From assembly GCA_013822265.1 (NCBI GenBank), contig PNKD01000006.1, positions 1 to 64,000 of the forward strand: a stretch of 64,000 bases of DNA, written 5' to 3'. Position 1 is the first letter of the stretch. Every line of letters starts with the position of its first letter. The notes under the pieces were generated by a model that searched no databases, was not told the DNA's origin, and worked only from the letters and a program-made list of their open reading frames with translations. Both the position numbers and the translations under genes were made by a program. This DNA is from Leptothrix sp. (in: b-proteobacteria). Its GTDB lineage: Bacteria; Pseudomonadota; Gammaproteobacteria; Burkholderiales; Burkholderiaceae_C. This document shows, in pieces, positions 1 to 64,000 of this stretch.

Positions 1-2577
1 GACGGCATCGGGCTGATGCGGATGCAGTTCGTAGCAGCGTGAGAACCCCGGCAGCTTCAGGTGCGAACCATCGAAGCGCCTCGGCCGCGTTGCGTTGAAG
101 AGATCGTTGTAGATCCTGCACAGCTTCTCGCGGCGTTCGGTGTTGTCGAAGGCCCAGGCCGCGAAGCGTTCCTTGATCAGCCCCAGCTTCTCGCGTGCTG
201 CCAGTGTCTCGTCGGGATTGACGAAGTACTTGTCGGTCTCCGGATCACGGTCCCGAACGGTCGGCACCTGCACGTTCAGCGCGCACTGCACCAGTTCGAT
301 CGCGTTCATCCGCGAGGTGCCGAACTCTTGGGTCACCTTCACGTTCTGACGCGCTTCCCACTCGCCGTACTTCACCGACCAGGCGCCGGCCTCGGCCGAG
401 TAGCCCACCCGGCAGTCTTTCAGTTCCAGGACCTGCTGAACGAATCCCTCGACGTCGATCGCCGGAATCCACACCGCACCCAGGCGCGGCTCGATGGCCG
501 CGGGCAACAGGTCTTCCGGCTGCACCTGTTCCAGCGCGTCGATGTTGCGCTGATAGGCCGAGCCGGACATCGCTGCCTGCTTGAGCTTCGCCTTGACGTT
601 GCCTGACAGGTAGTCGTCTGCGGTCTTCCACTCTCCGTCGGCCGGGTCCACGAACACTTGGCCCGTTTCGGCCAGCGCGCCCAGCACCGCCTGTTCGGGT
701 GCGGCCAGCAGTGCCGCCATGTAAGCGGGATCGACTCGGCCACGCCACTGGATGGACGCGGCCAGCGCTTCGGCCGGCTCGCCCGCCGTGCTCGGCTCGA
801 CTACTCTCGTCAAAGTGCGCCGCGTGAACAGCGCCGCCTTGCGCGCGGTGTCGCTCTCGTCGTCGTAGTACTCCAGCGACAGCAGCAGCGGGTAGTCCGG
901 GTCGCGCCGGAACGCCAGTGCGTTGGCCCGCGTGGACAGGCACCCGTGCCGGGCGACATAGCGGTCGTAGGTGCCGTTGAGCGTGGCTCGCAGGTGCCCC
1001 AAACGCCCATCGTCATCGTCCGCCAGTTGCGCATCGAGCAGGGCCCGGGCATGGTCGCGGATTGCGCACAGGCCCGTCACGCGGGCGCGCTGCGTGGCGT
1101 TGAGCTGGTCATGGACATCGACCATCTCGCTGCCCTCGACCCGATGCACCTGTCCCTGATGGAGGCGGTAGCTGCCAGGGCGTGCCCCGGCTTGCGCTGG
1201 AACGACGACTCGCAGTGGTGCTGTCTTGGCCACAGCAGGCTGGTAAACGCCCTCGGGCAGCAGCGCGATCCGCTCAAGCAGCGTGGTCTCGAGGTTGCCT
1301 TCAAAGACCGCCACCGGCACTTCTTCGTAGCCGTTGCTTTGGCGGCGAATGCGGCCGATGCAGAACTGGGGGTTCTGTGCATACCAGGCATTGATCTGCT
1401 GGTAGCGCTCGTGGCACTGCGGGTGCCGCAGGCTGTCGGGCACGATGCCCAACTCCACCCACTCGCTCGCCACTTCCTCGGCGCGGTGCCGCTTGCGCAG
1501 GAACAGGATGTCAGTCTGCACATCCGTCGCGGCGAGTCCGGCGAATGCACCCTGCGGCAAGCGGATCGCACCCAGCAGGTGAGCCTGCGCTGCGATGTAC
1601 TCGCGCACGCCGTCGTACTGGGCATCCATCGTGTGGCTGCTGGTGATGAAGCACACCAGTCCGCCTGGCCGCACCAGGTCGAGCGCGCGGCCGAAAAAGT
1701 AGTTGTGGATGCTGAAACGGGCATAGGCCCGGTTGCTTACGTCGGCGACCTTGTACTTGCCGAAGGGGACATTGCCGATCACCAGATCGAACCAGTTGTC
1801 GGCCAGAGGCGTTTTCTCGAACGGCGCGATCCGCACGTCCACACCGCCCGGTGCATAGAGCGCCTTGAGCAGGCGGCCAGACACCTGGTCGATCTCGATG
1901 GCGGTCGTCGTGCTGCGCTCGGCGAGCGCGCGCGGCATCGCGCCGATGAAGTGACCGACGCCGGCCGCAGGCTCGAGGATGCGCCCGCCGGTGAAGCCGA
2001 AGCGCTCCACCGCCTGCCACATCGCCTCGATCACGTGGACCTCGGTGTAGTGGCTGTTGTTGACGGATGCGCGTGCCGATTCGTAGTCCTCGGCGCAGAG
2101 CTGTGCTTGCAGTCGCTGGGCGCGTTCGGCCCAGCTTTTCTCTTCGGCTTCGAGGTTGAAGCTCGCGGGCAGACCACCCCAGCCGGTGTAGCGCAGCATG
2201 ACTTGCCGCTCGGTTGCGGTGGCTGGACGCTCTTCGGCTTCGATCTGGCGCAGCGTGTCGATGGCGGCCAGATTGGCCTCGAACTTTGCGACCGCGCCGG
2301 TCAGGCCATTCAGGTCGGAGCGTGTCAGCAGTGGCCAAACAACGCGGCCTGCGGCCTCGGAGGTCGTGGCGACCACGCGCCAGTTGGCGCGGACGTTCGC
2401 CGGGGCTTGCTCCGGGCCGTCGCGAGTGCTGGCGACAAGTGCTGCCTCGACAAGCTCAGCGGGCTCGCGGATGGTGGTTGAGGAAATGCCCGCAGTCAGC
2501 GACAACGGGGCAGGGGGCTCAGGCGTGTCCGGGTCGAACCCGGGCAGCCACATGGAAGGCGCGGTAGTGCGGGCCAT
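1..2577 (-). CDS. N12-class adenine DNA methyltransferase, N-terminal part (truncated by window edge)
   Basis: This is the amino-terminal 859 codons of a very large protein that continues beyond the left edge. An N6-adenine methyltransferase core is visible. Motif I reads EPAAGVGHF at about residues 200-210, and the catalytic NPPY-like motif IV reads IGNVPFGKY at about 264-272. The start is the ATG at 2577. Large mobile-element proteins of this kind (COG4646-like) often carry a helicase region after the methylase, but that part would lie off-window and is not seen. The role is probably self-methylation or protection of the element against host restriction, which is inference. It is transcribed leftwards, away from the Gabija-like pair. 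Confidence 0.8.
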   Translation of the reverse strand, partial: MARTTAPSMWLPGFDPDTPEPPAPLSLTAGISSTTIREPAELVEAALVASTRDGPEQAPANVRANWRVVATTSEAAGRVVWPLLTRSDLNGLTGAVAKFEANLAAIDTLRQIEAEERPATATERQVMLRYTGWGGLPASFNLEAEEKSWAERAQRLQAQLCAEDYESARASVNNSHYTEVHVIEAMWQAVERFGFTGGRILEPAAGVGHFIGAMPRALAERSTTTAIEIDQVSGRLLKALYAPGGVDVRIAPFEKTPLADNWFDLVIGNVPFGKYKVADVSNRAYARFSIHNYFFGRALDLVRPGGLVCFITSSHTMDAQYDGVREYIAAQAHLLGAIRLPQGAFAGLAATDVQTDILFLRKRHRAEEVASEWVELGIVPDSLRHPQCHERYQQINAWYAQNPQFCIGRIRRQSNGYEEVPVAVFEGNLETTLLERIALLPEGVYQPAVAKTAPLRVVVPAQAGARPGSYRLHQGQVHRVEGSEMVDVHDQLNATQRARVTGLCAIRDHARALLDAQLADDDDGRLGHLRATLNGTYDRYVARHGCLSTRANALAFRRDPDYPLLLSLEYYDDESDTARKAALFTRRTLTRVVEPSTAGEPAEALAASIQWRGRVDPAYMAALLAAPEQAVLGALAETGQVFVDPADGEWKTADDYLSGNVKAKLKQAAMSGSAYQRNIDALEQVQPEDLLPAAIEPRLGAVWIPAIDVEGFVQQVLELKDCRVGYSAEAGAWSVKYGEWEARQNVKVTQEFGTSRMNAIELVQCALNVQVPTVRDRDPETDKYFVNPDETLAAREKLGLIKERFAAWAFDNTERREKLCRIYNDLFNATRPRRFDGSHLKLPGFSRCYELHPHQPDAV

Positions 2578-3267
2578 CGGTGTGTTCTCCAAATGAATGG
2601 GGAACACGGCGACCCATCGGGGAGGCGTGCTCCCCGGGTGGGTTGGGCAAGAGGGTCGTGGCCGACCCGTGGGCAGTGGCTGGTGGTGCAGTGACGCGCC
2701 GGACTTCATGGCGACCCGCCACGACCGGCAGGCGGTGCCTACCGTGACGCGTGTGATGTGCGCAGTGCACCGGCCGATGGGCATCGGCAGGTGCAAATTC
2801 AGTTCGGCGCGGGGCGCTGAATCAGGTGGCAGCGGCGAGGCGCTGCCAGTCCATCAAGGCGGGTAACGTTCGCAACGCCCGACGCGAATCGGGAGCGCTC
2901 CAGAGAGCGCGGGTGGCCGAAGCCGGATGCCTGCTCAGTGTGCGGGCCAGCGCACGGCGAGGTCGGCCCGCCGATGGGCCGCCCCCAACAACGCCCATGA
3001 TTCCGTGGGCTTTTTGGGTGGCAAGTGGCAAGTGGTACACGTCGACCGGGCGTGTCACAGCGCGTCGGTGTTCGCGCTGAGATGACCTTGGGCCTGGCGG
3101 TGCAGCCGCACAATCCACGACTTCGAAGGTGTGGGCGGAGCACTTGCGCTGTTGGCCAGATCGGTTCCGCCGGTCGAGAACACCTCAGAACGCTACGCTA
3201 TCGGGCCAGCGTCGCGCTCGCCATCGCGTCCATCGCGTCCATCGTGGTCGAGTTCAAATAGAACCTG
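2578..3267. other. Intergenic region of about 690 bp, no gene recognised
   Basis: No open frame here resembles a known protein. The stretch separates the 5' end of the methyltransferase gene from the 3' end of the helicase gene. It holds short direct repeats: an imperfect gcaagtg doublet near 3018-3033 and two to three copies of ccatcgcgt at about 3221-3246. The promoter of the methyltransferase gene should lie near 2578-2700, but no clear -35/-10 pair stands out. Confidence 0.5.
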
Positions 3268-4917
3268 CTACGCGGTGGTCGTCGCATAGCCCAGGAACTC
3301 AGCGTGGGCCGTGCGTGCTTCGTCCCAGCGCCGCGCACCGGCCGGACGTTCCCTGCGCTCAGCTACCGTCATCCAGAGGTGACGCTTCGCGCGAGAGACG
3401 CCGACAAAGTAGGCGGCGCGCTCCTCGGTTGGATCACCCCAGTAGGTCTGTCGCTCGACGCCCAGCATGACTACGGTGTCGAACTCCAGGCCCTTGCTCT
3501 TGTGGATGGTCATGATGCGCACGGCACTGTCTTCGGAGAACCGCGACAACGCCTGCGCCGGGTCGTCGTCGATCTGCAGGAGTTCGTCAATGCGCTCGAG
3601 GGTCTGTGCGATGACCTCCTCCAATCGGCCTCCCCGCTCGTAGTCCGCCGATAGTGCCGCGACCGCCTCTCGTCCAAGCAGGGCGAGGAACTCGTTGGCG
3701 GTCTTTCGCAATGCGCCTGCGTCGATGTCAGCTTGCCGCGTTTGTTCGCGTGCACCGTCAATGAACCGGTGCCAGCTGGCGCGCAGTTCGTAGGCGGCAT
3801 CTTCGTCGAGTCCCGTGGCCAGCAGCACCGCCATCAGTCGACCGTAAGCATCGGGTTCTCGATCACTCACCACAACCGCGAGGAAGTCGACGATCAACCG
3901 TGCCGCCGGTTCGGTGGACAGGTCCTGCAGGCTCTGTTCGTTGCGGAACGGTATCGCCCGTTTGGGCAACTCGGCCATCAGCCGATCTGCGTAGAGCTCG
4001 GGCTGTTTGGACACCAGCACGGCGACCTCCGAGGGCGTGATGCCCTCTGCATCGATCCAGGCGCCGATCATCTCGGCCAAGTCCTCGGCTTCCTGCTGGC
4101 TGTCATCGAACTCAAGTACCTCGATCGAACCCCCTGGGCCGGCCAATTCGGCGTCCGGCACAGCCGCCTTCGGATCCATCACCTTCACCATGGCGTTCTG
4201 CATGCGGCGCAGGCGCGGCTGTGATCGGAAGTTCTGGTAAAGATTGACGGGCAGGGCGTTGAAGTCCTGGGCAAAGTTCTGAAACACCCCTTCCAGCGCG
4301 CCAGCCCAGCCCATGATGCGTTGCTTCGTGTCGCCGACCGCCGTGAGCTGAATTCCAGTGCCGAGAAACGCGATTCGGATGAGAGCGTACTGCGTGTCAG
4401 TGCAATCCTGGAACTCATCAAGGAACACGTGGCTGTAGGTCTGTCGCACGGCGTTGCGAGCGACCTCGCTGCCGGTCAGGATCTGGGCTGCCAGTGGGAT
4501 CATGTCCTCGAATTCGATCTGGCGCCGTTGGACCTTGGGTTTGCCGATCGTGTAGTCCGCATCCAGTGCGTCCGTACCGGTCAGGACGGGACGAAACCGG
4601 TCGATCAGCCGCTTGGCGAAGGCGTGAAACGTGTGGCTGTCCAGGCGGGCAGCGAGTTCAGGGCCGCAACGCCGGCGTACCCGGTCCTTGAGGTTGCGGC
4701 TGGCGTCGACCTTGAACGAGATGGCCAGAATGCGCTGGGGATAGCGGCAGGTTGCGGTGCGCAACAGAAAGTCGGCGCGTTGCGCAAGCATCTCGGTCTT
4801 GCCCGCGCCCGGGCCGGCGGTCAGTGCCAGGCTGCGCTGGGTTTCCCTGGCAGCCCTGAGTGCGTTCGGCTCCAGGACCAGTCCGTCGCATGGGCGCCAG
4901 GCTTCGGCCTTGATCAC
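3268..4917 (-). CDS. gajB: UvrD/PcrA-type superfamily 1 helicase, GajB-like
   Basis: This 549-residue superfamily 1 helicase has all the signature motifs. Walker A is AGPGAGKTE at 34-42, Walker B is VFLDEFQDC near 170, motif III is TAVGDTKQR, motif IV is YQNFRS, motif V is MTIHKSKGLEFD and motif VI is YFVGVSRAKRHL near the C-terminus. The start is a GTG inside a GTGA overlap with the stop of the upstream nuclease gene, so translation is coupled. In Gabija anti-phage systems GajA (an OLD-type nuclease) pairs with GajB (a UvrD-like helicase of about 500 residues), and this gene matches in order, size and overlap. A plain UvrD/Rep helicase is less likely given the partner. Confidence 0.82.
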   Translation of the reverse strand: MIKAEAWRPCDGLVLEPNALRAARETQRSLALTAGPGAGKTEMLAQRADFLLRTATCRYPQRILAISFKVDASRNLKDRVRRRCGPELAARLDSHTFHAFAKRLIDRFRPVLTGTDALDADYTIGKPKVQRRQIEFEDMIPLAAQILTGSEVARNAVRQTYSHVFLDEFQDCTDTQYALIRIAFLGTGIQLTAVGDTKQRIMGWAGALEGVFQNFAQDFNALPVNLYQNFRSQPRLRRMQNAMVKVMDPKAAVPDAELAGPGGSIEVLEFDDSQQEAEDLAEMIGAWIDAEGITPSEVAVLVSKQPELYADRLMAELPKRAIPFRNEQSLQDLSTEPAARLIVDFLAVVVSDREPDAYGRLMAVLLATGLDEDAAYELRASWHRFIDGAREQTRQADIDAGALRKTANEFLALLGREAVAALSADYERGGRLEEVIAQTLERIDELLQIDDDPAQALSRFSEDSAVRIMTIHKSKGLEFDTVVMLGVERQTYWGDPTEERAAYFVGVSRAKRHLWMTVAERRERPAGARRWDEARTAHAEFLGYATTTA

Positions 4918-6851
4918 TCGGGCAGTCCCTTGAGCCGCGCCTCGACTGCTTCGATCAGGCGTGCGATTCGCGGTGGCATGTTGTCGATCAACTCCTGGTC
5001 ATCGAGATCGGCCATCGCTTCAAGGTGCGCCGCCGGCTTGCTACCGAGCTTGAACCGCTTGTGATACGCGGCGAAGCGTTTCTGATGCTCCTCGCTGTAT
5101 TGGTCGACGCCGTGGCGCTTCTTTCCCAGCACCGCCGCAAGCGTGGAGGGCTCGGGCGCGGCGAGCTCTGTCTCGGTCAACCCATAGGCGTCGCCGTAGC
5201 GGCGGAGCATTGCGAAGTCAAGGTCCAGCGGCGAAGAGAAGAAGACCGACTGGGTCTCGAGCCAGGCCAACCACTTTTTCCCGAACTCAGAGGTCAGCAA
5301 CTCATCCGTGCCGTTCCATGCCGGCAATGCCTCGATGCTTTCGGCGGTGAGGCCCTTGATCGGATGGCCAAGGGCAAGAATCTGCTTAGCAGCGTAGCGC
5401 ACCCTTCCCCAACCCCCCTGATACCGCCCAAGATCCAGGTCGAGCAGTGTCACGTAGGGGATGTCCAGGCCGTTCAGCAGCCGCCAGAAGTGGTTGACGT
5501 GCCGGCCTCCCAGCGGGGCAACAACGATGGACATGTCGTCTTCTGCCAGGCCCTTGGCCTGCATCAGGCGGGGCAGCACGATCTCTTCGCTGTCGCCTTC
5601 GCCCAGGATGACGAGCCGCGAAAAGTAAAGCTCGGGAAACGCGTGCACCGCCTCGCGCACGAACTTGTGGGCCTCCTCAGAGGCGTCCGGCATGATGATG
5701 GTCTTGACGGTCGTTTGGCGGGTGGCGTCGAGTCGCAGGTAGCGGATGTTCTCCGGCGCCACGCGCTTAAGGAGGGACGGTGCATGCGTGGCGACGAGGG
5801 CCTGTGCGTCGTGGTGGCCTGAGAATGCCTTCAGCGCCTTGATCACGCGGCCCAGGTAGTGCGGCGACAAGCTGTTCTCGGGTTCTTCCGTCGCTACGAG
5901 CGTGAACACCGCCGGCCGCAGCTTGTTGACGTCGAACGCGTCCAGTTTGCCCGCCAGCACCTGGCGGCCGATGGCCTGCACAGACAGCACGAGCGTGATG
6001 TAGAGCAGGGACTGCTGACCATCGCTCAGCCGCGAGAAGTCGACGATCTGGTTGTCGTGGCCTGGCGTGAAACTGACTGTCAGATGCCGCAGCAGGTTGT
6101 CTATCTCGTTGCGCTCAAACGAGACGCTGGGGTTCGCGTAATAGGTGCCCTTGTGCAGTGCGGTCCAGTGGGCCGTCAACTGTTCGCTCAGGCCTTCGAC
6201 GGCGGCGTTGCCGGCAAGCGCCGTGCTGATGTTCTGGGTCAGTTCGGCGACATCGTCGCGCTCAGTCTGCCAATCCGCCGCGCGCAATGCGCGGCCCAGC
6301 AGCGAGTTGGCGGCGAAAGAGATGTGGTCGGTAGGATCCCGGCGAGCCGGAAGGTAGTGCACCTGGATGGCGTTGCGGTCGTGCTTTGGAACGATGACCG
6401 TCTTGGTGGGTTCATCGTCTTCGTCGGTCAGCACGACATAGTGCATCGTCTCTTCGATGTCGCCGTCTTCATCCAGCTGCGCTGTCAGCCGGAAGCGCAC
6501 GCACGGAACACCGTCGGCCGAGTCCAGTTGCATGTGCGCGAAATGGCCCGGGATGGTGGCGTGCTTGCCTTTCGCCTTTTTGAGTTCGGGGAACTCGAAC
6601 TCCGCCTCGATCCACAGCGTCAGTGGCCCGAAATCCCCCATGGCGAGGTCTTTGGGTGTGATGTGAAAGTCCGTGCGCCGCACGCGACGCAGCGAAGGGT
6701 CGAAGCCGAAGAGTCGCGCCAAGGCCTGAAGGACAGCAGTCTTGCCCGCGCCATTCGGCCCGAGCAAGAACGTCATGGCCTCGAAGTTAATGGCCGTGGC
6801 CTGCGGCCCGAAGGATTGGAAGTTGCTGATCCGTAGGCGTGTGAGCTTCAT
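4914..6851 (-). CDS. gajA: OLD-family ATPase/TOPRIM endonuclease, GajA-like
   Basis: This is a 645-residue protein beginning MKLTRLRISNFQSF. The ABC-type ATPase half has Walker A (GPNGAGKT, residues 31-38), a signature region (SRLSDGQQSLLY) and Walker B (ATEEPENSLSPH). The C-terminal TOPRIM half has the glutamate motif VILGEGDSEE and the DxD motif LLDLDLGRY. This is the OLD nuclease architecture used by Gabija GajA, which cleaves DNA when nucleotide pools fall during phage infection. The ATG at 6851 was preferred to the in-frame start 12 codons upstream because a GGGGGCAGG ribosome site precedes it. The stop overlaps the helicase start by 4 nt. A lone OLD nuclease is the main alternative. Confidence 0.8.
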   Translation of the reverse strand: MKLTRLRISNFQSFGPQATAINFEAMTFLLGPNGAGKTAVLQALARLFGFDPSLRRVRRTDFHITPKDLAMGDFGPLTLWIEAEFEFPELKKAKGKHATIPGHFAHMQLDSADGVPCVRFRLTAQLDEDGDIEETMHYVVLTDEDDEPTKTVIVPKHDRNAIQVHYLPARRDPTDHISFAANSLLGRALRAADWQTERDDVAELTQNISTALAGNAAVEGLSEQLTAHWTALHKGTYYANPSVSFERNEIDNLLRHLTVSFTPGHDNQIVDFSRLSDGQQSLLYITLVLSVQAIGRQVLAGKLDAFDVNKLRPAVFTLVATEEPENSLSPHYLGRVIKALKAFSGHHDAQALVATHAPSLLKRVAPENIRYLRLDATRQTTVKTIIMPDASEEAHKFVREAVHAFPELYFSRLVILGEGDSEEIVLPRLMQAKGLAEDDMSIVVAPLGGRHVNHFWRLLNGLDIPYVTLLDLDLGRYQGGWGRVRYAAKQILALGHPIKGLTAESIEALPAWNGTDELLTSEFGKKWLAWLETQSVFFSSPLDLDFAMLRRYGDAYGLTETELAAPEPSTLAAVLGKKRHGVDQYSEEHQKRFAAYHKRFKLGSKPAAHLEAMADLDDQELIDNMPPRIARLIEAVEARLKGLPE

Positions 6852-6879
6852 CCTGCCCCCTTGTTTTCTTTTCGGATGA

Positions 6880-6909
6880 CCGGCCAAACCTTCGTTGAGG
6901 ATTGGCCGG
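6880..6909. promoter_or_regulatory. Perfect 8-bp dyad in the gajA / NACHT divergent intergenic
   Basis: The arms ccggccaa (6880-6887) and ttggccgg (6902-6909) are exact inverted repeats separated by 14 bp. They lie 29 bp upstream of the gajA start, inside the 174-bp region from which gajA and the NACHT gene diverge. The spacing is right for a dimeric repressor site, but a leader hairpin is equally possible. No regulator gene is adjacent. Confidence 0.35.
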
Positions 6910-7025
6910 CGCGCGTTGGGACGCGACTGCGGTGCAGTTTATCGACGCCTTGAGGTACAGGGAGCCGCGCGACCGCTTGCGCGGGTTGCCGCAAAATCGC
7001 CGCAGGTTGGCGTAGCGCTGGGGCG

Positions 7026-8810
7026 ATGATGGCGAATACCAGGTGGGGCAAGATCAAAGAGGAGCTAAAGGCGAGCTCAAGCCATGACTTCGAGCGCCGC
7101 GCCCTGCCTCTGCTCCGCATCAGATGGCCAAGCCTGGCGCACCCGAAGTCCATGGGGGCGCTGGATCGACGTGGCATTGACCAGGTGCTGGTGGGTGACG
7201 GCGACCCCCTTGAAGTCGTTGTTCAGTGCAAAGGCTTTGAGATTCACGAGCCGCTGGGTGAATCGCAGTTCAAGCAGATCAGCAAGTCGATTCGCAGCTT
7301 TCAGGCGTCCGAGCACCGATGCTTGACCTATCTGCTCTTGTACAACCGATTCGGTATCGACCTGGAGTTCACCAAGCGCGTTCGCGCTGAGATGGAGGGG
7401 CTGAAGACCGATGGCAAGGCACGCCACGTGCTGTTGTGGGACCTCAACGAACTGGCGAAGCAGTTGAGCAAAGACTTGTCGCGGCGCATCGTCGAGGAAA
7501 TCCAGCGCCTTGCCCAGGAGTCTGCACAACGGGACCGGTCACCGTTCCTCTTCGGTAACGTCGTGCTGACCAGAGTGCCGCACGAACGAGGCGAGCTGAA
7601 GCTGCGTCGTCACGACACGCCCATCGTTGCCATGAGTGGGAAGGTTCTCAGCGATGATCCCATTGGCTTGCTTTCAGACCCGAAAGCTCGCTGGACACTG
7701 GTGTTCGGTGCTTTCGGCGCCGGTAAGTCGACGCTTGCTCAGCGGCTGTCGCAAGTACCGGGCAGGCAACTACTCTACGTGCCGGCAGCTGCTCTCAAGC
7801 ACACTGACCGGGGCACGGGCAACGAGAACGGACTGGCGTCGGCGATCGTCGAGTACGTCGGTGTCTTCAATGATCGGTCCGAGTTCAGCAGCGAGGAGAG
7901 GCAACTGCTGCTTTGGTTGGCTGGCCCCTTGCTGGCTGCACGCTTGCGCGATCAGGACACCAAGTTCTTGCTGCTGATCGATGCCATTGACGAGAACCGG
8001 TTCTACGCTTCGATGCCGGGCTTCCAGGTGCTGACGACTGAGCTCTCACGTTCGAAATGCCAGGTTGTCCTCACAACCCGGCGCGAACACTTCGTCGATC
8101 ACTTTTCCGGGTACACCGAACCACTGGGTTCAGGCAGCCCCTTCGCCAGAGAAGAGCTCCAACTCATCGAACTGCATCATTGGTCGATTGCACAAGCGCT
8201 CGAATATGTCGACGCTGCACTGAGGTCAAGCGACGGCGTCATGCGTGAGCGCTTGATGCAGTTCCGCGGCCAACTCGAGGATGGCGCCGTGGGTGACCTG
8301 GCCCTGCAGCATCCGCTGTTCTTGGCGATGACGGTGGATCTGGTCGCCGAGAGGGGCTCTGTCGCGCTGGCCGGCCGGGCCGAACTCTATCGTTTGTGGA
8401 CCCAGCAGAAACTCCAGCGTGACTTCCGCAAGGATCGGCTCAGACCGTCGGGCTGGCAGAACACCGACCAACTCGTGTGGGAGATCCTGGGCTTCATGAC
8501 GGACGTCGCGCTGTGGATGACCGCCTCATCCGATGCTGGGCACGAACTGGTCGAATCGATTCAGGAGAGCGAATTGCTACCGCTCGCAGCAAAGCGGTTC
8601 GAGGTCCATGCTCCCAGCGACCTGTACACGACAACGTCACTGCTCGAACCCATGCGTGGGCGCGGTCCGGCTGGTATGCCGCTGCGGTTCTTCCACCGCT
8701 CGTTCCATGAGTACTTCCTCGCTCTGGCCTTGCATCAGCGAGGCATGTCAGCTTCTGAATATCCCGAGCCGATTCGCGCGCTGGTAGAGGAATTGGCCGG
8801 CGCAGCATGA
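7026..8810 (+). CDS. Mrr-type nuclease fused to NACHT ATPase (putative defence protein)
   Basis: This is a 594-residue protein read as two modules. Residues about 15-140 form a PD-(D/E)XK restriction-endonuclease-like domain with RGIDQVLV (about 48-55) and the Mrr-style VVVQCKGF (about 64-71). A STAND-type P-loop follows: GAFGAGKST at about 228-236, then FLLLIDAIDE at about 314-323, whose D-A-I-D-E ending is the NACHT Walker B signature. A sensor-like VVLTTRREHF comes next. The helical C-terminus carries FHRSFHEYF at about 556-564, typical after NACHT winged helices. No TPR or LRR sensor follows, so it is shorter than Avs proteins and resembles small bacterial NACHT defence proteins. It is divergent from the Gabija pair, and there is no strong ribosome site. 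Confidence 0.75.
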   Translation: MMANTRWGKIKEELKASSSHDFERRALPLLRIRWPSLAHPKSMGALDRRGIDQVLVGDGDPLEVVVQCKGFEIHEPLGESQFKQISKSIRSFQASEHRCLTYLLLYNRFGIDLEFTKRVRAEMEGLKTDGKARHVLLWDLNELAKQLSKDLSRRIVEEIQRLAQESAQRDRSPFLFGNVVLTRVPHERGELKLRRHDTPIVAMSGKVLSDDPIGLLSDPKARWTLVFGAFGAGKSTLAQRLSQVPGRQLLYVPAAALKHTDRGTGNENGLASAIVEYVGVFNDRSEFSSEERQLLLWLAGPLLAARLRDQDTKFLLLIDAIDENRFYASMPGFQVLTTELSRSKCQVVLTTRREHFVDHFSGYTEPLGSGSPFAREELQLIELHHWSIAQALEYVDAALRSSDGVMRERLMQFRGQLEDGAVGDLALQHPLFLAMTVDLVAERGSVALAGRAELYRLWTQQKLQRDFRKDRLRPSGWQNTDQLVWEILGFMTDVALWMTASSDAGHELVESIQESELLPLAAKRFEVHAPSDLYTTTSLLEPMRGRGPAGMPLRFFHRSFHEYFLALALHQRGMSASEYPEPIRALVEELAGAA

Positions 8811-9116
8811 GGATGCCAAAGGCGTTGACGTCGCATAGCAGGGCCGTTCTTCGTCAACGAAACGTGGATGAAGCCATTCAGTCCGAACGCGCGCATCTGC
8901 CTCGTGATGCTGAGGGAGGTGAACCAGATGAGCACTGCATCGGCCGGGGCGTACGTGCCGATGCATTGGCGTTGAGCAACGGCTCCAGCTCCGGCCTTTC
9001 AGGGTGCTGCGCCGGACATGCCCCTCAAAATCGCCGCGAACGACTTGGGGGTGTCTCCAAAAGCCTTGTGGTCGAGCGTGCAATAAGTCAGCGCGGACGC
9101 GCTACCAAACAGTCGC
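8811..9116. other. Intergenic region of 306 bp, nothing recognised
   Basis: This lies between two convergent genes (the NACHT gene and the CoiA-like gene). Short open frames exist on both strands but none resembles a known family. No clear terminator hairpin was found. Confidence 0.4.
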
Positions 9117-11093
9117 TCACCGCTGCTGCTGCGCCAGACCGTAGCCGGTCGCAATGCGAACCGCCATTTCAGGGAACAACGCGCTGAGGGTCGCGTCGTA
9201 GGTGCCGGGACGGAGGTAGATCTCATCTTCTGCCTCCACCCGCTCGACGATGAGTTGCCGCCAGGACGCGTAGAGCCTGGCTTGCTTTTCGGAGAAGTGC
9301 TGCGCCAGGTCGTAGGTCTTGACCGCGATCGTGTACAGCGTGTGCCAGCGGCGATTGTCTTCGCCGCTCTGCATGACGGCGTTGAGTACCTGGAAGCCGC
9401 TGTCGACTGCGTAGCCGATGCCGCGGTTGTGCCGTATCGAGAGGATGCGCGGCACGAGCCCCGTGTCACTGATCATTTCTCGGTCCATGCCACCGGGCAG
9501 GCCGTGCGCATCGAGGGCCTCTGCGGCGTCGGCGAGGCTCCGCCACTCTGGGTCTTCAGGGCCAAGCGCCTGCGCTGGCGCGTCGGCAGGGTTGCGCGTC
9601 CGCTGCGCGCGCCTGATCTGCACGCTTCTGTCGTGAAACCTCGTAGCCGCAGCGAGGTACGCCAACACCCAGTATTCAGTCGGCTTGGCAAGCCACCGCG
9701 GACGATTGAAATCGCGTATCCGCTGCGCCCATTCCAGGCACACCGAGTGCGCATCGATCTCTGCATCAAGCACCCTGCGCTTGCCGACGAATGCGGGGTG
9801 GTGAACCCACCGCTTGCCGATGACCTGGTTGACTACCAGATCGCGAAACTGCTCGCGCGAGAGGCGACCACCCAACGACCCCAGGTCAATTTCCAGCGTC
9901 GGCACATCCAACTGCCGGATGCACTGCAGTTTCTCGTCGGCGATGCCGTGCGTGACCTTCACTTCGATCAGCAACGTGGATGGCCACGCCGGGGCATAAA
10001 CGTCCTCGGTGTCTTCATCGAACACGTCGCCCACCTTGGTCAGCGTACCGCCGTGGGTGTAGACCTGCCGGCCGCCCAGCGTGGCAATCACGTCAGGAAC
10101 GATACGGCCGAGCCGACACTCCAGCCGAACGCCGTCCAGTTCGAGGCGGCGCCTGCCGGTCAGCCAGACCTTCCGAATCGTCTGATCGTCCCAATCGCCG
10201 GCCAGTTCTTCCGGGGGGTAGCGGGTGACGACCACCTCCAGTCCCGGGGTCTCGACGCTCTCAGCCGCTTCCAGAGCCGCCTTGGCTTCGCGATGCAACA
10301 GCGTCTCGCGTCGAAACGCCTGCGCCTCAGCCGGAGGAGTGCCGGTCGGCAGGCTACTCAGGAATTCGGCTTCGTCCGCGGCGTCCCAGCCGTCCAGCGC
10401 CTCGATGGACGCGCGCGCCGCCGTGGCACGGCTTCGCAAAGCGAGGTCTTGATCGTTCCAGTGCGAACACCGCCGCAGGTCCGGGAGCACGCGCAAGCGT
10501 GCCCGAATCGTCTCCGCGTCCAGCATGGCCAGCGCCGGGTCCGACAAGGCGATGGTCACGACGGCATGTCCGGTGCCATCGGCCATGGGCTCGCGCAGGC
10601 CGGTGAGGTCCACCGTCAACTCGCGGCCATCATCAAGGGTGAGCACGGCCGTGGCGTGGTCTTGCATCCGCGCCGAGGACACGCGGACTCGCTCGGCGGG
10701 CTCTTCGACCCAGACTTCATAGTCCTGGCCGCTGAAACCCTGTGCCCTGGCGGACATCGTTCGGCGCGGCAGGTCGATGAAACCGCGCTCCGCGAGATGG
10801 CGTACAGCGGCGGCCCGCGCGGCGACCAGGACGCATGCGTCGCGCAGCGCGCCGGCCGGATGCCGGAAATGAGCCGTTGGCCGCACGCGCATCGGTTCGC
10901 CGGCCAGCACCGGCGTCAGCGCGAGCTCGCAAGCTGGGCAGATGCAGGTCCCTGTCTTGTTGACGACCTCCGGGTCGTGGATGTACCGGGGCGCGCCCGT
11001 GGTGGCGTCGTGTGCCCACTTCAATGGAACTGTGCTCGCAGCGCCGTCGTCCCGGGCGGGTGGCACTGCCGGGGCAACACGCCACTGCGTCAT
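9117..11093 (-). CDS. CoiA-like protein with PD-(D/E)XK nuclease domain
   Basis: This 658-residue protein begins with a zinc-ribbon-like segment (CICPACE, about 51-57) and an HFRHPAG motif at about 74-80, as in competence CoiA-like proteins. A PD-(D/E)XK nuclease core follows: RIVPDVIATL at about 327-336 and LLIEVKVTHGI at about 367-377, giving the D...ExK pattern. The rest is helical and unrecognised. CoiA-family nucleases act in DNA uptake and recombination and are also found in mobile elements, so the exact role here is unknown. The start ATG overlaps the stop of the upstream unknown gene by 4 nt, so the two are probably made together. Confidence 0.65.
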   Translation of the reverse strand: MTQWRVAPAVPPARDDGAASTVPLKWAHDATTGAPRYIHDPEVVNKTGTCICPACELALTPVLAGEPMRVRPTAHFRHPAGALRDACVLVAARAAAVRHLAERGFIDLPRRTMSARAQGFSGQDYEVWVEEPAERVRVSSARMQDHATAVLTLDDGRELTVDLTGLREPMADGTGHAVVTIALSDPALAMLDAETIRARLRVLPDLRRCSHWNDQDLALRSRATAARASIEALDGWDAADEAEFLSSLPTGTPPAEAQAFRRETLLHREAKAALEAAESVETPGLEVVVTRYPPEELAGDWDDQTIRKVWLTGRRRLELDGVRLECRLGRIVPDVIATLGGRQVYTHGGTLTKVGDVFDEDTEDVYAPAWPSTLLIEVKVTHGIADEKLQCIRQLDVPTLEIDLGSLGGRLSREQFRDLVVNQVIGKRWVHHPAFVGKRRVLDAEIDAHSVCLEWAQRIRDFNRPRWLAKPTEYWVLAYLAAATRFHDRSVQIRRAQRTRNPADAPAQALGPEDPEWRSLADAAEALDAHGLPGGMDREMISDTGLVPRILSIRHNRGIGYAVDSGFQVLNAVMQSGEDNRRWHTLYTIAVKTYDLAQHFSEKQARLYASWRQLIVERVEAEDEIYLRPGTYDATLSALFPEMAVRIATGYGLAQQQR

Positions 11094-11983
11094 GAGCGCT
11101 CCAAGCTCGGCACGTCGTCGAGCGCCGGGTGCATGGCGTCAAGGCTGCGGTGCGGGTTCGACGTTCCTGCGGGCGTGGTGACGGCGAAATCGAAGGTCGT
11201 CGACACTTGCGCGCTGTTCTGGGCGACTTCACGCAGAGCCCAGCAGACCAGGGCGAGGTGATGCCGAGGGCTGGCTGCATCCGCGCCGCCATCTGTCTGG
11301 TGGAGGTTTGACCGCAGATGGTCCACCACGCGATCCACCAGCTCCGGTGGCGTGTCGAGAGGGAACACCGGCATCGCCTTGCCGGGTTCGACGACGACAA
11401 GGCGCTGGTCCTCGACGCTGGGCAAGAATCCGACGCATCGAACCGCGACGCCGTCGCCTGCACGGGCCCGGTAGGTCAGGAGCCAACTCGTGTGGGCGAG
11501 ATCCTGCGTGCTGGCGCTCCCTTGTTCGCGGGCCCGTTGTCGCTCTTCGTGGATGACTGACAACATCTGGTCAGTGTGCGAAACCGACTCGGTCTGAATT
11601 CGGTCCTTCACGGCATCCAACAACGAGACCAAGCCGGCGCCGGTCACGGCCCCGAGTGGCGTCTCGACGATTTTGGACGCTTCGATGTTGAGTGGGACGG
11701 TTTGACCGAAGGCTCGGACGCTCTCCATCTTGTCTGCGGCCAACAGGGCGTAGCCGCTGGCATGGATGGCTATCAGAAACGTCACGCGGGGCCTTGCTTG
11801 GGATTCGTGTTGCGCGGTTGATTGGAACAGTGCGCCGAAGAGGTCGCCCCGTTCGCCATGCCAAGGAATGTGGCGGCGGGGCCATCGAATCATCGCCGAT
11901 GCGTATCGAGCAGAGTCCGCTCGCCACCACGCGTCGACCGGTCCATTGCCCGGGCTTGAAGGCGTCGAAGGCGCTGGGACCAT
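11090..11983 (-). CDS. Unknown protein, partner of the CoiA-like nuclease
   Basis: This protein of about 297 residues matches no family I recognise. It contains an alpha/beta-looking central part (TFLIAIHASGYALLAAD) and two charged helical stretches. There is no signal peptide or membrane segment. The ATG at 11983 was chosen because an AGGGGG ribosome site sits 7 nt upstream. A start 18 codons further upstream would run into the divergent ParB-like gene. Its 3' end overlaps the CoiA-like gene (ATGA), indicating joint function. The shared 48-bp gap with the ParB-like gene must hold both promoters. Confidence 0.6.
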   Translation of the reverse strand: MVPAPSTPSSPGNGPVDAWWRADSARYASAMIRWPRRHIPWHGERGDLFGALFQSTAQHESQARPRVTFLIAIHASGYALLAADKMESVRAFGQTVPLNIEASKIVETPLGAVTGAGLVSLLDAVKDRIQTESVSHTDQMLSVIHEERQRAREQGSASTQDLAHTSWLLTYRARAGDGVAVRCVGFLPSVEDQRLVVVEPGKAMPVFPLDTPPELVDRVVDHLRSNLHQTDGGADAASPRHHLALVCWALREVAQNSAQVSTTFDFAVTTPAGTSNPHRSLDAMHPALDDVPSLERS

Positions 11984-12031
11984 GGTGCAACCCCCTTGTG
12001 GGCCGACACCCAAGAGTACCCAGGAGAACCT

Positions 12032-13819
12032 GTGCAACTGACCTTACCGATCGCCCGAATCGTGCAGGGGAAGAATCCCCGCGAGTATTTCGACCTCGAC
12101 GAGATGACCGAACTCGAAGAAGGCATCCGCGCCTTCGGCGTGATCGAGCCCATCATCGTTCGACCCGTTCCCGGCACGGACCACTTAGAAATCATCGCAG
12201 GCGAGCGCCGCTGGCGTGCCGCGAAGAACGTGTTCGGCGACAGCTACGACATGCCCGTCGTCATCCGCGAAGCCAGCGACGCCGACAGCGAGGCCATCGC
12301 GCTGATCGAGAACTACCACCGCGCCGGCATGTCGATGGCCGAAGAGGCGCGCACCGCGCAGCGGCAACTGCTGCGCAACCGCGGCGACAAGGCGGAAACC
12401 GCACGCAACCTGGGCTGGTCACTCGACGTGCTGGAAAGCCGTCTTGCGCTGATGGCCTGCACGCCGGCCGTGCTCAAGGCATTGACGCATCGACAGATCA
12501 TGCTGGGGCATGCCGAACTGCGGGCGGGCGTGCCTCCGGAGAAGCAGGACACGGTGCTGTCCGCCATCGTCGCGCACAAGGTGCCGGTCGCGGTGCTCAA
12601 GGCGCAGTTGGGCCAGTACGTGCGGCGACTGGCGGATGCCATCTTCGACACAGCGCCCTGCACCGGATGCCCACACAACTCGGCACGGCAGGCAGGACTG
12701 TTCTCCGAATCCCTCGGCGAGGGCTACTGCCAGCATCCCACGCACTTCGACGAACTGACCCTGCAGGCCGTGGACGCCAGGGCGGCGGCGTTGAAGGACG
12801 AATACCCGGTGATCCGGATCGTGAAGATCACCGATGGATTCACGCCGCTGCCGGTGTCAGCGGAGGGCGGGCTCGGCGTCGGCGATGCACAGTACGTGTC
12901 GTGCCAGGGATGCCAGTCGTTCGGCTGCGCCGTCTCGGCCATGCCCGGCTCGTATGGTGAGGTCACCCGGTCGCTGTGCTTCGACGCCGGCTGCAACAGC
13001 CAGAAGGTCGCGGCATGGCGCAAGGCGCAGCGCGAAGCGGTCTCGGGGCCGGCGCCGCTCGCCGACGGGAGTTCGAAGCAGGGTCGTGCGCACAAGGGTG
13101 CGAAGCGGACCCCCGGCCCCGTCAAGCCGGTGGCAGTGCAGAAAGCATCGAACCAGACGCCGCAGCGTGTGGTGGATCACCGCATCGCGCAGTGGCGCAG
13201 ATGGGTTGCCAACGCGCTCATGACGCAGCCCGAGCGCAACCACCGCGTCCTGATCGCGCTCGCGCTGGCAGGACGCGGCAGCGACCTTCGCAGCGAGCAG
13301 TTTGCCAAGGTGGCCGACAAGCTTGCCGGGACCGCAAGCCGGTTCCAGTCGAACCTCGGCGGGCACCTGCGCTGCGCGCACGCCATCGAGACGGATCGAC
13401 TGGACAAGCTCGTGCACGCGGTGACCGCATCCGCAGCCTTCGGCGTCGATGTCCGCAACCTCGAACTGCTGCTGAATTACCTGGAGGTTGACGAGGCGCG
13501 CTGCTTCCGACTGGACAAGACCTTCCTCGATCTGTTCACGATGAGCGAACTCGAGAGCCTCGCCGAGGAACTTGGCTTGAAGCGGGTGATGGGGCAAGGT
13601 TTCAAGACGGTGCGGGCCGGCAAGAAAGCCGAGTTCATCGCCGCGCTGCTTGCCGTCGAGGGATTCGAGTACCGGGGCGCGGTGCCGCAGGTCATGCGCT
13701 ACCCGCGCCATGCCGTCATCGGCGCTGCATACGACGAGCCGCAGACGCCGCCCGATGACGCCGGGGACGGCACCGCCGATGCAGTGGCCGACGACAAAAC
13801 ACGGGTCCTGGCAGCGTGA
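12032..13819 (+). CDS. PRTRC system ParB-family protein
   Basis: This 595-residue ParB-like protein is the first gene of a PRTRC (ParB-related, ThiF-related) cassette. The N-terminal ParB/sulfiredoxin-type domain (about residues 3-100) contains the box ERRWRAAKN near 62. A helix-turn-helix region follows near 110-160. Two cysteine clusters, CTGCPH (about 208) and CQGCQSFGC (about 290), suggest a metal-binding insert. The C-terminus ends in a low-complexity tail. The GTG at 12032 is preferred because AGGAG lies just upstream, and the alternative TTG at 11996 has no ribosome site. Such proteins occur with the downstream E, C, F, B, A and ThiF genes on plasmids and integrative elements; their function is unproven. 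Confidence 0.85.
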   Translation: MQLTLPIARIVQGKNPREYFDLDEMTELEEGIRAFGVIEPIIVRPVPGTDHLEIIAGERRWRAAKNVFGDSYDMPVVIREASDADSEAIALIENYHRAGMSMAEEARTAQRQLLRNRGDKAETARNLGWSLDVLESRLALMACTPAVLKALTHRQIMLGHAELRAGVPPEKQDTVLSAIVAHKVPVAVLKAQLGQYVRRLADAIFDTAPCTGCPHNSARQAGLFSESLGEGYCQHPTHFDELTLQAVDARAAALKDEYPVIRIVKITDGFTPLPVSAEGGLGVGDAQYVSCQGCQSFGCAVSAMPGSYGEVTRSLCFDAGCNSQKVAAWRKAQREAVSGPAPLADGSSKQGRAHKGAKRTPGPVKPVAVQKASNQTPQRVVDHRIAQWRRWVANALMTQPERNHRVLIALALAGRGSDLRSEQFAKVADKLAGTASRFQSNLGGHLRCAHAIETDRLDKLVHAVTASAAFGVDVRNLELLLNYLEVDEARCFRLDKTFLDLFTMSELESLAEELGLKRVMGQGFKTVRAGKKAEFIAALLAVEGFEYRGAVPQVMRYPRHAVIGAAYDEPQTPPDDAGDGTADAVADDKTRVLAA

Positions 13820-13918
13820 AGGCCGCACAGGCCGCCCCCCGCCGAACAGGCACTGGACACACAGGGGACGCCCCATAGGATGAATCCATGGGGTGTTCCC
13901 ATTCAAGGAGTGGATGAC

Positions 13919-14392
13919 ATGACGATGTTCGAAGAACTGCATGCGCTGGCGACCGGCGCGACCCTCACGATGATCGTGAGCGCCGACGAGAAAACCGGCC
14001 GGATGACGGTCCACGTGATCCCGAAGCCGAGGAAGGACGTGGACGAACCGGCGCTGACCAAGGCACTGAGTCTCACGGCCACGCCGCAGGAGTTCGATGC
14101 CGGTTTCGTGGAAGCGCTGCGTGGCTACCGCGAGGTGCGGCACAGCCTTGCCGAACAGGCCGAGGCCACCAAGGAAGTGCTGGAAGCCGCCAAGCAGGCT
14201 TCGGTCAAGAAAGCGGGAGACGCTGCGTCCAAGGCGGGGAAGCCCGCTGCTGCGGCGAGCAGCGCGCCAGTCGCGACAGCACCTGCAATGCCGGTGTCGA
14301 GCACGACCGAGGACGACGAGACCGAGGACCAGGCCCAGGCGCCAGCGGCGGCCATTGCCGGCGGCAGCGCGGCGCTCGACTTGTTCGGCTGA
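13919..14392 (+). CDS. PRTRC system protein E
   Basis: This 157-residue protein begins MTMFEELHALATGATLTM, which matches the opening of PRTRC protein E. It has a beta-rich N-terminal half with VHVIPKPRKD, a coiled-coil-like helical middle (about 70-100) and an acidic/alanine-rich disordered tail ending LDLFG. The start at 13919 follows AAGGAGT at 7 nt spacing; an in-frame ATG at 13880 lacks a ribosome site. No enzymatic motif is seen. It sits 99 bp after the ParB-like gene in the same direction, so it is probably co-transcribed. Its molecular role is unknown. Confidence 0.75.
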   Translation: MTMFEELHALATGATLTMIVSADEKTGRMTVHVIPKPRKDVDEPALTKALSLTATPQEFDAGFVEALRGYREVRHSLAEQAEATKEVLEAAKQASVKKAGDAASKAGKPAAAASSAPVATAPAMPVSSTTEDDETEDQAQAPAAAIAGGSAALDLFG

Positions 14393-14533
14393 AACGGACG
14401 GCGCCCCGGACTGCCACAGCGACTCGTCCGCGCGATGGACTTGATGGCCGGCCGTCCGCTGAGAGACTGACTGCAGGGCAACCGAGACGTGGTTGCCGAC
14501 CACGACGACACAAGCAGAGCACAAGGAGAAGCG

Positions 14534-14974
14534 ATGTCCATCGAAGTCAACGAAATCCAACGGCGCTTTCGCTACAACGGCATCCTGCTGCCGGATGTGC
14601 CGGGCCTGGATCCCCGCGAAGTGCGCGACCTGTACAGCGCGCAATACCCCGAACTGGTGAGCGCCGAAATCGAGTCCGGCGAAGTGCGCGACGGCGTGCA
14701 GGAGTTCAGTTTCCGCAAGGCCGTGGGCACCAAGGGAGCAACCCGCCGCGCAGGCAAGCGCCTCGCTGCCTTGTCGGCACAGGTCGATGCCGAGGCCGAT
14801 GGCCGCGTCGCGGGCGCGGACGGCAAGCTGGTCAAGGCCCTGAACCGCAGCAGCGTGAGGCGTTGCGCGCAAGCCTGGAGTGCCTTCGCGCACCGCGCGC
14901 TCGCGGCCAACCCGCAGCAGCGCGATGCGTCGCGGATGACGCCGCCGAGCGAGTCCCTGGCACCGCTGCCGTGA
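14534..14974 (+). CDS. PRTRC system protein C, ubiquitin-like, with C-terminal extension
   Basis: Residues 1-68 are the PRTRC-C module (MSIEVNEIQRRFRYNG ... AVGTKG), proposed to be a ubiquitin-like beta-grasp fold. In the family as I know it the protein ends at or near this TKG glycine. Here it runs on for 78 residues (69-146) of basic, helical sequence. Because the same cassette encodes E1-like, E2-like and JAB-peptidase-like proteins, the extension may be removed to expose Gly68, which is inference. AAGGAG precedes the ATG. The stop overlaps the protein F start (GTGA). Confidence 0.75.
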   Translation: MSIEVNEIQRRFRYNGILLPDVPGLDPREVRDLYSAQYPELVSAEIESGEVRDGVQEFSFRKAVGTKGATRRAGKRLAALSAQVDAEADGRVAGADGKLVKALNRSSVRRCAQAWSAFAHRALAANPQQRDASRMTPPSESLAPLP

Positions 14975-15978
14975 ACTACGCGATGACACTGCCGCGCTTG
15001 TCGGCAGGCATCCCTCGAACGCTGTTGCCCTCCCCACTGGCGAAAGCCAACGCCACCGTGTCGCGCTTCCTGATCGATGCGGGCGCCATCCGCGAGGGCG
15101 ACCTGCCGGCCGCGTGGGACGCCACGCTGCGGGTCTGCGAACAGGCCCTCGATGCCTGGGTCAAGCGCCAGATTGGATCGCTGCACTGCCTCTCGCCGGG
15201 CTTTGCGATGGGGGCTCTGAACGACGGTGGTCGCTATCCCCTGGCCCAGGCCGCCGTGCCGTTGCACTACAGCGCGGTCGATCTCTACTGGTACGAGACG
15301 CGCGAAGGCGAATGGCCCATCGGCGAGGGGCTGGAGGCGCTGGAGCGTGCCTGTGCAGGCCTCGGTGCCGCCGTGCTCAAGGTCTTGGCCGAAAGAAGCC
15401 GCTTCATCTACCCGCTGTTCACGCCCGACATCGCCTGCGACGTGGCGACCTACGTGTACTGGTGCGGCGAGGAGAACGAAGAGATCGCGCTGGACATGCA
15501 GTGCGGGGAGGATGAGGAGGCGAGGACGGCGATGCGCGAAGAGATGGTCACGAGCCAGACGCTGATCGAGGCGTATCCCGATTGGGCCCGGTGCTGGCCA
15601 CCCGGCAATCCGAGGGCGCATCGCGCGCCGAGTCTGTCGAGCATGGCGCGCAGGCTGGACGATCCACGGGCACAGCAGATCGCTGCCGACGCACTCGCGT
15701 TGTCCCGCCTGCGAATCGAAGACGAATTCCGGCCCGACATCGACGGCGAATACATTGGCTTCGGTGCCGTGCTGTCCTGGCGCGAGAGCGACGTGACGGT
15801 GCGCATCTACGACGACTTGCTGAACCTCGCGCACCAGGCCGAGTTCTGCGACCGCATCGGCGAACTGCAGATGCCACTGAACGAGCCTCAACGCATGGCC
15901 GATTGGCAGCAGGCCATGCGCACGCGTTTCAAGGCCATCGGGCTGATCGACCGCTTGATCCACCAGCTTTCGGGGTGA
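14971..15978 (+). CDS. PRTRC system protein F
   Basis: This 335-residue protein has the PRTRC protein F sequence style, opening MTLPRLSAGIPRTLLP shortly after the start. It is acidic in the middle and contains a tryptophan/tyrosine-rich central part (LYWYETREGEWP). It has no membrane segment and no catalytic motif I can name. The GTG at 14971 is taken as the start since it overlaps the stop of protein C as GTGA; an ATG four codons later is possible. It is part of the co-directional cassette, and its function is not established for any member. Confidence 0.72.
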   Translation: MNYAMTLPRLSAGIPRTLLPSPLAKANATVSRFLIDAGAIREGDLPAAWDATLRVCEQALDAWVKRQIGSLHCLSPGFAMGALNDGGRYPLAQAAVPLHYSAVDLYWYETREGEWPIGEGLEALERACAGLGAAVLKVLAERSRFIYPLFTPDIACDVATYVYWCGEENEEIALDMQCGEDEEARTAMREEMVTSQTLIEAYPDWARCWPPGNPRAHRAPSLSSMARRLDDPRAQQIAADALALSRLRIEDEFRPDIDGEYIGFGAVLSWRESDVTVRIYDDLLNLAHQAEFCDRIGELQMPLNEPQRMADWQQAMRTRFKAIGLIDRLIHQLSG

Positions 15979-16037
15979 GACTGGAGGCTGGAATCGAAGG
16001 CGCACGACGTGTGCCGACAACGGCTTTGGAGACGACG

Positions 16038-16292
16038 ATGAGAAGCGAGAGATTGCTGCGAGTCAGCTACTCGACCAGGGACGCCAGGCAGGCGTTGAAG
16101 CAGCTGATCCCGTGCATGGCGTCGGGATTCAACGTCAACGCCATCCACGGCAACTGTTCAGTGAACGGCGCAGATGCGAAGGCGCTCGCAGACTTGCTCG
16201 CGGAGCGCATCGTGTCGCGCCTCGAAGACACCAAGGCGCGCAGGAAGCAGCGGGACGCAGGCACGAAACCCGGCCAGCCGTCGAAGCCGTGA
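16038..16292 (+). CDS. Small protein within the PRTRC cassette
   Basis: This is an 84-residue protein with an N-terminal beta/alpha segment (RVSYSTRDARQALKQLIP) and a basic C-terminal tail rich in K, R and Q. I do not recognise a family. It is placed between F and B with gaps of 59 and 14 bp and in the same direction, so it is probably an accessory member of the cassette. The ATG at 16038 follows a GGAGACGACG stretch that can serve as ribosome site. Confidence 0.6.
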   Translation: MRSERLLRVSYSTRDARQALKQLIPCMASGFNVNAIHGNCSVNGADAKALADLLAERIVSRLEDTKARRKQRDAGTKPGQPSKP

Positions 16293-16306
16293 GGGACCTC
16301 AACACC

Positions 16307-17044
16307 ATGAACCAAGCTGAGTTTTCGATCAGGACGCAGACGGACGGCATCCTGCGTCTGGACCGGGCGGTGCTGATCTACCACGGGGCCTCGGGCAGCG
16401 CCTTCGCGACGGTGCACGAGGTCGAGGACGTGGATGGGGAATCGGTGATCGGCGCGGGGCAGGCGATGACGCCGCGCGCCGCCATCGATCTGGCGCGCGC
16501 GCTGAACAAGAACGTGGCGCATGGGGGCTTCCTGCCGGAGACGGTGCTGTACATGGATGGCGATCTGTTGTTGTGGTGGCTGCCGCCGGGCAAGCGGCAC
16601 ATCGCATTCCGCACCGAAGGCCATGAAGAACAGATGGGCGCGCTTGAGCGCGGCGAGACGGTGCCACACCCCGGGCTGGTGTTCGCAGCCTCGAGCCGCG
16701 TCTGGAAGGTGTGGGCCGTCAAGGGCAGCACCCGGCCCACGCCGGCCACGCTGCTGTACCAGGCGCCGTACTTCAACGTCTACCCGAACGGCGACATCTG
16801 CCAAGGCAACGTGCCGCGGCCCGAGGGCACCACGGCCGAGAAGATCGAGGCCTGGAACGATGCCTTCTTGCGCTCCTACTTCACGCACCCCAACACCCAG
16901 GGCAAGCTGGTCAGCTACCGGGGTGGTGCTTACGCGTTCTGGCGCGACATGCTGGACGGCAAATTCGGCCGCTTCCCCGAGCGTGTCCTGGTAGATGCGA
17001 AGCAGACGCTGGGTGCGCTGCTCGGCGCGAAGGAGGGTGCGTGA
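16307..17044 (+). CDS. PRTRC system protein B, E2-like
   Basis: This 245-residue protein matches PRTRC protein B, with an N-terminal beta sheet, a central VLYMDGDLLLWWLPPG hairpin and LYQAPYFNVYPNGDICQG in the second half. Members have been proposed to carry an E2 (ubiquitin-conjugating)-like fold, in which the cysteine of GDICQGN (about residue 166) would be the candidate catalytic residue; that assignment is inference. The stop overlaps the ATG of protein A (ATGA), so A and B are translationally coupled, as expected for a conjugation/deconjugation set. Confidence 0.75.
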   Translation: MNQAEFSIRTQTDGILRLDRAVLIYHGASGSAFATVHEVEDVDGESVIGAGQAMTPRAAIDLARALNKNVAHGGFLPETVLYMDGDLLLWWLPPGKRHIAFRTEGHEEQMGALERGETVPHPGLVFAASSRVWKVWAVKGSTRPTPATLLYQAPYFNVYPNGDICQGNVPRPEGTTAEKIEAWNDAFLRSYFTHPNTQGKLVSYRGGAYAFWRDMLDGKFGRFPERVLVDAKQTLGALLGAKEGA

Positions 17045-17736
17045 TGGACCCGCGCGATGTCGCACTGCAATCGACCTGTCCCGTGGTTGCCATGCCGCGC
17101 TACGGGCTGCTGCCCGACATGCAGAACGGTCAGCGCGTGATCGTGGCCGCCAACGGCGTGTTCGTGCAGATCAAGCTGGACTGGCTGGACTGCGTGCAGC
17201 GCCTGATGCCTTGCCAGCCCGGCATGCCCTTGCCCTATGGGCATGTGCAGGAGCGCGTGGCGTTCTCGTTCGGTGTGCTGCCGATCCGCCTGATCGAAGC
17301 CTTCGTCGAGCAGGCTCGAAAGGCACTGCCCAACGAGGCAGCAGGTGCACTGGTCTATTCGCGCCGCACGCGCGGCCTGCGGCTGGCGATGTGCGATGCG
17401 CTGAGAAGTTCACCGGCCCACATCGACTACCGCCTGCCGGCGGTGGCCGATGACGAAACCGTGGCTGTGGACCTGCACACCCACGGGCGCGGCACGCCGT
17501 TCTGGTCACCCGACGACGACCGGGACGACCAGGGCATCAAGGTTGCGGGTGTCTTCGGGTGCCTGCACCACACGCGGCCCATGGCCGAGTTCCGGCTGGT
17601 GCTCAACGGCGTGTACCGAGCATTGCCCCACCCGTGGCAGGCCGTCGTGCCGGCGACAGAGGATCACCAGGACGATGCCCTTGAGGCGGGCGTGTTGCAC
17701 AAGATACTGAGCCTGTTGAACAGAGCGAGGGCCTGA
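17044..17736 (+). CDS. PRTRC system protein A, JAB/MPN+ peptidase-like
   Basis: This 230-residue protein has a C-terminal JAB/MPN domain. The JAMM metal motif is visible as DLHTHGRG followed by FWSPDDD (about residues 143-160), i.e. H-x-H plus S-x-x-D. An upstream glutamate lies in the LPNEAAGALVY segment (about 97-107). JAMM peptidases cleave isopeptide or C-terminal extensions of ubiquitin-like proteins. The N-terminal 80 residues are specific to PRTRC-A. All catalytic positions seem intact, so an active zinc peptidase is expected. It is coupled to B upstream and is 2 bp from the ThiF gene downstream. Confidence 0.8.
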   Translation: MDPRDVALQSTCPVVAMPRYGLLPDMQNGQRVIVAANGVFVQIKLDWLDCVQRLMPCQPGMPLPYGHVQERVAFSFGVLPIRLIEAFVEQARKALPNEAAGALVYSRRTRGLRLAMCDALRSSPAHIDYRLPAVADDETVAVDLHTHGRGTPFWSPDDDRDDQGIKVAGVFGCLHHTRPMAEFRLVLNGVYRALPHPWQAVVPATEDHQDDALEAGVLHKILSLLNRARA

Positions 17737-17738
17737 AC

Positions 17739-18551
17739 GTGGAACATCGGATCGACAGGAGGTTGCTGGACCGCCGCGTGGCCATCCACCTGGTTGGCGT
17801 CGGCGGCAACGGCGCGCAGATGGCAACGTGTCTGGCGCGTCTGGACATCGCGATGAAGGCGCTGGGGCATCCCCACGGACTGCACGTCACGGCCTTCGAC
17901 GCCGACAGGGTGAGCGAAGCCAACGTCGGCCGCCAGCTCTACAGCCCTGCCGACGTGGGGCGTTTCAAGGCGCTGGTGACGATCCATCGCCTCAACCAGT
18001 TCTACGGCCTGGACTGGGCGGCCCACCCGGCCCGCTACGAGGACTACCAGCGCGAGCGCCGACTCCACCTGAACGCCGACATCCTGATCAGTTGCGTGGA
18101 CAGCCGGTCGGCACGCCGCGCGATCCATGCCCACCTGTTCCATCAGTACGCCGAGTCTCGGTATTGGCTGGACCTCGGCAACACCGAATCGACGGCACAG
18201 GTGGTGCTCGGGCAGGCGCCCAGGCGGGCTGCGTCAGCCAAGGAAGGGCCGCGTCTGCCGTGTATCACCGAACTGTTCCCGGAACTGCTGGACGAAGCGG
18301 TGCCGGACGACAACCGCCCCTCGTGTTCGGTCCGCGTGTCGCTGGCCTCGCAGGGGCTCTTCGTGAATGACGTTGCGGTGCGCTTCGCCGCGCAACTGCT
18401 CTACGAACTGTTCTCAACCGGCCGGCTCTCGGAACACGGCGTGATGGTCAACCTCGGCTCCAAGCGCAGTGGTCCCATCGAAATCGATCCACGGACATGG
18501 CGGCGCTTCGGGTACGTCGAGGATGCCGATGCTGTCGCCGAACCTGCCTGA
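17739..18551 (+). CDS. PRTRC system ThiF-family (E1-like) protein
   Basis: This 270-residue protein has a Rossmann ATP-binding core: VGVGGNG at residues 19-25 and FDADRVSEANVGRQ near 53-66, the usual ThiF/MoeB adenylation signature including the arginine. The best candidate catalytic cysteine is in PSCSVRVS near residue 195. E1-like enzymes adenylate the C-terminal glycine of a ubiquitin-like partner, and protein C of this cassette is the obvious partner. The start is GTG at 17739. It completes the core of the cassette; only a small gene follows before defence cargo begins. Confidence 0.85.
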   Translation: MEHRIDRRLLDRRVAIHLVGVGGNGAQMATCLARLDIAMKALGHPHGLHVTAFDADRVSEANVGRQLYSPADVGRFKALVTIHRLNQFYGLDWAAHPARYEDYQRERRLHLNADILISCVDSRSARRAIHAHLFHQYAESRYWLDLGNTESTAQVVLGQAPRRAASAKEGPRLPCITELFPELLDEAVPDDNRPSCSVRVSLASQGLFVNDVAVRFAAQLLYELFSTGRLSEHGVMVNLGSKRSGPIEIDPRTWRRFGYVEDADAVAEPA

Positions 18552-18562
18552 AGGTGCTGACC

Positions 18563-18769
18563 ATGCTGAAGCAATGGGATGTCTACCTGCGCCAGCAAGG
18601 CCGACCGCAGTACATCGGCGAGGTGAGCGAGCGCCACGAGGCACTGGCCCGCTGCGCTGCGCTGTCCAGGTACGGTGTCAGTGACGAAGAAATCGCTGCC
18701 GGCGAGGGCGGTTCGCCCGACCGGGTGATCTACCCGGACGATGAGTTCAGCGTGTCGCTCGTGACGTAG
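18563..18769 (+). CDS. Small hypothetical protein closing the PRTRC block
   Basis: This 68-residue acidic protein (MLKQWDVYLRQQG start) has a predicted beta-hairpin opening, a helical middle (HEALARCAALSRYGV) and the ending EFSVSLVT. I do not recognise its family, although short proteins of this shape are common after the ThiF gene in such cassettes. It lies 11 bp downstream of the ThiF stop and is therefore probably in the same operon. The 249 bp that follow hold no gene I can support. Confidence 0.55.
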   Translation: MLKQWDVYLRQQGRPQYIGEVSERHEALARCAALSRYGVSDEEIAAGEGGSPDRVIYPDDEFSVSLVT

Positions 18770-19018
18770 GGGAGGTCCGATCAACGTGCCATGCCGTCGG
18801 TTCCGCACCATGCCGATGGGCTACGCGAGCCCTTCGGGGCCGTCCGGAGGCGCCGGGGCCTCGTTACTGACTGCATGGCACCAGTTGAGGAAGTTGAGGA
18901 CACCCGATGAATCGATGATGCTCCTTGCCAATGGCTGTGCGGGTGACCGCACGCGATCGAGGATTGCCGCATGGGAAGCGCGGCGCGCCGCCGCGCGTCG
19001 GACTGTGCGGCGTTGGCG

Positions 19019-19948
19019 TCAGGCCAGCATGATGTCGCGCACATCGCGCAACGCAGCGGCGAAGTTCACACCGGCACCCGCCAGCACGTCGTGCGGCGTG
19101 AGGTCCGGGAATTTGAGGCCGGTCATCGCTTCGATGGCCGCCAGAGGCCGCTGCTGGTGCTCGAAGTCGCCGAACACGAAGGCCGGCTTGAGGTCGGCGA
19201 CGGCCTTGGCTTGCGAGGCCAGGTAGCCGGTGGCCGTGAGCGCCCCGGTCTCGTCGTGCACGAAGGCCACGATCTTCCAGAACCGCACCGGAACCTTCAC
19301 CCCGTGCACGACCGGATCGGTGGCCGCAAACACCGGTCCTGTGAACACGCTGACGCGCATGCTGTCGGTCTTGGTGTTGCCCAGCACGTAGTCCTCGATG
19401 CCGCCCCACAGGCCGTCATTGAAGGACTGCACCTGCGGGGCTGCGTTCGTCGCGTGGAAGGTGTCTGCGTCGGCCCGGGTGGCCACGGACTTCGCGCCCC
19501 AGTCGGGATCCTGCCGGCGGGTCATGTGACCGCGACTGAAGTAGCCGTCCTTCTGATTGCCGTAGACCTCTTTGAGTATCTGGTACTGCTGAGGGATACG
19601 CGGGTCGAATTTCCAGATGTCGGTGCGGGCGATGGTTTTGGCGGCAGAGCCGTTGATATTGCATGCGCTGAATATCGGCATGCGGCGTGATTTGGAAACC
19701 GCCGTGGAAAAGTGCGTGTAGGTGAGGACGTGGGTCTTCTCGCCCTTCCAGTCGAAGCTGACGGCGTCGCGCTTGGCGGCCGCCCCCAGGCGGGGCAGGG
19801 CGACGGACAAGCTGGCATCGATGAACTGAGGGTCGTAGCCGGTGCGGTCCTCATAGCTCTCCACGGAGTCTGGGGTCAGGCGCACCCGCTGGGCGGCCAG
19901 TTCGGGTGCCGGTGCGAACCGGTAGCGTGGCGTCGACCGTTTCGGCAT
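19019..19948 (-). CDS. DNA/RNA non-specific endonuclease (NUC1/EndoG-like)
   Basis: This 309-residue protein has the beta-beta-alpha-metal nuclease signature. The DRGH-type motif reads SRGHM at 138-142, followed by TRRQDPDWG. The metal-binding asparagine region reads NAAPQVQSFNDGLW at about 171-184, and a glutamate follows in GIEDYV. The DRGH aspartate is replaced by serine, as seen in some family members. There is no signal peptide, unlike secreted nucleases, so it should act inside the cell. The ATG at 19948 follows a GGGGGAAAG ribosome site. Upstream is an inhibitor-like gene and a subtilase in the same direction, suggesting a protease-controlled toxic nuclease, which is inference. Confidence 0.8.
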   Translation of the reverse strand: MPKRSTPRYRFAPAPELAAQRVRLTPDSVESYEDRTGYDPQFIDASLSVALPRLGAAAKRDAVSFDWKGEKTHVLTYTHFSTAVSKSRRMPIFSACNINGSAAKTIARTDIWKFDPRIPQQYQILKEVYGNQKDGYFSRGHMTRRQDPDWGAKSVATRADADTFHATNAAPQVQSFNDGLWGGIEDYVLGNTKTDSMRVSVFTGPVFAATDPVVHGVKVPVRFWKIVAFVHDETGALTATGYLASQAKAVADLKPAFVFGDFEHQQRPLAAIEAMTGLKFPDLTPHDVLAGAGVNFAAALRDVRDIMLA

Positions 19949-19967
19949 GTCTTTCCCCCAGGACGTG

Positions 19968-19991
19968 AAAAAGCCCGGCGAGCCGGGCTTT
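19968..19991 (-). terminator. Hairpin terminator between I9-like gene and endonuclease gene
   Basis: The sequence aagcccgg-cga-gccgggctt forms an 8-9 bp GC stem with a short loop. On the minus strand it is followed by a run of T residues, so it reads as a rho-independent terminator for the subtilase/I9 transcript. It lies only 20 bp before the endonuclease start, meaning the nuclease depends on read-through or its own promoter. Confidence 0.6.
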
Positions 19992-20004
19992 CGTTGGAAC
20001 CGTG

Positions 20005-20244
20005 TCAGACGGGCTGCTTCAGCACCTTGTGCGGCGGCCTGATGCCGGCACTCCCGGCCGGTGAAAAAGTCCACAGCTTGAGATTCTTCACGACAGCCGC
20101 CACTTCGGCTTCTGAACCATCCACCAGGATGTTGCCGGGCATGCGGTCGATGACCTTGGCGCGCTTCAGCGAAGACACGAGCGATCGCTCCTCTCCTGCG
20201 GGAGGATCCGTCACGCCCTGGTAGAGGATCACGAAGCGGCTCAT
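20005..20244 (-). CDS. Small I9-propeptide-like protein (candidate subtilase inhibitor)
   Basis: This 79-residue protein starts MSRFVILYQGV and continues with a helix (EERSLVSSLKRAKV), a short strand (NILVDGS), a helix (EAEVAAVVKNL) and a strand (LWTFSPAG). This order and its hydrophobic pattern fit the ferredoxin-like I9 inhibitor/propeptide of subtilases, here encoded separately. It starts 12 bp after the subtilase stop, so the two are made together. A free I9-like protein could chaperone and inhibit the protease in trans. The fold is inferred from pattern only. The tail IRPPHKVLKQPV is extra to the family. Confidence 0.5.
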   Translation of the reverse strand: MSRFVILYQGVTDPPAGEERSLVSSLKRAKVIDRMPGNILVDGSEAEVAAVVKNLKLWTFSPAGSAGIRPPHKVLKQPV

Positions 20245-20256
20245 AGCGCGACCATC

Positions 20257-21759
20257 CTACCGCAAAAGCCCCGCCCCCTCAAACGACGCCCCGAAGCCCA
20301 GGGTCTGGACGGCGGTGAGGGCCAGTTTCATGATGGCGTCAGACCGTTTCTGGTTCCTGTCCATGCCCAGCACCTTGGGCTTGCCGGCCAGCGCCCGGGC
20401 CAGGGCGCCGGTGGCCACCGGGCAGGCCATCGACGTGCCATCCATCACGGCGTAGCCTCCTGGGTAGGCCGAGACGATGCCCACACCGGGCCCGGACAGG
20501 TCGACGCCGCTGCCGATGTTGCTGAAGCCGGCCACGAAATTCTTCCGGTCGGTGCCGAACGGCTTGACTGCTTCGAGTTCCTGGGCGGCACCGGCCGGAT
20601 AGGTCGCCTTGCGCCCGAAGGCGCTGATGCCCAGCGCCTGGCTGTAGCGGGCCGGGTAGTTGACCGGGCCCCGGTAATCGTTGCCGGTGGCGGCCAGACA
20701 AACCACACCCAGCGCCCGGGCTCGCTGGATTTCGCGCAGGACGTCCGGAATATCGACCTCGCCGCCCAGGGACAGGTTGATCAGGTCGCAGCCATCGTCA
20801 ACCGCCTGCCGGATGCCCTTGGCGATGTTGAACGACAGTGCGGTTTCCTGCCCTTTCGCGAACACCCGGTACACGTGGAGGTCGACACCCGGCGCCACAC
20901 CCCGAACACCGCTGCCTGATTTGGCTCGGCCGGCGACGATGCCGCACACGTGCGTGCCGTGGCCGATCAAGTCGCTCGCGTCCTTGGCGGCCTCGCCCTT
21001 GACGACGTTCAGCGACTTGGCCACATGCAGGTCCTTGTGCTTGGCGACGCCGGTGTCCACCACCGCCACCTTGACGCCCGCACCGTCCGCATCAGCCCCC
21101 TCGAACCCGAAATGCCCCCGGGCCTCCTGTACCGCCAGATCGATAGGGACGCACGACAGCGTGAGGCTGCCGCTGGACGTCTGAACGGCCGATGTATACG
21201 CCGGCCAGTGGCCAGACGGTGCGAAGGCTTCGATGGACTCAAGGACCGTGACGCTGGAGGGAAACAGCAGCTTTGCGACGCCCTTGCTGTTCGTGGTGTT
21301 GCTGGCACCGACGCGGTTGGCGCGGTCGGTCATGCCGACAACCTCGACCCCGGCGAGGGCCTTGCCGGTCGCTGCATCCACGACCTTGACCTCAAGCGAG
21401 GTCTTCGTCCCTGCCGACACGCCGATCAGCGGGGACAGCTTGAAGCGCCTGAGCCACAAGGGCGAGAGTTCTGCGACCGGGGCGATGCGCAGGCCGGGGT
21501 GGGCGCGCAGCAGGTTGAAGCGCTCGGCTTCGTCCATGGACACCAGCACGGTTTCGTGGGGCGCGACCTCGTCGATCAGGGTCACGTCCAGCGCCGCTTC
21601 ATCCAGGCTCACCGGCGCTTTCGCTCGCAGGTGCGCGCCCAACTGCCGGCTGATCGAGCGCATGAAGATCTGGCTGCCGCCTGGGGCGTCAGTGTTCCAG
21701 ACGTTCAGGTTGGGAAGCACCACGAATAGCGAGCCCCGCCGGCGATCAGATTCGGACAT
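20257..21759 (-). CDS. S8 family serine peptidase (subtilase), cytoplasmic
   Basis: This 500-residue subtilase has an intact catalytic triad: Asp235 in VAVVDTGVAKHKD, His267 in GHGTHVCGIVAG and Ser at about 446 in MDGTSMACPVATG. Residues about 119-185 form a carboxypeptidase-regulatory/Ig-like beta domain (SLEVKVVDAATGKALAGVEV). There is no signal peptide, so it should be intracellular. The ATG at 21759 is preferred over a start 43 codons upstream because AGGGGAGA precedes it. A separate I9-like gene follows immediately and then a nuclease. Cytoplasmic proteases next to effectors are common in conflict systems, but the target here is unknown. Confidence 0.85.
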   Translation of the reverse strand: MSESDRRRGSLFVVLPNLNVWNTDAPGGSQIFMRSISRQLGAHLRAKAPVSLDEAALDVTLIDEVAPHETVLVSMDEAERFNLLRAHPGLRIAPVAELSPLWLRRFKLSPLIGVSAGTKTSLEVKVVDAATGKALAGVEVVGMTDRANRVGASNTTNSKGVAKLLFPSSVTVLESIEAFAPSGHWPAYTSAVQTSSGSLTLSCVPIDLAVQEARGHFGFEGADADGAGVKVAVVDTGVAKHKDLHVAKSLNVVKGEAAKDASDLIGHGTHVCGIVAGRAKSGSGVRGVAPGVDLHVYRVFAKGQETALSFNIAKGIRQAVDDGCDLINLSLGGEVDIPDVLREIQRARALGVVCLAATGNDYRGPVNYPARYSQALGISAFGRKATYPAGAAQELEAVKPFGTDRKNFVAGFSNIGSGVDLSGPGVGIVSAYPGGYAVMDGTSMACPVATGALARALAGKPKVLGMDRNQKRSDAIMKLALTAVQTLGFGASFEGAGLLR

Positions 21760-21899
21760 GTTGCGTCTCCCCTGGCGTGAATTGTTGTCGCCGAATGGTA
21801 CTGCCGGGCGCGAGAACAACCGCCTTGGCCCTCGCACCCAGGTCGCGCGGGTGCACCGACGTCGCTTGAGGCTCCCGTGCCGCTGCAATCACCGAGCGC

Positions 21900-21928
21900 T
21901 TGACATCATCGCCAGTCCTGACGATGAT
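21900..21928 (+). promoter_or_regulatory. Promoter-like -35 box and dyad upstream of the D12 methyltransferase
   Basis: A consensus-like TTGACA lies at 21900-21905. A 7-bp dyad, atcatcg (21905-21911) and cgatgat (21922-21928), occupies the space up to the start codon at 21935. The arrangement suggests a repressor or autoregulated promoter, as often seen before methyltransferase genes. No good -10 box is visible. Confidence 0.35.
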
Positions 21929-21934
21929 CGGTAC

Positions 21935-22612
21935 ATGCGATATCCGGGCGGCAAGGGCAAGTGCTATCAGCGGCTGATCAGCCTGATGCCGCCGCACACC
22001 ACTTACATCGAATCCCACCTCGGTGGCGGGGCGGTCCTTCGCAACAAGCGTCCAGCGCAGATTAGCATCGGCATCGACGCAGATGCGCAGGTCATCGATC
22101 GCTGGCAGCGCGAGCACTCGGATCTTTGCAGGCTCGTTCACGGCGATGCCGCGTCCTTCCTGGCGAACTACCCCTTTCGTGGAGACGAACTCGTCTACGC
22201 CGATCCGCCGTACTTGGCCGAGGTACGACGCAGGCCGAAGGTCTATCGGCACGACTACTCCAGGGCCGACCACGAGCGGCTGTTGGCGGTGTTCAGGTCA
22301 CTGCCGTGCAGGGTGATGCTGTCGGGCTACGACAGCGCGATGTATCGCAGCTTGCTCTCGGACTGGCGTTGCGTGAGCTTCGCCGCCAAGACGCATGTGG
22401 ATGTCCGGCAGGAGTGGGTCTGGCTCAACTTCGATCCGCCGGCGATCCTGCACGATGCCTCGCATCTTGGCGCCACATTTCGCGAGCGCCAGACGATCAA
22501 GCGACGCCACGCGCGGATGGTCGACAGATTCAGCCGGATGGACCCTGTGGAGCGCAACCAGGTTCTTTCGATGCTGAACGATCAGTACGGGAACAGGACG
22601 GGCGGACCATGA
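21935..22612 (+). CDS. D12 class N6-adenine DNA methyltransferase (Dam-like)
   Basis: This 225-residue enzyme opens MRYPGGKGK, the classic SAM-binding start of the D12 class. It has a motif I region (YIESHLGGGAVL) and the catalytic DPPY at residues 90-93. The size is slightly below Dam (about 270) but all core motifs are present. It would methylate adenine in a short DNA site. The stop overlaps the glycosylase start (ATGA), so the two are translationally coupled, an unusual pairing. No restriction endonuclease is adjacent. It is divergent from the subtilase gene. Confidence 0.85.
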   Translation: MRYPGGKGKCYQRLISLMPPHTTYIESHLGGGAVLRNKRPAQISIGIDADAQVIDRWQREHSDLCRLVHGDAASFLANYPFRGDELVYADPPYLAEVRRRPKVYRHDYSRADHERLLAVFRSLPCRVMLSGYDSAMYRSLLSDWRCVSFAAKTHVDVRQEWVWLNFDPPAILHDASHLGATFRERQTIKRRHARMVDRFSRMDPVERNQVLSMLNDQYGNRTGGP

Positions 22613-23451
22613 CGCAGTCCGGCGCAGTGTTTCTGGGACCCACGACCGTGCAGATCGAGCTGCCGGCATGCGGCGACGAGGCGTTGCCGGGCGTCGCCTG
22701 GGGCTCGATCGATGCGTTCCCGACGCCGGCCTACTGGGCCTACCAAGTGATCGCCCGCCGCGTAGGCGGCGCGCCGGCACGGCATCGCCTCGGGCAGACG
22801 CTGGCGGAGGAGGTGGCGGCGTGTTTGCTCGGCGGCCACGGAATTCCGGCCAGCGTGGGCATCGCGGCGTTTCGGAGGCTGCAGTCGCTCGACATGCTCG
22901 ACTCGGCACCTAGCGAGGAGGAACTGTTGCATCAGTTGACCGTCCCGCTGGTGGTGAACGGCCGACCGGTCAAGTACCGATTCGCCCGGCAAAAGGCGAA
23001 GTACCTCGACGCCGCCCTGAAGCGGTTGTCCGCAGAATCACCTCCGACGGAGTGCGGTCGGGCACTGCGGGACTGGCTTGTCGAACTGCCTGGCATCGGG
23101 TTCAAGACTGCGTCCTGGGTGGCACGCAACTGGCTCGACGCCGACGACGTGGCGATTCTGGACATCCACATCCTGCGCGCCGGGGCGCTGGGGGGCTTCT
23201 TCGACCGCAGCTTGACCGTGGAGCGCGACTACCATGAGCTCGAAGCCCAGTTCATTCGATTCAGCCGGGCCATCGGTGTCCGGCCCTCGGAACTCGACGC
23301 GGTGATCTGGTTCGAGATGATGTCTTCGCCAGCGACCGTCACCCAACTGCTGGGTGGCAGACGAGGCGGTGATGCCTCAGCGCGCGCGTCATCGCGGCGT
23401 CGCTCCCACGATCGCGGCACCGACCCCCATCAGGCCCGGCTGATCGAGTAA
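22609..23451 (+). CDS. HhH-GPD DNA glycosylase, OGG1-like
   Basis: This 280-residue protein has the helix-hairpin-helix of bifunctional glycosylases, LPGIGFKTASWVARN, with the candidate Schiff-base lysine at 166. The catalytic aspartate follows at 185 in AILDIHILRAG. The rest of the C-terminal half matches 8-oxoguanine glycosylase/AGOG-type proteins, whose reaction is to excise a modified purine and nick the strand. The N-terminal 80 residues are not recognised. It is coupled to the D12 methyltransferase upstream. The last 21 codons (rich in R and S) overlap convergently with the nitroreductase gene. It could be a repair enzyme or a base-excision effector. Confidence 0.75.
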   Translation: MTQSGAVFLGPTTVQIELPACGDEALPGVAWGSIDAFPTPAYWAYQVIARRVGGAPARHRLGQTLAEEVAACLLGGHGIPASVGIAAFRRLQSLDMLDSAPSEEELLHQLTVPLVVNGRPVKYRFARQKAKYLDAALKRLSAESPPTECGRALRDWLVELPGIGFKTASWVARNWLDADDVAILDIHILRAGALGGFFDRSLTVERDYHELEAQFIRFSRAIGVRPSELDAVIWFEMMSSPATVTQLLGGRRGGDASARASSRRRSHDRGTDPHQARLIE

Positions 23452-24063
23452 GCGGCTGGTCCACGGTTCACCGGTGACGCCGAGTGGGCAGAAGCTCAGG
23501 CCCAGTGCCTCCGCGGCCATCGACAGCCAACCCAGAAGGACACCCGCGTCGCGCCAGACCAAGCTGCAGGGATGGTCGTACTTCGCGGCTGTCATGGCAC
23601 CTTCGGCAGCCAGCAGCAGCAGAGTCGCACTTGGGGCCGCAAGCACCTCGTCCATGGCGCGCCGGACATGCTGAGCATCGACGCTCGTTGGCACGTTTAC
23701 CAATGCATGCCGGAAGGGGTCATAGCGCTGCCAGTCGGACGTACCAGGCTCCAGCAAGATCAGGTGGATCGGGTGGATGGCGCCAGCCGAAGGCGCAGGA
23801 CGCCGCGTCAACGGAAATCCGAGTTCTGTGTCCCCGACCTGTTGCACACGACAGGTGAGCGTCAGCAGGGTGCTGAACTGGCGTGCATCCAGCGCTGAAA
23901 AGCTGCGGCGCGTGCGCCGGCCCAAGGCCACCTCGCCGAACGACCGCATGGCAGCCTCCGAAGGAGGGGGCAGCGAAACGAGCGCACCGGTGGGCCAAAC
24001 GAGCGGTGTGTAGGGCCGTGCCGCCGACAACGGATGCGGGTTACCCAGGTCGATCCATGTCAT
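23389..24063 (-). CDS. SagB-type nitroreductase-family protein
   Basis: This 224-residue flavin-dependent nitroreductase-fold protein has the FMN-binding opening LGRRTRRSFSALDARQ (about residues 48-63) and PSAGAIHPIHLILLEP near 95-110, as in SagB/ThcOx-like enzymes. The C-terminal half has DAGVLLGWLSMAAEALGL and FCPLGV. These enzymes oxidise azolines in peptide maturation, and related ones are stand-alone. The start (ATG 24063) lies inside the end of the QueC-like gene, a 23-nt overlap, so it belongs to the same operon. It is the last gene of the four-gene set. Confidence 0.75.
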   Translation of the reverse strand: MTWIDLGNPHPLSAARPYTPLVWPTGALVSLPPPSEAAMRSFGEVALGRRTRRSFSALDARQFSTLLTLTCRVQQVGDTELGFPLTRRPAPSAGAIHPIHLILLEPGTSDWQRYDPFRHALVNVPTSVDAQHVRRAMDEVLAAPSATLLLLAAEGAMTAAKYDHPCSLVWRDAGVLLGWLSMAAEALGLSFCPLGVTGEPWTSRLLDQPGLMGVGAAIVGATPR

Positions 24064-24646
24064 GGTCGAGTTCCCGGAGCACCTCGAAGTACTTGTTGCA
24101 GCCGCGGCAGTCCCCGCAGGCGACATCCGCCTTGTGGCAACTGTGCGCCCACGCGAGTGCGCCGGCAGGCACGCCCGACTCGCGGGCCAACTCGGCCGTT
24201 GTCATCTCGATGGCGGGCGCTTCAACCCGCAGGCCGCCTTCCTGCAACGCCAACACGTTGCTGATGGCTGCCACGAAGGTCGGCGTGCCGTCACGGTGGG
24301 AGCCGTCGGACTTGACCGTACCGATCCACAGATGGTTCACGCCCAGGGCGATGGATTTCATCGCGGCCAATGTGATCAGCAGTTGGTTGCGATAGGGCCA
24401 CCAGTCGGCGGCTGGGGCGTGCACGCTCGCCTCCGCACCGGCCATGTCACCGGACCCGAGACTGCGGCAGTCGATGCGCAGGATGTGGTGCTCGATGCCC
24501 AACTGCTGGCAGATCGCCGACGACGCCGCGATCTCGGCCGCAGCCGGCAGTTGGCCGTAGTCGATCGTGATCGCCACGTCGGGGCGCTTCCACCAGGCGA
24601 TGCACAGCGAGTCCATGCCCCCCGACAACAGCAGGCCGGTCTTCAT
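24041..24646 (-). CDS. QueC-like 7-cyano-7-deazaguanine synthase family protein
   Basis: This 201-residue protein has the PP-loop ATPase motif SGGMDS at residues 8-13 and the QueC zinc site Cys170, Cys177, Cys180 and Cys183 (CxxxxxxCGDCRGC). QueC makes preQ0 for queuosine. Divergent QueC-like proteins are also known from anti-phage systems such as Qat and type IV CBASS. Here no queD, queE or queF is nearby and the gene is wedged between a PfkB-NDT fusion (ATGA overlap) and a nitroreductase. A conflict or modification role is therefore more likely than queuosine synthesis, which is inference. It is somewhat shorter than housekeeping QueC (about 230). Confidence 0.82.
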   Translation of the reverse strand: MKTGLLLSGGMDSLCIAWWKRPDVAITIDYGQLPAAAEIAASSAICQQLGIEHHILRIDCRSLGSGDMAGAEASVHAPAADWWPYRNQLLITLAAMKSIALGVNHLWIGTVKSDGSHRDGTPTFVAAISNVLALQEGGLRVEAPAIEMTTAELARESGVPAGALAWAHSCHKADVACGDCRGCNKYFEVLRELDHDMDRPG

Positions 24647-25875
24647 AGGGCGCAGGCAGTCCAGAGCGTCTCGTAGATGGCACTGACGTAGTCGTCGCGG
24701 AGGATGCAGCCCGATCCACGCATCATCTTCTTGTTCTCGTCCGATTCGTTTTCGCTGTACATCACGACCGGCTTCCCTTTGGCTCGCGCATAGCCGATTT
24801 CGTAGACGGTGCCGGAGTCCATGCCGTCACCGATGGCGAACACCAGGTCGGCCGTGTCGATGCCCGCAAGGTCCAGCATGACCACGTCTTCGGCGGAACC
24901 GTGCCCGACATCGTGGTATGGCGAAAACACCCGTAGACCCATGGCGCTCAGATCGGCGCGAGCCTGATCGACAAGCCAGAGTTGAGCCAGCGTGAAGAAC
25001 GGTCCTGCCAGGTACACGGTCGGGCGCCGTCCGGCCTGGTAGGCCGGCGATGCGTCAACCGGAGCGGGATGGAATCCTTCGAGACCTGAGGGCGTCGCGA
25101 ACCCGCGTGTCTGGCAGTAGTAGGCGGTCGCGCGAGAGGCGAGGTCGGCGCTCTCTGCCGCGGACCGGCCCTCGTGCATCCACCGATGGGCGAAGTGGGC
25201 GACGAAGTTGTCGCCCGACCCCAGCTTCCACACACTTGAAGAACGGTAGGCCGGGATCGACTGCGCGCTGCGACCGTCGTGGACCAACGCACCCATCGGG
25301 CCTTGCTTGATGATGACCACCTGCGCCGCGCCTTGCCGGATCAACGCCTCGGCCATCTGATCGGCTGGCGTGCCGGTCAGGCCGGTCAGCAGTGCCGCCT
25401 CATGGCGATTGAGTACCACCGCAAGCTGACGGGCAGTGGAGCCGTTGGCAGCAAAGGCCTGAGGCGCCACGGCATCCTGCGGATCGAACACGACCCTGTC
25501 GCCGTGCACGACGGCATCGCCCTCCATCATTCCAAAGCGCACGACACGTTCTGCGTGGACGGTCAACGGAAGATGGATGTCGCCAGTGCCATGGATCCGG
25601 GGCGTTTCCAGCCCATGGCGGTAGTCGAATGTGATGGGGCGATCAATTGGCGTCGACCGAACAACGAAGCCTTCCAGCGCGCCACGGGACTCCATCACTT
25701 CCCGCGCGAGGGGATCGAGGTACGAGTGCAATTCGACCGGTGCGCCCATGCTCGCGAGCGCAGACGCCGCGCGGCCTGCGGAACCGTAGATTTCTCGCCA
25801 TGCAGGTCGCATGCACCACTCGCGGTACACGCCACCGACAACAGCGATCGGTGCGATGGGATCGTCGCCGGCCAC
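24643..25875 (-). CDS. PfkB-family kinase fused to nucleoside 2-deoxyribosyltransferase
   Basis: This is a 410-residue two-domain protein. The N-terminal part (about 1-275) is a PfkB/ribokinase sugar-kinase fold with KLGSGDNF at about 214-221 in the place of the GAGD catalytic motif. The C-terminal part (from about 285) is a nucleoside 2-deoxyribosyltransferase with YLAGPFF and the catalytic glutamate in DSGTVYEIGYARA (about 350-362). Together they suggest handling of a nucleoside: kinase on the sugar and exchange or hydrolysis of the base. The start is GTG at 25875, 2 bp after the upstream stop. The downstream QueC-like gene overlaps by 4 nt. Confidence 0.75.
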   Translation of the reverse strand: MAGDDPIAPIAVVGGVYREWCMRPAWREIYGSAGRAASALASMGAPVELHSYLDPLAREVMESRGALEGFVVRSTPIDRPITFDYRHGLETPRIHGTGDIHLPLTVHAERVVRFGMMEGDAVVHGDRVVFDPQDAVAPQAFAANGSTARQLAVVLNRHEAALLTGLTGTPADQMAEALIRQGAAQVVIIKQGPMGALVHDGRSAQSIPAYRSSSVWKLGSGDNFVAHFAHRWMHEGRSAAESADLASRATAYYCQTRGFATPSGLEGFHPAPVDASPAYQAGRRPTVYLAGPFFTLAQLWLVDQARADLSAMGLRVFSPYHDVGHGSAEDVVMLDLAGIDTADLVFAIGDGMDSGTVYEIGYARAKGKPVVMYSENESDENKKMMRGSGCILRDDYVSAIYETLWTACAL

Positions 25876-25877
25876 GC

Positions 25878-26201
25878 TCAGGCAGCCTTGACCCGTACCC
25901 GCACTTGCCCGTCGTTCTTTGCGGTGACGGTCGCGACGTACTGGGTGCCCCCGGCCATGCACTCGCGCAAGCGTTGAACCAGCGGAGACGCCAGACCGCC
26001 CGCGACCTGGCCGTTGTGCAGGACCACCACCACGGTGGTGCCACCTACCGTCTGGGTCGCCACCAACAACTCGTCACCGACCTGAATGGCCGCAACGACA
26101 GCCTGCTTGGGGGAACTGAGCTGGGTGTCGAACACCAGCGCCGCACAGCTGTCGGGCGGCGAATCAAAGCCACCGCCGCCACCACCACCCGAACCCGACA
26201 T
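25878..26201 (-). CDS. Glycine-tailed small protein with HIRAN-like domain
   Basis: This 107-residue protein begins with Met-Ser-Gly-Ser, then seven glycines, then FDSPPDSC. The remainder is a compact beta-rich domain (VGDELLVATQ, TTVVVVLHNGQVAGG, YVATVTAKNDGQVRVRV) whose pattern resembles HIRAN domains that bind damaged or 3'-end DNA; the match is by eye. AGGAGG precedes the ATG at 26201. It is the first gene of the operon with PfkB-NDT, QueC-like and SagB-like genes. The flexible N-terminal glycine stretch looks like a site for covalent modification, possibly by the QueC-like protein, which is inference. Confidence 0.6.
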   Translation of the reverse strand: MSGSGGGGGGGFDSPPDSCAALVFDTQLSSPKQAVVAAIQVGDELLVATQTVGGTTVVVVLHNGQVAGGLASPLVQRLRECMAGGTQYVATVTAKNDGQVRVRVKAA

Positions 26202-26361
26202 ATCGTTGCCCTCCTGCCGATCCAAGAATACCTGATCGTTCAGCTGTAGCGCGTTGAGGAACCGGCGTGTTGACCGGGTAGGCCAAGAGGCGGCACCGCT
26301 TCAAGGCCCAAGCGCTACAGCGCGGGGCGAGATTCCGACGTTGCGTCGATTCATTAGCGGG

Positions 26362-27594
26362 TCAGGCCGGCCCCGCGTTGCCGTCGTCCGCTTTGGGCCT
26401 CGGTGCAGGCTCAGTCGGGCGCGGATCGGCCTGAAGCCGCACGGGCTTCGGGCTGCCCCCTACGTACGCCCCTGCAGCTCTAAGGCGCGCATGGCCCGCG
26501 AGTTTCGAGACGGCCTGCCGAGCGGCCCGATCCAGCTCGGGTGCCACGGGCCCTCCGCCCTGAACCGGCGAGGCCTCGCAGGCGATCTGCTGATAGACCT
26601 GGTTCAGCACCTCATGACGCAGCCCGTGCCCGGTGGCGCCGCGTTCGCGCAGCGTGATGCCGAACTTCTCGAGCACGTAGTCGAAGCGCCGCAGGTTCCT
26701 TCGCAGATCGCGCGCCGGGTCGCCCATGTGGGCGTCGCGGCTGCTGACCACGCCTTGTGCGTGCGCCACCGCCGCCAAACGGGCAGGGCTGTCCAGCGCG
26801 ATCCAGCGTACGCGACCCCCCTTGCCTTTGACCCACCCATACCGATCCGCCTGCTGTTGGTCCGCCGGCAGCCACGTCTCGCTGAAGGGCAGGACATGCT
26901 CGAAGGGGCGGAACTGCACCGCCTCCTTGCGCCGCAGCCCCATCGCCTGGATCAGCCTGAGTGAGGCGCCGACGTGCGCATCGAACGCGCCGACTTGTGC
27001 GATCAACTGCTCAACGTCGATGCCCTGGCCCGACCAGCTCTTGTCGCGCTGGGCGGACTCATGGCGCTGGTACTGGTCGAGCGCCAGGCCGTAATAGGCC
27101 GGTGGGCGCACGAACCCATGCTTGCCCATCCACATGCCCAGCCCACGCAGGAAGCTCAGGTAGGTCTGGATGGTGGCCGGAGCCAGGCGCTCGCGCTGCC
27201 AGACCTGCACCATCGCACGGATGTGCTTCTGCCCGAGGTTGCGCGGGTCGGGCATGGTCTTGAATCCTGCCTTGAGCTTCAGGTCGCGGAAGAAGCGCCG
27301 CAGGAACTGCGCGCGCTCGTGCCGGGTCTTGTGCGAGACGGTCTTCTCCAGCGCGGTGTGCAGGGTGTTGAACAGTTCGATCAGCACGTCCAGCACCTTC
27401 AGTGGAGGCGCCTTGCCAGGGATGTAGCGCGCGAGGATTTCTTCGGGCGTCATGCCCGCCCAACTCTGGCGGCGCACGGGTTGGTGTTGGCTGGACCGTC
27501 CGGGACTGGGCGATTCCTGACGTCGACGTCGGGAGAAGTCCGGGGCGGGGCGTTGTCGGTGCTGAGGGGGTTGACGAAGGTTTACGGCAGGCAC
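26362..27594 (-). CDS. Tyrosine recombinase (integrase domain-containing protein)
   Basis: This integrase has a SAM-like core-binding region (TIQTYLSFLRGLGMWMG) and a catalytic domain with the arginine in GLRRKEAVQF, the HxxR-type box in TGHGLRHEV and a candidate tyrosine in AAGAYVGG. The start is uncertain. A GTG at 27594, with GGAG upstream, gives 410 residues and includes a basic leader, while the ATG at 27453 (MTPEEILARY) gives 363. It is not at the element boundary, so it may catalyse internal recombination or be a fixed backbone gene found with PRTRC cassettes. The last 70 residues are low-complexity. Confidence 0.75.
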   Translation of the reverse strand: MPAVNLRQPPQHRQRPAPDFSRRRRQESPSPGRSSQHQPVRRQSWAGMTPEEILARYIPGKAPPLKVLDVLIELFNTLHTALEKTVSHKTRHERAQFLRRFFRDLKLKAGFKTMPDPRNLGQKHIRAMVQVWQRERLAPATIQTYLSFLRGLGMWMGKHGFVRPPAYYGLALDQYQRHESAQRDKSWSGQGIDVEQLIAQVGAFDAHVGASLRLIQAMGLRRKEAVQFRPFEHVLPFSETWLPADQQQADRYGWVKGKGGRVRWIALDSPARLAAVAHAQGVVSSRDAHMGDPARDLRRNLRRFDYVLEKFGITLRERGATGHGLRHEVLNQVYQQIACEASPVQGGGPVAPELDRAARQAVSKLAGHARLRAAGAYVGGSPKPVRLQADPRPTEPAPRPKADDGNAGPA

Positions 27595-28793
27595 AGCGGT
27601 GCTCCATGGCGCATGCCCGCCGCCCGCACGGCAGACAAGTTGAACGATGACCTGGAATCCTCGGTAGCCATCGGCAGGGCGGATTCCGTCGCCCGGCCGG
27701 TCGATGGTCAAGTGATTCGGTGCCGCGCGCGACCACAACGTCGCGGCACCTACCCAAAGGGTTCGCGGTCCCGCACCTGCGCGCGGGCCCACTCGGTCGG
27801 TCTTAAAAATACAAATGGGGTGATCCGTCCCGCGCGTGCATTTCTGCAACTGCGGGGCTGGTGACGCCGGCCGGCCTCTGGGGCTGGCGATAGGCATCGG
27901 CGGCAAGGTCAGGCCTTGCTCGCCACTGGTGGATCAGTTCTGAATTCGTAGCGCCATCGACTCGCATGGGTCCGCCCCTGACCGAAAGTCCAGGGCGGTG
28001 CCGAGTCTGTGAGCGGGGGCGAGCGGGGAGCCCATCAGGGCAAACACAACCGCGCGCTGCGTGGAACGCGTGCTCAAGCGATGGCGGGAACAACGGTGCG
28101 GCATCGGGTGCCGACCGAAAGATCGAAGGCGGTGGCGCGTTTCAGGAACGCCCGGCGATGAACGCCAGCGGGGCCACGGGCACATGCACTACGAAGAAGA
28201 CCTTGGGGCCGCCGCCTCTTGGGGCTGCGGCTGTCCCGGTTCCAGACCGGGGCTTGAAGGGCAGGTAACGACTGCGACGCCTTTGTCTCCATGAGGAGCA
28301 TGGCCAGGACGGCCAACGGGAAACCGTAGTTGACGCTGGGCCTGCGCCCGGGTCAAGCCGTGGGTGCCGCAACGGGCTTGATATCGCGGCGATTGATGGT
28401 GGCGGATGCCGGGGCGGGAGTTGCCGGTGAGCCGCGTTTATTGTCCCGAAGGGGCCGGGAGCGAGGCTGCATGCGGGGTTGACAAGCGAATCTGCTGCCT
28501 CTGGTCCAAGGGGGAACCTTTCTGGTCGTGCCGGCAAGTCGGCGGTGGTGGCACCTCCTGCGCTGCGAGCGGGGTTGACGAGCCACATCCAGGTGAGACC
28601 GTAGCTCGACATTCAGAACCTCCTGAAGCGCACGAGCGGGTTGCTCGCGCCTGGATGCGAGTCGATGACGTTGTAGTCGGACCCAGGTTCGAGCTGGTCG
28701 CGAAATCGGGCGTTTTGGAGAGGTGTTCTGCGTGGACGCGTCGCATCGGCATGTCGATGCTGACCCACCTTGAATCACAGAACGGAGCCTTCC
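27595..28793. other. 1.2-kb intergenic region before the actin-like gene
   Basis: No open frame on either strand resembles a protein. It separates two divergent backbone genes (recombinase and PRTRC-D). Given the partition-type neighbours it is the natural place for a centromere-like site or replication origin, but I found no iterated repeats that would prove it. The promoter of PRTRC-D should lie just before 28794, where ACGGAG forms the ribosome site. Confidence 0.4.
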
Positions 28794-29846
28794 ATGGAAT
28801 TGATCGTCCGAGCGGTGGATGTCGGATTCGGCAACACCAAGTTCGTCACCGGCATCGGTGGCGGCCGTGCCAGCGACATTCGCTGCGCCAGCTTCCCGTC
28901 AAGGGCCTACCCCAGCCCGCGCGACCCGTCGAAAGCATTGGGGAGCGAAGGGCGCAAGACCTTCGCCATCCCCATCGGCGGCCTGTTCTACGAGGTCGGC
29001 CCAGACGTGATGTTGGCGGCCGACGCCTTCCGCGCCACCGAGATTCACGGCGACTACATCGAGACGCCGCAGTACCTGGCGCTGGCGCGCGGTACGCTGC
29101 GGATGATGAAGGTCGACGTCATCGACTTGCTGGTGGTCGGCTTGCCGGTGGCGGCGTTCGTGGCCAAGAAGGCGGCGCTCGAGAAACTGATGACTGGCCG
29201 CCACGACGTGGGCGGCGGTAAAACCGTGGTCGTGCACAAGGCACTCGCGATGGCGCAGCCCAACGGCGCGCTGATCGACTACGCCACGCAGCACGACAAG
29301 GTCGAGTCGATGGAGCACGAGCAGAGCCTGGTCATCGACCCGGGCTCTCGGACCTTCGACTGGCTGGTCGCGCGCGGCATGAAGCTCTCGTACAAGCAGA
29401 GCTACTCGGTGGACCGCGGTGTGTCGAACATCCTGCAACTGATCGCCGACGACATCAGCCAGGAGATCGGGCAGGCCTACACCAACCTGGACAGCATCGA
29501 CTGGGCGCTGCGCAACGGCAAGACCCTCACGGTCTACCAGCGCCCGTACAACCCGGCGCGCATGCGGCCGATGGTCGAGATCATCGCCAAGGATGCCGTC
29601 GCCGCCATGATGCGGCGCATCGGCGGCTCCTTCAACGTGCAGCACGTCATCCTGGTGGGCGGCGGCGCTTTCCTGTTCAAGAAGGCGGTCAAGCAGGCAT
29701 TCAACACCCACCAGATCCTCGAAGTGAAGGAGCCGATGTTCGCCAATGTGCGCGGCTACCAGATCGCTGGGACGAATTACGCGCACACCACGCTGCCCAG
29801 CGCGAGCCGGCAGCGCGTGGCGGCATCGGAAGGAGAGGGCGCATGA
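28794..29846 (+). CDS. PRTRC system protein D, ParM/StbA-like actin
   Basis: This 350-residue actin-fold ATPase has a phosphate-1 loop VDVGFGNTKF (residues 7-16), a phosphate-2 loop LVIDPGSRTFDWLV and an adenosine motif ILVGGGAFLF, as in ParM and StbA plasmid-segregation filaments. The PRTRC-D proteins belong to this group. It would polymerise to move or maintain the extrachromosomal form of the element, which is inference. The ATG at 28794 follows ACGGAG. It overlaps the next small gene by 4 nt, as parM-parR pairs often do. Confidence 0.85.
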   Translation: MELIVRAVDVGFGNTKFVTGIGGGRASDIRCASFPSRAYPSPRDPSKALGSEGRKTFAIPIGGLFYEVGPDVMLAADAFRATEIHGDYIETPQYLALARGTLRMMKVDVIDLLVVGLPVAAFVAKKAALEKLMTGRHDVGGGKTVVVHKALAMAQPNGALIDYATQHDKVESMEHEQSLVIDPGSRTFDWLVARGMKLSYKQSYSVDRGVSNILQLIADDISQEIGQAYTNLDSIDWALRNGKTLTVYQRPYNPARMRPMVEIIAKDAVAAMMRRIGGSFNVQHVILVGGGAFLFKKAVKQAFNTHQILEVKEPMFANVRGYQIAGTNYAHTTLPSASRQRVAASEGEGA

Positions 29847-30136
29847 CTCACGATGCGAAGCGTGTCCATGAGCCGGTGCGATTGCTGTTCGAGATGACGC
29901 GTGACGACAACCCGCGCCTGTACGACGACCTGATCCGGTTCAACAAGGGCACGAAGCGGGTGAACAGGTTGCGGTTTCTGGCGCACGAGGGGTTGATCGC
30001 ACAGCACTGGATGGCAGCGCAAGGTGTCGCGGCATTGGGCCCGCTGGTGAGCCCAGTGAGCGAGCCGAGCGTCAGGCCCTCGGGCGCGCGTCACACCAAC
30101 CAGGTTTTCGAAGCGCCGCCGGTCGGGGAGGGGTAG
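29843..30136 (+). CDS. Small partner of the actin-like protein (ParR/StbB-like position)
   Basis: This 97-residue protein has a basic helical N-terminal half (LLFEMTRDDNPRLYDDLIRF, NRLRFLAHEGLIAQ) and a disordered tail with proline and serine. By position and ATGA coupling to the actin-like gene it is a candidate adaptor that binds the centromere, like ParR or StbB, but I see no ribbon-helix-helix signature strong enough to assert this. The next gene starts immediately after its stop. Confidence 0.6.
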   Translation: MTHDAKRVHEPVRLLFEMTRDDNPRLYDDLIRFNKGTKRVNRLRFLAHEGLIAQHWMAAQGVAALGPLVSPVSEPSVRPSGARHTNQVFEAPPVGEG

Positions 30137-30469
30137 ATGAAGAAGCATGCCGACCCACCTCGTGATTCGGTCAGCGCGTCCGAACTGGCGGAGATGGGGG
30201 TGTGCGAGCGAAGGGTGTTGCTGGCGCAGCGCCATGGTCCGAGGCGGACGTCGGCGCAACGAAGGGCGATGCGGGGCGGCTTGCGTGCGCACGAGCAGTT
30301 TCATCGCGATGGGCTTGCTGCAAAAGAGGGAGCGAGTCGCCGGCGCCGCCCCACGTTTGCTTCGTTCGGCCGGTGGTTCGTGGGGTTCTGCACGCGCATT
30401 GCACACGCTGTGCTGTGCGGGCTTGCTCGTCGCAGACTTGGGGCTCGAGAGCCAGGAGAAGGCGGATGA
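30137..30469 (+). CDS. Cas4-like N-terminal half (first Fe-S cysteine part)
   Basis: This 110-residue protein has a first half matching the start of Cas4/Dna2-type nucleases. SASELAEMGVCERRVLL (Cys23 in the position of the first cluster cysteine) is followed by RGGLRAHEQFHRDG, resembling the G...LH..vH segment. The second half is basic with a hydrophobic stretch (FVGFCTRIAHAVLCGLA). The nuclease core itself is in the next gene, which overlaps by 4 nt. A full Cas4-like protein is therefore split over two genes. The alternative is an unrelated small protein with a chance resemblance. Confidence 0.6.
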   Translation: MKKHADPPRDSVSASELAEMGVCERRVLLAQRHGPRRTSAQRRAMRGGLRAHEQFHRDGLAAKEGASRRRRPTFASFGRWFVGFCTRIAHAVLCGLARRRLGAREPGEGG

Positions 30470-31017
30470 CGACCAACTGGCCTGCTTGGGTGCTTCTGAC
30501 GCTTGCCCTGGCACTCGGGATGATCGTGGCCTTGGGGCGTCGACGCGCGGCGCTGGCTGATCGCATGGAGAGGGCCAGTCGCCCTCAGGACTTGAAGGAT
30601 GCGGAACTGATCTACCTGGAAAAGCGGTTCGACACGTCGGAGCCGGTGCGGCTCTCGGCAAGGCTTGATCGCGCTTATCGGATGCCGTCTGGTCTGATCG
30701 TGCTTTTGGAACTGAAGACCCGAAGCGTCAATCGCGCATTTCCGTCGGATGTGATTCAGTTGTCGGCGCAGAGGTTGGCGCTCGAGCGCAGGACCCGGCA
30801 AGTTGTTGCGCGCCACGGTTATGTGGTGGCCCAGACGCCGAACGGCAGGCGCGAGGCACATCGCGTTCGGCTGGCTTCGGGAGAAGCCGTGGTCGCGCTG
30901 GTCAAGCGACGTGAGTCCATCCTGGCTGGCCGGATCAGTCCTCGGCACGCGGCCTCGGTCGGGGTGTGCAGCACCTGCGCCTATCGATCCATCTGCCCGG
31001 ATCGCCATAGCAAGTAG
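30466..31017 (+). CDS. Cas4-like PD-(D/E)XK nuclease half with N-terminal membrane segment
   Basis: This 183-residue protein opens with a membrane helix (VLLTLALALGMIVAL, about residues 9-23). A RecB-type nuclease core follows: ARLDRAYR, then LIVLLELKTRS (D...ExK), then QLSAQRLAL (the QxxxY-like motif with Leu). The C-terminus carries three cysteines, CSTC...C (168, 171 and 177), as in the Fe-S cluster of Cas4. The fourth cysteine would be supplied by the preceding gene. GGAGAA precedes the ATG, which sits in the ATGA overlap. No cas1, cas2 or CRISPR array is nearby, so the role is in element maintenance or DNA-end processing, which is inference. Confidence 0.7.
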   Translation: MTTNWPAWVLLTLALALGMIVALGRRRAALADRMERASRPQDLKDAELIYLEKRFDTSEPVRLSARLDRAYRMPSGLIVLLELKTRSVNRAFPSDVIQLSAQRLALERRTRQVVARHGYVVAQTPNGRREAHRVRLASGEAVVALVKRRESILAGRISPRHAASVGVCSTCAYRSICPDRHSK

Positions 31018-31143
31018 ATCGTTCACACCGGCCAATCGCGAAACGCCACGTCCTTTGGCGTCTCTCTTCCTGGGTCATTCGGCGCATTCACTTGAGCATC
31101 AGGGTTTCGTCGTCCGTGCACCGGGCTCCAACCCTCGCCAGCC

Positions 31144-31596
31144 ATGAATCACGAACTGATCAGCCAAATCTGCTTCGCCGAAATCTACGTCGTCCCCTCG
31201 CACCAGACGGCACGGTCGCTGTTCACCCGGCTGCCGCACGGCATGGCCTACGCGGACACGCTGATCGAGTGCATTGCGACCGGGTACCTCATCGCGGTCG
31301 TTGAGTCGATCTGCATCAACGAGATGCAACAGCACATCGACCCCGATGCCGAGGTTGTCGTCGGGCGCAGCATTCGCATTGAGCACCGTGGTCCGATCCC
31401 ACCAGGGGCGGCCATCCGCGTGTCGGGCTGGGTTGAGCAAGTAGGCAGGCGCAGCACGACGTTTTGCATCCGTGCGTTCGATGATCACGAGCTTGTCTGC
31501 GAAGGCCAAGTGACGCTGGTGGCTGCCGATCGGAAGGCGATCGAGTCGACTGTCGCAGCCAAGCTTGGCGCATTGCGGCCATCCGCCGTGACATAG
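31144..31596 (+). CDS. Hotdog-fold thioesterase, FlK-like
   Basis: This 150-residue single hotdog domain has the pattern of fluoroacetyl-CoA thioesterase-like proteins: GMAYADTLIECIATGYLIAVVES (central helix), SIRIEHRGPIPPGAAIRVSGWVEQVGRRSTTF (two long strands) and DHELVCEGQVTLVAADR. The usual Thr/Glu/His set of FlK is only partly visible: Glu at LIECIA and His in IEHRG. The substrate is unknown. It is a metabolic gene isolated between the Cas4-like pair and the boundary integrase, so it is probably cargo. Confidence 0.65.
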   Translation: MNHELISQICFAEIYVVPSHQTARSLFTRLPHGMAYADTLIECIATGYLIAVVESICINEMQQHIDPDAEVVVGRSIRIEHRGPIPPGAAIRVSGWVEQVGRRSTTFCIRAFDDHELVCEGQVTLVAADRKAIESTVAAKLGALRPSAVT

Positions 31597-31755
31597 CTTG
31601 CGTGAGCGAACCTGCGCAGCAGGGGCCATCAACGCGTGCTGGCAGAGGCTTACTTCGCGGTCAGTCCCAGGGGGTTGAAGCCGCGATTTCGGATGTTTTC
31701 ATGAACGCTCTGGATCGGGAAGTGTTGTCCCGGACAGCATGAGAGGACATTCGAA

Positions 31756-33039
31756 ATGGCTGGTGGAATCGAAAAGCTGACGGCGCTCAAGGTTGCCAGG
31801 CTCTCGAAGCCGGGTCGCTACGCCGACGGCAAGGGCCTGTACCTTCAGATCACGAAGGCCTTGGTGAAGAGTTGGATCTTCCGGTACGAGCGCGACGGCA
31901 AAGAGCGCTACATGGGTCTGGGTGCAACGCATACCGTGGGCCTCGCCGGGGCGCGGGAACAGGCGCGAGACGCGCGGGTCTGTCTGTCCGGTGGCAAGGA
32001 CCCGCTCGAGGTGCGCAACGCACTCGCCGTGGCCAACAAGGCCGAGCAACTGAGCAACCTCGACTTCGACCGCTGTGCGGCGGACTACATCAAGAGCCAC
32101 AAGGAAGCGTGGAAGAACGAGAAGCATCAAAAGCAGTGGGAGACCTCGCTGAGCACGTATGTCTCTCCGCACCTCGGAAAGCTTTACGTGCGGCGCATCG
32201 ACACCCCCTTGGTGCTGAAGGTGCTGCAGCCGATCTGGAAGACGAAGACGGAGACCGCATCGCGGATCCGTGAACGGATGGAGCGCGTCCTGTCGTGGGC
32301 GGCCAAGCAGGGCTACCGCGAAGGCGAGAACCCGGCGCGGTGGCACGGCCACCTGGAAGAACTGCTGCCGAAACCATCGAAGCTCAAGAAGGTGAAGCAT
32401 CACCCGGCCCTGCCGTATCGGGAAGCCGGGGCGTTCTTCGAAGAACTGCGGCTGCAGAAGGGCATCGGGGCCCGCGCCCTTGAACTCACCATTCTTACGG
32501 CCTGCCGGACGGGTGAAGTGCTCGGAGCGAAGTGGGACGAGATCGACTTCAAGGCCCGGGTCTGGGTCGTTCCCCCGGAGCGGATGAAGAACGGCAAGGA
32601 GCATCGCATCCCATTGGTCGACGCATCGCTGGAAATCTTGAAGAAGCTGCGTGGGCTGCACGCGGTGCTTGTCTTCCCAGGCGCGAGGGAAGACAAGATG
32701 CTCTCGAGCATGTCGATGCTGACGGTGCTGCGACGGATGAACCGGGCGGGCTTGACGGTGCACGGGTTCCGCTCGACGTTCAGGGACTGGGCCGCGGAGA
32801 TGACCCAATACCCGAAGGAACTCGCCGAGCTTTCGCTGGCGCACACGGTGGGCAACGCCGTCGAGAACGCCTACCGGCGCTCCGACCTCTTCGAGCGTCG
32901 TCGTGCGCTGATGCAGGACTGGGCGGCCTGGTGTGCTGTTGTTCAGCCGGATACGGAGGAGACCTCGGCTGCGAGCGACGAGCTGGAGCTCGAGGTGGCG
33001 GATGCCGGAGAGCACGATGGGCCACGCAGCGCGCCCTGA
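31756..33039 (+). CDS. int: DUF4102 tyrosine integrase at the element boundary
   Basis: This 427-residue P4-type integrase has an N-terminal arm-binding domain (KPGRYADGKGLYLQIT, DUF4102), a core-binding domain (about 100-200) and a catalytic domain with Arg in TACRTGEVLGAKWDE, HxxR in HGFRSTFRDWA, His in LAHTVGN and the tyrosine in ENAYRRSD. All catalytic residues are present, so it should be active. It is the last gene of the low-order mobile part, and host-like, higher-GC genes begin after it, marking the right end of the element. The ATG at 31756 has GAGAGGA upstream. Confidence 0.9.
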   Translation: MAGGIEKLTALKVARLSKPGRYADGKGLYLQITKALVKSWIFRYERDGKERYMGLGATHTVGLAGAREQARDARVCLSGGKDPLEVRNALAVANKAEQLSNLDFDRCAADYIKSHKEAWKNEKHQKQWETSLSTYVSPHLGKLYVRRIDTPLVLKVLQPIWKTKTETASRIRERMERVLSWAAKQGYREGENPARWHGHLEELLPKPSKLKKVKHHPALPYREAGAFFEELRLQKGIGARALELTILTACRTGEVLGAKWDEIDFKARVWVVPPERMKNGKEHRIPLVDASLEILKKLRGLHAVLVFPGAREDKMLSSMSMLTVLRRMNRAGLTVHGFRSTFRDWAAEMTQYPKELAELSLAHTVGNAVENAYRRSDLFERRRALMQDWAAWCAVVQPDTEETSAASDELELEVADAGEHDGPRSAP

Positions 33040-33113
33040 GAATCGGCGGTGCCGCCGCCTGGCTCGACGCGGAGCACGGTTCGTCTGGCATCATGCCGGG
33101 GGGTCGGCAGTTC

Positions 33114-33132
33114 GGCGGAGGGATGCTCCGCC
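33114..33132. terminator. GC hairpin downstream of the integrase gene
   Basis: The arms ggcggag and ctccgcc pair perfectly around a 5-nt loop. There is no T-run, so it may be a weak terminator or a REP-like hairpin. Confidence 0.35.
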
Positions 33133-33337
33133 CTACAAGGCTCTCCGCCCAGTTCGACGACCCCCGCCACGGCCCCCGGATGCGACGCGGATTTGATGGG
33201 TCTTCGTGGGACGTTAGGGAGCGCTCACTTGTGCAGTGCGGAAAATCCAGGCTGAAATTTGGGAGGCAGTGAGACGCTATGATGTCCTAGGGGCTCGGAC
33301 GTCCACTCCGCCAAAGTTACAGAGGTTCACCTCGAAG

Positions 33338-33362
33338 ATGCCCACCCCTGGTGGGCATTTTT
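33338..33362 (+). terminator. Rho-independent terminator on the host side of the junction
   Basis: The arms atgcccacc and ggtgggcat form a 9-bp stem with a cct loop followed by five T residues. On the plus strand it would end a transcript entering from the left, consistent with a host RNA or protein gene whose 3' end was the integration target. No such complete gene is left of it in the window. Confidence 0.7.
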
Positions 33363-33406
33363 CATGGGTGCTTTTGCTTCCGCGTCAACGCCTGCCGCTC
33401 GGGTGT

Positions 33407-33961
33407 TCAGCACATGGCCCGCGTCCACGCCCCCGACGTTGGTGCCGCTGCGGCGGTGTCGGTGCCGTGCGGCTTGGCCTCGGCCATCGACGCCCGCCAG
33501 GCCGCCTGTGCCTGGGCGGCCAGCGCACCGGGGCGCTTCAGGTAGCGCGGCGAGAAGTGCATGGGCACGAGCGCCCGCAACGCCCCGGCGATGCAGCCGG
33601 CCTGCGGCGCGGTGAGATCGTGTTTGCGCTCGGCCTGCCCACGGTCGGCGTGCACGAAGGCGCTCTCGATGTAGAGCCGGTCGGCGCCGCCCAGCAGCGC
33701 GGCCAGCCACGGCCCGCCGATCAGCGTCGGCAGCGGCTTGCGCCCGAGCACCACGCGCAGCAGCGAGTCGAAGCCGATGAAGTGGTCCATGCGCGTGTGG
33801 CTGACGAAGACGTGCGACAGCCGCAGCAGCTTGCGCGGCGGCAGCGCGGCGATGTCGCCGAGATCGAACAGCAGCGCCCGCCGCTCGTCGCGCAGGTCAA
33901 CATACAGGCCCGGGTCGCCGAAGGGGCCGTTGACCGGGCCGGCGTCCAGCGGCTGGCGCAT
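33407..33961 (-). pseudogene. RNase Z / metallo-beta-lactamase remnant with internal deletion
   Basis: This is a 184-codon open frame. The first part (FGDPGLYVDLRDERRALLFD, LSHVFVSHTRMDHFIGFD) and the last part (ADRLYIESAFVHAD, LTAPQAG, MHFSPRY) match the two ends of RNase Z-type metallo-hydrolases of about 330-380 residues. The middle, roughly 150-200 residues, is missing. The metal motif HxHxDH reads HTRMDH, so a ligand histidine is lost. It should therefore be inactive as a nuclease. The frame is intact, so a short protein may still be made. Confidence 0.7.
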
Positions 33962-34036
33962 GGCCCGTGCCGCCCGGCCTCAGGGCCTGTGAGTCAACCC
34001 GGCGCGCGCGCCGGATCTCCGCTGCCGCGCGGGGGC

Positions 34037-36097
34037 TCACTGCAGCGCGCTGGCGCTGGCGCGCAGGCGGTCCAGCCGGTCGGGCTCGCGCAGCTTGCGC
34101 ATGGCCTGCGCCTCGATCTCGCGCACACGCTCCCGGCTCACGTCCAGGCGCCGGCCCACTTCCTCGAGCGTCAGGTCGTCGTTCATGCCGATGCCGTAGC
34201 GCAGGCGCACGACGTCGCGTTCGGGGGCCGACAGGCCCTCCAGCAGTTCGTCCACCAGGTCGTGCAGTTCGGCCTTCATGGCGGCGTCGGGCGGCGCGAT
34301 GGCCTGCCTGTCCTCGACCAGGTCGCCCAGCGTGGCATCGCTGTCTTCGCCGGCCGGCAGGTCCAGCGAGATCGGCTCCTTCGCCACCTTCAGGAAGCCG
34401 CGCACCTTGGCCTCGGGCATCGCCAGCTGCTGCGCCAGCGTGGCCACGTCGGGGGCGCGGCCGAACTGGTGCAGGTAGGTGCGGCTGAGGCGGTTGATCT
34501 TGTTGATCGACTCGATGGCATGCACCGGCACGCGGATCGTGCGCGCCTGCTCGGCGATGGCGCGCGTGACGGCCTGGCGAATCCACCACGTGGCGTAGGT
34601 CGAGAACTTGAAGCCACGCCGGTATTCGAACTTGTTGACGGCCTTGATCAGGCCGACGTTGCCTTCCTGCACCAGGTCGAGCAGTTGCAGGCCGCGGTTG
34701 GCGTACTTCTTCGCCACCGACACCACCAGGCGCAGGTTGGCCTCGATCATCTCCTGCTTGGCTTCGCGCGCGGCACGCTCGCCGTCGCTCATGCGCTTGT
34801 CGATGGCCTTCAGCTCGTTCAGCGGCACCGCGGCGCGGCGCTGCAGTTCGATGAGCCGGCGCTGCTGCTCCTGCACCGCCGGCAGCTGGCGTGAAAGGGC
34901 CGCGCTGTAGGGCCGGCGGGCGGCCGCCTCGGCCTCGGCCCAGCCGAGGTCGAGCGCACGCGCCGCGAAGCCCTCGACGAAACGCTGCTGCGGCATGCCG
35001 CAACGGTCCACGGCGATGCGCCGGATCTCGCGCTCGACGCGCCGCACTTCGTCGACCTGCGTACGCAGCAGCGCGCACAACTTCTCGACGGTGGGCACGG
35101 TGAAACGCAGCGTTGCCAGCTCGGCGCTGACGGCATGCTGCGCGCTCTGGTAGGCGGCGCTGCCGAAACCGTGCCCTTCGTAGGCGCGGCCCAGGGCATC
35201 GAAGGCGACACGCAGGGCCGCGAAGTGGCCCAGCGCTGCCATGCGCAACTCTTCGAGCCGGCGCGTGGTGGGCGTGGCGGCGTCGCCTTCGTCGCGGCCG
35301 TCTTCGTCCTCGAAGGTGTCCACTTCCTCTTCGGCCACGTAGTCGTCGGCCTCGTCGGCGCGCACCAGGCCGTCGACGACGTCGCCGATGTTCAGCTCGC
35401 CGGCGGCGACACGCTCGCCCAGCGCCAGGATCTCGGCCACCACGGCAGGTGCCGACGAGACGGCCAGCACCATATCCTGCCGGCCGGTTTCGATGCGCTT
35501 GGCGATCTCGATCTCGCCCTGCCGCGTCAGCAGGTCGAAGGAGCCCACGCCGCGCATGTACAGGCGCACGGGGTCGGTGGTGCGGCCGAACTCGACCGCT
35601 ACGGCCGCGGCGGCCTCTTCGGCGGCGGCCTCGGTGTCGTCGTCGCTGGCCGCGGACGCGGCCTCGCCGGCGACGAGCAGCGTCGCGTCGTCCGGCGCCT
35701 GCTCGTACAGGGCGATGCCCATGCCCGCCATCAGGTTCAAGGCGGCCTCGAACATGTCGGCGTCAGCCAGCATCTCGGGCAGTCCGTCGCGCACCTCCTG
35801 GTGCGTGAGGAAGCCGCGGGCGCGGCCCGTGCGCACCAGCGTCTTGAGCGCCTCATGGCGCTGCAGCGACTCGGCTTCGGACACCGGCGCCGCGTCGAGC
35901 CCGTACTCGCGCATCAGCGCGCGTTGGCGCGACTTCGGCACCTGCACGCGCAGCGGCGCGGCGCGGGCCTTTTCGGTCACGTTGGCGGACGGCGCCGTGC
36001 GGCTGCCGGCCTTGGCGGCATGCGCCACCGGCAGGCGCGGGACGGCTGCCCGGTCCAGGACGCGGGCGGCGGTGGGAGCAACTTCTTTCGTCGACAT
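34037..36097 (-). CDS. rpoD: RNA polymerase sigma-70 factor, divergent RpoD paralogue
   Basis: This 686-residue sigma factor includes a region 1.1-like part ([20 protein letters not shown]), the large non-conserved insert, region 2 ([14 protein letters not shown]) and regions 3 and 4 ([19 protein letters not shown]). The start ATG 36097 has AGGA 6 nt upstream; a start 36 codons earlier is less likely. In region 4.2 the usual RQIEAKALRKLR is altered to [12 protein letters not shown], and the C-terminus (LRASASALQ) lacks the usual ending. This suggests a second RpoD-like factor rather than the main housekeeping copy. It may also be the main copy in this lineage. Confidence 0.85.
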
Positions 36098-36611
36098 GCG
36101 CTTCCTGCAGGTTCGGGTGCACGCACCGCGAAGGCCGGAATGCTTTCGGACGGTACGGCAACGAGATGCCCGGCAAGCCGAAGCCACGACGGGTTCACCG
36201 AGCATCGAGGGGATGTGGGGATGCCCCTGGGGGTTTCAATGCGCGGTGACGCCGTTGAGTGCAGTCAACACCGGGCCGGCGCGCTTGCCCAAGCTCGAAC
36301 CCAGTTCGAGCGGCAAGCTGGGCATCACGACCGCCGGCACAAGACTTCGCCGCTGCAAGGCCGACCTTGCACGCGGCGCGGCAAGGGGCAGGGCGCCGGA
36401 GCCGGCACCATGACGCCCGCCCCCGCGCCGCGCTTGTACGGCGCCTGGCGGCGCATCCACAAGCGCCTGCAGAGCCTGCCCGTCGTGCCCCACCTGCGCG
36501 ACGGGGACGGCGAGCGCCTGGGCCACAGCCGGGGCCCTGCGCGCCGCGCGCTGGGCGTGTCGCCCGACGGCGCGATCAACATCGCTGCGTTGGCGCCGGG
36601 CCGGCGCGCCG
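36098..36611. other. Upstream region of the sigma factor gene, no gene recognised
   Basis: These 514 bp hold the promoter and leader of the sigma factor gene on the minus strand. Small open frames occur on both strands as expected for high GC, but none resembles a protein family. Short purine/pyrimidine-biased runs occur but no clear repeat. Confidence 0.4.
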
Positions 36612-37052
36612 ATGGGCCGGCCACTGGCGGGCGTGGAGGCCTTCGCGGCGGCACGGCGGTCCGGCGGCGGCCCGAGGATGTTCGGCGGTTGCATCGGAGA
36701 GAACGCCGCCACGCGCGGCTGTTTCGCCGCCAGTGCCGCGGGCGAGCACTACCGCACCGGCGGTCTGATGCGGCGCGATGCCGACGGCGACTGCGCGTAC
36801 GTCAGCCACACGCAAGACCTCGCCAAGTCGGCCGGGCACACGATCGCCCCGCTCGAGGTCGAAGCCGCACTCGCCACCCACCCCGCGGTGGCCGAGGCCG
36901 CGTCGATCGCCCGGCCCGACCGGGCCATCGGCGAGTTGGTGCAGGCCTTCGTCACGCGGCAACCGGGCTTTGCCGCCTGCGGCGGGCTGCGCGCCGAACT
37001 GCTGGTCCATGCGCCGCAGCGGCTGGGCCCTGTCGCGGCACCGCGCGCGCCG
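36612..37052 (+). pseudogene. Decayed acyl-CoA synthetase fragment (C-terminal domain)
   Basis: One plus-strand frame reads MGRPLAGVEAF then YRTGGLMRRDADGD, LAKSAGHTIAPLEVEAAL and HPAVAEAASIARPDRAIGE. This is the core 8 to C-terminal domain of AMP-forming acyl-CoA synthetases, where the YRTGD aspartate has become glycine. The 400-odd residues of the N-terminal adenylation domain are missing and the end of the domain degenerates after about 37050. It is a remnant, not a functional gene. Confidence 0.6.
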
Positions 37053-37299
37053 GGGTTCGCGTCGCAGCCGCCGCGCACCCGCGTCAGGCGGCCGATGTGG
37101 TGCCTCGTCAGGCCGCGCGTGCTGGGCCCGCCGGGCCACGGCGACACCTCGCCCGCTGCGGGGCCGCCGGCCTGGGCCCGATCGCGGCGCTCGCTGGCGG
37201 TGCTGGCCCGCCATCAAGTTCAAGCCACTGTTTGTCGATATGCAGGCAGACCGCGGCCATTGGGCCGTCTCGCTCATGCCAGCCGCCCAGCCGCCGAAC

Positions 37300-38571
37300 A
37301 TGCTGAAGAAGATTCCCGTTGACCGCTTGCGCCTCGGCATGCATGTGCACAGGCTGGAAGGCAGGTGGATGGACCACCCCTTCTGGAAGACGCGCTTCCG
37401 GCTCGACAACACCGACGACCTCAGGCGCCTGCAGGACAGCGGCCTGACCGAGTGCTGGATTGACCCTGGCCTGGGGCTGGACGTGGCCGAGCCCGTCGTC
37501 GGCGCACCCGCGCCGCAGCCGGGCCCGGGAACGGCGCCGCCCGTGGCCGAGCCGGCTGCCGCGCCACACTGCGCCACGCGAGAGCCTGCGGGGGCCGGCA
37601 CCGCGCCGAGATCGATGGCCGCCGAAATGAAGGAGGCGGCCGCCATCTGCGACCGTGGCCGCGAGGCGGTGGTGGCCATGTTCGGCGAGGCCCGCATGGG
37701 CAAGACCATTGACGCCAGCGGCTGCCTCGACCTCGTCGACGACATCTCCAGCTCCATCCTGCGCAACCCCGGCGCCCTGGTCAGTCTGGCGCGGCTGAAG
37801 ACGAAGGACGGCTATACCTACATGCACTCGGTGGCCGTGTGCGCGCTGATGGTGGCGCTGGGGCGCCAGATCGGCATGAGCGTCGATGAGTGCCGGACGG
37901 CCGGCCAGGCCGGCCTGATGCACGACATCGGCAAGGCCTTGATGCCCCTGGAGGTCCTGAACAAGCCCGGCAAGCTGACCGACGCCGAGTTCGCGGTCAT
38001 CCGCAGCCACCCCGAGCGTGGCCACGGCGTGCTGCTGGAGGGCCAGGGCGCCACGCCGGAGATGCTGGACGTGGTGCTCAACCACCACGAGCGCATAGAC
38101 GGCGCCGGCTACCCGCGCCGGCTGCCGCCCGAGCAACTGTCGCGCCTGGCGCGCATGGGGGCGATCTGCGACGTCTACGACGCCATCACCTCCAACCGAC
38201 CCTACAAGGACGGCTGGGACCCGGCCGAGTCGATCGCCCGCATGGCGTCGTGGAAGGGCCAGTTCGACACCACGCTGTTCACGGCCTTCGTGCAGAGCCT
38301 GGGCATCTACCCGACGGGCTCGCTGGTGAAGCTGGCGTCGCAGCGCGTGGCCATCGTGGCCGAGCAGACGCCGGGCAACATGGTGGCGCCGGTGGTGATG
38401 GCGTTCTACTCGCTGCGTTCGCAGCTGCGCATCGCGCCGCAGCGGCTGGACCTGGCGCGCGCCGGCTGCAACGACCGCATCGTCGGCCGCCACACCGAGG
38501 ATGCCAGCGGTTTCGGCAACCTCGACGAACTCTGGGCCGACCCCGAGGTGCTGCGCCGCCGCGGCCGCTGA
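37300..38571 (+). CDS. HD-GYP domain protein (c-di-GMP phosphodiesterase type)
   Basis: This 423-residue protein has an N-terminal DUF3391 domain (MLKKIPVDRLRLGMHVH ... WMDHPFW) followed by a proline/alanine linker (about 65-110) and an HD-GYP domain with the pair MHDIGK and HHERIDGAGYP plus the intervening HPERGHGVLLE. The GYP-motif residues are present, so hydrolysis of cyclic-di-GMP is expected. The start chosen matches the usual domain beginning, and two upstream in-frame ATGs (37240 and 37276) are possible. It is a stand-alone gene between the acyl-CoA synthetase remnant and a solute-binding protein. Confidence 0.88.
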   Translation: MLKKIPVDRLRLGMHVHRLEGRWMDHPFWKTRFRLDNTDDLRRLQDSGLTECWIDPGLGLDVAEPVVGAPAPQPGPGTAPPVAEPAAAPHCATREPAGAGTAPRSMAAEMKEAAAICDRGREAVVAMFGEARMGKTIDASGCLDLVDDISSSILRNPGALVSLARLKTKDGYTYMHSVAVCALMVALGRQIGMSVDECRTAGQAGLMHDIGKALMPLEVLNKPGKLTDAEFAVIRSHPERGHGVLLEGQGATPEMLDVVLNHHERIDGAGYPRRLPPEQLSRLARMGAICDVYDAITSNRPYKDGWDPAESIARMASWKGQFDTTLFTAFVQSLGIYPTGSLVKLASQRVAIVAEQTPGNMVAPVVMAFYSLRSQLRIAPQRLDLARAGCNDRIVGRHTEDASGFGNLDELWADPEVLRRRGR

Positions 38572-38633
38572 GCGAAGCGCGAGCGCGGCAGCCGTCGCTG
38601 CCTACACTGGCGTCCTGCTTGCCAGGAGGCCCG

Positions 38634-40253
38634 ATGAAGATTCGCTTGTCCGCCGCGCGGCGTCGCGCGCCCCTGCTGGCCCTGGCCGGCATGCTGTGGT
38701 GCACGCTCGCGGCGAGCCTGCCCGCCGCCGCGCAGACCCTGCGCTGGGCCAGCCAGGGCGATGCGCTGACCATGGACCCGCACGCCCAGAACGAGGGCCT
38801 GACCAACACCATGAACGGCCAGGTCTACGAGACGCTGGTGCGGCGTGATCGCGAACTGAACCTGGTGCCCGGGCTGGCCACGGCCTGGGAGCAGGCCGGC
38901 CCGCAGCGCTGGCGCTTCAGGCTGCGCCCGGGCGTGAAGTTCCACGACGGTGCGCCCTTGAGTGCCGACGACGTCGTCTTCTCGATCCAGCGTGCGCAGC
39001 AGCCGACGTCCAACGTCGCCGTCTATGCCAACGCGCTGGGCACACCCGTGGCGCTGGACGCCACCACGGTGGAGTTCCGGCTGCCGCGCGTCAACCCGGT
39101 GTTCCTGCAGCAGCTGGCCACCGTGTTCATCATGAACAAGGCCTGGTGCGAGAAGCATGGCGTGACGCGCCCGCTCGACTTCAAGAACAAGGAAGAGAGC
39201 TACGCCGGCTTTCATGCCAACGGCACCGGTGCGTTCACGCTGCAGAGCCGGCAGCCCGGCACGCGCACCACCTACCAGCGCCACCCGGGCTGGTGGGGCG
39301 AGGCCGCGGGCCGCCGCACGGGCAACGTGCAGGCCATCGTCTTCAACAGCATCGCCAACGACGCCACGCGGCTGGCGGCGCTGGTCTCGGGCGAGATCGA
39401 CTTCGTCATCGACCCCGCGCCGCGCGACGTGCCGCGGTTGCGCCGCACCGCCGGCGTGAAGGTGATCGAGGGGCCCGAGAACCGCGCTGTCTTCATCGGC
39501 ATGGACCAGTCGCGCAGCGAGCTGCTCTACGGCAGCGTGAAGGGCCGCAACCCGTTCAAGGACCTGCGCGTGCGCCAGGCGATGTACCACGCCGTCGACA
39601 TCGAGACGATGCGCAGCAAGCTGATGAACGGCCTGAGCCTGCCCACCGGCAGCGTACTGCCCAGCCCGCTGGCGCACTACAGCGATGCCGGCTTCGAGGC
39701 CCGGCTGCCTTTCGACCTCGCCAAGGCACGCGCGCTGATGGCCGCGGCGGGCTACGCCGACGGCTTCGAGGTCACGCTGGACTGCCCCAACAACCGCTAC
39801 GTCAACGACGAGGAGATCTGCATCGCGCTGGCCGCGATGTGGTCGCAGATCAAGCTCAGGATCAAGGTCAACGCGCAGCCGCGTGCGCTGTGGTTCCCGA
39901 AGATGGAGCGCGGCGACACCAGCCTCTACCTGCTGGGCTGGGGCGGCGCGGTCACCGACGCCGAGACCACGCTGACGCCGGTGATGCGCGCGCCGGGCCC
40001 GCAGGGCGTCGGTTTCTACAACTGGGGTCGCGTGAAGAACGACAAGTTCGAGGCGCTGGCGGCGGCCTCCAGCACCGAGCCCGACGCGAAGAAGCGCGAG
40101 GCGCTGGTGAAGGCGGCGTTGCGCGAGTACAGCGACCAGGTGCACCTGATCCCGCTGCACCGCCAGGTCATCCCCTGGGCCGCGCGCAGCAACGTCGAGG
40201 TCGTGCACCGCGCCGACAACTGGCTCGAGGTGCCGTGGGTGACGCTGAAGTAG
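38634..40253 (+). CDS. ABC transporter solute-binding protein, family 5
   Basis: This 539-residue periplasmic binding protein of the peptide/nickel family has a signal peptide (RRRAPLLALAGMLWCTLAASLPAAAQ), the family start TLRWASQGDALTMDPH, the LVPGLATAWEQ segment and the FHDGAPLSADDVVFSI motif. It is preceded by AGGAGG. It is likely to capture an oligopeptide or similar solute. No permease or ATPase gene lies next to it, so it must work with components encoded elsewhere. Confidence 0.9.
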   Translation: MKIRLSAARRRAPLLALAGMLWCTLAASLPAAAQTLRWASQGDALTMDPHAQNEGLTNTMNGQVYETLVRRDRELNLVPGLATAWEQAGPQRWRFRLRPGVKFHDGAPLSADDVVFSIQRAQQPTSNVAVYANALGTPVALDATTVEFRLPRVNPVFLQQLATVFIMNKAWCEKHGVTRPLDFKNKEESYAGFHANGTGAFTLQSRQPGTRTTYQRHPGWWGEAAGRRTGNVQAIVFNSIANDATRLAALVSGEIDFVIDPAPRDVPRLRRTAGVKVIEGPENRAVFIGMDQSRSELLYGSVKGRNPFKDLRVRQAMYHAVDIETMRSKLMNGLSLPTGSVLPSPLAHYSDAGFEARLPFDLAKARALMAAAGYADGFEVTLDCPNNRYVNDEEICIALAAMWSQIKLRIKVNAQPRALWFPKMERGDTSLYLLGWGGAVTDAETTLTPVMRAPGPQGVGFYNWGRVKNDKFEALAAASSTEPDAKKREALVKAALREYSDQVHLIPLHRQVIPWAARSNVEVVHRADNWLEVPWVTLK

Positions 40254-40293
40254 CGGCCGCGGCCCCCGGCGCGCCGGGTTCCTTCACGGCGAC

Positions 40294-40725
40294 TCAGCGT
40301 GTGGCGCGCCGGCGCACGGCGGCGATGTAGGCCGGGCCGTCGGGTGGCAGGCCGCTGCGCTGCGAGGTCCAGATCATCTCGCCCAGGCACTCCATCACCT
40401 CGTGGTGGGCGGCGTGCAGCGAGTTGCGCCTGGCGGCCAGCAGCTCGACGGCCTGGCGGATGCCGCTGGGCTGGTCGATCGCCACCTGCTCGTGGATGCT
40501 GATGTGCATCGACAGGTGCAGGAAGGGGTTGGCGCGCCCGTCGTCGACGCTGTAGACGGCGGCCAGCGCCGCGGCCTCGTCGGCCAGGTCGACGTCGTAC
40601 TCGGGGTGCTGGGTGATCCAGTCGGCGGCGATGGCCTCCATGGGGTCGAGCGGGCGGCCTTGGCGCTGCTTGGCGTGGGCGGCGCAGAAGAATCGCCGTA
40701 CGTCGGACTGGGAAGGCTGGAACAT
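40294..40725 (-). CDS. DUF1841 family protein
   Basis: This is a 143-residue cytoplasmic protein. The histidine-rich middle (FLHLSMHISIHEQVAIDQPSG) and the ending (HHEVMECLGEMIWTSQR) match DUF1841, a conserved proteobacterial family without known function. The histidines suggest metal binding but this is unproven. It is divergent from the TauE-like gene with about 105 bp between them. Confidence 0.85.
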   Translation of the reverse strand: MFQPSQSDVRRFFCAAHAKQRQGRPLDPMEAIAADWITQHPEYDVDLADEAAALAAVYSVDDGRANPFLHLSMHISIHEQVAIDQPSGIRQAVELLAARRNSLHAAHHEVMECLGEMIWTSQRSGLPPDGPAYIAAVRRRATR

Positions 40726-40830
40726 CCGAGAATTGTCGCCGCGCCGCCCGCGCCACCGCTGTGGCGCGGCGCGCGGCCGGCGCCGGCCTCGGCTGCCGGC
40801 CCCTGCCCAACCGACAGGCCCCGCCCTCAC

Positions 40831-41592
40831 GTGCTTGCTTCTCTGCCTGTCATCCAGGATCCGTGGTTCTACGCCGTCGCCGTGCCCGCGGTGCTGATCA
40901 CCGGGCTGTCCAAGAGCGGCTTTGCCAGCGGCTTCGGCTCACTGGCCACGCCGATGATGGCGCTGACGCTGCCGGTGCCGCAGGCCGCGGCCATCATGCT
41001 GCCGCTGCTGCTGGCGATGGACGCCACCGGGCTGCAGCAGCTCTGGCGCGAGCGCCACCAGGCGCTGGTGCGGCACCTGCTGCCCTGGGCGCTGCTGGGC
41101 ACGGTGATCGGCACGCTGATCTTCGGCCTCTTCACCACGCAGGCCGTGGCCGGCGTGTTGGGCGCGCTGACGCTGGCCTTCCTGGCGCAGCGGCTGCTGT
41201 TCCCGCCGCGTCCGGGCGGGCCGCCGCCGCCGGGCTGGGTGGGCTCGGCCTGCGCCACGGTGTCGGGCTTCACCAGCTTCGTGGCGCACGCCGGCGGGCC
41301 ACCGATCAGCGCCTACCTGCTGCCGCTCAAGCTGCCGCCGCGCGAGCTGGCGGCGACCATGGCGGTGTACTTCGGCGTCGTCAACCTGTCCAAGATCGGG
41401 CCCTATGCCTGGCTGGGGCTCATCGATGCGCGCAACATGTTCACCGCGCTGCTGCTGATGCCGCTGGCGCCGCTGGGCGTGTGGGCCGGCGTGTGGCTGA
41501 CGAAACGCGTCAGCGCGGCGCTGTTCTACCGGCTGGCCTACGCCGGCATGTTCCTGACCGGCGTGAAGCTGCTCTACGACGGCTTGCGCTGA
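40831..41592 (+). CDS. TauE/SafE family membrane transporter
   Basis: This protein of about 253 residues has eight predicted membrane helices in two repeats. The signature is AVLITGLSKSGFASGFGSLATPMM at the N-terminus and ATVSGFTSFVAHAGGPPISAYLLPL in the second half. The family exports sulfite, sulfoacetate or related organosulfur anions. The start is GTG at 40831, so the protein begins MLASLPVIQDPWF, the usual beginning. No sulfur-metabolism gene is adjacent, hence the substrate is open. Confidence 0.88.
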   Translation: MLASLPVIQDPWFYAVAVPAVLITGLSKSGFASGFGSLATPMMALTLPVPQAAAIMLPLLLAMDATGLQQLWRERHQALVRHLLPWALLGTVIGTLIFGLFTTQAVAGVLGALTLAFLAQRLLFPPRPGGPPPPGWVGSACATVSGFTSFVAHAGGPPISAYLLPLKLPPRELAATMAVYFGVVNLSKIGPYAWLGLIDARNMFTALLLMPLAPLGVWAGVWLTKRVSAALFYRLAYAGMFLTGVKLLYDGLR

Positions 41593-41652
41593 CCGTGCCG
41601 GCGCCGCGGCTACCATAGCCGGCAAGACCAGAGCCCGCAGCAGGAGGACAGC

Positions 41653-42276
41653 ATGCCCGTCATCGTGGTCGCCAACCCCAAGGGTGGCGTCGGCAAGAGC
41701 ACGCTGGCGACCAACATCGCCGGCTGCCTGGCGGCGGCGGGCCGGGCCGTGATGCTGGGCGACGTCGACCGCCAGCAGTCCAGCCGGCAGTGGCTGGACC
41801 AGCGGGCCCGCGTGGCGCCGCAACTGCCCGCCATCATGGGCTGGGACGTCGGCGGCGGCGACATCGTGCGCCCGCCCAAGACCGCCACCCATGTCGTGCT
41901 CGACACGCCGGCCGGCCTGCACGGCAGGCGGCTGGACGCGGTGATGAAGATCGCCGACCGCCTGCTGATCCCGCTGCAGCCCAGCCTCTTCGACATCCAG
42001 GCCACGCATGCCTTCGTGCAGCAGTTGCGTGAGCACCGGCGCGGCCAGGTGGTCAAGCTGGCGCTGGTGGGCATGCGCGTGCGTGAGCACACCCGTGCCA
42101 ACGAGCAGCTGCACAGCTACCTGGGCACGCTGCCGCTGCCGGTGGTGGCCTGGCTGCGCGACACGCAGAACTACGTGCAGCTCGCGGCGCGCGGCCTCAC
42201 GCTGTGGGACGTGGCCCCCAGCCGCGTCGAGCGCGACCTCGAGCAGTGGGCGCCGCTCAGCGCCTGGGTGGCCTGA
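41653..42276 (+). CDS. ParA/MinD-family ATPase, orphan
   Basis: This 207-residue protein has the deviant Walker A ANPKGGVGKST (residues 7-17) and LGDVDRQQSSRQW, typical of small ParA-like ATPases. HVVLDTPAGLHG gives Walker B. It has no ParB partner nearby. Small ParA proteins of this type position flagella, chemoreceptors or other cargo, or act as plasmid-like ParA. AGGAGGACAGC precedes the ATG. A MaoC-like gene follows 19 bp later. Confidence 0.88.
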   Translation: MPVIVVANPKGGVGKSTLATNIAGCLAAAGRAVMLGDVDRQQSSRQWLDQRARVAPQLPAIMGWDVGGGDIVRPPKTATHVVLDTPAGLHGRRLDAVMKIADRLLIPLQPSLFDIQATHAFVQQLREHRRGQVVKLALVGMRVREHTRANEQLHSYLGTLPLPVVAWLRDTQNYVQLAARGLTLWDVAPSRVERDLEQWAPLSAWVA

Positions 42277-42295
42277 AAGTGGCGGGGCCGGGGGC

Positions 42296-42748
42296 TTGAA
42301 GCACCACGCCACGCTGGCCGGTTTGCAGGCGCTGGTCGGCCAGGACATCGGCTGCAGCGACTGGGTGGCCATGGACCAGACGCGCATCGACCTCTTCGCC
42401 CAGGCCACCGGCGACCACCAGTGGATCCACACCGACGCCGAGCGCGCGGCGGCCGGGCCCTTCGGTGCCACCGTGGCCCACGGCTTCCTCACATTGAGCC
42501 TGGTGCCGCTGATGTTTGCCAGCGGGCTGGCCATAGCCGATGTGCGCATGGGCGTCAACTACGGCCTGAACCGCGTGCGCTTCATGGCGCCGGTGACGGT
42601 GGGCAGCCGGCTGCGCGGGCACTTCAGGCTGCTGGCCTACGAGGCGCTGGAGGGCGGCGCGCAGCTCACCGTGCGGGTTAGCATCGAACTCGAGGGCGCG
42701 GCCAAACCGGCCTGCGTCGCCGAGACGGTGTCGCGGCGTTTCGTCTGA
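42296..42748 (+). CDS. MaoC-family (R)-enoyl-CoA hydratase-like protein
   Basis: This 150-residue hotdog protein has the hydratase motif FAQATGDHQWIHTDAERA, with the catalytic Asp and His. The rest (VAHGFLTLSLVPLMF, GLNRVRFMAPVTVGSRLRG) also matches the family, which hydrates trans-2-enoyl-CoA, often for polyhydroxyalkanoate supply. No ATG exists before the domain, so TTG at 42296 after a GGGGCCGGGGG stretch is taken. An ATG at 42371 would cut the first 25 residues. Confidence 0.85.
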   Translation: MKHHATLAGLQALVGQDIGCSDWVAMDQTRIDLFAQATGDHQWIHTDAERAAAGPFGATVAHGFLTLSLVPLMFASGLAIADVRMGVNYGLNRVRFMAPVTVGSRLRGHFRLLAYEALEGGAQLTVRVSIELEGAAKPACVAETVSRRFV

Positions 42749-42835
42749 CGGCGTGCCGCCTGCACCCCCTTACTGGGGAGGCAGGGGCCGGCGGGCAGGG
42801 ACTCAAAATCGGTTCATTCCTGGCTGGGAGGCAAC

Positions 42836-43624
42836 ATGAAGGTGCTGCTGGTAGACGACCACCCGCTGGTGCTCTCGGCGCTGCAGCAGGTCATACAGCG
42901 CGTCGGCAACGACACCACCGTGGTCGGCGTGGACAGCGCCGCCGCGGCGCGTGCGGCGCTGCGCGACAACGCCGACTTCGACCTCGTGATGCTCGACCTG
43001 GCCCTGGGCGACGCCGACGGCTTCGACGTGCTGGTCGAGTTTCGCGCCGCCTATCCGGCCGTGCCCGTGGTGGTGGTGTCGGCCTCCGACCGCACCAGCG
43101 ACGTCATCCGTGCCATCGACAGCGGTGCCATGGGCTACGTGCCCAAGCGCAGCTCGCACGCCGAGCTGCACGAGGCGCTGAGCATGGTGATGGACGGGGC
43201 GATGTACGTGCCGCCTTCGATGCTGGGGCTGAACTTCAGCCGCGAGCTGCACCTGGGCGAGCCGGTTCCGGGCGACACCGTGCCGGGCGTGATGCGCGCG
43301 CTGGGTGACACCCCCTCGGCGCACGCCGGCAACGGGGCGCCGCTGGGCCCGTCGGTGCGCGCCGAGCCGCACCAGAGGGTGCCCACCATGGCCGAGATCG
43401 GGCTCACGCCGCGCCAGGGCGAGGTGCTTTCGCTGCTGCTGCAGGGGCTGCCCAACAAGCTCATCGCGCGCCAGCTCAACCTGTCGGTGGAGACCGTGAA
43501 GGACCACGTCGCCGCGGTGCTGCGAGCGCTGGGTGTCAGCTCGCGCACGCAGGCCGTGCTGGCGGTGAGCCAGATGACGCAGGGCCAGGGCAGCTCGTTC
43601 GCGTGGCGGCTGCCGCCGCGCTGA
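42836..43624 (+). CDS. LuxR-type response regulator
   Basis: This 262-residue response regulator has a receiver domain (VLLVDDHPLVLSALQQ, phosphoacceptor Asp in LVMLDLALGDADG, Lys in VPKRSS), a linker of about 60 residues and a LuxR HTH (LTPRQGEVLSLLLQGLPNKLIARQLNLSVETVKDHV). It is followed 27 bp later by a hybrid histidine kinase, and the two form a two-component pair. Targets are unknown. Confidence 0.9.
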   Translation: MKVLLVDDHPLVLSALQQVIQRVGNDTTVVGVDSAAAARAALRDNADFDLVMLDLALGDADGFDVLVEFRAAYPAVPVVVVSASDRTSDVIRAIDSGAMGYVPKRSSHAELHEALSMVMDGAMYVPPSMLGLNFSRELHLGEPVPGDTVPGVMRALGDTPSAHAGNGAPLGPSVRAEPHQRVPTMAEIGLTPRQGEVLSLLLQGLPNKLIARQLNLSVETVKDHVAAVLRALGVSSRTQAVLAVSQMTQGQGSSFAWRLPPR

Positions 43625-43651
43625 AGTCGCCCGGTGGACGGTGCGCATCCG

Positions 43652-45535
43652 ATGAGCCCGACTGAACTGCCGGCAGGCGCCCTGACGGCCGTGCCGCCGG
43701 CCGCGCCGCGGCCGGCGCCGTCGGTGGCGCACCGGCATGGCGATGTGGACCACATCCGCGCCCTCTACGTGCAGACGCCGGTGACGCTGACCGGCCATCT
43801 CATCGGCATGTGCCTGGTCGCCGTCATCTTCGGGTCGCTGGCCGACCCGCTGCTGCTGGGTGGCTGGTTGGCGCTGGGTTGTCTGCTGTGGCTGCTGCGC
43901 CTGGCGCACTACCTGCGGTTTCGCCGCCAGCCCGCCGCCGACGACCAGACCCTGTGGGCCTGGCGCTCGAGCTGGAAGGCCCTGGTGCTGGTGCAGGCGG
44001 CCGCTTGGGGCCTGGCCGCGTGGCTGTTCTGGGGCCTGGGCACGCTGTACCACACGGTGTCGCTGATCTTCATCGTCTACTCGTACTGCGTGGTCTCGGT
44101 GCAGTTGCTGGCGACGCAGGCGCGGGTGTTCCTGGCCTTCATCGGCCTCGTGCTCACCCCAACCATCGTGCGCATCGCCAGCGACACCAGCCAGCCGTGG
44201 CACATGGGACTGGCGGTCATCCTGACGCTGCTGTTCTGCATCACCGTGCTGATGGCGCGCACCTACGGCAGCGCGCTGGGCCTGGCCATCACCTTGAAGG
44301 CGCGCACCGATGAACTGGCCGACCGCCTGCAGGCCGAGATGGCGGCCACCGAAGAAGCGCGCCGGCTGGCCGACGAGGCCCGCCGCGCCGCCGAGGCCGC
44401 CAACGGCGCCAAGACGCAGTTCTTCGCCGCCGCCAGCCACGACCTGCGCCAGCCGCTGCACGCCATGGGGCTGTTCGCCGAGGCGCTGCGCCAGCGCAGC
44501 CACGACCCCGAGGTGGCCAGCCTCGTGAACAGCATCAACGAGAGCGTCGACGCGCTGGAGGGCCTGTTCGGCGAGCTGCTCGACATCACGCGCATCGACA
44601 CCGGCGGCGTCGACGTCAACCCGGCGCCGGTGCGGCTGCGCGACCTCTTCCAGCGCCTGCGCCTGCACTTCGAGCCGGTGGCCTTCGAGAAGGGCCTGAT
44701 GCTGAGCTTTCGCGGCGAACAGCTCATCGCCCATGCCGACCCGGTGCTGCTGGAGCGCGTGCTGCGCAACCTGGTCAGCAACGCCATCCGCTACACCGAC
44801 GACGGCGGCGTGCTGGTCAGCTGCCGCCTGCGCCACACCGCGGCCGGCCCGCGCCTGCTGCTGCAGGTCTGGGACAGCGGCATCGGCATCGCCGAGGCCA
44901 GCCTGCCGCGCATCTGGGACGAGTTCTTCCAGGTCCACGCCAACCGGCCGCTCGAGGCCCACCAGCGCAAGGGACTGGGGCTGGGCCTGGCCATCGTCAA
45001 GCGCCTGGCCGGGCTGCTCGAGGCGCCGATCACGGTGCGCTCGCGCGCCGGCCACGGCACGGTGTTCAGTCTCGAGCTGCCGCCCGGCAAGGTGCAGCGC
45101 GGCGGCCTCGACGCGGCCTCGACCTCGGTCAAGCTGCCCATAGGCCTGACGCTGGACGGGCGCCTCATCGTCGTCGTCGAGGACGAGGCCGCGGTGCGAG
45201 AAGGCCTGGTGGTCGTGCTGCAGGCCTGGGGCGCGCGCGTCATCGCCTTCGACACCATCGCGGCGCTGCGGGCCTGGCTGGCCACGCCCGGCATCGCGCC
45301 GCCCGACCTGCAGCTCGTCGACTACCGCCTGCCCGAGGGCCGCACCGGCATCGAGGCCATGGTGGCCATGCGCGCGCGCTGGCCCGAGCGCAAGCTGCCG
45401 GCCATCGTCATCACCGGCAGCAGCCTGGGTGGCCACGAGGACGAGGCCGTGACGCACGACTACCACCTGCTGATCAAGCCCGTGCTGCCGAACAAGCTGC
45501 GCGCGATGATCGCCTTCAAGCTCGGTGTGCGCTGA
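43652..45535 (+). CDS. Hybrid sensor histidine kinase
   Basis: This protein of about 627 residues has an N-terminal membrane region of six or so helices (about 35-190), a short coiled coil, and then the HisKA box ASHDLRQPLHAMGLFAEAL. HATPase motifs are the N box NLVSNAIRYTDD, G1 WDSGIGIAE and G2 GLGLGLAIVKRL. The C-terminal receiver domain has its Asp in LQLVDYRLPEG and Lys in LLIKPV. Its output is probably the adjacent LuxR-type regulator. The ATG at 43652 is taken; a GTG at 43634 is possible. Confidence 0.9.
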   Translation: MSPTELPAGALTAVPPAAPRPAPSVAHRHGDVDHIRALYVQTPVTLTGHLIGMCLVAVIFGSLADPLLLGGWLALGCLLWLLRLAHYLRFRRQPAADDQTLWAWRSSWKALVLVQAAAWGLAAWLFWGLGTLYHTVSLIFIVYSYCVVSVQLLATQARVFLAFIGLVLTPTIVRIASDTSQPWHMGLAVILTLLFCITVLMARTYGSALGLAITLKARTDELADRLQAEMAATEEARRLADEARRAAEAANGAKTQFFAAASHDLRQPLHAMGLFAEALRQRSHDPEVASLVNSINESVDALEGLFGELLDITRIDTGGVDVNPAPVRLRDLFQRLRLHFEPVAFEKGLMLSFRGEQLIAHADPVLLERVLRNLVSNAIRYTDDGGVLVSCRLRHTAAGPRLLLQVWDSGIGIAEASLPRIWDEFFQVHANRPLEAHQRKGLGLGLAIVKRLAGLLEAPITVRSRAGHGTVFSLELPPGKVQRGGLDAASTSVKLPIGLTLDGRLIVVVEDEAAVREGLVVVLQAWGARVIAFDTIAALRAWLATPGIAPPDLQLVDYRLPEGRTGIEAMVAMRARWPERKLPAIVITGSSLGGHEDEAVTHDYHLLIKPVLPNKLRAMIAFKLGVR

Positions 45536-45557
45536 GAGGCCGCGCCGCACGCCGCCG

Positions 45558-46025
45558 ATGAAACGCTACAAGGACCTGCTGGCCGAGGCGCGCAGCCGCG
45601 TCGCCGAGGTCATGCCCTGGGACCTTCGAGAACGGCTGGCCGCGGCGTCGGCGCCGCTGCTCGTCGACGTGCGCGAGGCCGACGAGTTCGCGCTCGCGCA
45701 CATCGCCGGCTCGCTGCACGTGCCGCGCGGCGTGCTCGAGCAGGCCTGCGAATGGGACTACGACGAGACCCACCCGGTGCTGGCCGCGGGCCGGGCGCGG
45801 CCCATCGTGCTGGTGTGCCGCTCGGGCAACCGCTCGCTGCTGGCCGCCGACGTCATGCAGGCCCTGGGCTACACCGCCGTGCTGTCGCTGAAGACCGGCG
45901 TGCGCGGCTGGAACGACTTCGAGCTGCCGCTGGTCGACGCCGCCGGGCAGCCGGTGGACGGCGACGTCGCCGCCGCCTGCCTGGCGCCGCCACTGCGCCC
46001 CGATCAGCGCCGGCCGGCCGCCTGA
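45558..46025 (+). CDS. Rhodanese-like domain protein
   Basis: This 155-residue single-domain rhodanese has the substrate loop CRSGNRS, with the active-site cysteine at about residue 86. It also has PLLVDVREADEFALAHIAGSLHVPRG and the closing TGVRGWNDFELPLV. It would handle sulfane sulfur transfer. It lies 22 bp after the hybrid kinase, in the same direction, and may share its transcript. Confidence 0.88.
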   Translation: MKRYKDLLAEARSRVAEVMPWDLRERLAAASAPLLVDVREADEFALAHIAGSLHVPRGVLEQACEWDYDETHPVLAAGRARPIVLVCRSGNRSLLAADVMQALGYTAVLSLKTGVRGWNDFELPLVDAAGQPVDGDVAAACLAPPLRPDQRRPAA

Positions 46026-46053
46026 CGCCGGCCCCGGCCGCAGGCACAGGCGC

Positions 46054-47208
46054 TCAGGCCACGGGGTAGGTGCCCGGCAGCAGGATGGCGCGGTCGACGG
46101 TGCGGATGTCGGTGTGGCCGCAGAAGGCCATCGTGATGTCGAGTTCCTTGTGGATGATCTGCAGCGCCTTGGTCACGCCGGCCTCGCCCATCGCACCCAG
46201 GCCGTAGACCATGGCACGGCCGATCATGGTGCCGCGTGCACCCAGCGCCCAGGCCTTGAGCACGTCCTGGCCGCTGCGGATGCCGCCGTCCATCCACACC
46301 TCGATCTTGTCGCCCACCGCGCCGACGATGGCCGGCAGCGCCGCGATGCTGCTGGGCGCGCCGTCGAGCTGGCGCCCGCCGTGGTTGCTGACGACGATGG
46401 CGTCGGCGCCGCTCTTCACGGCGAGCTCGGCGTCCTCGGCGTCCATGATGCCCTTGAGGATCAGCTTGCCGCCCCATTGCGCCTTGACCCAGGCCACGTC
46501 GTCCCAGTTCAGGCGCGGGTCGAACTGCTCGTTGGTCCAGGCCGACAGCGACGCCATGTCGCTGACGCCCTTGACGTGGCCGACGAGGTTGCGGAAGGTG
46601 TGGCGCCGCGTGCCCATCATGCCCAGTACCCAGCGCGGCCGGGTGGCGATGTCGAGCATGTTGCCCAGCGATGGGATGACCGAGGCGCGCAGCTTGTTCT
46701 TCAGGTCCTTGTGGCGCTGGCCTATGACCTGCAGGTCCAGCGTCAGCACCAGCGCGCTGCACTTGGCGACCTTGCAGCGCTGGATCATCTTCGTCATCGC
46801 GTCGCGGTCGCGCATCATGTAGAGCTGGAACCAGAAGGGCGCGCTGGTGTGCTGGGCGATGTCCTCGATCGAGCAGATGCTCATCGTCGACAGCGTGAAC
46901 GGGATGCCGAACTTCTCGGCCGCGCGCGCGGCGTGGATCTCGCCGTCGGCGTGTTGCATGCCCGTCAGGCCCACCGGCGCGATGCACACCGGCATCTTCA
47001 CGTCCACGCCCGCCATCTTCGTGGCCGTGCTGCGGTTTTCCATGTTCACGGCCACACGCTGGCGCAGCTTGATCGCCTGGAAGTCATCGCTGTTGGCGCG
47101 GTAGGTGCCTTCGGTCCAGCTGCCGCTGTCGGCGTAGTCGTAGAACATGCGCGGCACGCGCTTCTTGGCCAGCACGCGCAGGTCTTCGATGGTGGTGATG
47201 ACGGTCAT
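46054..47208 (-). CDS. lldD: L-lactate dehydrogenase (FMN-dependent, LldD type)
   Basis: This 384-residue alpha-hydroxy-acid oxidase family enzyme has FYDYADSGSWTEGTYRANS at the start, the active-site His and Arg in SNHGGRQLDGAPSS, and the FMN site WMDGGIRSGQDVLKA. It oxidises L-lactate to pyruvate and passes electrons to the quinone pool. The length matches LldD (about 380-396). Related glycolate or mandelate oxidases are less likely but not excluded. It is the only gene on this strand between rhodanese and dinB. Confidence 0.87.
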   Translation of the reverse strand: MTVITTIEDLRVLAKKRVPRMFYDYADSGSWTEGTYRANSDDFQAIKLRQRVAVNMENRSTATKMAGVDVKMPVCIAPVGLTGMQHADGEIHAARAAEKFGIPFTLSTMSICSIEDIAQHTSAPFWFQLYMMRDRDAMTKMIQRCKVAKCSALVLTLDLQVIGQRHKDLKNKLRASVIPSLGNMLDIATRPRWVLGMMGTRRHTFRNLVGHVKGVSDMASLSAWTNEQFDPRLNWDDVAWVKAQWGGKLILKGIMDAEDAELAVKSGADAIVVSNHGGRQLDGAPSSIAALPAIVGAVGDKIEVWMDGGIRSGQDVLKAWALGARGTMIGRAMVYGLGAMGEAGVTKALQIIHKELDITMAFCGHTDIRTVDRAILLPGTYPVA

Positions 47209-47287
47209 GGTGGTGGGGCTCTCCTCAGGCGGCGCATGCTAGCGCCTGTACCTTGCCGGCTGCCGGCAGGCGAGGGCGGGGCTTGCG

Positions 47288-48421
47288 CTACACACGCATC
47301 AGCGAACCGGCGCGCACGCCCAGCAGGCGCAGCCGCCGCGTCAGGTCGACACGCTTCAGGCACAGGCCGGCGGCGTGGCGTATGGCCGCGGCGTCGGCCA
47401 CGGGGCGCGGCAGCGTGAGGTCGCGCGTCACGGTCCTGAAGTCGTCGAAACGCAGCTTGATGCCTATGGTGCGCCCGGCGTAGCCCTTGCGCTGCAGGTC
47501 GGTGGCCACCTGCTCGGCCAGCTGCGTGAAGATGGTGGTGAGCGCCTCGCGGTCGCGCACCGCGTGCAGGTCGCGGTCGAAGGTGGTCTCGCGGCTCATC
47601 GACACCGGCTCACCGCGCGTCTGCACCGCGCGGTCGTCGATGCCGTGCGCCGCCTCGTGCAGCCAGCGGCCGTAGCTGCGGCCGAAGTGTTCCACCAGCG
47701 CCGCCGGCTCGCGCTGCGCCAGCTGGCCTATGGTCTGTATGCCCAGCGCCGCGAGCCTGGCCGCCGCCTTGGGCCCGATGCCGTTGATGCGGCGCACGCC
47801 CAGGGGCCAGACGCGCGTGGGCAGGTCGTCGTGCGTGAGCAGCGTCAGGCCGTCGGGTTTGTCGAGCTCGCTGGCGATCTTGGCCAACAGCTTGTTCGGC
47901 GTCACGCCGATCGAGCAGGACAGGCCGGTGCGCCGACGCACGTTGTTGCGGATGTCCTGCGCCACCGCGCGCACGCCGCCGTGCGGGTCGTGGCCCACGG
48001 CGTCCTGCGCGCCGGGCACCTGGCCGAGGTCGATGTAGATCTCGTCGATGCCGCGGTCCTCGATCACCGGCGCCACCTCGGCCACCGCGGCCTTGAACTC
48101 GCGCGAGTAGTGGCGGTACTGTTCGAAGTCCACCGGCAGCAGCACGGCCTGCGGCGCCAGCGCGGCGGCCTTCATCAGCCCCATGCCCGAGTGCACGCCG
48201 AAATCGCGCGCCGCATACGTGGCGGTAGTGACGACACCGCGCCCGGCATAGGTGGCCAGGGTGGCGAACTGTCGCGTGCCGTCGGGGCGCAGCACGGGCT
48301 GGTGACGCCGGCCGCCGCCGATGACCACGGCCAGGCCGGCCAGCTCGGGGTAACGCAGCAGCTCGACCGACGCGTAGAAGGCGTCCATGTCGAGGTGGGC
48401 GATCCAGCGGCGTGGCGGCAT
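47288..48421 (-). CDS. dinB: DNA polymerase IV
   Basis: This 377-residue Y-family translesion polymerase starts MPPRRWIAHLDMDAFYASVE. It contains DRGIDEIYIDL (catalytic Asp-Glu region), a helix-hairpin-helix (RINGIGPKAAARLAALGI) and the little finger domain (MSRETTFDRDL). The start ATG 48421 matches the family beginning; the upstream in-frame start has no support. A LexA-type box in the shared 155-bp upstream region was looked for and not seen. Confidence 0.92.
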   Translation of the reverse strand: MPPRRWIAHLDMDAFYASVELLRYPELAGLAVVIGGGRRHQPVLRPDGTRQFATLATYAGRGVVTTATYAARDFGVHSGMGLMKAAALAPQAVLLPVDFEQYRHYSREFKAAVAEVAPVIEDRGIDEIYIDLGQVPGAQDAVGHDPHGGVRAVAQDIRNNVRRRTGLSCSIGVTPNKLLAKIASELDKPDGLTLLTHDDLPTRVWPLGVRRINGIGPKAAARLAALGIQTIGQLAQREPAALVEHFGRSYGRWLHEAAHGIDDRAVQTRGEPVSMSRETTFDRDLHAVRDREALTTIFTQLAEQVATDLQRKGYAGRTIGIKLRFDDFRTVTRDLTLPRPVADAAAIRHAAGLCLKRVDLTRRLRLLGVRAGSLMRV

Positions 48422-48493
48422 GGTGTGGTGGCGTGCGGCGCGAGCGTAACGCCCGCCAAGCCTGTGACGGTTGCATACCCACAGATACAATTC

Positions 48494-48526
48494 TTGATAC
48501 AAATGTGCGAGTTGCACATTTATAGT
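48494..48526 (+). promoter_or_regulatory. Promoter-like region with perfect palindrome upstream of DUF5666 gene
   Basis: The sequence has TTGATA at 48494-48499 and TATAGT at 48521-48526. Between them is a perfect palindrome, aaatgtgc and gcacattt (48501-48508 and 48514-48521) with 5 bp between the arms. The 21-bp spacing of the boxes is long, so the palindrome may be an operator for an activator or repressor. It also lies in the intergenic shared with dinB. Confidence 0.35.
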
Positions 48527-48576
48527 TCAGCCATGCGATGGCCGCCTTGGCCGCCGCGCCAACCGGGAGCTTTCAA

Positions 48577-49794
48577 ATGTCCAACCTGAACCACCCCACC
48601 CGTCGCCAGGCCCTGTTCACCGTCACCGGCGTGGCTGCTGCCGCGCTGCTCGCTGCCTGTGGCGGTGGGGGTGACGGCGCCGCGCCCGTCGCCACCGCCA
48701 CACCGGCTGCGCCGACGACGGCCAGCACCTTCACGTTGGGCGCCATCACGGGCTTCGGCTCGGTGATCGTCGGCGGCGTGCGCTTCGACGACAGCCGCGC
48801 CGCGTTTGTCGACGAAGACGATGTCGCCTTCGACCGCAACCGGCTCAGGCTGGGCATGATGGTGGCGCTGGACGCCGGCGCCGTGAACCGCGCCGACGCC
48901 AGCGCGCTGGCGCTGCGCATCCGCCTGGGCAGCGAGATCGTCGGCCCCGTCGGCACCATAGACACTGCCGCCGCCACCGTGCAGGTGCTGGGCCAGACGG
49001 TGCTCGTCAACACCAGCACGCTGTTCGACGAAACCCTGGCCGGCGGCCTGTCGGCCCTGAGGGCGGGGCAGGTGGTCGAGGTCTACGGCATCCTCGACCC
49101 GGCCAATGGCCGCGTCGTGGCCACGCGCATCGAGGCCGAAGACGCTGCGTCCGCCTACAAGCTGCGCGGCCAGATCGCCAACCTCGACACCACGGCCAAG
49201 ACCTTCACCCTCAACGGCCAGCTGATCTCTTACACCGGCCTGCCCGCGGCGACGGTGCCGCCGGGGCTGACCAACGGCCAGATCGTGCGCGTGCGGCTGC
49301 AGACGACGCAGGTCAACGGCGCCTGGGTGGCCACCGCACTGCGCGGCGGCCTGCGCCTGCCCGACCGCTCGGGCGAGGCGCATCTGGAGGGGATGATCAC
49401 TGCCTTCACGTCCACCGCCGCCTTCAGCGTCAACGGCCTGCCGGTGGATGCCAGCGCGGCCAGCTTCCCCGACGGCACGGCGGGCGTGGCGCTGGGCGCG
49501 AAGGTCGAGGTCGAAGGCACGGTGACCAACGGCGTGCTCGTGGCGACCAAGGTCGAGGTAGAGGAGCATCGCCCGCAGTTCCAGCGCCAGCTCGAGCTGC
49601 GCGGCGAACTGGGCAACCTCAACACCACCGACAAGACCTTCGCGCTGCGCGGTGTCACCGTCTGGTACGGCGGCACCGTCGAGTGGCGCGACGGCGTCGA
49701 AGCCACGCTGGCCAACGGCCGGCGCGTGGAAGTGCGCGGCGTGCTCAGCACCGACCGCACGCGCCTCGAAGCCCGTCGCGTCGAGTTCAAGTGA
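48577..49794 (+). CDS. DUF5666 domain lipoprotein
   Basis: This 405-residue exported protein has a lipoprotein-like signal ending AALLAACGGGG (lipobox with Cys), so it should be anchored in the outer or inner membrane on the periplasmic side. The mature part has repeated beta modules typical of DUF5666: TGFGSVIVGGVRFDD, GQVVEVYGILDPANGRVVATRIE, LRGQIANLDTTAKTFTLNG, GRRVEVRGVLSTD. Function is unknown. A close relative lies about 1 kb downstream after the DUF6502 gene. Confidence 0.8.
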   Translation: MSNLNHPTRRQALFTVTGVAAAALLAACGGGGDGAAPVATATPAAPTTASTFTLGAITGFGSVIVGGVRFDDSRAAFVDEDDVAFDRNRLRLGMMVALDAGAVNRADASALALRIRLGSEIVGPVGTIDTAAATVQVLGQTVLVNTSTLFDETLAGGLSALRAGQVVEVYGILDPANGRVVATRIEAEDAASAYKLRGQIANLDTTAKTFTLNGQLISYTGLPAATVPPGLTNGQIVRVRLQTTQVNGAWVATALRGGLRLPDRSGEAHLEGMITAFTSTAAFSVNGLPVDASAASFPDGTAGVALGAKVEVEGTVTNGVLVATKVEVEEHRPQFQRQLELRGELGNLNTTDKTFALRGVTVWYGGTVEWRDGVEATLANGRRVEVRGVLSTDRTRLEARRVEFK

Positions 49795-49853
49795 CGGTCT
49801 GGCGTTGAGACCGCGGGCCGCCCGCTACAGTGCGGGCGGCCCGCCCCCTTGAC

Positions 49854-50759
49854 ATGGACCCCCTAGATGACGCCGCCCCCGCGCCGCCCGGCAGCGGCCC
49901 CGAGCAGCCCGCGCTGCACGAGGCGCTGGCCGGGCTGATGGCGTCGGTGGCGCGCCTGGGCGTGGCGCGTGGCCTGCCCTTTGCCGAAGCGGAAGAGATG
50001 CTGCGCCTGGCCTTCGTGCAGGCCGCCGCGCGCGCCCACCCGGGGCTGCCCGAGCACCGCAAGGTCAGCCGTATCGCCACCACCACCGGCATCAACCGGC
50101 GCGAGGTGACGCGCCTGGTGCAGACAGCGCGGGCGCGCCAGGCTGGCGCGGCACCACGCGCCCGCTCGGTGGCCAGCGAGGTCTTCACGCACTGGCACTC
50201 GCAGCCGCCCTACCGCGGCGCCGACGGCGAGGCCGCCGTGCTGCCGCGCCTGGGCCCGGCGCCCAGTTTCGAGAGCCTGGCCCAGGGCGTGACGCGCGAC
50301 GTGCACGCCCGCAGCCTGCTCGACGAGCTCTGCCGCCTGGGCCTGGCGCAGTGGGACGAGGCCACCGACACCGTGCGCCTCGTGCGCGAGATTTTCGTGG
50401 CGCACGGCGACCTCGCGCGCCAGCTGGCCTTCCTGGGCGACAACGTCGGCGACCACCTGCGCGCCGCGGTGGCCAACGTGATCGACGGCGACGACCATGC
50501 ACACTTCGAGCAGGCGGTGTTCGCCGACGGCTTGTCGGCCGAGTCCATCGCCTCGGTGCGCCCCGCCGTGCGCGCGCTGTGGCAGACGCTGCTGCAGACG
50601 CTGGTGCCGGCGCTGGAAGCGCGCGTCGAGGCCGACGCCGCGCTGCAGCCGCCCGCCACGGGGCGCCTGCGCGTGGGCCTGTACTCGTATCACGAGGGCG
50701 CCGACACGGCACCCGCCCCGCGCGAGCCGGCCCGGCCGCGCGCCCCGCGAAAGAAATGA
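49854..50759 (+). CDS. DUF6502 family protein, HTH-containing
   Basis: This 301-residue soluble protein has an N-terminal helical part with a helix-turn-helix-like segment (HRKVSRIATTTGINRREVTRLVQ) and a C-terminal half with a conserved DNVGDHLRAAV motif, as in DUF6502. No function is known. Its position between two DUF5666 lipoproteins suggests that it regulates or works with them, which is inference. The next gene starts 1 bp after its stop. Confidence 0.75.
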   Translation: MDPLDDAAPAPPGSGPEQPALHEALAGLMASVARLGVARGLPFAEAEEMLRLAFVQAAARAHPGLPEHRKVSRIATTTGINRREVTRLVQTARARQAGAAPRARSVASEVFTHWHSQPPYRGADGEAAVLPRLGPAPSFESLAQGVTRDVHARSLLDELCRLGLAQWDEATDTVRLVREIFVAHGDLARQLAFLGDNVGDHLRAAVANVIDGDDHAHFEQAVFADGLSAESIASVRPAVRALWQTLLQTLVPALEARVEADAALQPPATGRLRVGLYSYHEGADTAPAPREPARPRAPRKK

Positions 50760-50760
50760 G

Positions 50761-51966
50761 ATGAAGCTGCACATGTTCACGACCTTCCCTTCGACTTCGC
50801 CGCGCGGCCTGCTCGCCGGGGCCCTGGCGCTGCTGGCGGCGGCCGCCCTGGTGGCCGGTTGCGGCGGCGGCGGCGTAGGCAGCGGCGGCACCGGCGGCTT
50901 CGCGTCGGGGCCGATCACCGGTTTCGGCTCGGTCATCGTCGGCGGTGTGCGCTTCGACGACAGGAACGCCGAGGTCGAAGACCTCGACGGCCAGCGCCGC
51001 TCGCGCGACGAACTGCGCCTGGGCATGACGGTGGACATCGACAGCTCGGCCATCACCAACGCCGCCACGGGTGCCACGGCCACGGCCAACCGCATCCGCT
51101 TCGAGAGCGAACTTTCGGGCCCGGTCGGCCTGGTTGACGTCGCCGGCGGCAGCTTCACGCTGCTGGGCCAGCGCGTGACGGTGGACGCGAGCACGGTCTT
51201 CGACGAGGGCCTGAACGGCGGCCTCGCCGGGCTGAACACCGGCCAGCCGGTGGAGATCTACGCCGTGTTCGACGCGGCCGCGCAGCGCTACCGCGCGACG
51301 CGGGTCGAACCGGCGGCCGTGGCACTGGGGCTGCGGCTGCGTGGCCCGCTGGCCGCCGTCGACACCACCGCCCAGACGCTGCGCGTGGGCAGCGTGAGCT
51401 ACCGCTATGCCGGTGCCAGCGGCGTGCCGGCGGGGCTGGCGGCGGGCCAATTCGTGCGCCTGCGCCTGGAGGCCGAGCTGCTGCCGACACCGCGCTGGGT
51501 GGTGCGCTCGTTCGGCACCGCGCTGCGCCCCTGGGCAGACGCCGACGACGTGAAGGTCGAGGGCCTGATCACGGCCTTCGGCTCGGCGACGTCGTTCAGC
51601 GTCAACGGCCGTCTCGTCGACGCCAGCGGCGCCGGCCTCGGCGGCGGCGCCGGCCTGGCCGCAGGCGTGCGCGTCGAGGTCGAAGGCAACCTGCGCGGTG
51701 GTGTGCTGCGCGCCACGCGCGTGGTCATCAAGAGCGACGACGAGGTGCGCAACCGGGGCTTCGAGATCGAGGGTTCCATCACCGCCGTGGCGGCCGGCGG
51801 CGGCGGTTTCGTGGTGCGCGGCGTCACCGTGAACACCACGCGCACCGACCTGCGCTACGAGAACGGCACCGCTGCCCAGCTCACCGTGGGGCGGCGCGTC
51901 GAAGTGCGTGGCGTGCTCGCGGCCGACCGGCGCAGCGTCGACGCCACGCGCATCAGCTTCCGCTGA
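50761..51966 (+). CDS. DUF5666 domain lipoprotein, second copy
   Basis: This is a 401-residue paralogue of the upstream DUF5666 protein. It has a lipoprotein signal ending AAALVAGCGGGG, the same TGFGSVIVGGVRFDD opening (FGSVIVGGVRFDDRNAEV), repeated beta units and the ending VRGVLAADRRSVDATRISFR. The two share order and length, so they arose by duplication. The start ATG at 50761 is directly after the DUF6502 stop, showing operon structure. Function is unknown. Confidence 0.8.
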   Translation: MKLHMFTTFPSTSPRGLLAGALALLAAAALVAGCGGGGVGSGGTGGFASGPITGFGSVIVGGVRFDDRNAEVEDLDGQRRSRDELRLGMTVDIDSSAITNAATGATATANRIRFESELSGPVGLVDVAGGSFTLLGQRVTVDASTVFDEGLNGGLAGLNTGQPVEIYAVFDAAAQRYRATRVEPAAVALGLRLRGPLAAVDTTAQTLRVGSVSYRYAGASGVPAGLAAGQFVRLRLEAELLPTPRWVVRSFGTALRPWADADDVKVEGLITAFGSATSFSVNGRLVDASGAGLGGGAGLAAGVRVEVEGNLRGGVLRATRVVIKSDDEVRNRGFEIEGSITAVAAGGGGFVVRGVTVNTTRTDLRYENGTAAQLTVGRRVEVRGVLAADRRSVDATRISFR

Positions 51967-52060
51967 AGGCGCGCGGCATGCGAGCCACCACGCCGTCTTC
52001 GCGCCCGGCGCCGCGGCCGTGCCCGCCGGCCCAAGAGGCGCCGCTCGCGGCCGCCGCGCC

Positions 52061-52515
52061 ATGACGGCCGCCGAGATCGCGGCGCTGGCCGCTCAGGTGC
52101 GCGCTGCCGAGACGGCGTTCGCGCGCAGCACGGCCGAACGTGACCACGCGGCCTTCACGGCGCTGCTGTCCGACTCGGCGGTATTCTTCGGCGGCGGTGC
52201 AGTGCGGCAGTGAAGTGCGGCGGTGAAATGCGGCGCGGCAAGGCCACCGTGGCGGCGGGCCGGAAGGCCCGCTTCGACGCGCCCGCGGCACCGTTTGCGT
52301 GGGCGCCCGACCAGGTGCAGGTGCTCGACGACGGCACGCTGGCACGGTGCACCGGCCCGGTGCTCGATGCCACGGGCCACGCCATCGCGCGCTTCAGCGC
52401 GGTCTGGCGCCAGCAGGCGCCCGGCGCGTGGCGCGTGGTCTTCGGCCCGGGGGCAGCCGGCCGACGCCGCGCCGCCGTCGGCGACCTGATCCGTTCGCCG
52501 TTGGCCGCGGGCTGA
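52061..52515 (+). pseudogene. SnoaL/DUF4440-like gene broken by tandem-repeat frameshift
   Basis: The first frame reads AAEIAALAAQVRAAETAFARS ... LLSDSAVFFGGGAV and stops at 52211. The second frame resumes RGKATVAAGRKARFDAP ... WAPDQVQVL ... VWRQQAPGAWRVVFGPG. Together they form one NTF2-like/DUF4440 domain of about 140 residues. The break coincides with three 13-bp near-repeats (52196-52234); removing two units rejoins the frames exactly. It is therefore a recently inactivated or switchable gene. Confidence 0.65.
52196..52234 (+). repeat. Three imperfect 13-bp tandem repeats
   Basis: The units are ggtgcagtgcggc (52196-52208), agtgaagtgcggc (52209-52221) and ggtgaaatgcggc (52222-52234). They differ by one to three bases. 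The two extra units add 26 bp and introduce a stop in the SnoaL-like gene. Confidence 0.8.
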
Positions 52516-52516
52516 A

Positions 52517-53932
52517 TCAGCCGCCGGCGAGGCGGCTGCGGTGCCTGGCCACCTGCGCCAGCACCTGGGCCGGCGCGGTGCCGCCCAGCACGTTGCGCGC
52601 GGCGAGCGAGCCGCGCAGCGTCAGCACCTCGAACACGTCGTCGCCGATCGCGGCGTTGAAACCCTGCAGCGTGGCCAGCGGCAGCTCGGCCAGGTCCACG
52701 CCCTGCTGCAGCGCCACCTTCACGGCGTGGGCCACGGCCTCGTGGGCGTCGCGAAAGGGCAGGCCCTTCTTCACCAGGTAGTCGGCCAGGTCGGTGGCGG
52801 TGGCGTAGCCCTTGAGCGCGGCACGCTCCATCGCGTCCTTCTTCACCGTGATGCCGCCCACCATCTCGGCCATGATGCGCAGCGTGTCGGCCAGCGTGTC
52901 GACGGTGTCGAACAGCGGCTCCTTGTCTTCCTGGTTGTCCTTGTTGTAGGTCAGCGGCTGGCCCTTCATCAGCGTCAGCAGCGCCATCAGGTGGCCCACC
53001 ACGCGGCCGCTCTTGCCGCGCGCCAGTTCGGCGACGTCGGGGTTGCGCTTCTGCGGCATGATGGAACTGCCGGTGCAATAGCGGTCGGCGAGGTCGATGA
53101 AGCCGAAGTTCTGGCTCATCCAGAGCACGATCTCCTCGCTCAGCCTCGAGATGTGCACCATGGTGATGGCCGCGAAGCTGCTGAACTCGAGCGCGAAGTC
53201 GCGGTCGCTCACGGCGTCCAGGCTGTTGCGGCACACACCGTCGAAGCCCAGCGTCTTCGCCACGCGTTCGCGGTCCAGCGGGTAGCTGGTGCCGGCCAGC
53301 GCGGCGGCGCCCAGCGGCAGCAGGTTGACGCGCTTGCGCACGTCGGCCAGCCGTTCGGCGTCCCGCGCGAACATCTCCACGTAGGCCAGCAGGTGGTGGG
53401 CAAAACTCACCGGCTGCGCCACCTGCATGTGGGTGAAGCCGGGCATCACGGTGTCGGTGTGCCCGGCGGCCAGTTCCACCAGCGCGAGCTGCATCGCCGC
53501 CAGCAGGCGCGCGAGCTTGTCGATCTCGCCGCGCAGCCACAGGCGCACGTCGGTGGCCACCTGGTCGTTGCGGCTGCGGCCCGTGTGCAGGCGCTTGCCG
53601 GCGTCGCCGACCAGCGTGGTCAGGCGGGCCTCGATGTTGAGGTGCACGTCTTCCAGTGCCAGCTTCCACTCGAACTTGCCGGACTCGATCTCCGCGACGA
53701 TCTGCGCCATGCCACGCTGGATGTCGGCAAGGTCCTGCGCGGCGATCACGCCCTGCGCGGCCAGCATCTCGGCATGCGCCAGGCTGCCTTCGACATCGGC
53801 GCGCCACAGGCGCTGGTCGAAGCCGACGCTGGCGGTGTAGCGCTGCACCAGTTCGCTCATGGGCTCGCTGAACAGCGCAGACCAGGCCTGCTGCTTGTTG
53901 GCCAGGGGGTCGGAAGAGCGGTGATCGGACAT
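52517..53932 (-). CDS. argH: Argininosuccinate lyase
   Basis: This 471-residue enzyme is the last step of arginine synthesis, splitting argininosuccinate into arginine and fumarate. The fumarase-superfamily signature [12 protein letters not shown] is complete, as are [12 protein letters not shown] and [15 protein letters not shown]. Its length is typical. The start ATG 53932 gives [15 protein letters not shown]. It is divergent from the sensor kinase gene with about 69 bp between them. Confidence 0.95.
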
Positions 53933-54001
53933 GCTGGGGCGCCGCGATGGACGGGTGCTTGGGGGGAAGCTCCGTATTATCCGGGCACCCCCCCCGTGCC
54001 C

Positions 54002-55168
54002 ATGCCCATGACCACCCCGGCACCGACCGAACCCGACTTCGAGGCCACGGCCACCCGGCCGGCCAGCCTGTGGCCCGACAGCGCGCGGCCATCGGACATG
54101 GCGAGCACCGGCTTCGCGGCCACGCGTTTCGACCCGCTGGCCGACGAGCGCGGCCGCCTGCAGGCCCAGGTGGCTGCCAGCTTCGACGTCTGCCACCCCG
54201 CGCTGGCGCTGCGCGCCGTGCTGTTGGTGCAGGGCGCGCTGGCGATTGCCGCGCTGGGGGGCGCCGATACGGTGGCGGCCTGGGGTGCGCGGCAGGCCGT
54301 GCTGGCCTTCGGCGGCGTCGCCGGCACCTTGCTGTGGCTGGTGGCGGTGTGTGCCTTGCGCCGGCCGCTGCGCGCCCTGGGCACCGCCGCGCGCGCCGCC
54401 GCCGTGCTGGCCCTGGGCGCGGCGGCGGCGCTGCTGGCCTGGTGGCCGCTGGCCTGGGCCGGCCTGGCCGGCGAGGGCCACGCGCTCAAGCTCGCGGCCG
54501 TGGGCCTGGGCGGTGTCGGTTTCGCCGCGCTGCTGTGGGCCTGGCTCGACCTGCGCGCGCGCATCTGGCACCCGGCCAACGCCAGCGCGCGGCTGGCCGA
54601 GCTGCAGTCGCGCATCCGGCCGCACTTTCTCTTCAACGCGCTGAACACCGCGCTGGCGCTGGTGCGTGTCGACCCGGCGCGCGCCGAGGCGGTGCTGGAA
54701 GACCTGGCCGAGCTCTTCCGCGTTGCGCTTGCCGAAGTCGGCGCCTCGGTGTCGCTGCAGGAGGAGGTGGAACTGGCGCGCCACTACCTGGGCATCGAGC
54801 AGGTGCGCTTCGGCCCGCGCCTGGCCGTGACCTGGGACATCGACCCGCGCGTGCACGCCGCCCGCGTGCCACCGCTGGTGCTTCAACCGCTGGTCGAGAA
54901 CGCCGTGCGCCACGGCATCGAGCCCGCTGCGCGCGGCGGCAGCGTGCAGGTCACGGCCGTGGTGCAGCGCGCGCAGGCGGTGGTGACGGTGACCAACACG
55001 CTGGCCAGCGAGCCCGGCCAGCCGGGCCACGGCATGGCGCTGCACAACGTGCGCGAGCGCCTGCGCCTGCTGCACGACGTGGGCGCCCAGTGCGATGCCT
55101 GGCGCGAGCCGGGCAGCGGCGGCGAGCCCGACCGTTTCCACGCGCGCATCGTGCTGCCCTTGCCATGA
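54002..55168 (+). CDS. LytS/AlgZ-type sensor histidine kinase
   Basis: This 388-residue kinase of the His_kinase family has four membrane helices (about 70-180), then [20 protein letters not shown] (phosphoacceptor His) and an ATP-binding part with [17 protein letters not shown] and [13 protein letters not shown]. It is coupled to the next gene by an ATGA overlap. Together they match the AlgZ/AlgR (FimS/AlgR) pair. A second ATG six bases downstream is equally good as a start. Confidence 0.88.
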
Positions 55169-55938
55169 ACGTGCTCATCGTCGACGACGAGCCGCTGGCA
55201 CGGCTGCGCCTGCGCTCGCTGCTGCAGGGCCTGCCGGAACTCGATGCCAACGTCGTCGGCGAAGCCGGCGACGTGCACGAGGCACTGGCGCTGCTGAACC
55301 ACGCCGACGTCGACGCCGTGCTGCTGGACATCCGCATGCCCGGCATGACGCCGCACGAGGGCCTGCACCTGGCCGCACGGCTGAAGGCCATGCCGCAGCC
55401 GCCGGCGGTGATCTTCGTCAGCGCCCATGCCGAGCATGCGCTCAAGGCCTTCGAGCTCGAGGCTGTCGACTACCTGACCAAGCCGGTGCGTGCCGAGCGC
55501 CTGCGCGACGCGCTGCAACGTGTGCGCCAACGCCTGCAGCCCGCCTCGACGATGCAGGCGACGCTGCTGGACGCGCCGGCGCTGGTGGTCAGCGACCGCG
55601 GTCGCGTGCTGCGACTGCCGCTGCCCGAGGTGCTGGTGCTCAAGGCCGGGCAGAAGTACGTCACCGTGCGCACGCCGGTGCACGAGTACGTGCTCGACGA
55701 CTCGCTGTCGGAACTGGAGCAGCGGCTGTCGGCGCTGGGCGGCAGCTACCTGCGCATCCACCGCAACGCGCTGGTGGCGCGCCATGCCGTGCGCGAACTG
55801 GCGCTGCGCGACGCCGCCGATGCGGCCGACGAAGGCGGCGACGGCTGGGCCGTGCGCGTGGCGCCGCTGGACGAGTGGCTGGCGGTGTCGCGCCGCCAGG
55901 TGGCGGCGGTGCGGGCGGCGCTCGCCGCGCAGCGGTGA
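55165..55938 (+). CDS. LytTR-type response regulator, AlgR-like
   Basis: This 257-residue protein has a receiver domain ([18 protein letters not shown], Asp in [11 protein letters not shown], Lys in YLTKPV) and a C-terminal LytTR DNA-binding domain ([27 protein letters not shown]). It partners the kinase upstream. A GTGA overlap links it to the following membrane protein gene. Target genes are unknown. Confidence 0.9.
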
Positions 55939-57104
55939 GGCGCGGGCCTGCCGCTCGCCGGACGGCCGCGGCGGTTACGGTCGCTGCGGTGCTTCTGCTC
56001 GGCGCGCTGCGGTGGTGGATCTTGCACCCGACGCTCGAGCCCGAAGCGGCGGCCGGTGCGCCGGCGGGCGGCGCAGCCAGGCCGGCGCCCGCTGACGCGG
56101 CGTCGAGCGCGTTGCCGCGCGCCGCCGCGCCCGGTCCCTTGGCCGAGCGGCCCGTTTCCACCGTGGCCACCGGCGCCCCGGTATGGGACTTGTGTGGCGT
56201 CGGCCGTCTGCCCGTGCCGAGGGGCGCCGCTGCGAGGCTCGATCCCGAACAGGCGCTGCCTGCGCTGCCGCCTCACCTGGGCCGCGACGCACTGGCGGAT
56301 GGCTACCTCACGCTGTTCACCGCGCTCGACGCCGGCCCCCCGCGCTGGCGCGCCGCCGCCATGATGCTGCGTGGCAGCGATGCCGCGGGACGACTTCGGG
56401 CGACAGCGCTGCCCGAGCTGGCGCGCACCACGGGCGACCCCGTGGTGGCGATGTGGGCGCAGCAGCGCTGCGACGTCGGCGGCAGCTGCCTGGCGGCGGC
56501 CGAACATTGGGCGCGTGTCGAAGCCGGGAACCTCGCGCCCTGGGCGGCGCTGCTGGCACTGCAGCCTCAGCGCCGGGAGGAACTCATCGCACGCATGGCC
56601 GCTGCGGCACGTTTCGACGTCCATCAACACGTGCTGTCGCAGACCGTGCTCGAGGCCATGCCCGCGGGTGTCGCGAGCTACCTCCAGCCGGCGATATGGA
56701 TCGACGTCATCGGCGTCGAGGCGGCGATGCCCATGCCCGGCTTCACCGGGTTGTTCGACCACTGCCGCGAGCCGCTGGCGCCCGGCAGCGAGCGCATGCA
56801 GGTGTGCGCCGCCATCGCGCACACGCTGGTCGAACGCAGCGACGGTTGGATCGGCGTGCGGCTCGGGCTGCGGCTGGCCGAGCGCAGCTATCTGGGCAAG
56901 GCCGAAGCCGCCGCACGCCGCAAGGCGCTGGACACGCTGCTGCTGCCGCCGGACGATCTCTTCGACCGCGAACAACCCCTGTCCTGCGCCGGCGCGGCGC
57001 GCACCCGTGCTTTGGTCGAGCAGCGCGCGCGGCTGGGTGAACTGGGCGCGCTGCGGGCGCAAGCGGCGCAGCGCGCCGCGTCGGCGGCCTCAGGTCCGCG
57101 CTGA
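55935..57104 (+). CDS. Hypothetical membrane-anchored protein in AlgZ/AlgR operon
   Basis: This 389-residue protein has one N-terminal membrane helix (AAAVTVAAVLLLGALRWWIL) and an Ala/Pro-rich linker. The globular part has several cysteines (WDLCGVGRLP, QQRCDVGGSCLAA, DHCREPL, PLSCAGAARTR), consistent with a periplasmic location and disulfides. I do not recognise the family. The start is GTG 55935 overlapping the regulator stop. Coupling suggests a role in the same signalling or envelope function. Confidence 0.7.
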   Translation: MRRGPAARRTAAAVTVAAVLLLGALRWWILHPTLEPEAAAGAPAGGAARPAPADAASSALPRAAAPGPLAERPVSTVATGAPVWDLCGVGRLPVPRGAAARLDPEQALPALPPHLGRDALADGYLTLFTALDAGPPRWRAAAMMLRGSDAAGRLRATALPELARTTGDPVVAMWAQQRCDVGGSCLAAAEHWARVEAGNLAPWAALLALQPQRREELIARMAAAARFDVHQHVLSQTVLEAMPAGVASYLQPAIWIDVIGVEAAMPMPGFTGLFDHCREPLAPGSERMQVCAAIAHTLVERSDGWIGVRLGLRLAERSYLGKAEAAARRKALDTLLLPPDDLFDREQPLSCAGAARTRALVEQRARLGELGALRAQAAQRAASAASGPR

Positions 57105-57120
57105 GTCGGCGTGGTGGACG

Positions 57121-59979
57121 TCAACCGGTGTTGCGCAGCCCCGCCGCGATGCCGTTGATCGAGAGGTGGATGCCACGCTGCACGCGTGCCATGCCGGCCT
57201 CGCCTTCGCGCCGCTGGCGGTAGCGACGCAGCAGTTCGACCTGCAGGTGGTTCAGCGGGTCGAGGTAGGGGAAGCGGTGCGCGATGCTGCGCGCCAGCGC
57301 CGGGTTGCCGTGCAGCGGCTCGGTCTGCCCGGTAATCAGCATCAGCGCGTCGTGCGTGCGCTGCCACTCGGCGCGCAGCTGCGTGAAGATGCGCCGTGCG
57401 AGCTTCTTGTCGTCGACGAGTTCGACGTAACGTGCCGCGATGCGCAGGTCGCTCTTGGCCAGCACCATGTCCAGGTTGGACAGCAGGGCGCGGAAGAAGG
57501 GCCACTGCCTGTGCATGCGCCGCAGCATCGCCACGCGCTCGTCGCAGTCGCCCGCACCGCGGTCGAGGTAGGCCTCGATCGCGCTGCCGAAGCCGCACCA
57601 GCCCGGCAGCGCCATGCGGCTCTGGCCCCAGCTGAAGGTCCAGGGGATGGCGCGCAGGTCTTCGATGGCGCGCGTGGCCTTGCGGCTGGCCGGGCGGCTG
57701 CCGATGTTGAGTTCGGCGATCTCGCGGATGGGCGTGGCGGCGAAGAAGTAGTCGGTGAAGCCCGGCGTGCCGTAGACCAGCTTGCGGTAGGCCTGGAAAC
57801 TGGCCTCGCTGATCACGGCGGCGGCATCGAGAAAGGCCTTGGGCGCGGTCTTGGTGGGGTGCAGCAGCGTCGCCTCCAGCGTTGCTGCCACCAGCGTCTC
57901 GAGGTTGCGGTAGCCGATGTCGGCGTTGGCGTACTTGCTGGCGATGACCTCGCCCTGCTCGGTGAGGCGGATCTGACCGTTCACCGTGCCTGGCGGCTGC
58001 GCCAGGATGGCCTGGTAGCTGGGCCCGCCGCCGCGGCCCACGGTGCCGCCGCGGCCGTGGAACATGCGCAGCGTGACCGGCGTGCCGCCGTCGCGGCCCA
58101 GGCTGGCGAACAGCGCCGCCAACGCGGTCTCGGCGCGATAGAGCTCCCAGTGGCTGGTGAAGCTGCCGCCGTCCTTGTTGCTGTCGCTGTAGCCCAGCAT
58201 CACGTCCTGCTCGCCGCCGCCGGCACGCACCAGCGCCAGGATGCCGGGCAGGGCGTAGAACTCGCGCATGATGGCTTCGCTGCGGCGCAGGTCGGCGATG
58301 GTCTCGAACAGCGGCACCGTGATCAGCGCGGCGCGCGCCGGGCCCGGGGCCGCACCGGCCGGTTGGTCCAGCGTGCCGGTGAGCAGACCGGTCTCCTTTT
58401 GCAGCAGCAACACCTCGAGCAGGTCGCTCACCTCTTCGGTGTGGCTGATGATGTAGTGGCGGATGGCGTCGCGCCCGTAGGTGGCCAGCGCGTCGCGCGC
58501 GGCCTCGAAGATCGCCAGCTCGTCGACCGCCAGTGCCGAGTACTGGGCGCCGTGCACGCGCAGCGGTCGCGCGTCGTTCAGCAGCGCCAGCAGGCGCTCG
58601 CGCCGCGCGACCTCGGGCAGCGCGGCGTAGTCGGGCTCGACGCGGGCCACGCGCAGCAGCTCGGCCACCACGGCCTCGTGCTTGTCGCTGCTCTGGCGCA
58701 GGTCGAGCGTGGCGAGGTGGAAGCCGAATACCTGCACCGCGCGCAGCAGCGGTGCCAGCCGCGGCCCCACCAGGGCCTGCGCGTGGTGCGAGGCCAGCGA
58801 GCGTTCAATGATGCGAAGGTCGCCCAAAAACTCGGCGGCATCGACGTAGGGCGTGCGGGGCTCGACGGCGTGGCGCAGCGCCTCGGTGCCCGTCAGCTGC
58901 TTCAGCGTCGCCGCCAGCCGCGAGTACATGCCGATCAGCGCGCGCCGGTAGGGCTCGTCCAGGCGGTGCGGGCTGGCGTCGGGTGAGGCCTTGGCCAGCG
59001 CCAGCATCTCGGGCGTCACCGGCGCCAGCGTGCCGCTGATCGACAGCTCGGCGCCCAGCTCATGCACCTCGGTGAGGTAGAAGCGCAGCGCCACCTCGGC
59101 CTGGCGCCTGAGCGCGTTCTCCATCGTGGCGGCGGTGACGTTGGGGTTGCCGTCGCGGTCACCGCCTATCCAGTGGCCCATGCGCAGGAAGTTGGCCACG
59201 GCGTGGCCGGGCAGGGCGCGTTCGACGTCGCGGTACAGGCGCGGAATCTGCCGCAGGAAGGTGGTCTGGTAGTAGCTCAGCGCGTTCTCGACTTCGTCGC
59301 GCACCGTCAGCTTGGCGGTGCGCAGCATGCGCGTCTGCCACAGCTGCGTGACGCGGGCGCGCATCAACGATTCGTTCTCTTCGCGTTGCTGCGGCGTGCG
59401 CAGGTCGTCGCGGCCCGCCAGCAGCATGGCCACGGCGCGCTCGGCGTCGAGGATGCTCTTGCGCTGCACCTCGGTGGGGTGGGCCGTGAGTACCGGGCTG
59501 ATGTAGGCCGTGGCCAGCGTGGCGGCGATGTCGGCGGCGCGGTGGTCGGCACCGTGCAGGCGCTCGAAGCACAGCGCCAGCGAGCCCTCCTGCAGGTCGC
59601 CGGCGAGTTCGTGCACGGCGCGGCGGCGCACGTGGTGGCGATCTTCGGCGATGTTGGCCAGGTGGCTGAAGTAGCTGAAGGCGCGGATCACGGTCACCGT
59701 CTGGTCGGCCGAGAGGTTCTTCAGCAGCCGGTCGAGTACGCGTCCGGCACTGGCGTCGGCCTTCAGCCGGTAGGCCACCGAGAGCTGGCGGATGCGCTCG
59801 ATGAGGTCGAAGGCGGCCTTGCCCTCCTGCTCGCGGATGACGTCGCCCAGGATGCGTCCGAGTAACCGGATATCCTCGACCAGCGGCTTGTTCTTGGTAG
59901 CCGCATCGTCACTGGGCACGGCCGGGCTCGATTTGGTGCGTCGCGCCGGGTTGGTGCGGGCGAGGGTGCTGGAAGGCAT
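57121..59979 (-). CDS. ppc: Phosphoenolpyruvate carboxylase
   Basis: This 952-residue enzyme makes oxaloacetate from phosphoenolpyruvate and bicarbonate. Signatures include [13 protein letters not shown] (catalytic His), [34 protein letters not shown] and the C-terminal LRNTG. The length is typical (about 880-960). The open frame continues far upstream, but the family-consistent start is ATG 59979. It is divergent from hemC, a common Burkholderiales arrangement. Confidence 0.95.
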
Positions 59980-60120
59980 GGCGGGGTCCTGGGCATGTAA
60001 CCGGGTTACCGATTGTCGCTCGGACGGCCCGCAAGGCCCATGCCTGCCCGGCGCGGCCGCGAGTGCGGCCCGTCCGTTGCGCCAGCCGCCCGGCCGCCGG
60101 GCGCTGGCTATCATCGACGC

Positions 60121-61050
60121 ATGACTCCCACCACCGTCATCGCCACGCGCGAAAGCCGCCTTGCCCTGTGGCAGGCCGAACATGTGCGCGACGCCCTCGT
60201 CGCGCGTTTCGGACTTCAGGTCGAACTGCTGGGCATGACCACGCGCGGCGACCAGATCCTCGACCGCGCGCTGTCCAAGGTGGGCGGCAAGGGCCTGTTC
60301 GTCAAAGAGCTGGAGACGGCGCTGGAAGAGGGCCGCGCCCACCTCGCCGTGCACTCGCTGAAGGACGTGCCCATGGACCTGCCGGCCGGCTTCGTGCTGG
60401 CCGCCATCTGGGAACGCGAAGACCCGCGCGATGCCTTCGTCTCGAGCCGCTACGCCGGCGTCGACGAATTGCCGCAGGGCGCGGTGGTGGGCACGAGCAG
60501 CCTGCGCCGCGTCGTGCAGCTGCTGGGCCGCCGGCCCGACCTGCACATCGAGCCCCTGCGCGGCAACCTCGACACGCGGCTGCGCAAACTCGACGAAGGC
60601 GGCTACGACGCCATCGTGCTGGCGGCGGCGGGGCTCAAGCGCCTCGGGCTGGCCTCGCGCATCCGCGCCACCTTCGACCCCGAGCTGATGATCCCGGCGG
60701 CCGGCCAGGGCGCTTTGGGCATCGAGGTGCGAGAAGACGCCGCCGATCTGCGTGCCCTGCTGGCCCAGACCGTGCACCAGCCCACCTTCCTGGCCTGCCA
60801 TGCCGAGCGTGCGGTGTCGCGCTCGCTGGGCGGCAGCTGCAGCATGCCGCTGGCCGCGCACGCCGTGTGGGTGGGCGACACGCTGCATCTGGACGCCGCC
60901 CTGGGCGATGCCGAAGACCCGCGCCGCCCCTTGCTGCGCACGAGGTTGTCCGCCGCCGTCACCGACGAGACCGGCGCTCGCGCCTTGGGCAACGAAGCCG
61001 CGGCCCAGCTGCGCGCCGCCGGCGCCGGCAGCTACCTGCCGGCGGTCTGA
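60121..61050 (+). CDS. hemC: Porphobilinogen deaminase (hydroxymethylbilane synthase)
   Basis: This 309-residue enzyme of tetrapyrrole synthesis joins four porphobilinogens. It has [15 protein letters not shown] at the start, [11 protein letters not shown] and [14 protein letters not shown]. The cofactor-binding cysteine is in [12 protein letters not shown]. It is the first gene of a hemC-hemD-hemX-hemY run. Confidence 0.95.
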
Positions 61051-61071
61051 GGCATCGTCCGGGGCCCGGCG

Positions 61072-61845
61072 ATGCCGCTCATCGTCACGCGACCTGCGGC
61101 GCAGGCCGCCGACTGGATGCAGATGCTGCAGGCGCTGGGGCAGCCGGCGCAGGCCCTGCCGCTGCTGGACATCGCCGCGGTGCCAGAGCCGGCGCCGCTG
61201 CGGGCCGCATGGCAGGCCTTGGCGGGGCTGGACCTGGTGATGTTCGTCAGCGCCAACGCGGTGATCCACTTCTTTGCCCAGGCGCCGGCCGGGGCACGAT
61301 GGCCGGCGGGGCCGCGCGCCGGCTGCACCGGGCCGGGCACGGCGGCGGCATTGCGGGCCGCGGGTGTGCCGGCCGCGCAGGTGGTGGCGCCGGCGCCTGA
61401 CGCGCCGAGCTTCGACTCCGAAGCGCTGTGGGCGCTGCTGGCGCCCGAGGATTGGGCTGGCCGCCATGTGCTCGTGGTGCGCGGCGAGGAGGGTCGCAAC
61501 TGGCTGGCCGACCGCTTGAGCGAGCGCGGTGCCGCGGTCGACTTCGTTGCCGCCTACCGCCGCTGCGCGCCGCGGCCCGACGCCGCCGGGCTCGAGCTGC
61601 TGGCGCGGGCGCTGGCCGAGCCGGCGGACTGGCTGTGGCTGTTCAGCAGCAGCGAGGGCGTGGCCCAGTTGCGCACGCTGGCACCCGATGCCGACTGGTC
61701 GCGCAGCAGTGCACTGGCCTCGCACCCGCGCATCGCGCAGACAGCGCGCGAGCTGGGCTTCGGCGACGTGCGACTCACGGCCCCCTCGCCGACCGCCGTG
61801 GCCCTGCAGGCTGCCGAGTGGTCCGCAGGGCAGGCCGCAGGGTGA
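61072..61845 (+). CDS. hemD: Uroporphyrinogen-III synthase
   Basis: This 257-residue enzyme closes hydroxymethylbilane to uroporphyrinogen III. The sequence is weakly conserved as usual, but [32 protein letters not shown] and [17 protein letters not shown] fit the two-domain HemD fold. It follows hemC by 21 bp. Confidence 0.88.
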
Positions 61846-61882
61846 CGGTCGAAACATGACGGTCGATACAATCTGACGCTCT

Positions 61883-63019
61883 GTGACCGACACGCCAGCG
61901 CCCCCCACCGACCACTCGACCGAGGTGCCCGTTCCGTCCACCGCGCCGGCCACCGTGCCGGCCGTGGCGGCCAGCCATGGCCGATGGATCGCGCTGGGCG
62001 CTGCCGTGCTGGCCGCGCTGTGCGCCGCGGCCGTCGTTCTGGCCTGGAACACCCAGCAGCGCGTGAAGTCGCTGGAGGCCGAACTCGTCAAGCGCCAGGC
62101 CGACAGTGGCAGCCAGGCCACCGAGGCCCGCACGCTGGCGCGCCAGGCCGAGCTCACGGCGCGCGAGACGGCGGCCCGGCAGGCGCTGATGGAGGCGCGC
62201 GTGGCCGAGACCACGATGCAGCGAACGCAGCTCGAAGAGCTGATCCAATCGTTGTCGAGATCGCGTGACGAGAACGTGCTGGCCGATGTCGAGGCCGCCA
62301 TCCGCGTCGCGCTGCAGCAGTCCGCCATCACCGGCAGCGGCGAGCCGCTGGTGCTGACGCTGAAGCAGGCCGACGAACGCCTGGCCCGCTACAACCAGCC
62401 GCGGCTGGAGCGCGTGCGCCGCGCCGTGGCGCAAGACCTCGAACGCGCGCGCACCAGCGGCGTCACCGACATCACGCAGCTCACGATCAGGCTGGACGAG
62501 GTGATCCGCCAGATCGACGAGTTGCCACTGGTCTCTGCGCCCGAGCGCCGGGCCCCGGCGCGCGCTGCCGCGGCGGCCGCAGTGGCCTCGGCCGCCTTGG
62601 CCGCGTCAGCGCCGGCCAAGGCGGCCAGCGCGGTGGCGCGCGGCTGGCCATGGGCGGCGCCCTGGCGCGAGTTCGGTGCCGTCGTCTGGCAGGAGGTGAA
62701 GGGCCTCGTGCGCGTGACGCGCATCGACGACCCCGAGGCCATGCTGGTGGCGCCCGAGCAGGCCTTTTTCCTGCGTGAGAACCTCAAGTTGCGGTTGTTG
62801 AATGCCCGCCTGGCGCTGCTGTCGCGGCAGTTCGACACCGCGCAGTCCGACCTGCGCGATGCCCAGTCCGCGCTCGATCGCTACTTCGACCGCGGCTCGC
62901 GCCGCGTCGTGGCGGCCAGCGAACTGGTGCGCGGCGTCATGACCCAGGCGCGGCTGGTCAACGTGCCGCGGCCTGACGCCACGCTGGCGGCCATCGCCAC
63001 CGCGTCGGCCGGCCGCTGA
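61883..63019 (+). CDS. hemX: HemX-like membrane protein
   Basis: This 378-residue protein is of the uroporphyrin-III methyltransferase-like HemX family. It has a disordered N-terminus, one membrane helix ([21 protein letters not shown]), a coiled coil (about 60-130) and a globular C-terminal part ([30 protein letters not shown]). Despite its name it has no methylase motif. It is thought to help heme-pathway proteins at the membrane. The start is GTG 61883. Confidence 0.87.
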
Positions 63020-63052
63020 CGGCGCGTCGCGCTCGCCAGGCAAGCACACACG

Positions 63053-64000
63053 ATGCGCAGCGTCATCTGGCTCGTCGGCTTGTTCGTGGTGGCCGTGGTG
63101 GCCGCCACGGCGCTGGGCGGCAACGACGGGCTGGTGAGCATCTACTGGGGCGGGTGGCGTACCGACTTCTCGCTCAACCTCTTCGTGCTCGTGATGCTGG
63201 CGATCTGCCTGCTGTTGATGGCGGCGGTGCAGGCCATCAATTCGCTGCTGAGCCTGCCGCAGCGTGCCGGCATCTGGCGCGCGCTGCGGCGCGAGCGTGC
63301 GGCCCAGTCGGCGCTGCGCGAGGCGCTGACCGAGTTCTTCGGCGCGCGCTACGGCCGCGCGCGTGCGGCCGCCGAAAGGGCGCTGCTCATTGCTGGTGAA
63401 CACGCGGCGCTGCAGGCCGACACCGAGTTCCAGGTGCTGGCGCGCCTGGTCGCCGCCGGCAGCCTGCACCGCCTGCAAGACCGTCCGCGGCGCGACGAGG
63501 CGCTGGCCCAGGCCCTCAAGGTCGCACGCAACCCCAAGTCGCAGCGCAGCGTCGCGCGCAGCGTCGAAGAGGCGGTGCGGCTGCTGGCCGCCGAGTGGGC
63601 GCTGGACGACCGCGACCCGCCCCGCGCCCTGCACGCGCTGGAGGCCCTGCCACCGGGCGCCGCGCGCCGCACACAAGCGCTGCGCCTGAAGTTGCAGGCC
63701 TTGCGCCTGTCGCGCCAGCCGCTGGACGCGCTGCAGACGGCGCGGCTGCTGTCCAAGCACCAGGCCTTTTCGCCGCTGGTGGCCCAGGCGCTGCTGCGCG
63801 CGCTGGCCAGCGAGACGCTGGAGGGTGCGCACGACGTGCAGCAGTTGCGCCGGCTGTGGGGCCAGTTCGACCCGGCCGACCGGCGCGACCCGGTGGTGGC
63901 CTCACGTGCGGCGCAGCGCGCGGCGCACCTGGGCGCCGCGGAAGATGCACGCCATTGGCTCAAGCCGTTCTGGGCCACCTTGTCCGATCTGGCGCGTGAA
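63053..64000 (+). CDS. hemY: HemY-like protein, partial (right edge)
   Basis: This is the first 316 codons of a HemY-type protein. It has two N-terminal membrane helices (IWLVGLFVVAVVAATAL and LNLFVLVMLAICLLLMAAVQ) and TPR-like helical repeats afterwards (RAAAERALLIAGEHAALQ, RLKLQALRLSRQPLDALQT). It is the last gene of the heme run. The C-terminus lies outside the window. Confidence 0.88.
   Translation, partial: MRSVIWLVGLFVVAVVAATALGGNDGLVSIYWGGWRTDFSLNLFVLVMLAICLLLMAAVQAINSLLSLPQRAGIWRALRRERAAQSALREALTEFFGARYGRARAAAERALLIAGEHAALQADTEFQVLARLVAAGSLHRLQDRPRRDEALAQALKVARNPKSQRSVARSVEEAVRLLAAEWALDDRDPPRALHALEALPPGAARRTQALRLKLQALRLSRQPLDALQTARLLSKHQAFSPLVAQALLRALASETLEGAHDVQQLRRLWGQFDPADRRDPVVASRAAQRAAHLGAAEDARHWLKPFWATLSDLARE

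Follow-up and report, generated by a model that had tools for sequence, protein, structure and literature searches.

What kind of system is encoded where a QueC-family enzyme shares an operon with a kinase-deoxyribosyltransferase fusion, a flavin enzyme, and a small glycine-tailed protein? The original prediction, made on a stretch of 64,000 nucleotides (here called the window), was of an undescribed four-gene nucleobase-modification conflict system. All four minus-strand open reading frames were found where it placed them and with the spacing it gave (a 2-bp gap between the tail protein and PfkB-NDT genes; overlaps of 4 nt for PfkB-NDT/QueC and 23 nt for QueC/SagB). The unit is larger than four genes, however: it also takes in a convergent pair that extends outside those coordinates and had been left out, coding for a glycosylase (OGG) and a Dam-like methylase. 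The features are as follows.

25878..26201, minus strand: tail protein, 107 aa; N-terminal disordered Gly/Ser tail (MSGSGGGGGGGF) and HIRAN-like beta domain
24643..25875, minus strand: PfkB-NDT, a PfkB-type kinase fused to a nucleoside 2-deoxyribosyltransferase; GTG start; PF00294 and PF05014
24041..24646, minus strand: QueC-family enzyme, 201 aa; SGGMDS, YGQ, WWPYRNQ, HxDG (in place of YPDC), and CHx5CxxCxGCxK
23389..24063, minus strand: SagB-like flavin dehydrogenase (nitroreductase family), 224 aa; PF00881
22609..23451, plus strand: 8-oxoguanine DNA glycosylase family protein (OGG); convergent to the SagB gene, with a 63-nt tail-to-tail overlap
21935..22612, plus strand: Dam-like adenine DNA methylase; DPPY motif; 4-nt overlap with the OGG gene

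Relatives were gathered by QueC: 10 of 24 related plasmid records were used, together with, from a QueC alignment, the best 80 of the 129 loci found in genomes and 7 of the 14 found in viral contigs (the other seven, L100 to L106, with canonical-type QueC at 24 to 30% identity, were dropped). With the window, this gave 98 loci, 76 of them flanked by 3.5 kb or more in each direction. A held-out set of 13 further loci from evenly drawn genomes was reduced to 11 by dropping L154 and L155 (copies of L030 and L028). The original prediction had staked itself on the genes being neighbors in other genomes, and the tail protein, PfkB-NDT, and QueC genes stood together in 76/76 fully flanked and 11/11 held-out loci. 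SagB was present in 63/76 and 8/11, OGG in 65/76 and the same 8 held-out loci (0/3 of those without SagB), and Dam in 31/76; the core thus occurred without OGG in 11/76 and 3/11 loci. Control loci around queD in 20 host genomes (one of 13 kb, the others of 18 kb) gave no match (0/20) to profiles of the tail protein, PfkB-NDT, SagB, OGG, Dam, dGTPase, or nuclease, the last two built from one sequence each; canonical QueC was present in 4/20.

All 63 SagB loci of the 76-locus set had OGG, and two loci (L012 and L098) had OGG without SagB. Genes for dGTPase-like proteins occurred in 22/76 loci, from immediately after queC to 4.5 kb away, and nuclease-like genes in 4/76; an Mrr-type nuclease, an AAA ATPase with DUF4435, and a SIR2-like protein were each seen in a single locus. 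The constant core is tail protein, PfkB-NDT, and QueC, with catalytic residues conserved, accompanied by variable modules: SagB and OGG with or without Dam, or dGTPase, with nuclease, ATPase, or SIR2-like genes in single loci. Pairwise distances of the operon families correlate (r, 0.77 to 0.95, uncorrected for kinship), which is what joint inheritance as a unit would produce.

The distribution is patchy, with four to six genes traveling together on plasmids and genomic islands. Excluding the center genome, the system was found in 2/368 genomes of its own class and 5/397 of its own phylum, and in two other phyla in 6/394 (that of L089's genome) and 1/391 (that of L077's genome). By record titles, hosts span several bacterial phyla, and plasmids of two haloarchaea also carry it.

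The fusion of a PfkB kinase to a nucleoside deoxyribosyltransferase was confirmed (PF00294, 5.2e-12; PF05014, 5.2e-18); we take the conserved D222 (GSGD, 0.99 of 96 rows) to be the catalytic Asp of the kinase and E359 (GTxxExG, 1.00) to be the NDT nucleophile Glu. K166 and D185 of OGG (76/76 rows each) are presumably the catalytic Lys and Asp of an HhH glycosylase, and the DPPY motif of the Dam-like protein was kept in 35/35 rows. The SagB-type assignment holds at the level of the wider nitroreductase family (PF00881, 7.6e-07), but the TIGR03605 match (8.5e-13) reached 48.2 bits against a cut-off of 78.4, and the protein had no match among PDB sequences at 0.01.

The QueC-like enzyme (PF06508, 1.6e-23) has, as predicted, an intact PP-loop and zinc cysteines; it scored 75.2 bits for TIGR00364, the canonical QueC model, against a cut-off of 150.3. 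The ATP loop, WWPxRNQ, and zinc cysteines are kept across the family alignment, with C170, H171, C177, C180, G182, C183, and K185 of the zinc motif each at 0.98 to 0.99 of 98 rows. Y30, G31, Q32, and E38 are also conserved, with five residues between Q and E, compared with six in the YGQ(x)6E motif given for the published Cluster 4. The canonical substrate motif YPDC is absent and HxDG stands in its place, so that D119 (0.99 of 98 rows), the base-reading Asp of QueC and Cap9, is retained, with His in place of the stacking Tyr; in Cap9, according to the available parts of the source, this Asp reads the guanine edge (PMC13279940).

This QueC is the published Cluster 4 subfamily of Libby et al. 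2026, to judge from the available text of that paper, with which it shares the zinc motif CHx5CxxCxGCxK and the PfkB-NDT neighbor (76/76 loci) (PMC13329287). Cluster 4 was described there as purine salvage, on the PfkB-NDT link, with HTH neighbors noted; in the main text as available, SagB, nitroreductase, HIRAN, glycosylase, 8-oxoguanine, methylase, methyltransferase, and dGTPase are not mentioned. "Undescribed" is thus too strong for the QueC and PfkB-NDT pair; the literature searched (preprints sparsely covered) gave no mention of the other members, namely the tail protein, SagB, OGG, Dam, and the recurrent dGTPases. Within the same coverage, no other paper was found to link SagB, OGG, or PfkB-NDT with QueC in defense.

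The glycine tail of the small protein is present, and it is N-terminal. The family begins M-(S/G/T/C)-G, continues as a disordered Gly/Ser tail that is highly variable past residues 2 and 3, and then enters a conserved, mainly beta domain with a HIRAN-like fold. A start fitting M-[SGTCA]-G exists in 92/98 loci, where the pattern was the search rule itself; independently of that rule, 8/8 database-annotated starts fit. Such a start also exists in 11/11 held-out loci, and locus L027 has none. Residue 2 is Ser in the window and usually Ser across loci, in contrast to the Gly of CBASS and Qat. The HIRAN-like label given to this protein is supported by fold and not by sequence: the domain appears to share the fold of the HLTF HIRAN domain, Hachiman HamB, and lp_0118, differing from them at about 10 to 16% identity, and Pfam HIRAN was listed for 0/69 relatives (E, 0.1), with 18 scattered weak Pfam families instead. 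By sequence, the window protein had no match in Pfam, PADLOC, or NCBIfam and no credible one among PDB sequences.

Two known systems place a tailed protein beside a QueC-family enzyme. As given in the available parts of the source, Wassarman et al. 2025 reported 7-amido-7-deazaguanine joined to a protein N-terminus in type IV CBASS, termed deazaguanylation (PMC11996544). The operon shares with that system a QueC-family enzyme of about 190 to 200 aa, with the base-reading Asp, beside a protein with a Gly/Ser-rich N-terminus; it differs in that the tailed protein there is a CD-NTase and here is HIRAN-like with Ser2, and in having His for the stacking Tyr. With qatABCD it shares a QueC-family enzyme and a protein whose N-terminal motif is essential there; QatC, however, is about 400 aa, about double the 201 aa here, and QatB is helical, whereas the tail protein is mainly beta. 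The small protein thus resembles both tailed partners (MGGS in CBASS, MGTS in Qat), and neither system, as described, has an equivalent of PfkB-NDT or SagB. The other core genes of both systems were not found, as predicted: no CD-NTase was detected by PADLOC among 18 of about 49 window genes (the operon and its neighbors included), no TGT or Cap10 counterpart by Pfam among 20 window proteins, and neither a KAP ATPase nor a TatD in the scanned set of window proteins.

Further loci show the tail on unrelated proteins beside QueC. In a type IV CBASS locus (L107), the CD-NTase begins MGGSGGGFF. Glycosylases of the OGG type are part of type IV CBASS; the OGG profile had no match on L107, and OGG was not found in this role in the literature searched or the review passages available. 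Two rhizobial plasmids (L108 and L109) share with the operon a QueC, an OGG-type lyase, a PfkB relative, and a tailed protein, but there the tail (MGGGSSGSW or MGGGGGGNW) is on a ThsB-like TIR protein. A second TIR protein of L108 (the one of the two that was scanned for this) has one half resembling TGT (22.7 bits for Pfam TGT against a cut-off of 26.3), and by eye neither PfkB relative keeps the Glu motif in its NDT half, which in L108 is covered only in part by the profile. A degenerate NDT where TGT is present, in two loci, suggests that NDT and TGT read the same base.

In the 86 loci whose start was known and that had 1.5 kb of downstream sequence, the presence of SagB was compared with tail residue 2; Gly2 occurred in 0/68 SagB loci and 5/18 without SagB. 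The held-out loci gave 0/8 and 1/3, for combined counts of 0/76 and 6/21, and SagB was accompanied by OGG in 71/71 loci (63 of the main set and 8 held out). The exclusion of Gly2 gave a Fisher p of 2.5e-4, which ignores kinship among loci that include near copies (L004/L015, L069/L071, L044/L093, and the window/L013); in a tree-aware paired test, with SagB changing 7 times and Gly2 4 times, the link was not significant. Locus L076 (Gly2) retains only broken SagB fragments, and its close relative L133 has SagB and Ser2. That SagB occurs never with Gly2 and always with OGG suggests azole formation, the tree-corrected support being not significant.

The defense-rich, mobile setting that had been proposed is supported, if coarsely. 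Gabija (3271-6887) and a PRTRC cassette lie elsewhere in the window, and the flanks of 20 system loci matched 263 PADLOC models compared with 49 for control flanks, a coarse count of models rather than systems, many of them overlapping (134/188 system and 116/260 control proteins drawn at random, with core genes excluded, for about 45,000 residues per set). Seven IMG/VR contigs hold the core or part of it; some copies thus ride predicted viral DNA, which counts against a purely host-side system. Out of 50,697 annotated phage records, 32 matched, the best at 31.8% identity and of canonical-type QueC; among the 15 matches listed, most were annotated as QueC of queuosine or preQ0 pathways. Cap9 was not found in the viral contigs.

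The statement that no other queuosine gene is present can hold for the window only, because canonical queC and queD lie on contig C38 of the same genome. QueD was found in 41/50 host genomes (chosen from the 80 genome loci). Canonical QueC and TGT were sought in the nine QueD-less genomes and two with weak QueD. Seven of the nine had canonical QueC; those of L037 and L056, both MAGs, did not, nor did that of L049 from the weak pair, and TGT was present in 10/11, being absent from L037's. A host source of 7-carboxy-7-deazaguanine (CDG) is thus not universal, and since control genomes had QueD in 9/14 and QueC in 12/14, the host comparison is not decisive on CDG dependence.

From these data, we infer conjugation and defense: the locus is probably an anti-phage system based on QueC tail modification, mobile and modular in make-up. 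Among the targets that the original prediction had allowed, base attachment to the small protein is favored by its M-[SGTC]-G tail and by the CBASS and Qat parallel. After Met removal, the N-terminal Ser, Gly, Thr, or Cys amine would enter the QueC active site, where QueC would activate a guanine-like acid, most likely host CDG, at its carboxylate and couple it to the tail through an amide bond, like Cap9 in type IV CBASS. The NDT half would bind, and perhaps deoxyribosylate, the tail base, a role held by the TGT-like Cap10 in CBASS, and the PfkB half would phosphorylate it. The HIRAN-like domain may sense nucleic-acid ends, and infection would release the OGG, dGTPase, or nuclease module to attack DNA or the dGTP pool, these being exchangeable effectors. 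This reading is favored by the constant core, controls without the other components, correlated family distances, conserved active sites, recurrent tails, the HIRAN-like fold, flanks rich in defense models, patchiness, and the lack of a close phage QueC; against it count the usual Ser2, the L037 and L056 genomes showing neither QueD nor canonical QueC, PfkB-NDT and SagB without counterpart, L027, the viral contigs, a flank count of models rather than systems, and the failure to find a Cap10 or TGT counterpart.

The published suggestion for Cluster 4, in the available text, leads to another account, in which the QueC-like enzyme would activate a purine-like acid, PfkB-NDT would move deoxyribose and phosphorylate, and the tail protein would be a regulator (PMC13329287). 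PfkB and NDT are indeed nucleoside-enzyme families, and dGTPase-like genes recur (22/76 loci), but we think purine or deoxynucleoside salvage unlikely given the plasmid and island setting, a frequency that stayed below 2% of genomes in all four draws, and the tail, OGG, Dam, and nuclease partners that it leaves unexplained. If the target were DNA instead, the enzymes would make a modified (deaza)deoxyguanosine nucleotide, Dam would mark self, OGG would excise from unmarked or modified phage DNA, and the HIRAN-like protein would recruit to DNA. The conserved OGG and Dam motifs and the HIRAN-like fold fit such base modification and restriction, which is nonetheless improbable when no TGT- or DpdA-type inserter was found among 20 window proteins scanned, Dam is in just 31/76 loci, and the core occurs without OGG in both locus sets.

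The SagB family alongside a tail Ser, and never with Gly2 (0/76), could also recall microcin-type azole peptides, with SagB and QueC, as activating ligase, maturing the Gly/Ser N-terminus to a peptide product. Such RiPP-like biosynthesis is very unlikely, as the variable tail is followed by a conserved folded domain and no YcaO or exporter was found among the scanned window genes adjoining the operon. Quite unlikely, too, is a bolder form of protein modification, in which the operon would rebuild the protein N-terminus into a nucleotide. QueC, using both its ATP steps, would form an amide between a deazaguanine acid and the N-terminal Ser and then activate that amide, the Ser hydroxyl would close an oxazoline, SagB would oxidize it to an oxazole, NDT would add deoxyribose (from deoxyguanosine supplied by the recurrent dGTPase), and PfkB would add phosphate; the HIRAN-like domain would hold the product at DNA 3' ends, where a protein-borne deoxynucleotide would tag or block phage replication. 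It would explain why SagB never occurs with Gly2, which cannot cyclize, and why so many enzymes of guanine and deoxynucleoside families are present.

Returning to tail modification, the small substrate (107 aa) and single co-operonic ligase may offer an easier test than Qat, treated by Gao et al. 2026, whose reaction resisted reconstitution and whose own modification they infer, according to the available parts of that paper (PMC13279940). The published purine salvage Cluster 4 would be re-read, and the SagB-Ser2 link is a direct chemical test. If the tail-modification reading is true, protein-nucleobase conjugation, described for a single CBASS type in 2025 and proposed for Qat, would be a general immune chemistry, and this would be a separate system across several bacterial phyla and haloarchaeal plasmids, with a recognizable tail protein and added nucleoside enzymes.

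Two rhizobial plasmid loci related to the system (L108 and L109) carried a second QueC gene set, located as follows:

L108:1637-6048, second QueC gene set, rhizobial plasmid
L109:1655-6049, second QueC gene set, rhizobial plasmid

Its members were QueC, an OGG-type lyase, a PfkB with a degenerate NDT, a TIR with a TGT-like half, and a ThsB-like TIR protein bearing an MGGG tail at its N-terminus.

At the haloarchaeal plasmid loci L010 and L011, where neither SagB nor OGG was found, the tail protein started with MGGGG or MCGGG and had two apparent beta-domain copies. On a viral contig (L098:9591-11143), additional tail-protein-like and PfkB-like matches followed queC. Behind queC in L077 and L090 was a 243-aa protein with no match in a Pfam scan; judged by eye, its GPATS...HL stretch looks helix-hairpin-helix glycosylase-like. 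VUT/YhhQ-type transporters import preQ0, and their genes, present within 3 of the 98 loci (L008, L049, and L055), perhaps provide base supply.

Other genes in the window were as follows:

3271-4917, GajB (Gabija; PADLOC)
4917-6887, GajA (Gabija; PADLOC)
11996-18548, PRTRC-type cassette (ParB, PRTRC_E, prokaryotic E2 family D, ThiF)
19019-20074, nonspecific DNA/RNA endonuclease
20005-20244, small ORF between endonuclease and subtilase
20257-21888, subtilase

The Gabija genes form a pair (3271-6887). The endonuclease, small ORF, and subtilase (19019-21888) could constitute a protease-nuclease conflict set, and the PRTRC-type cassette suggests a plasmid or integrative element.
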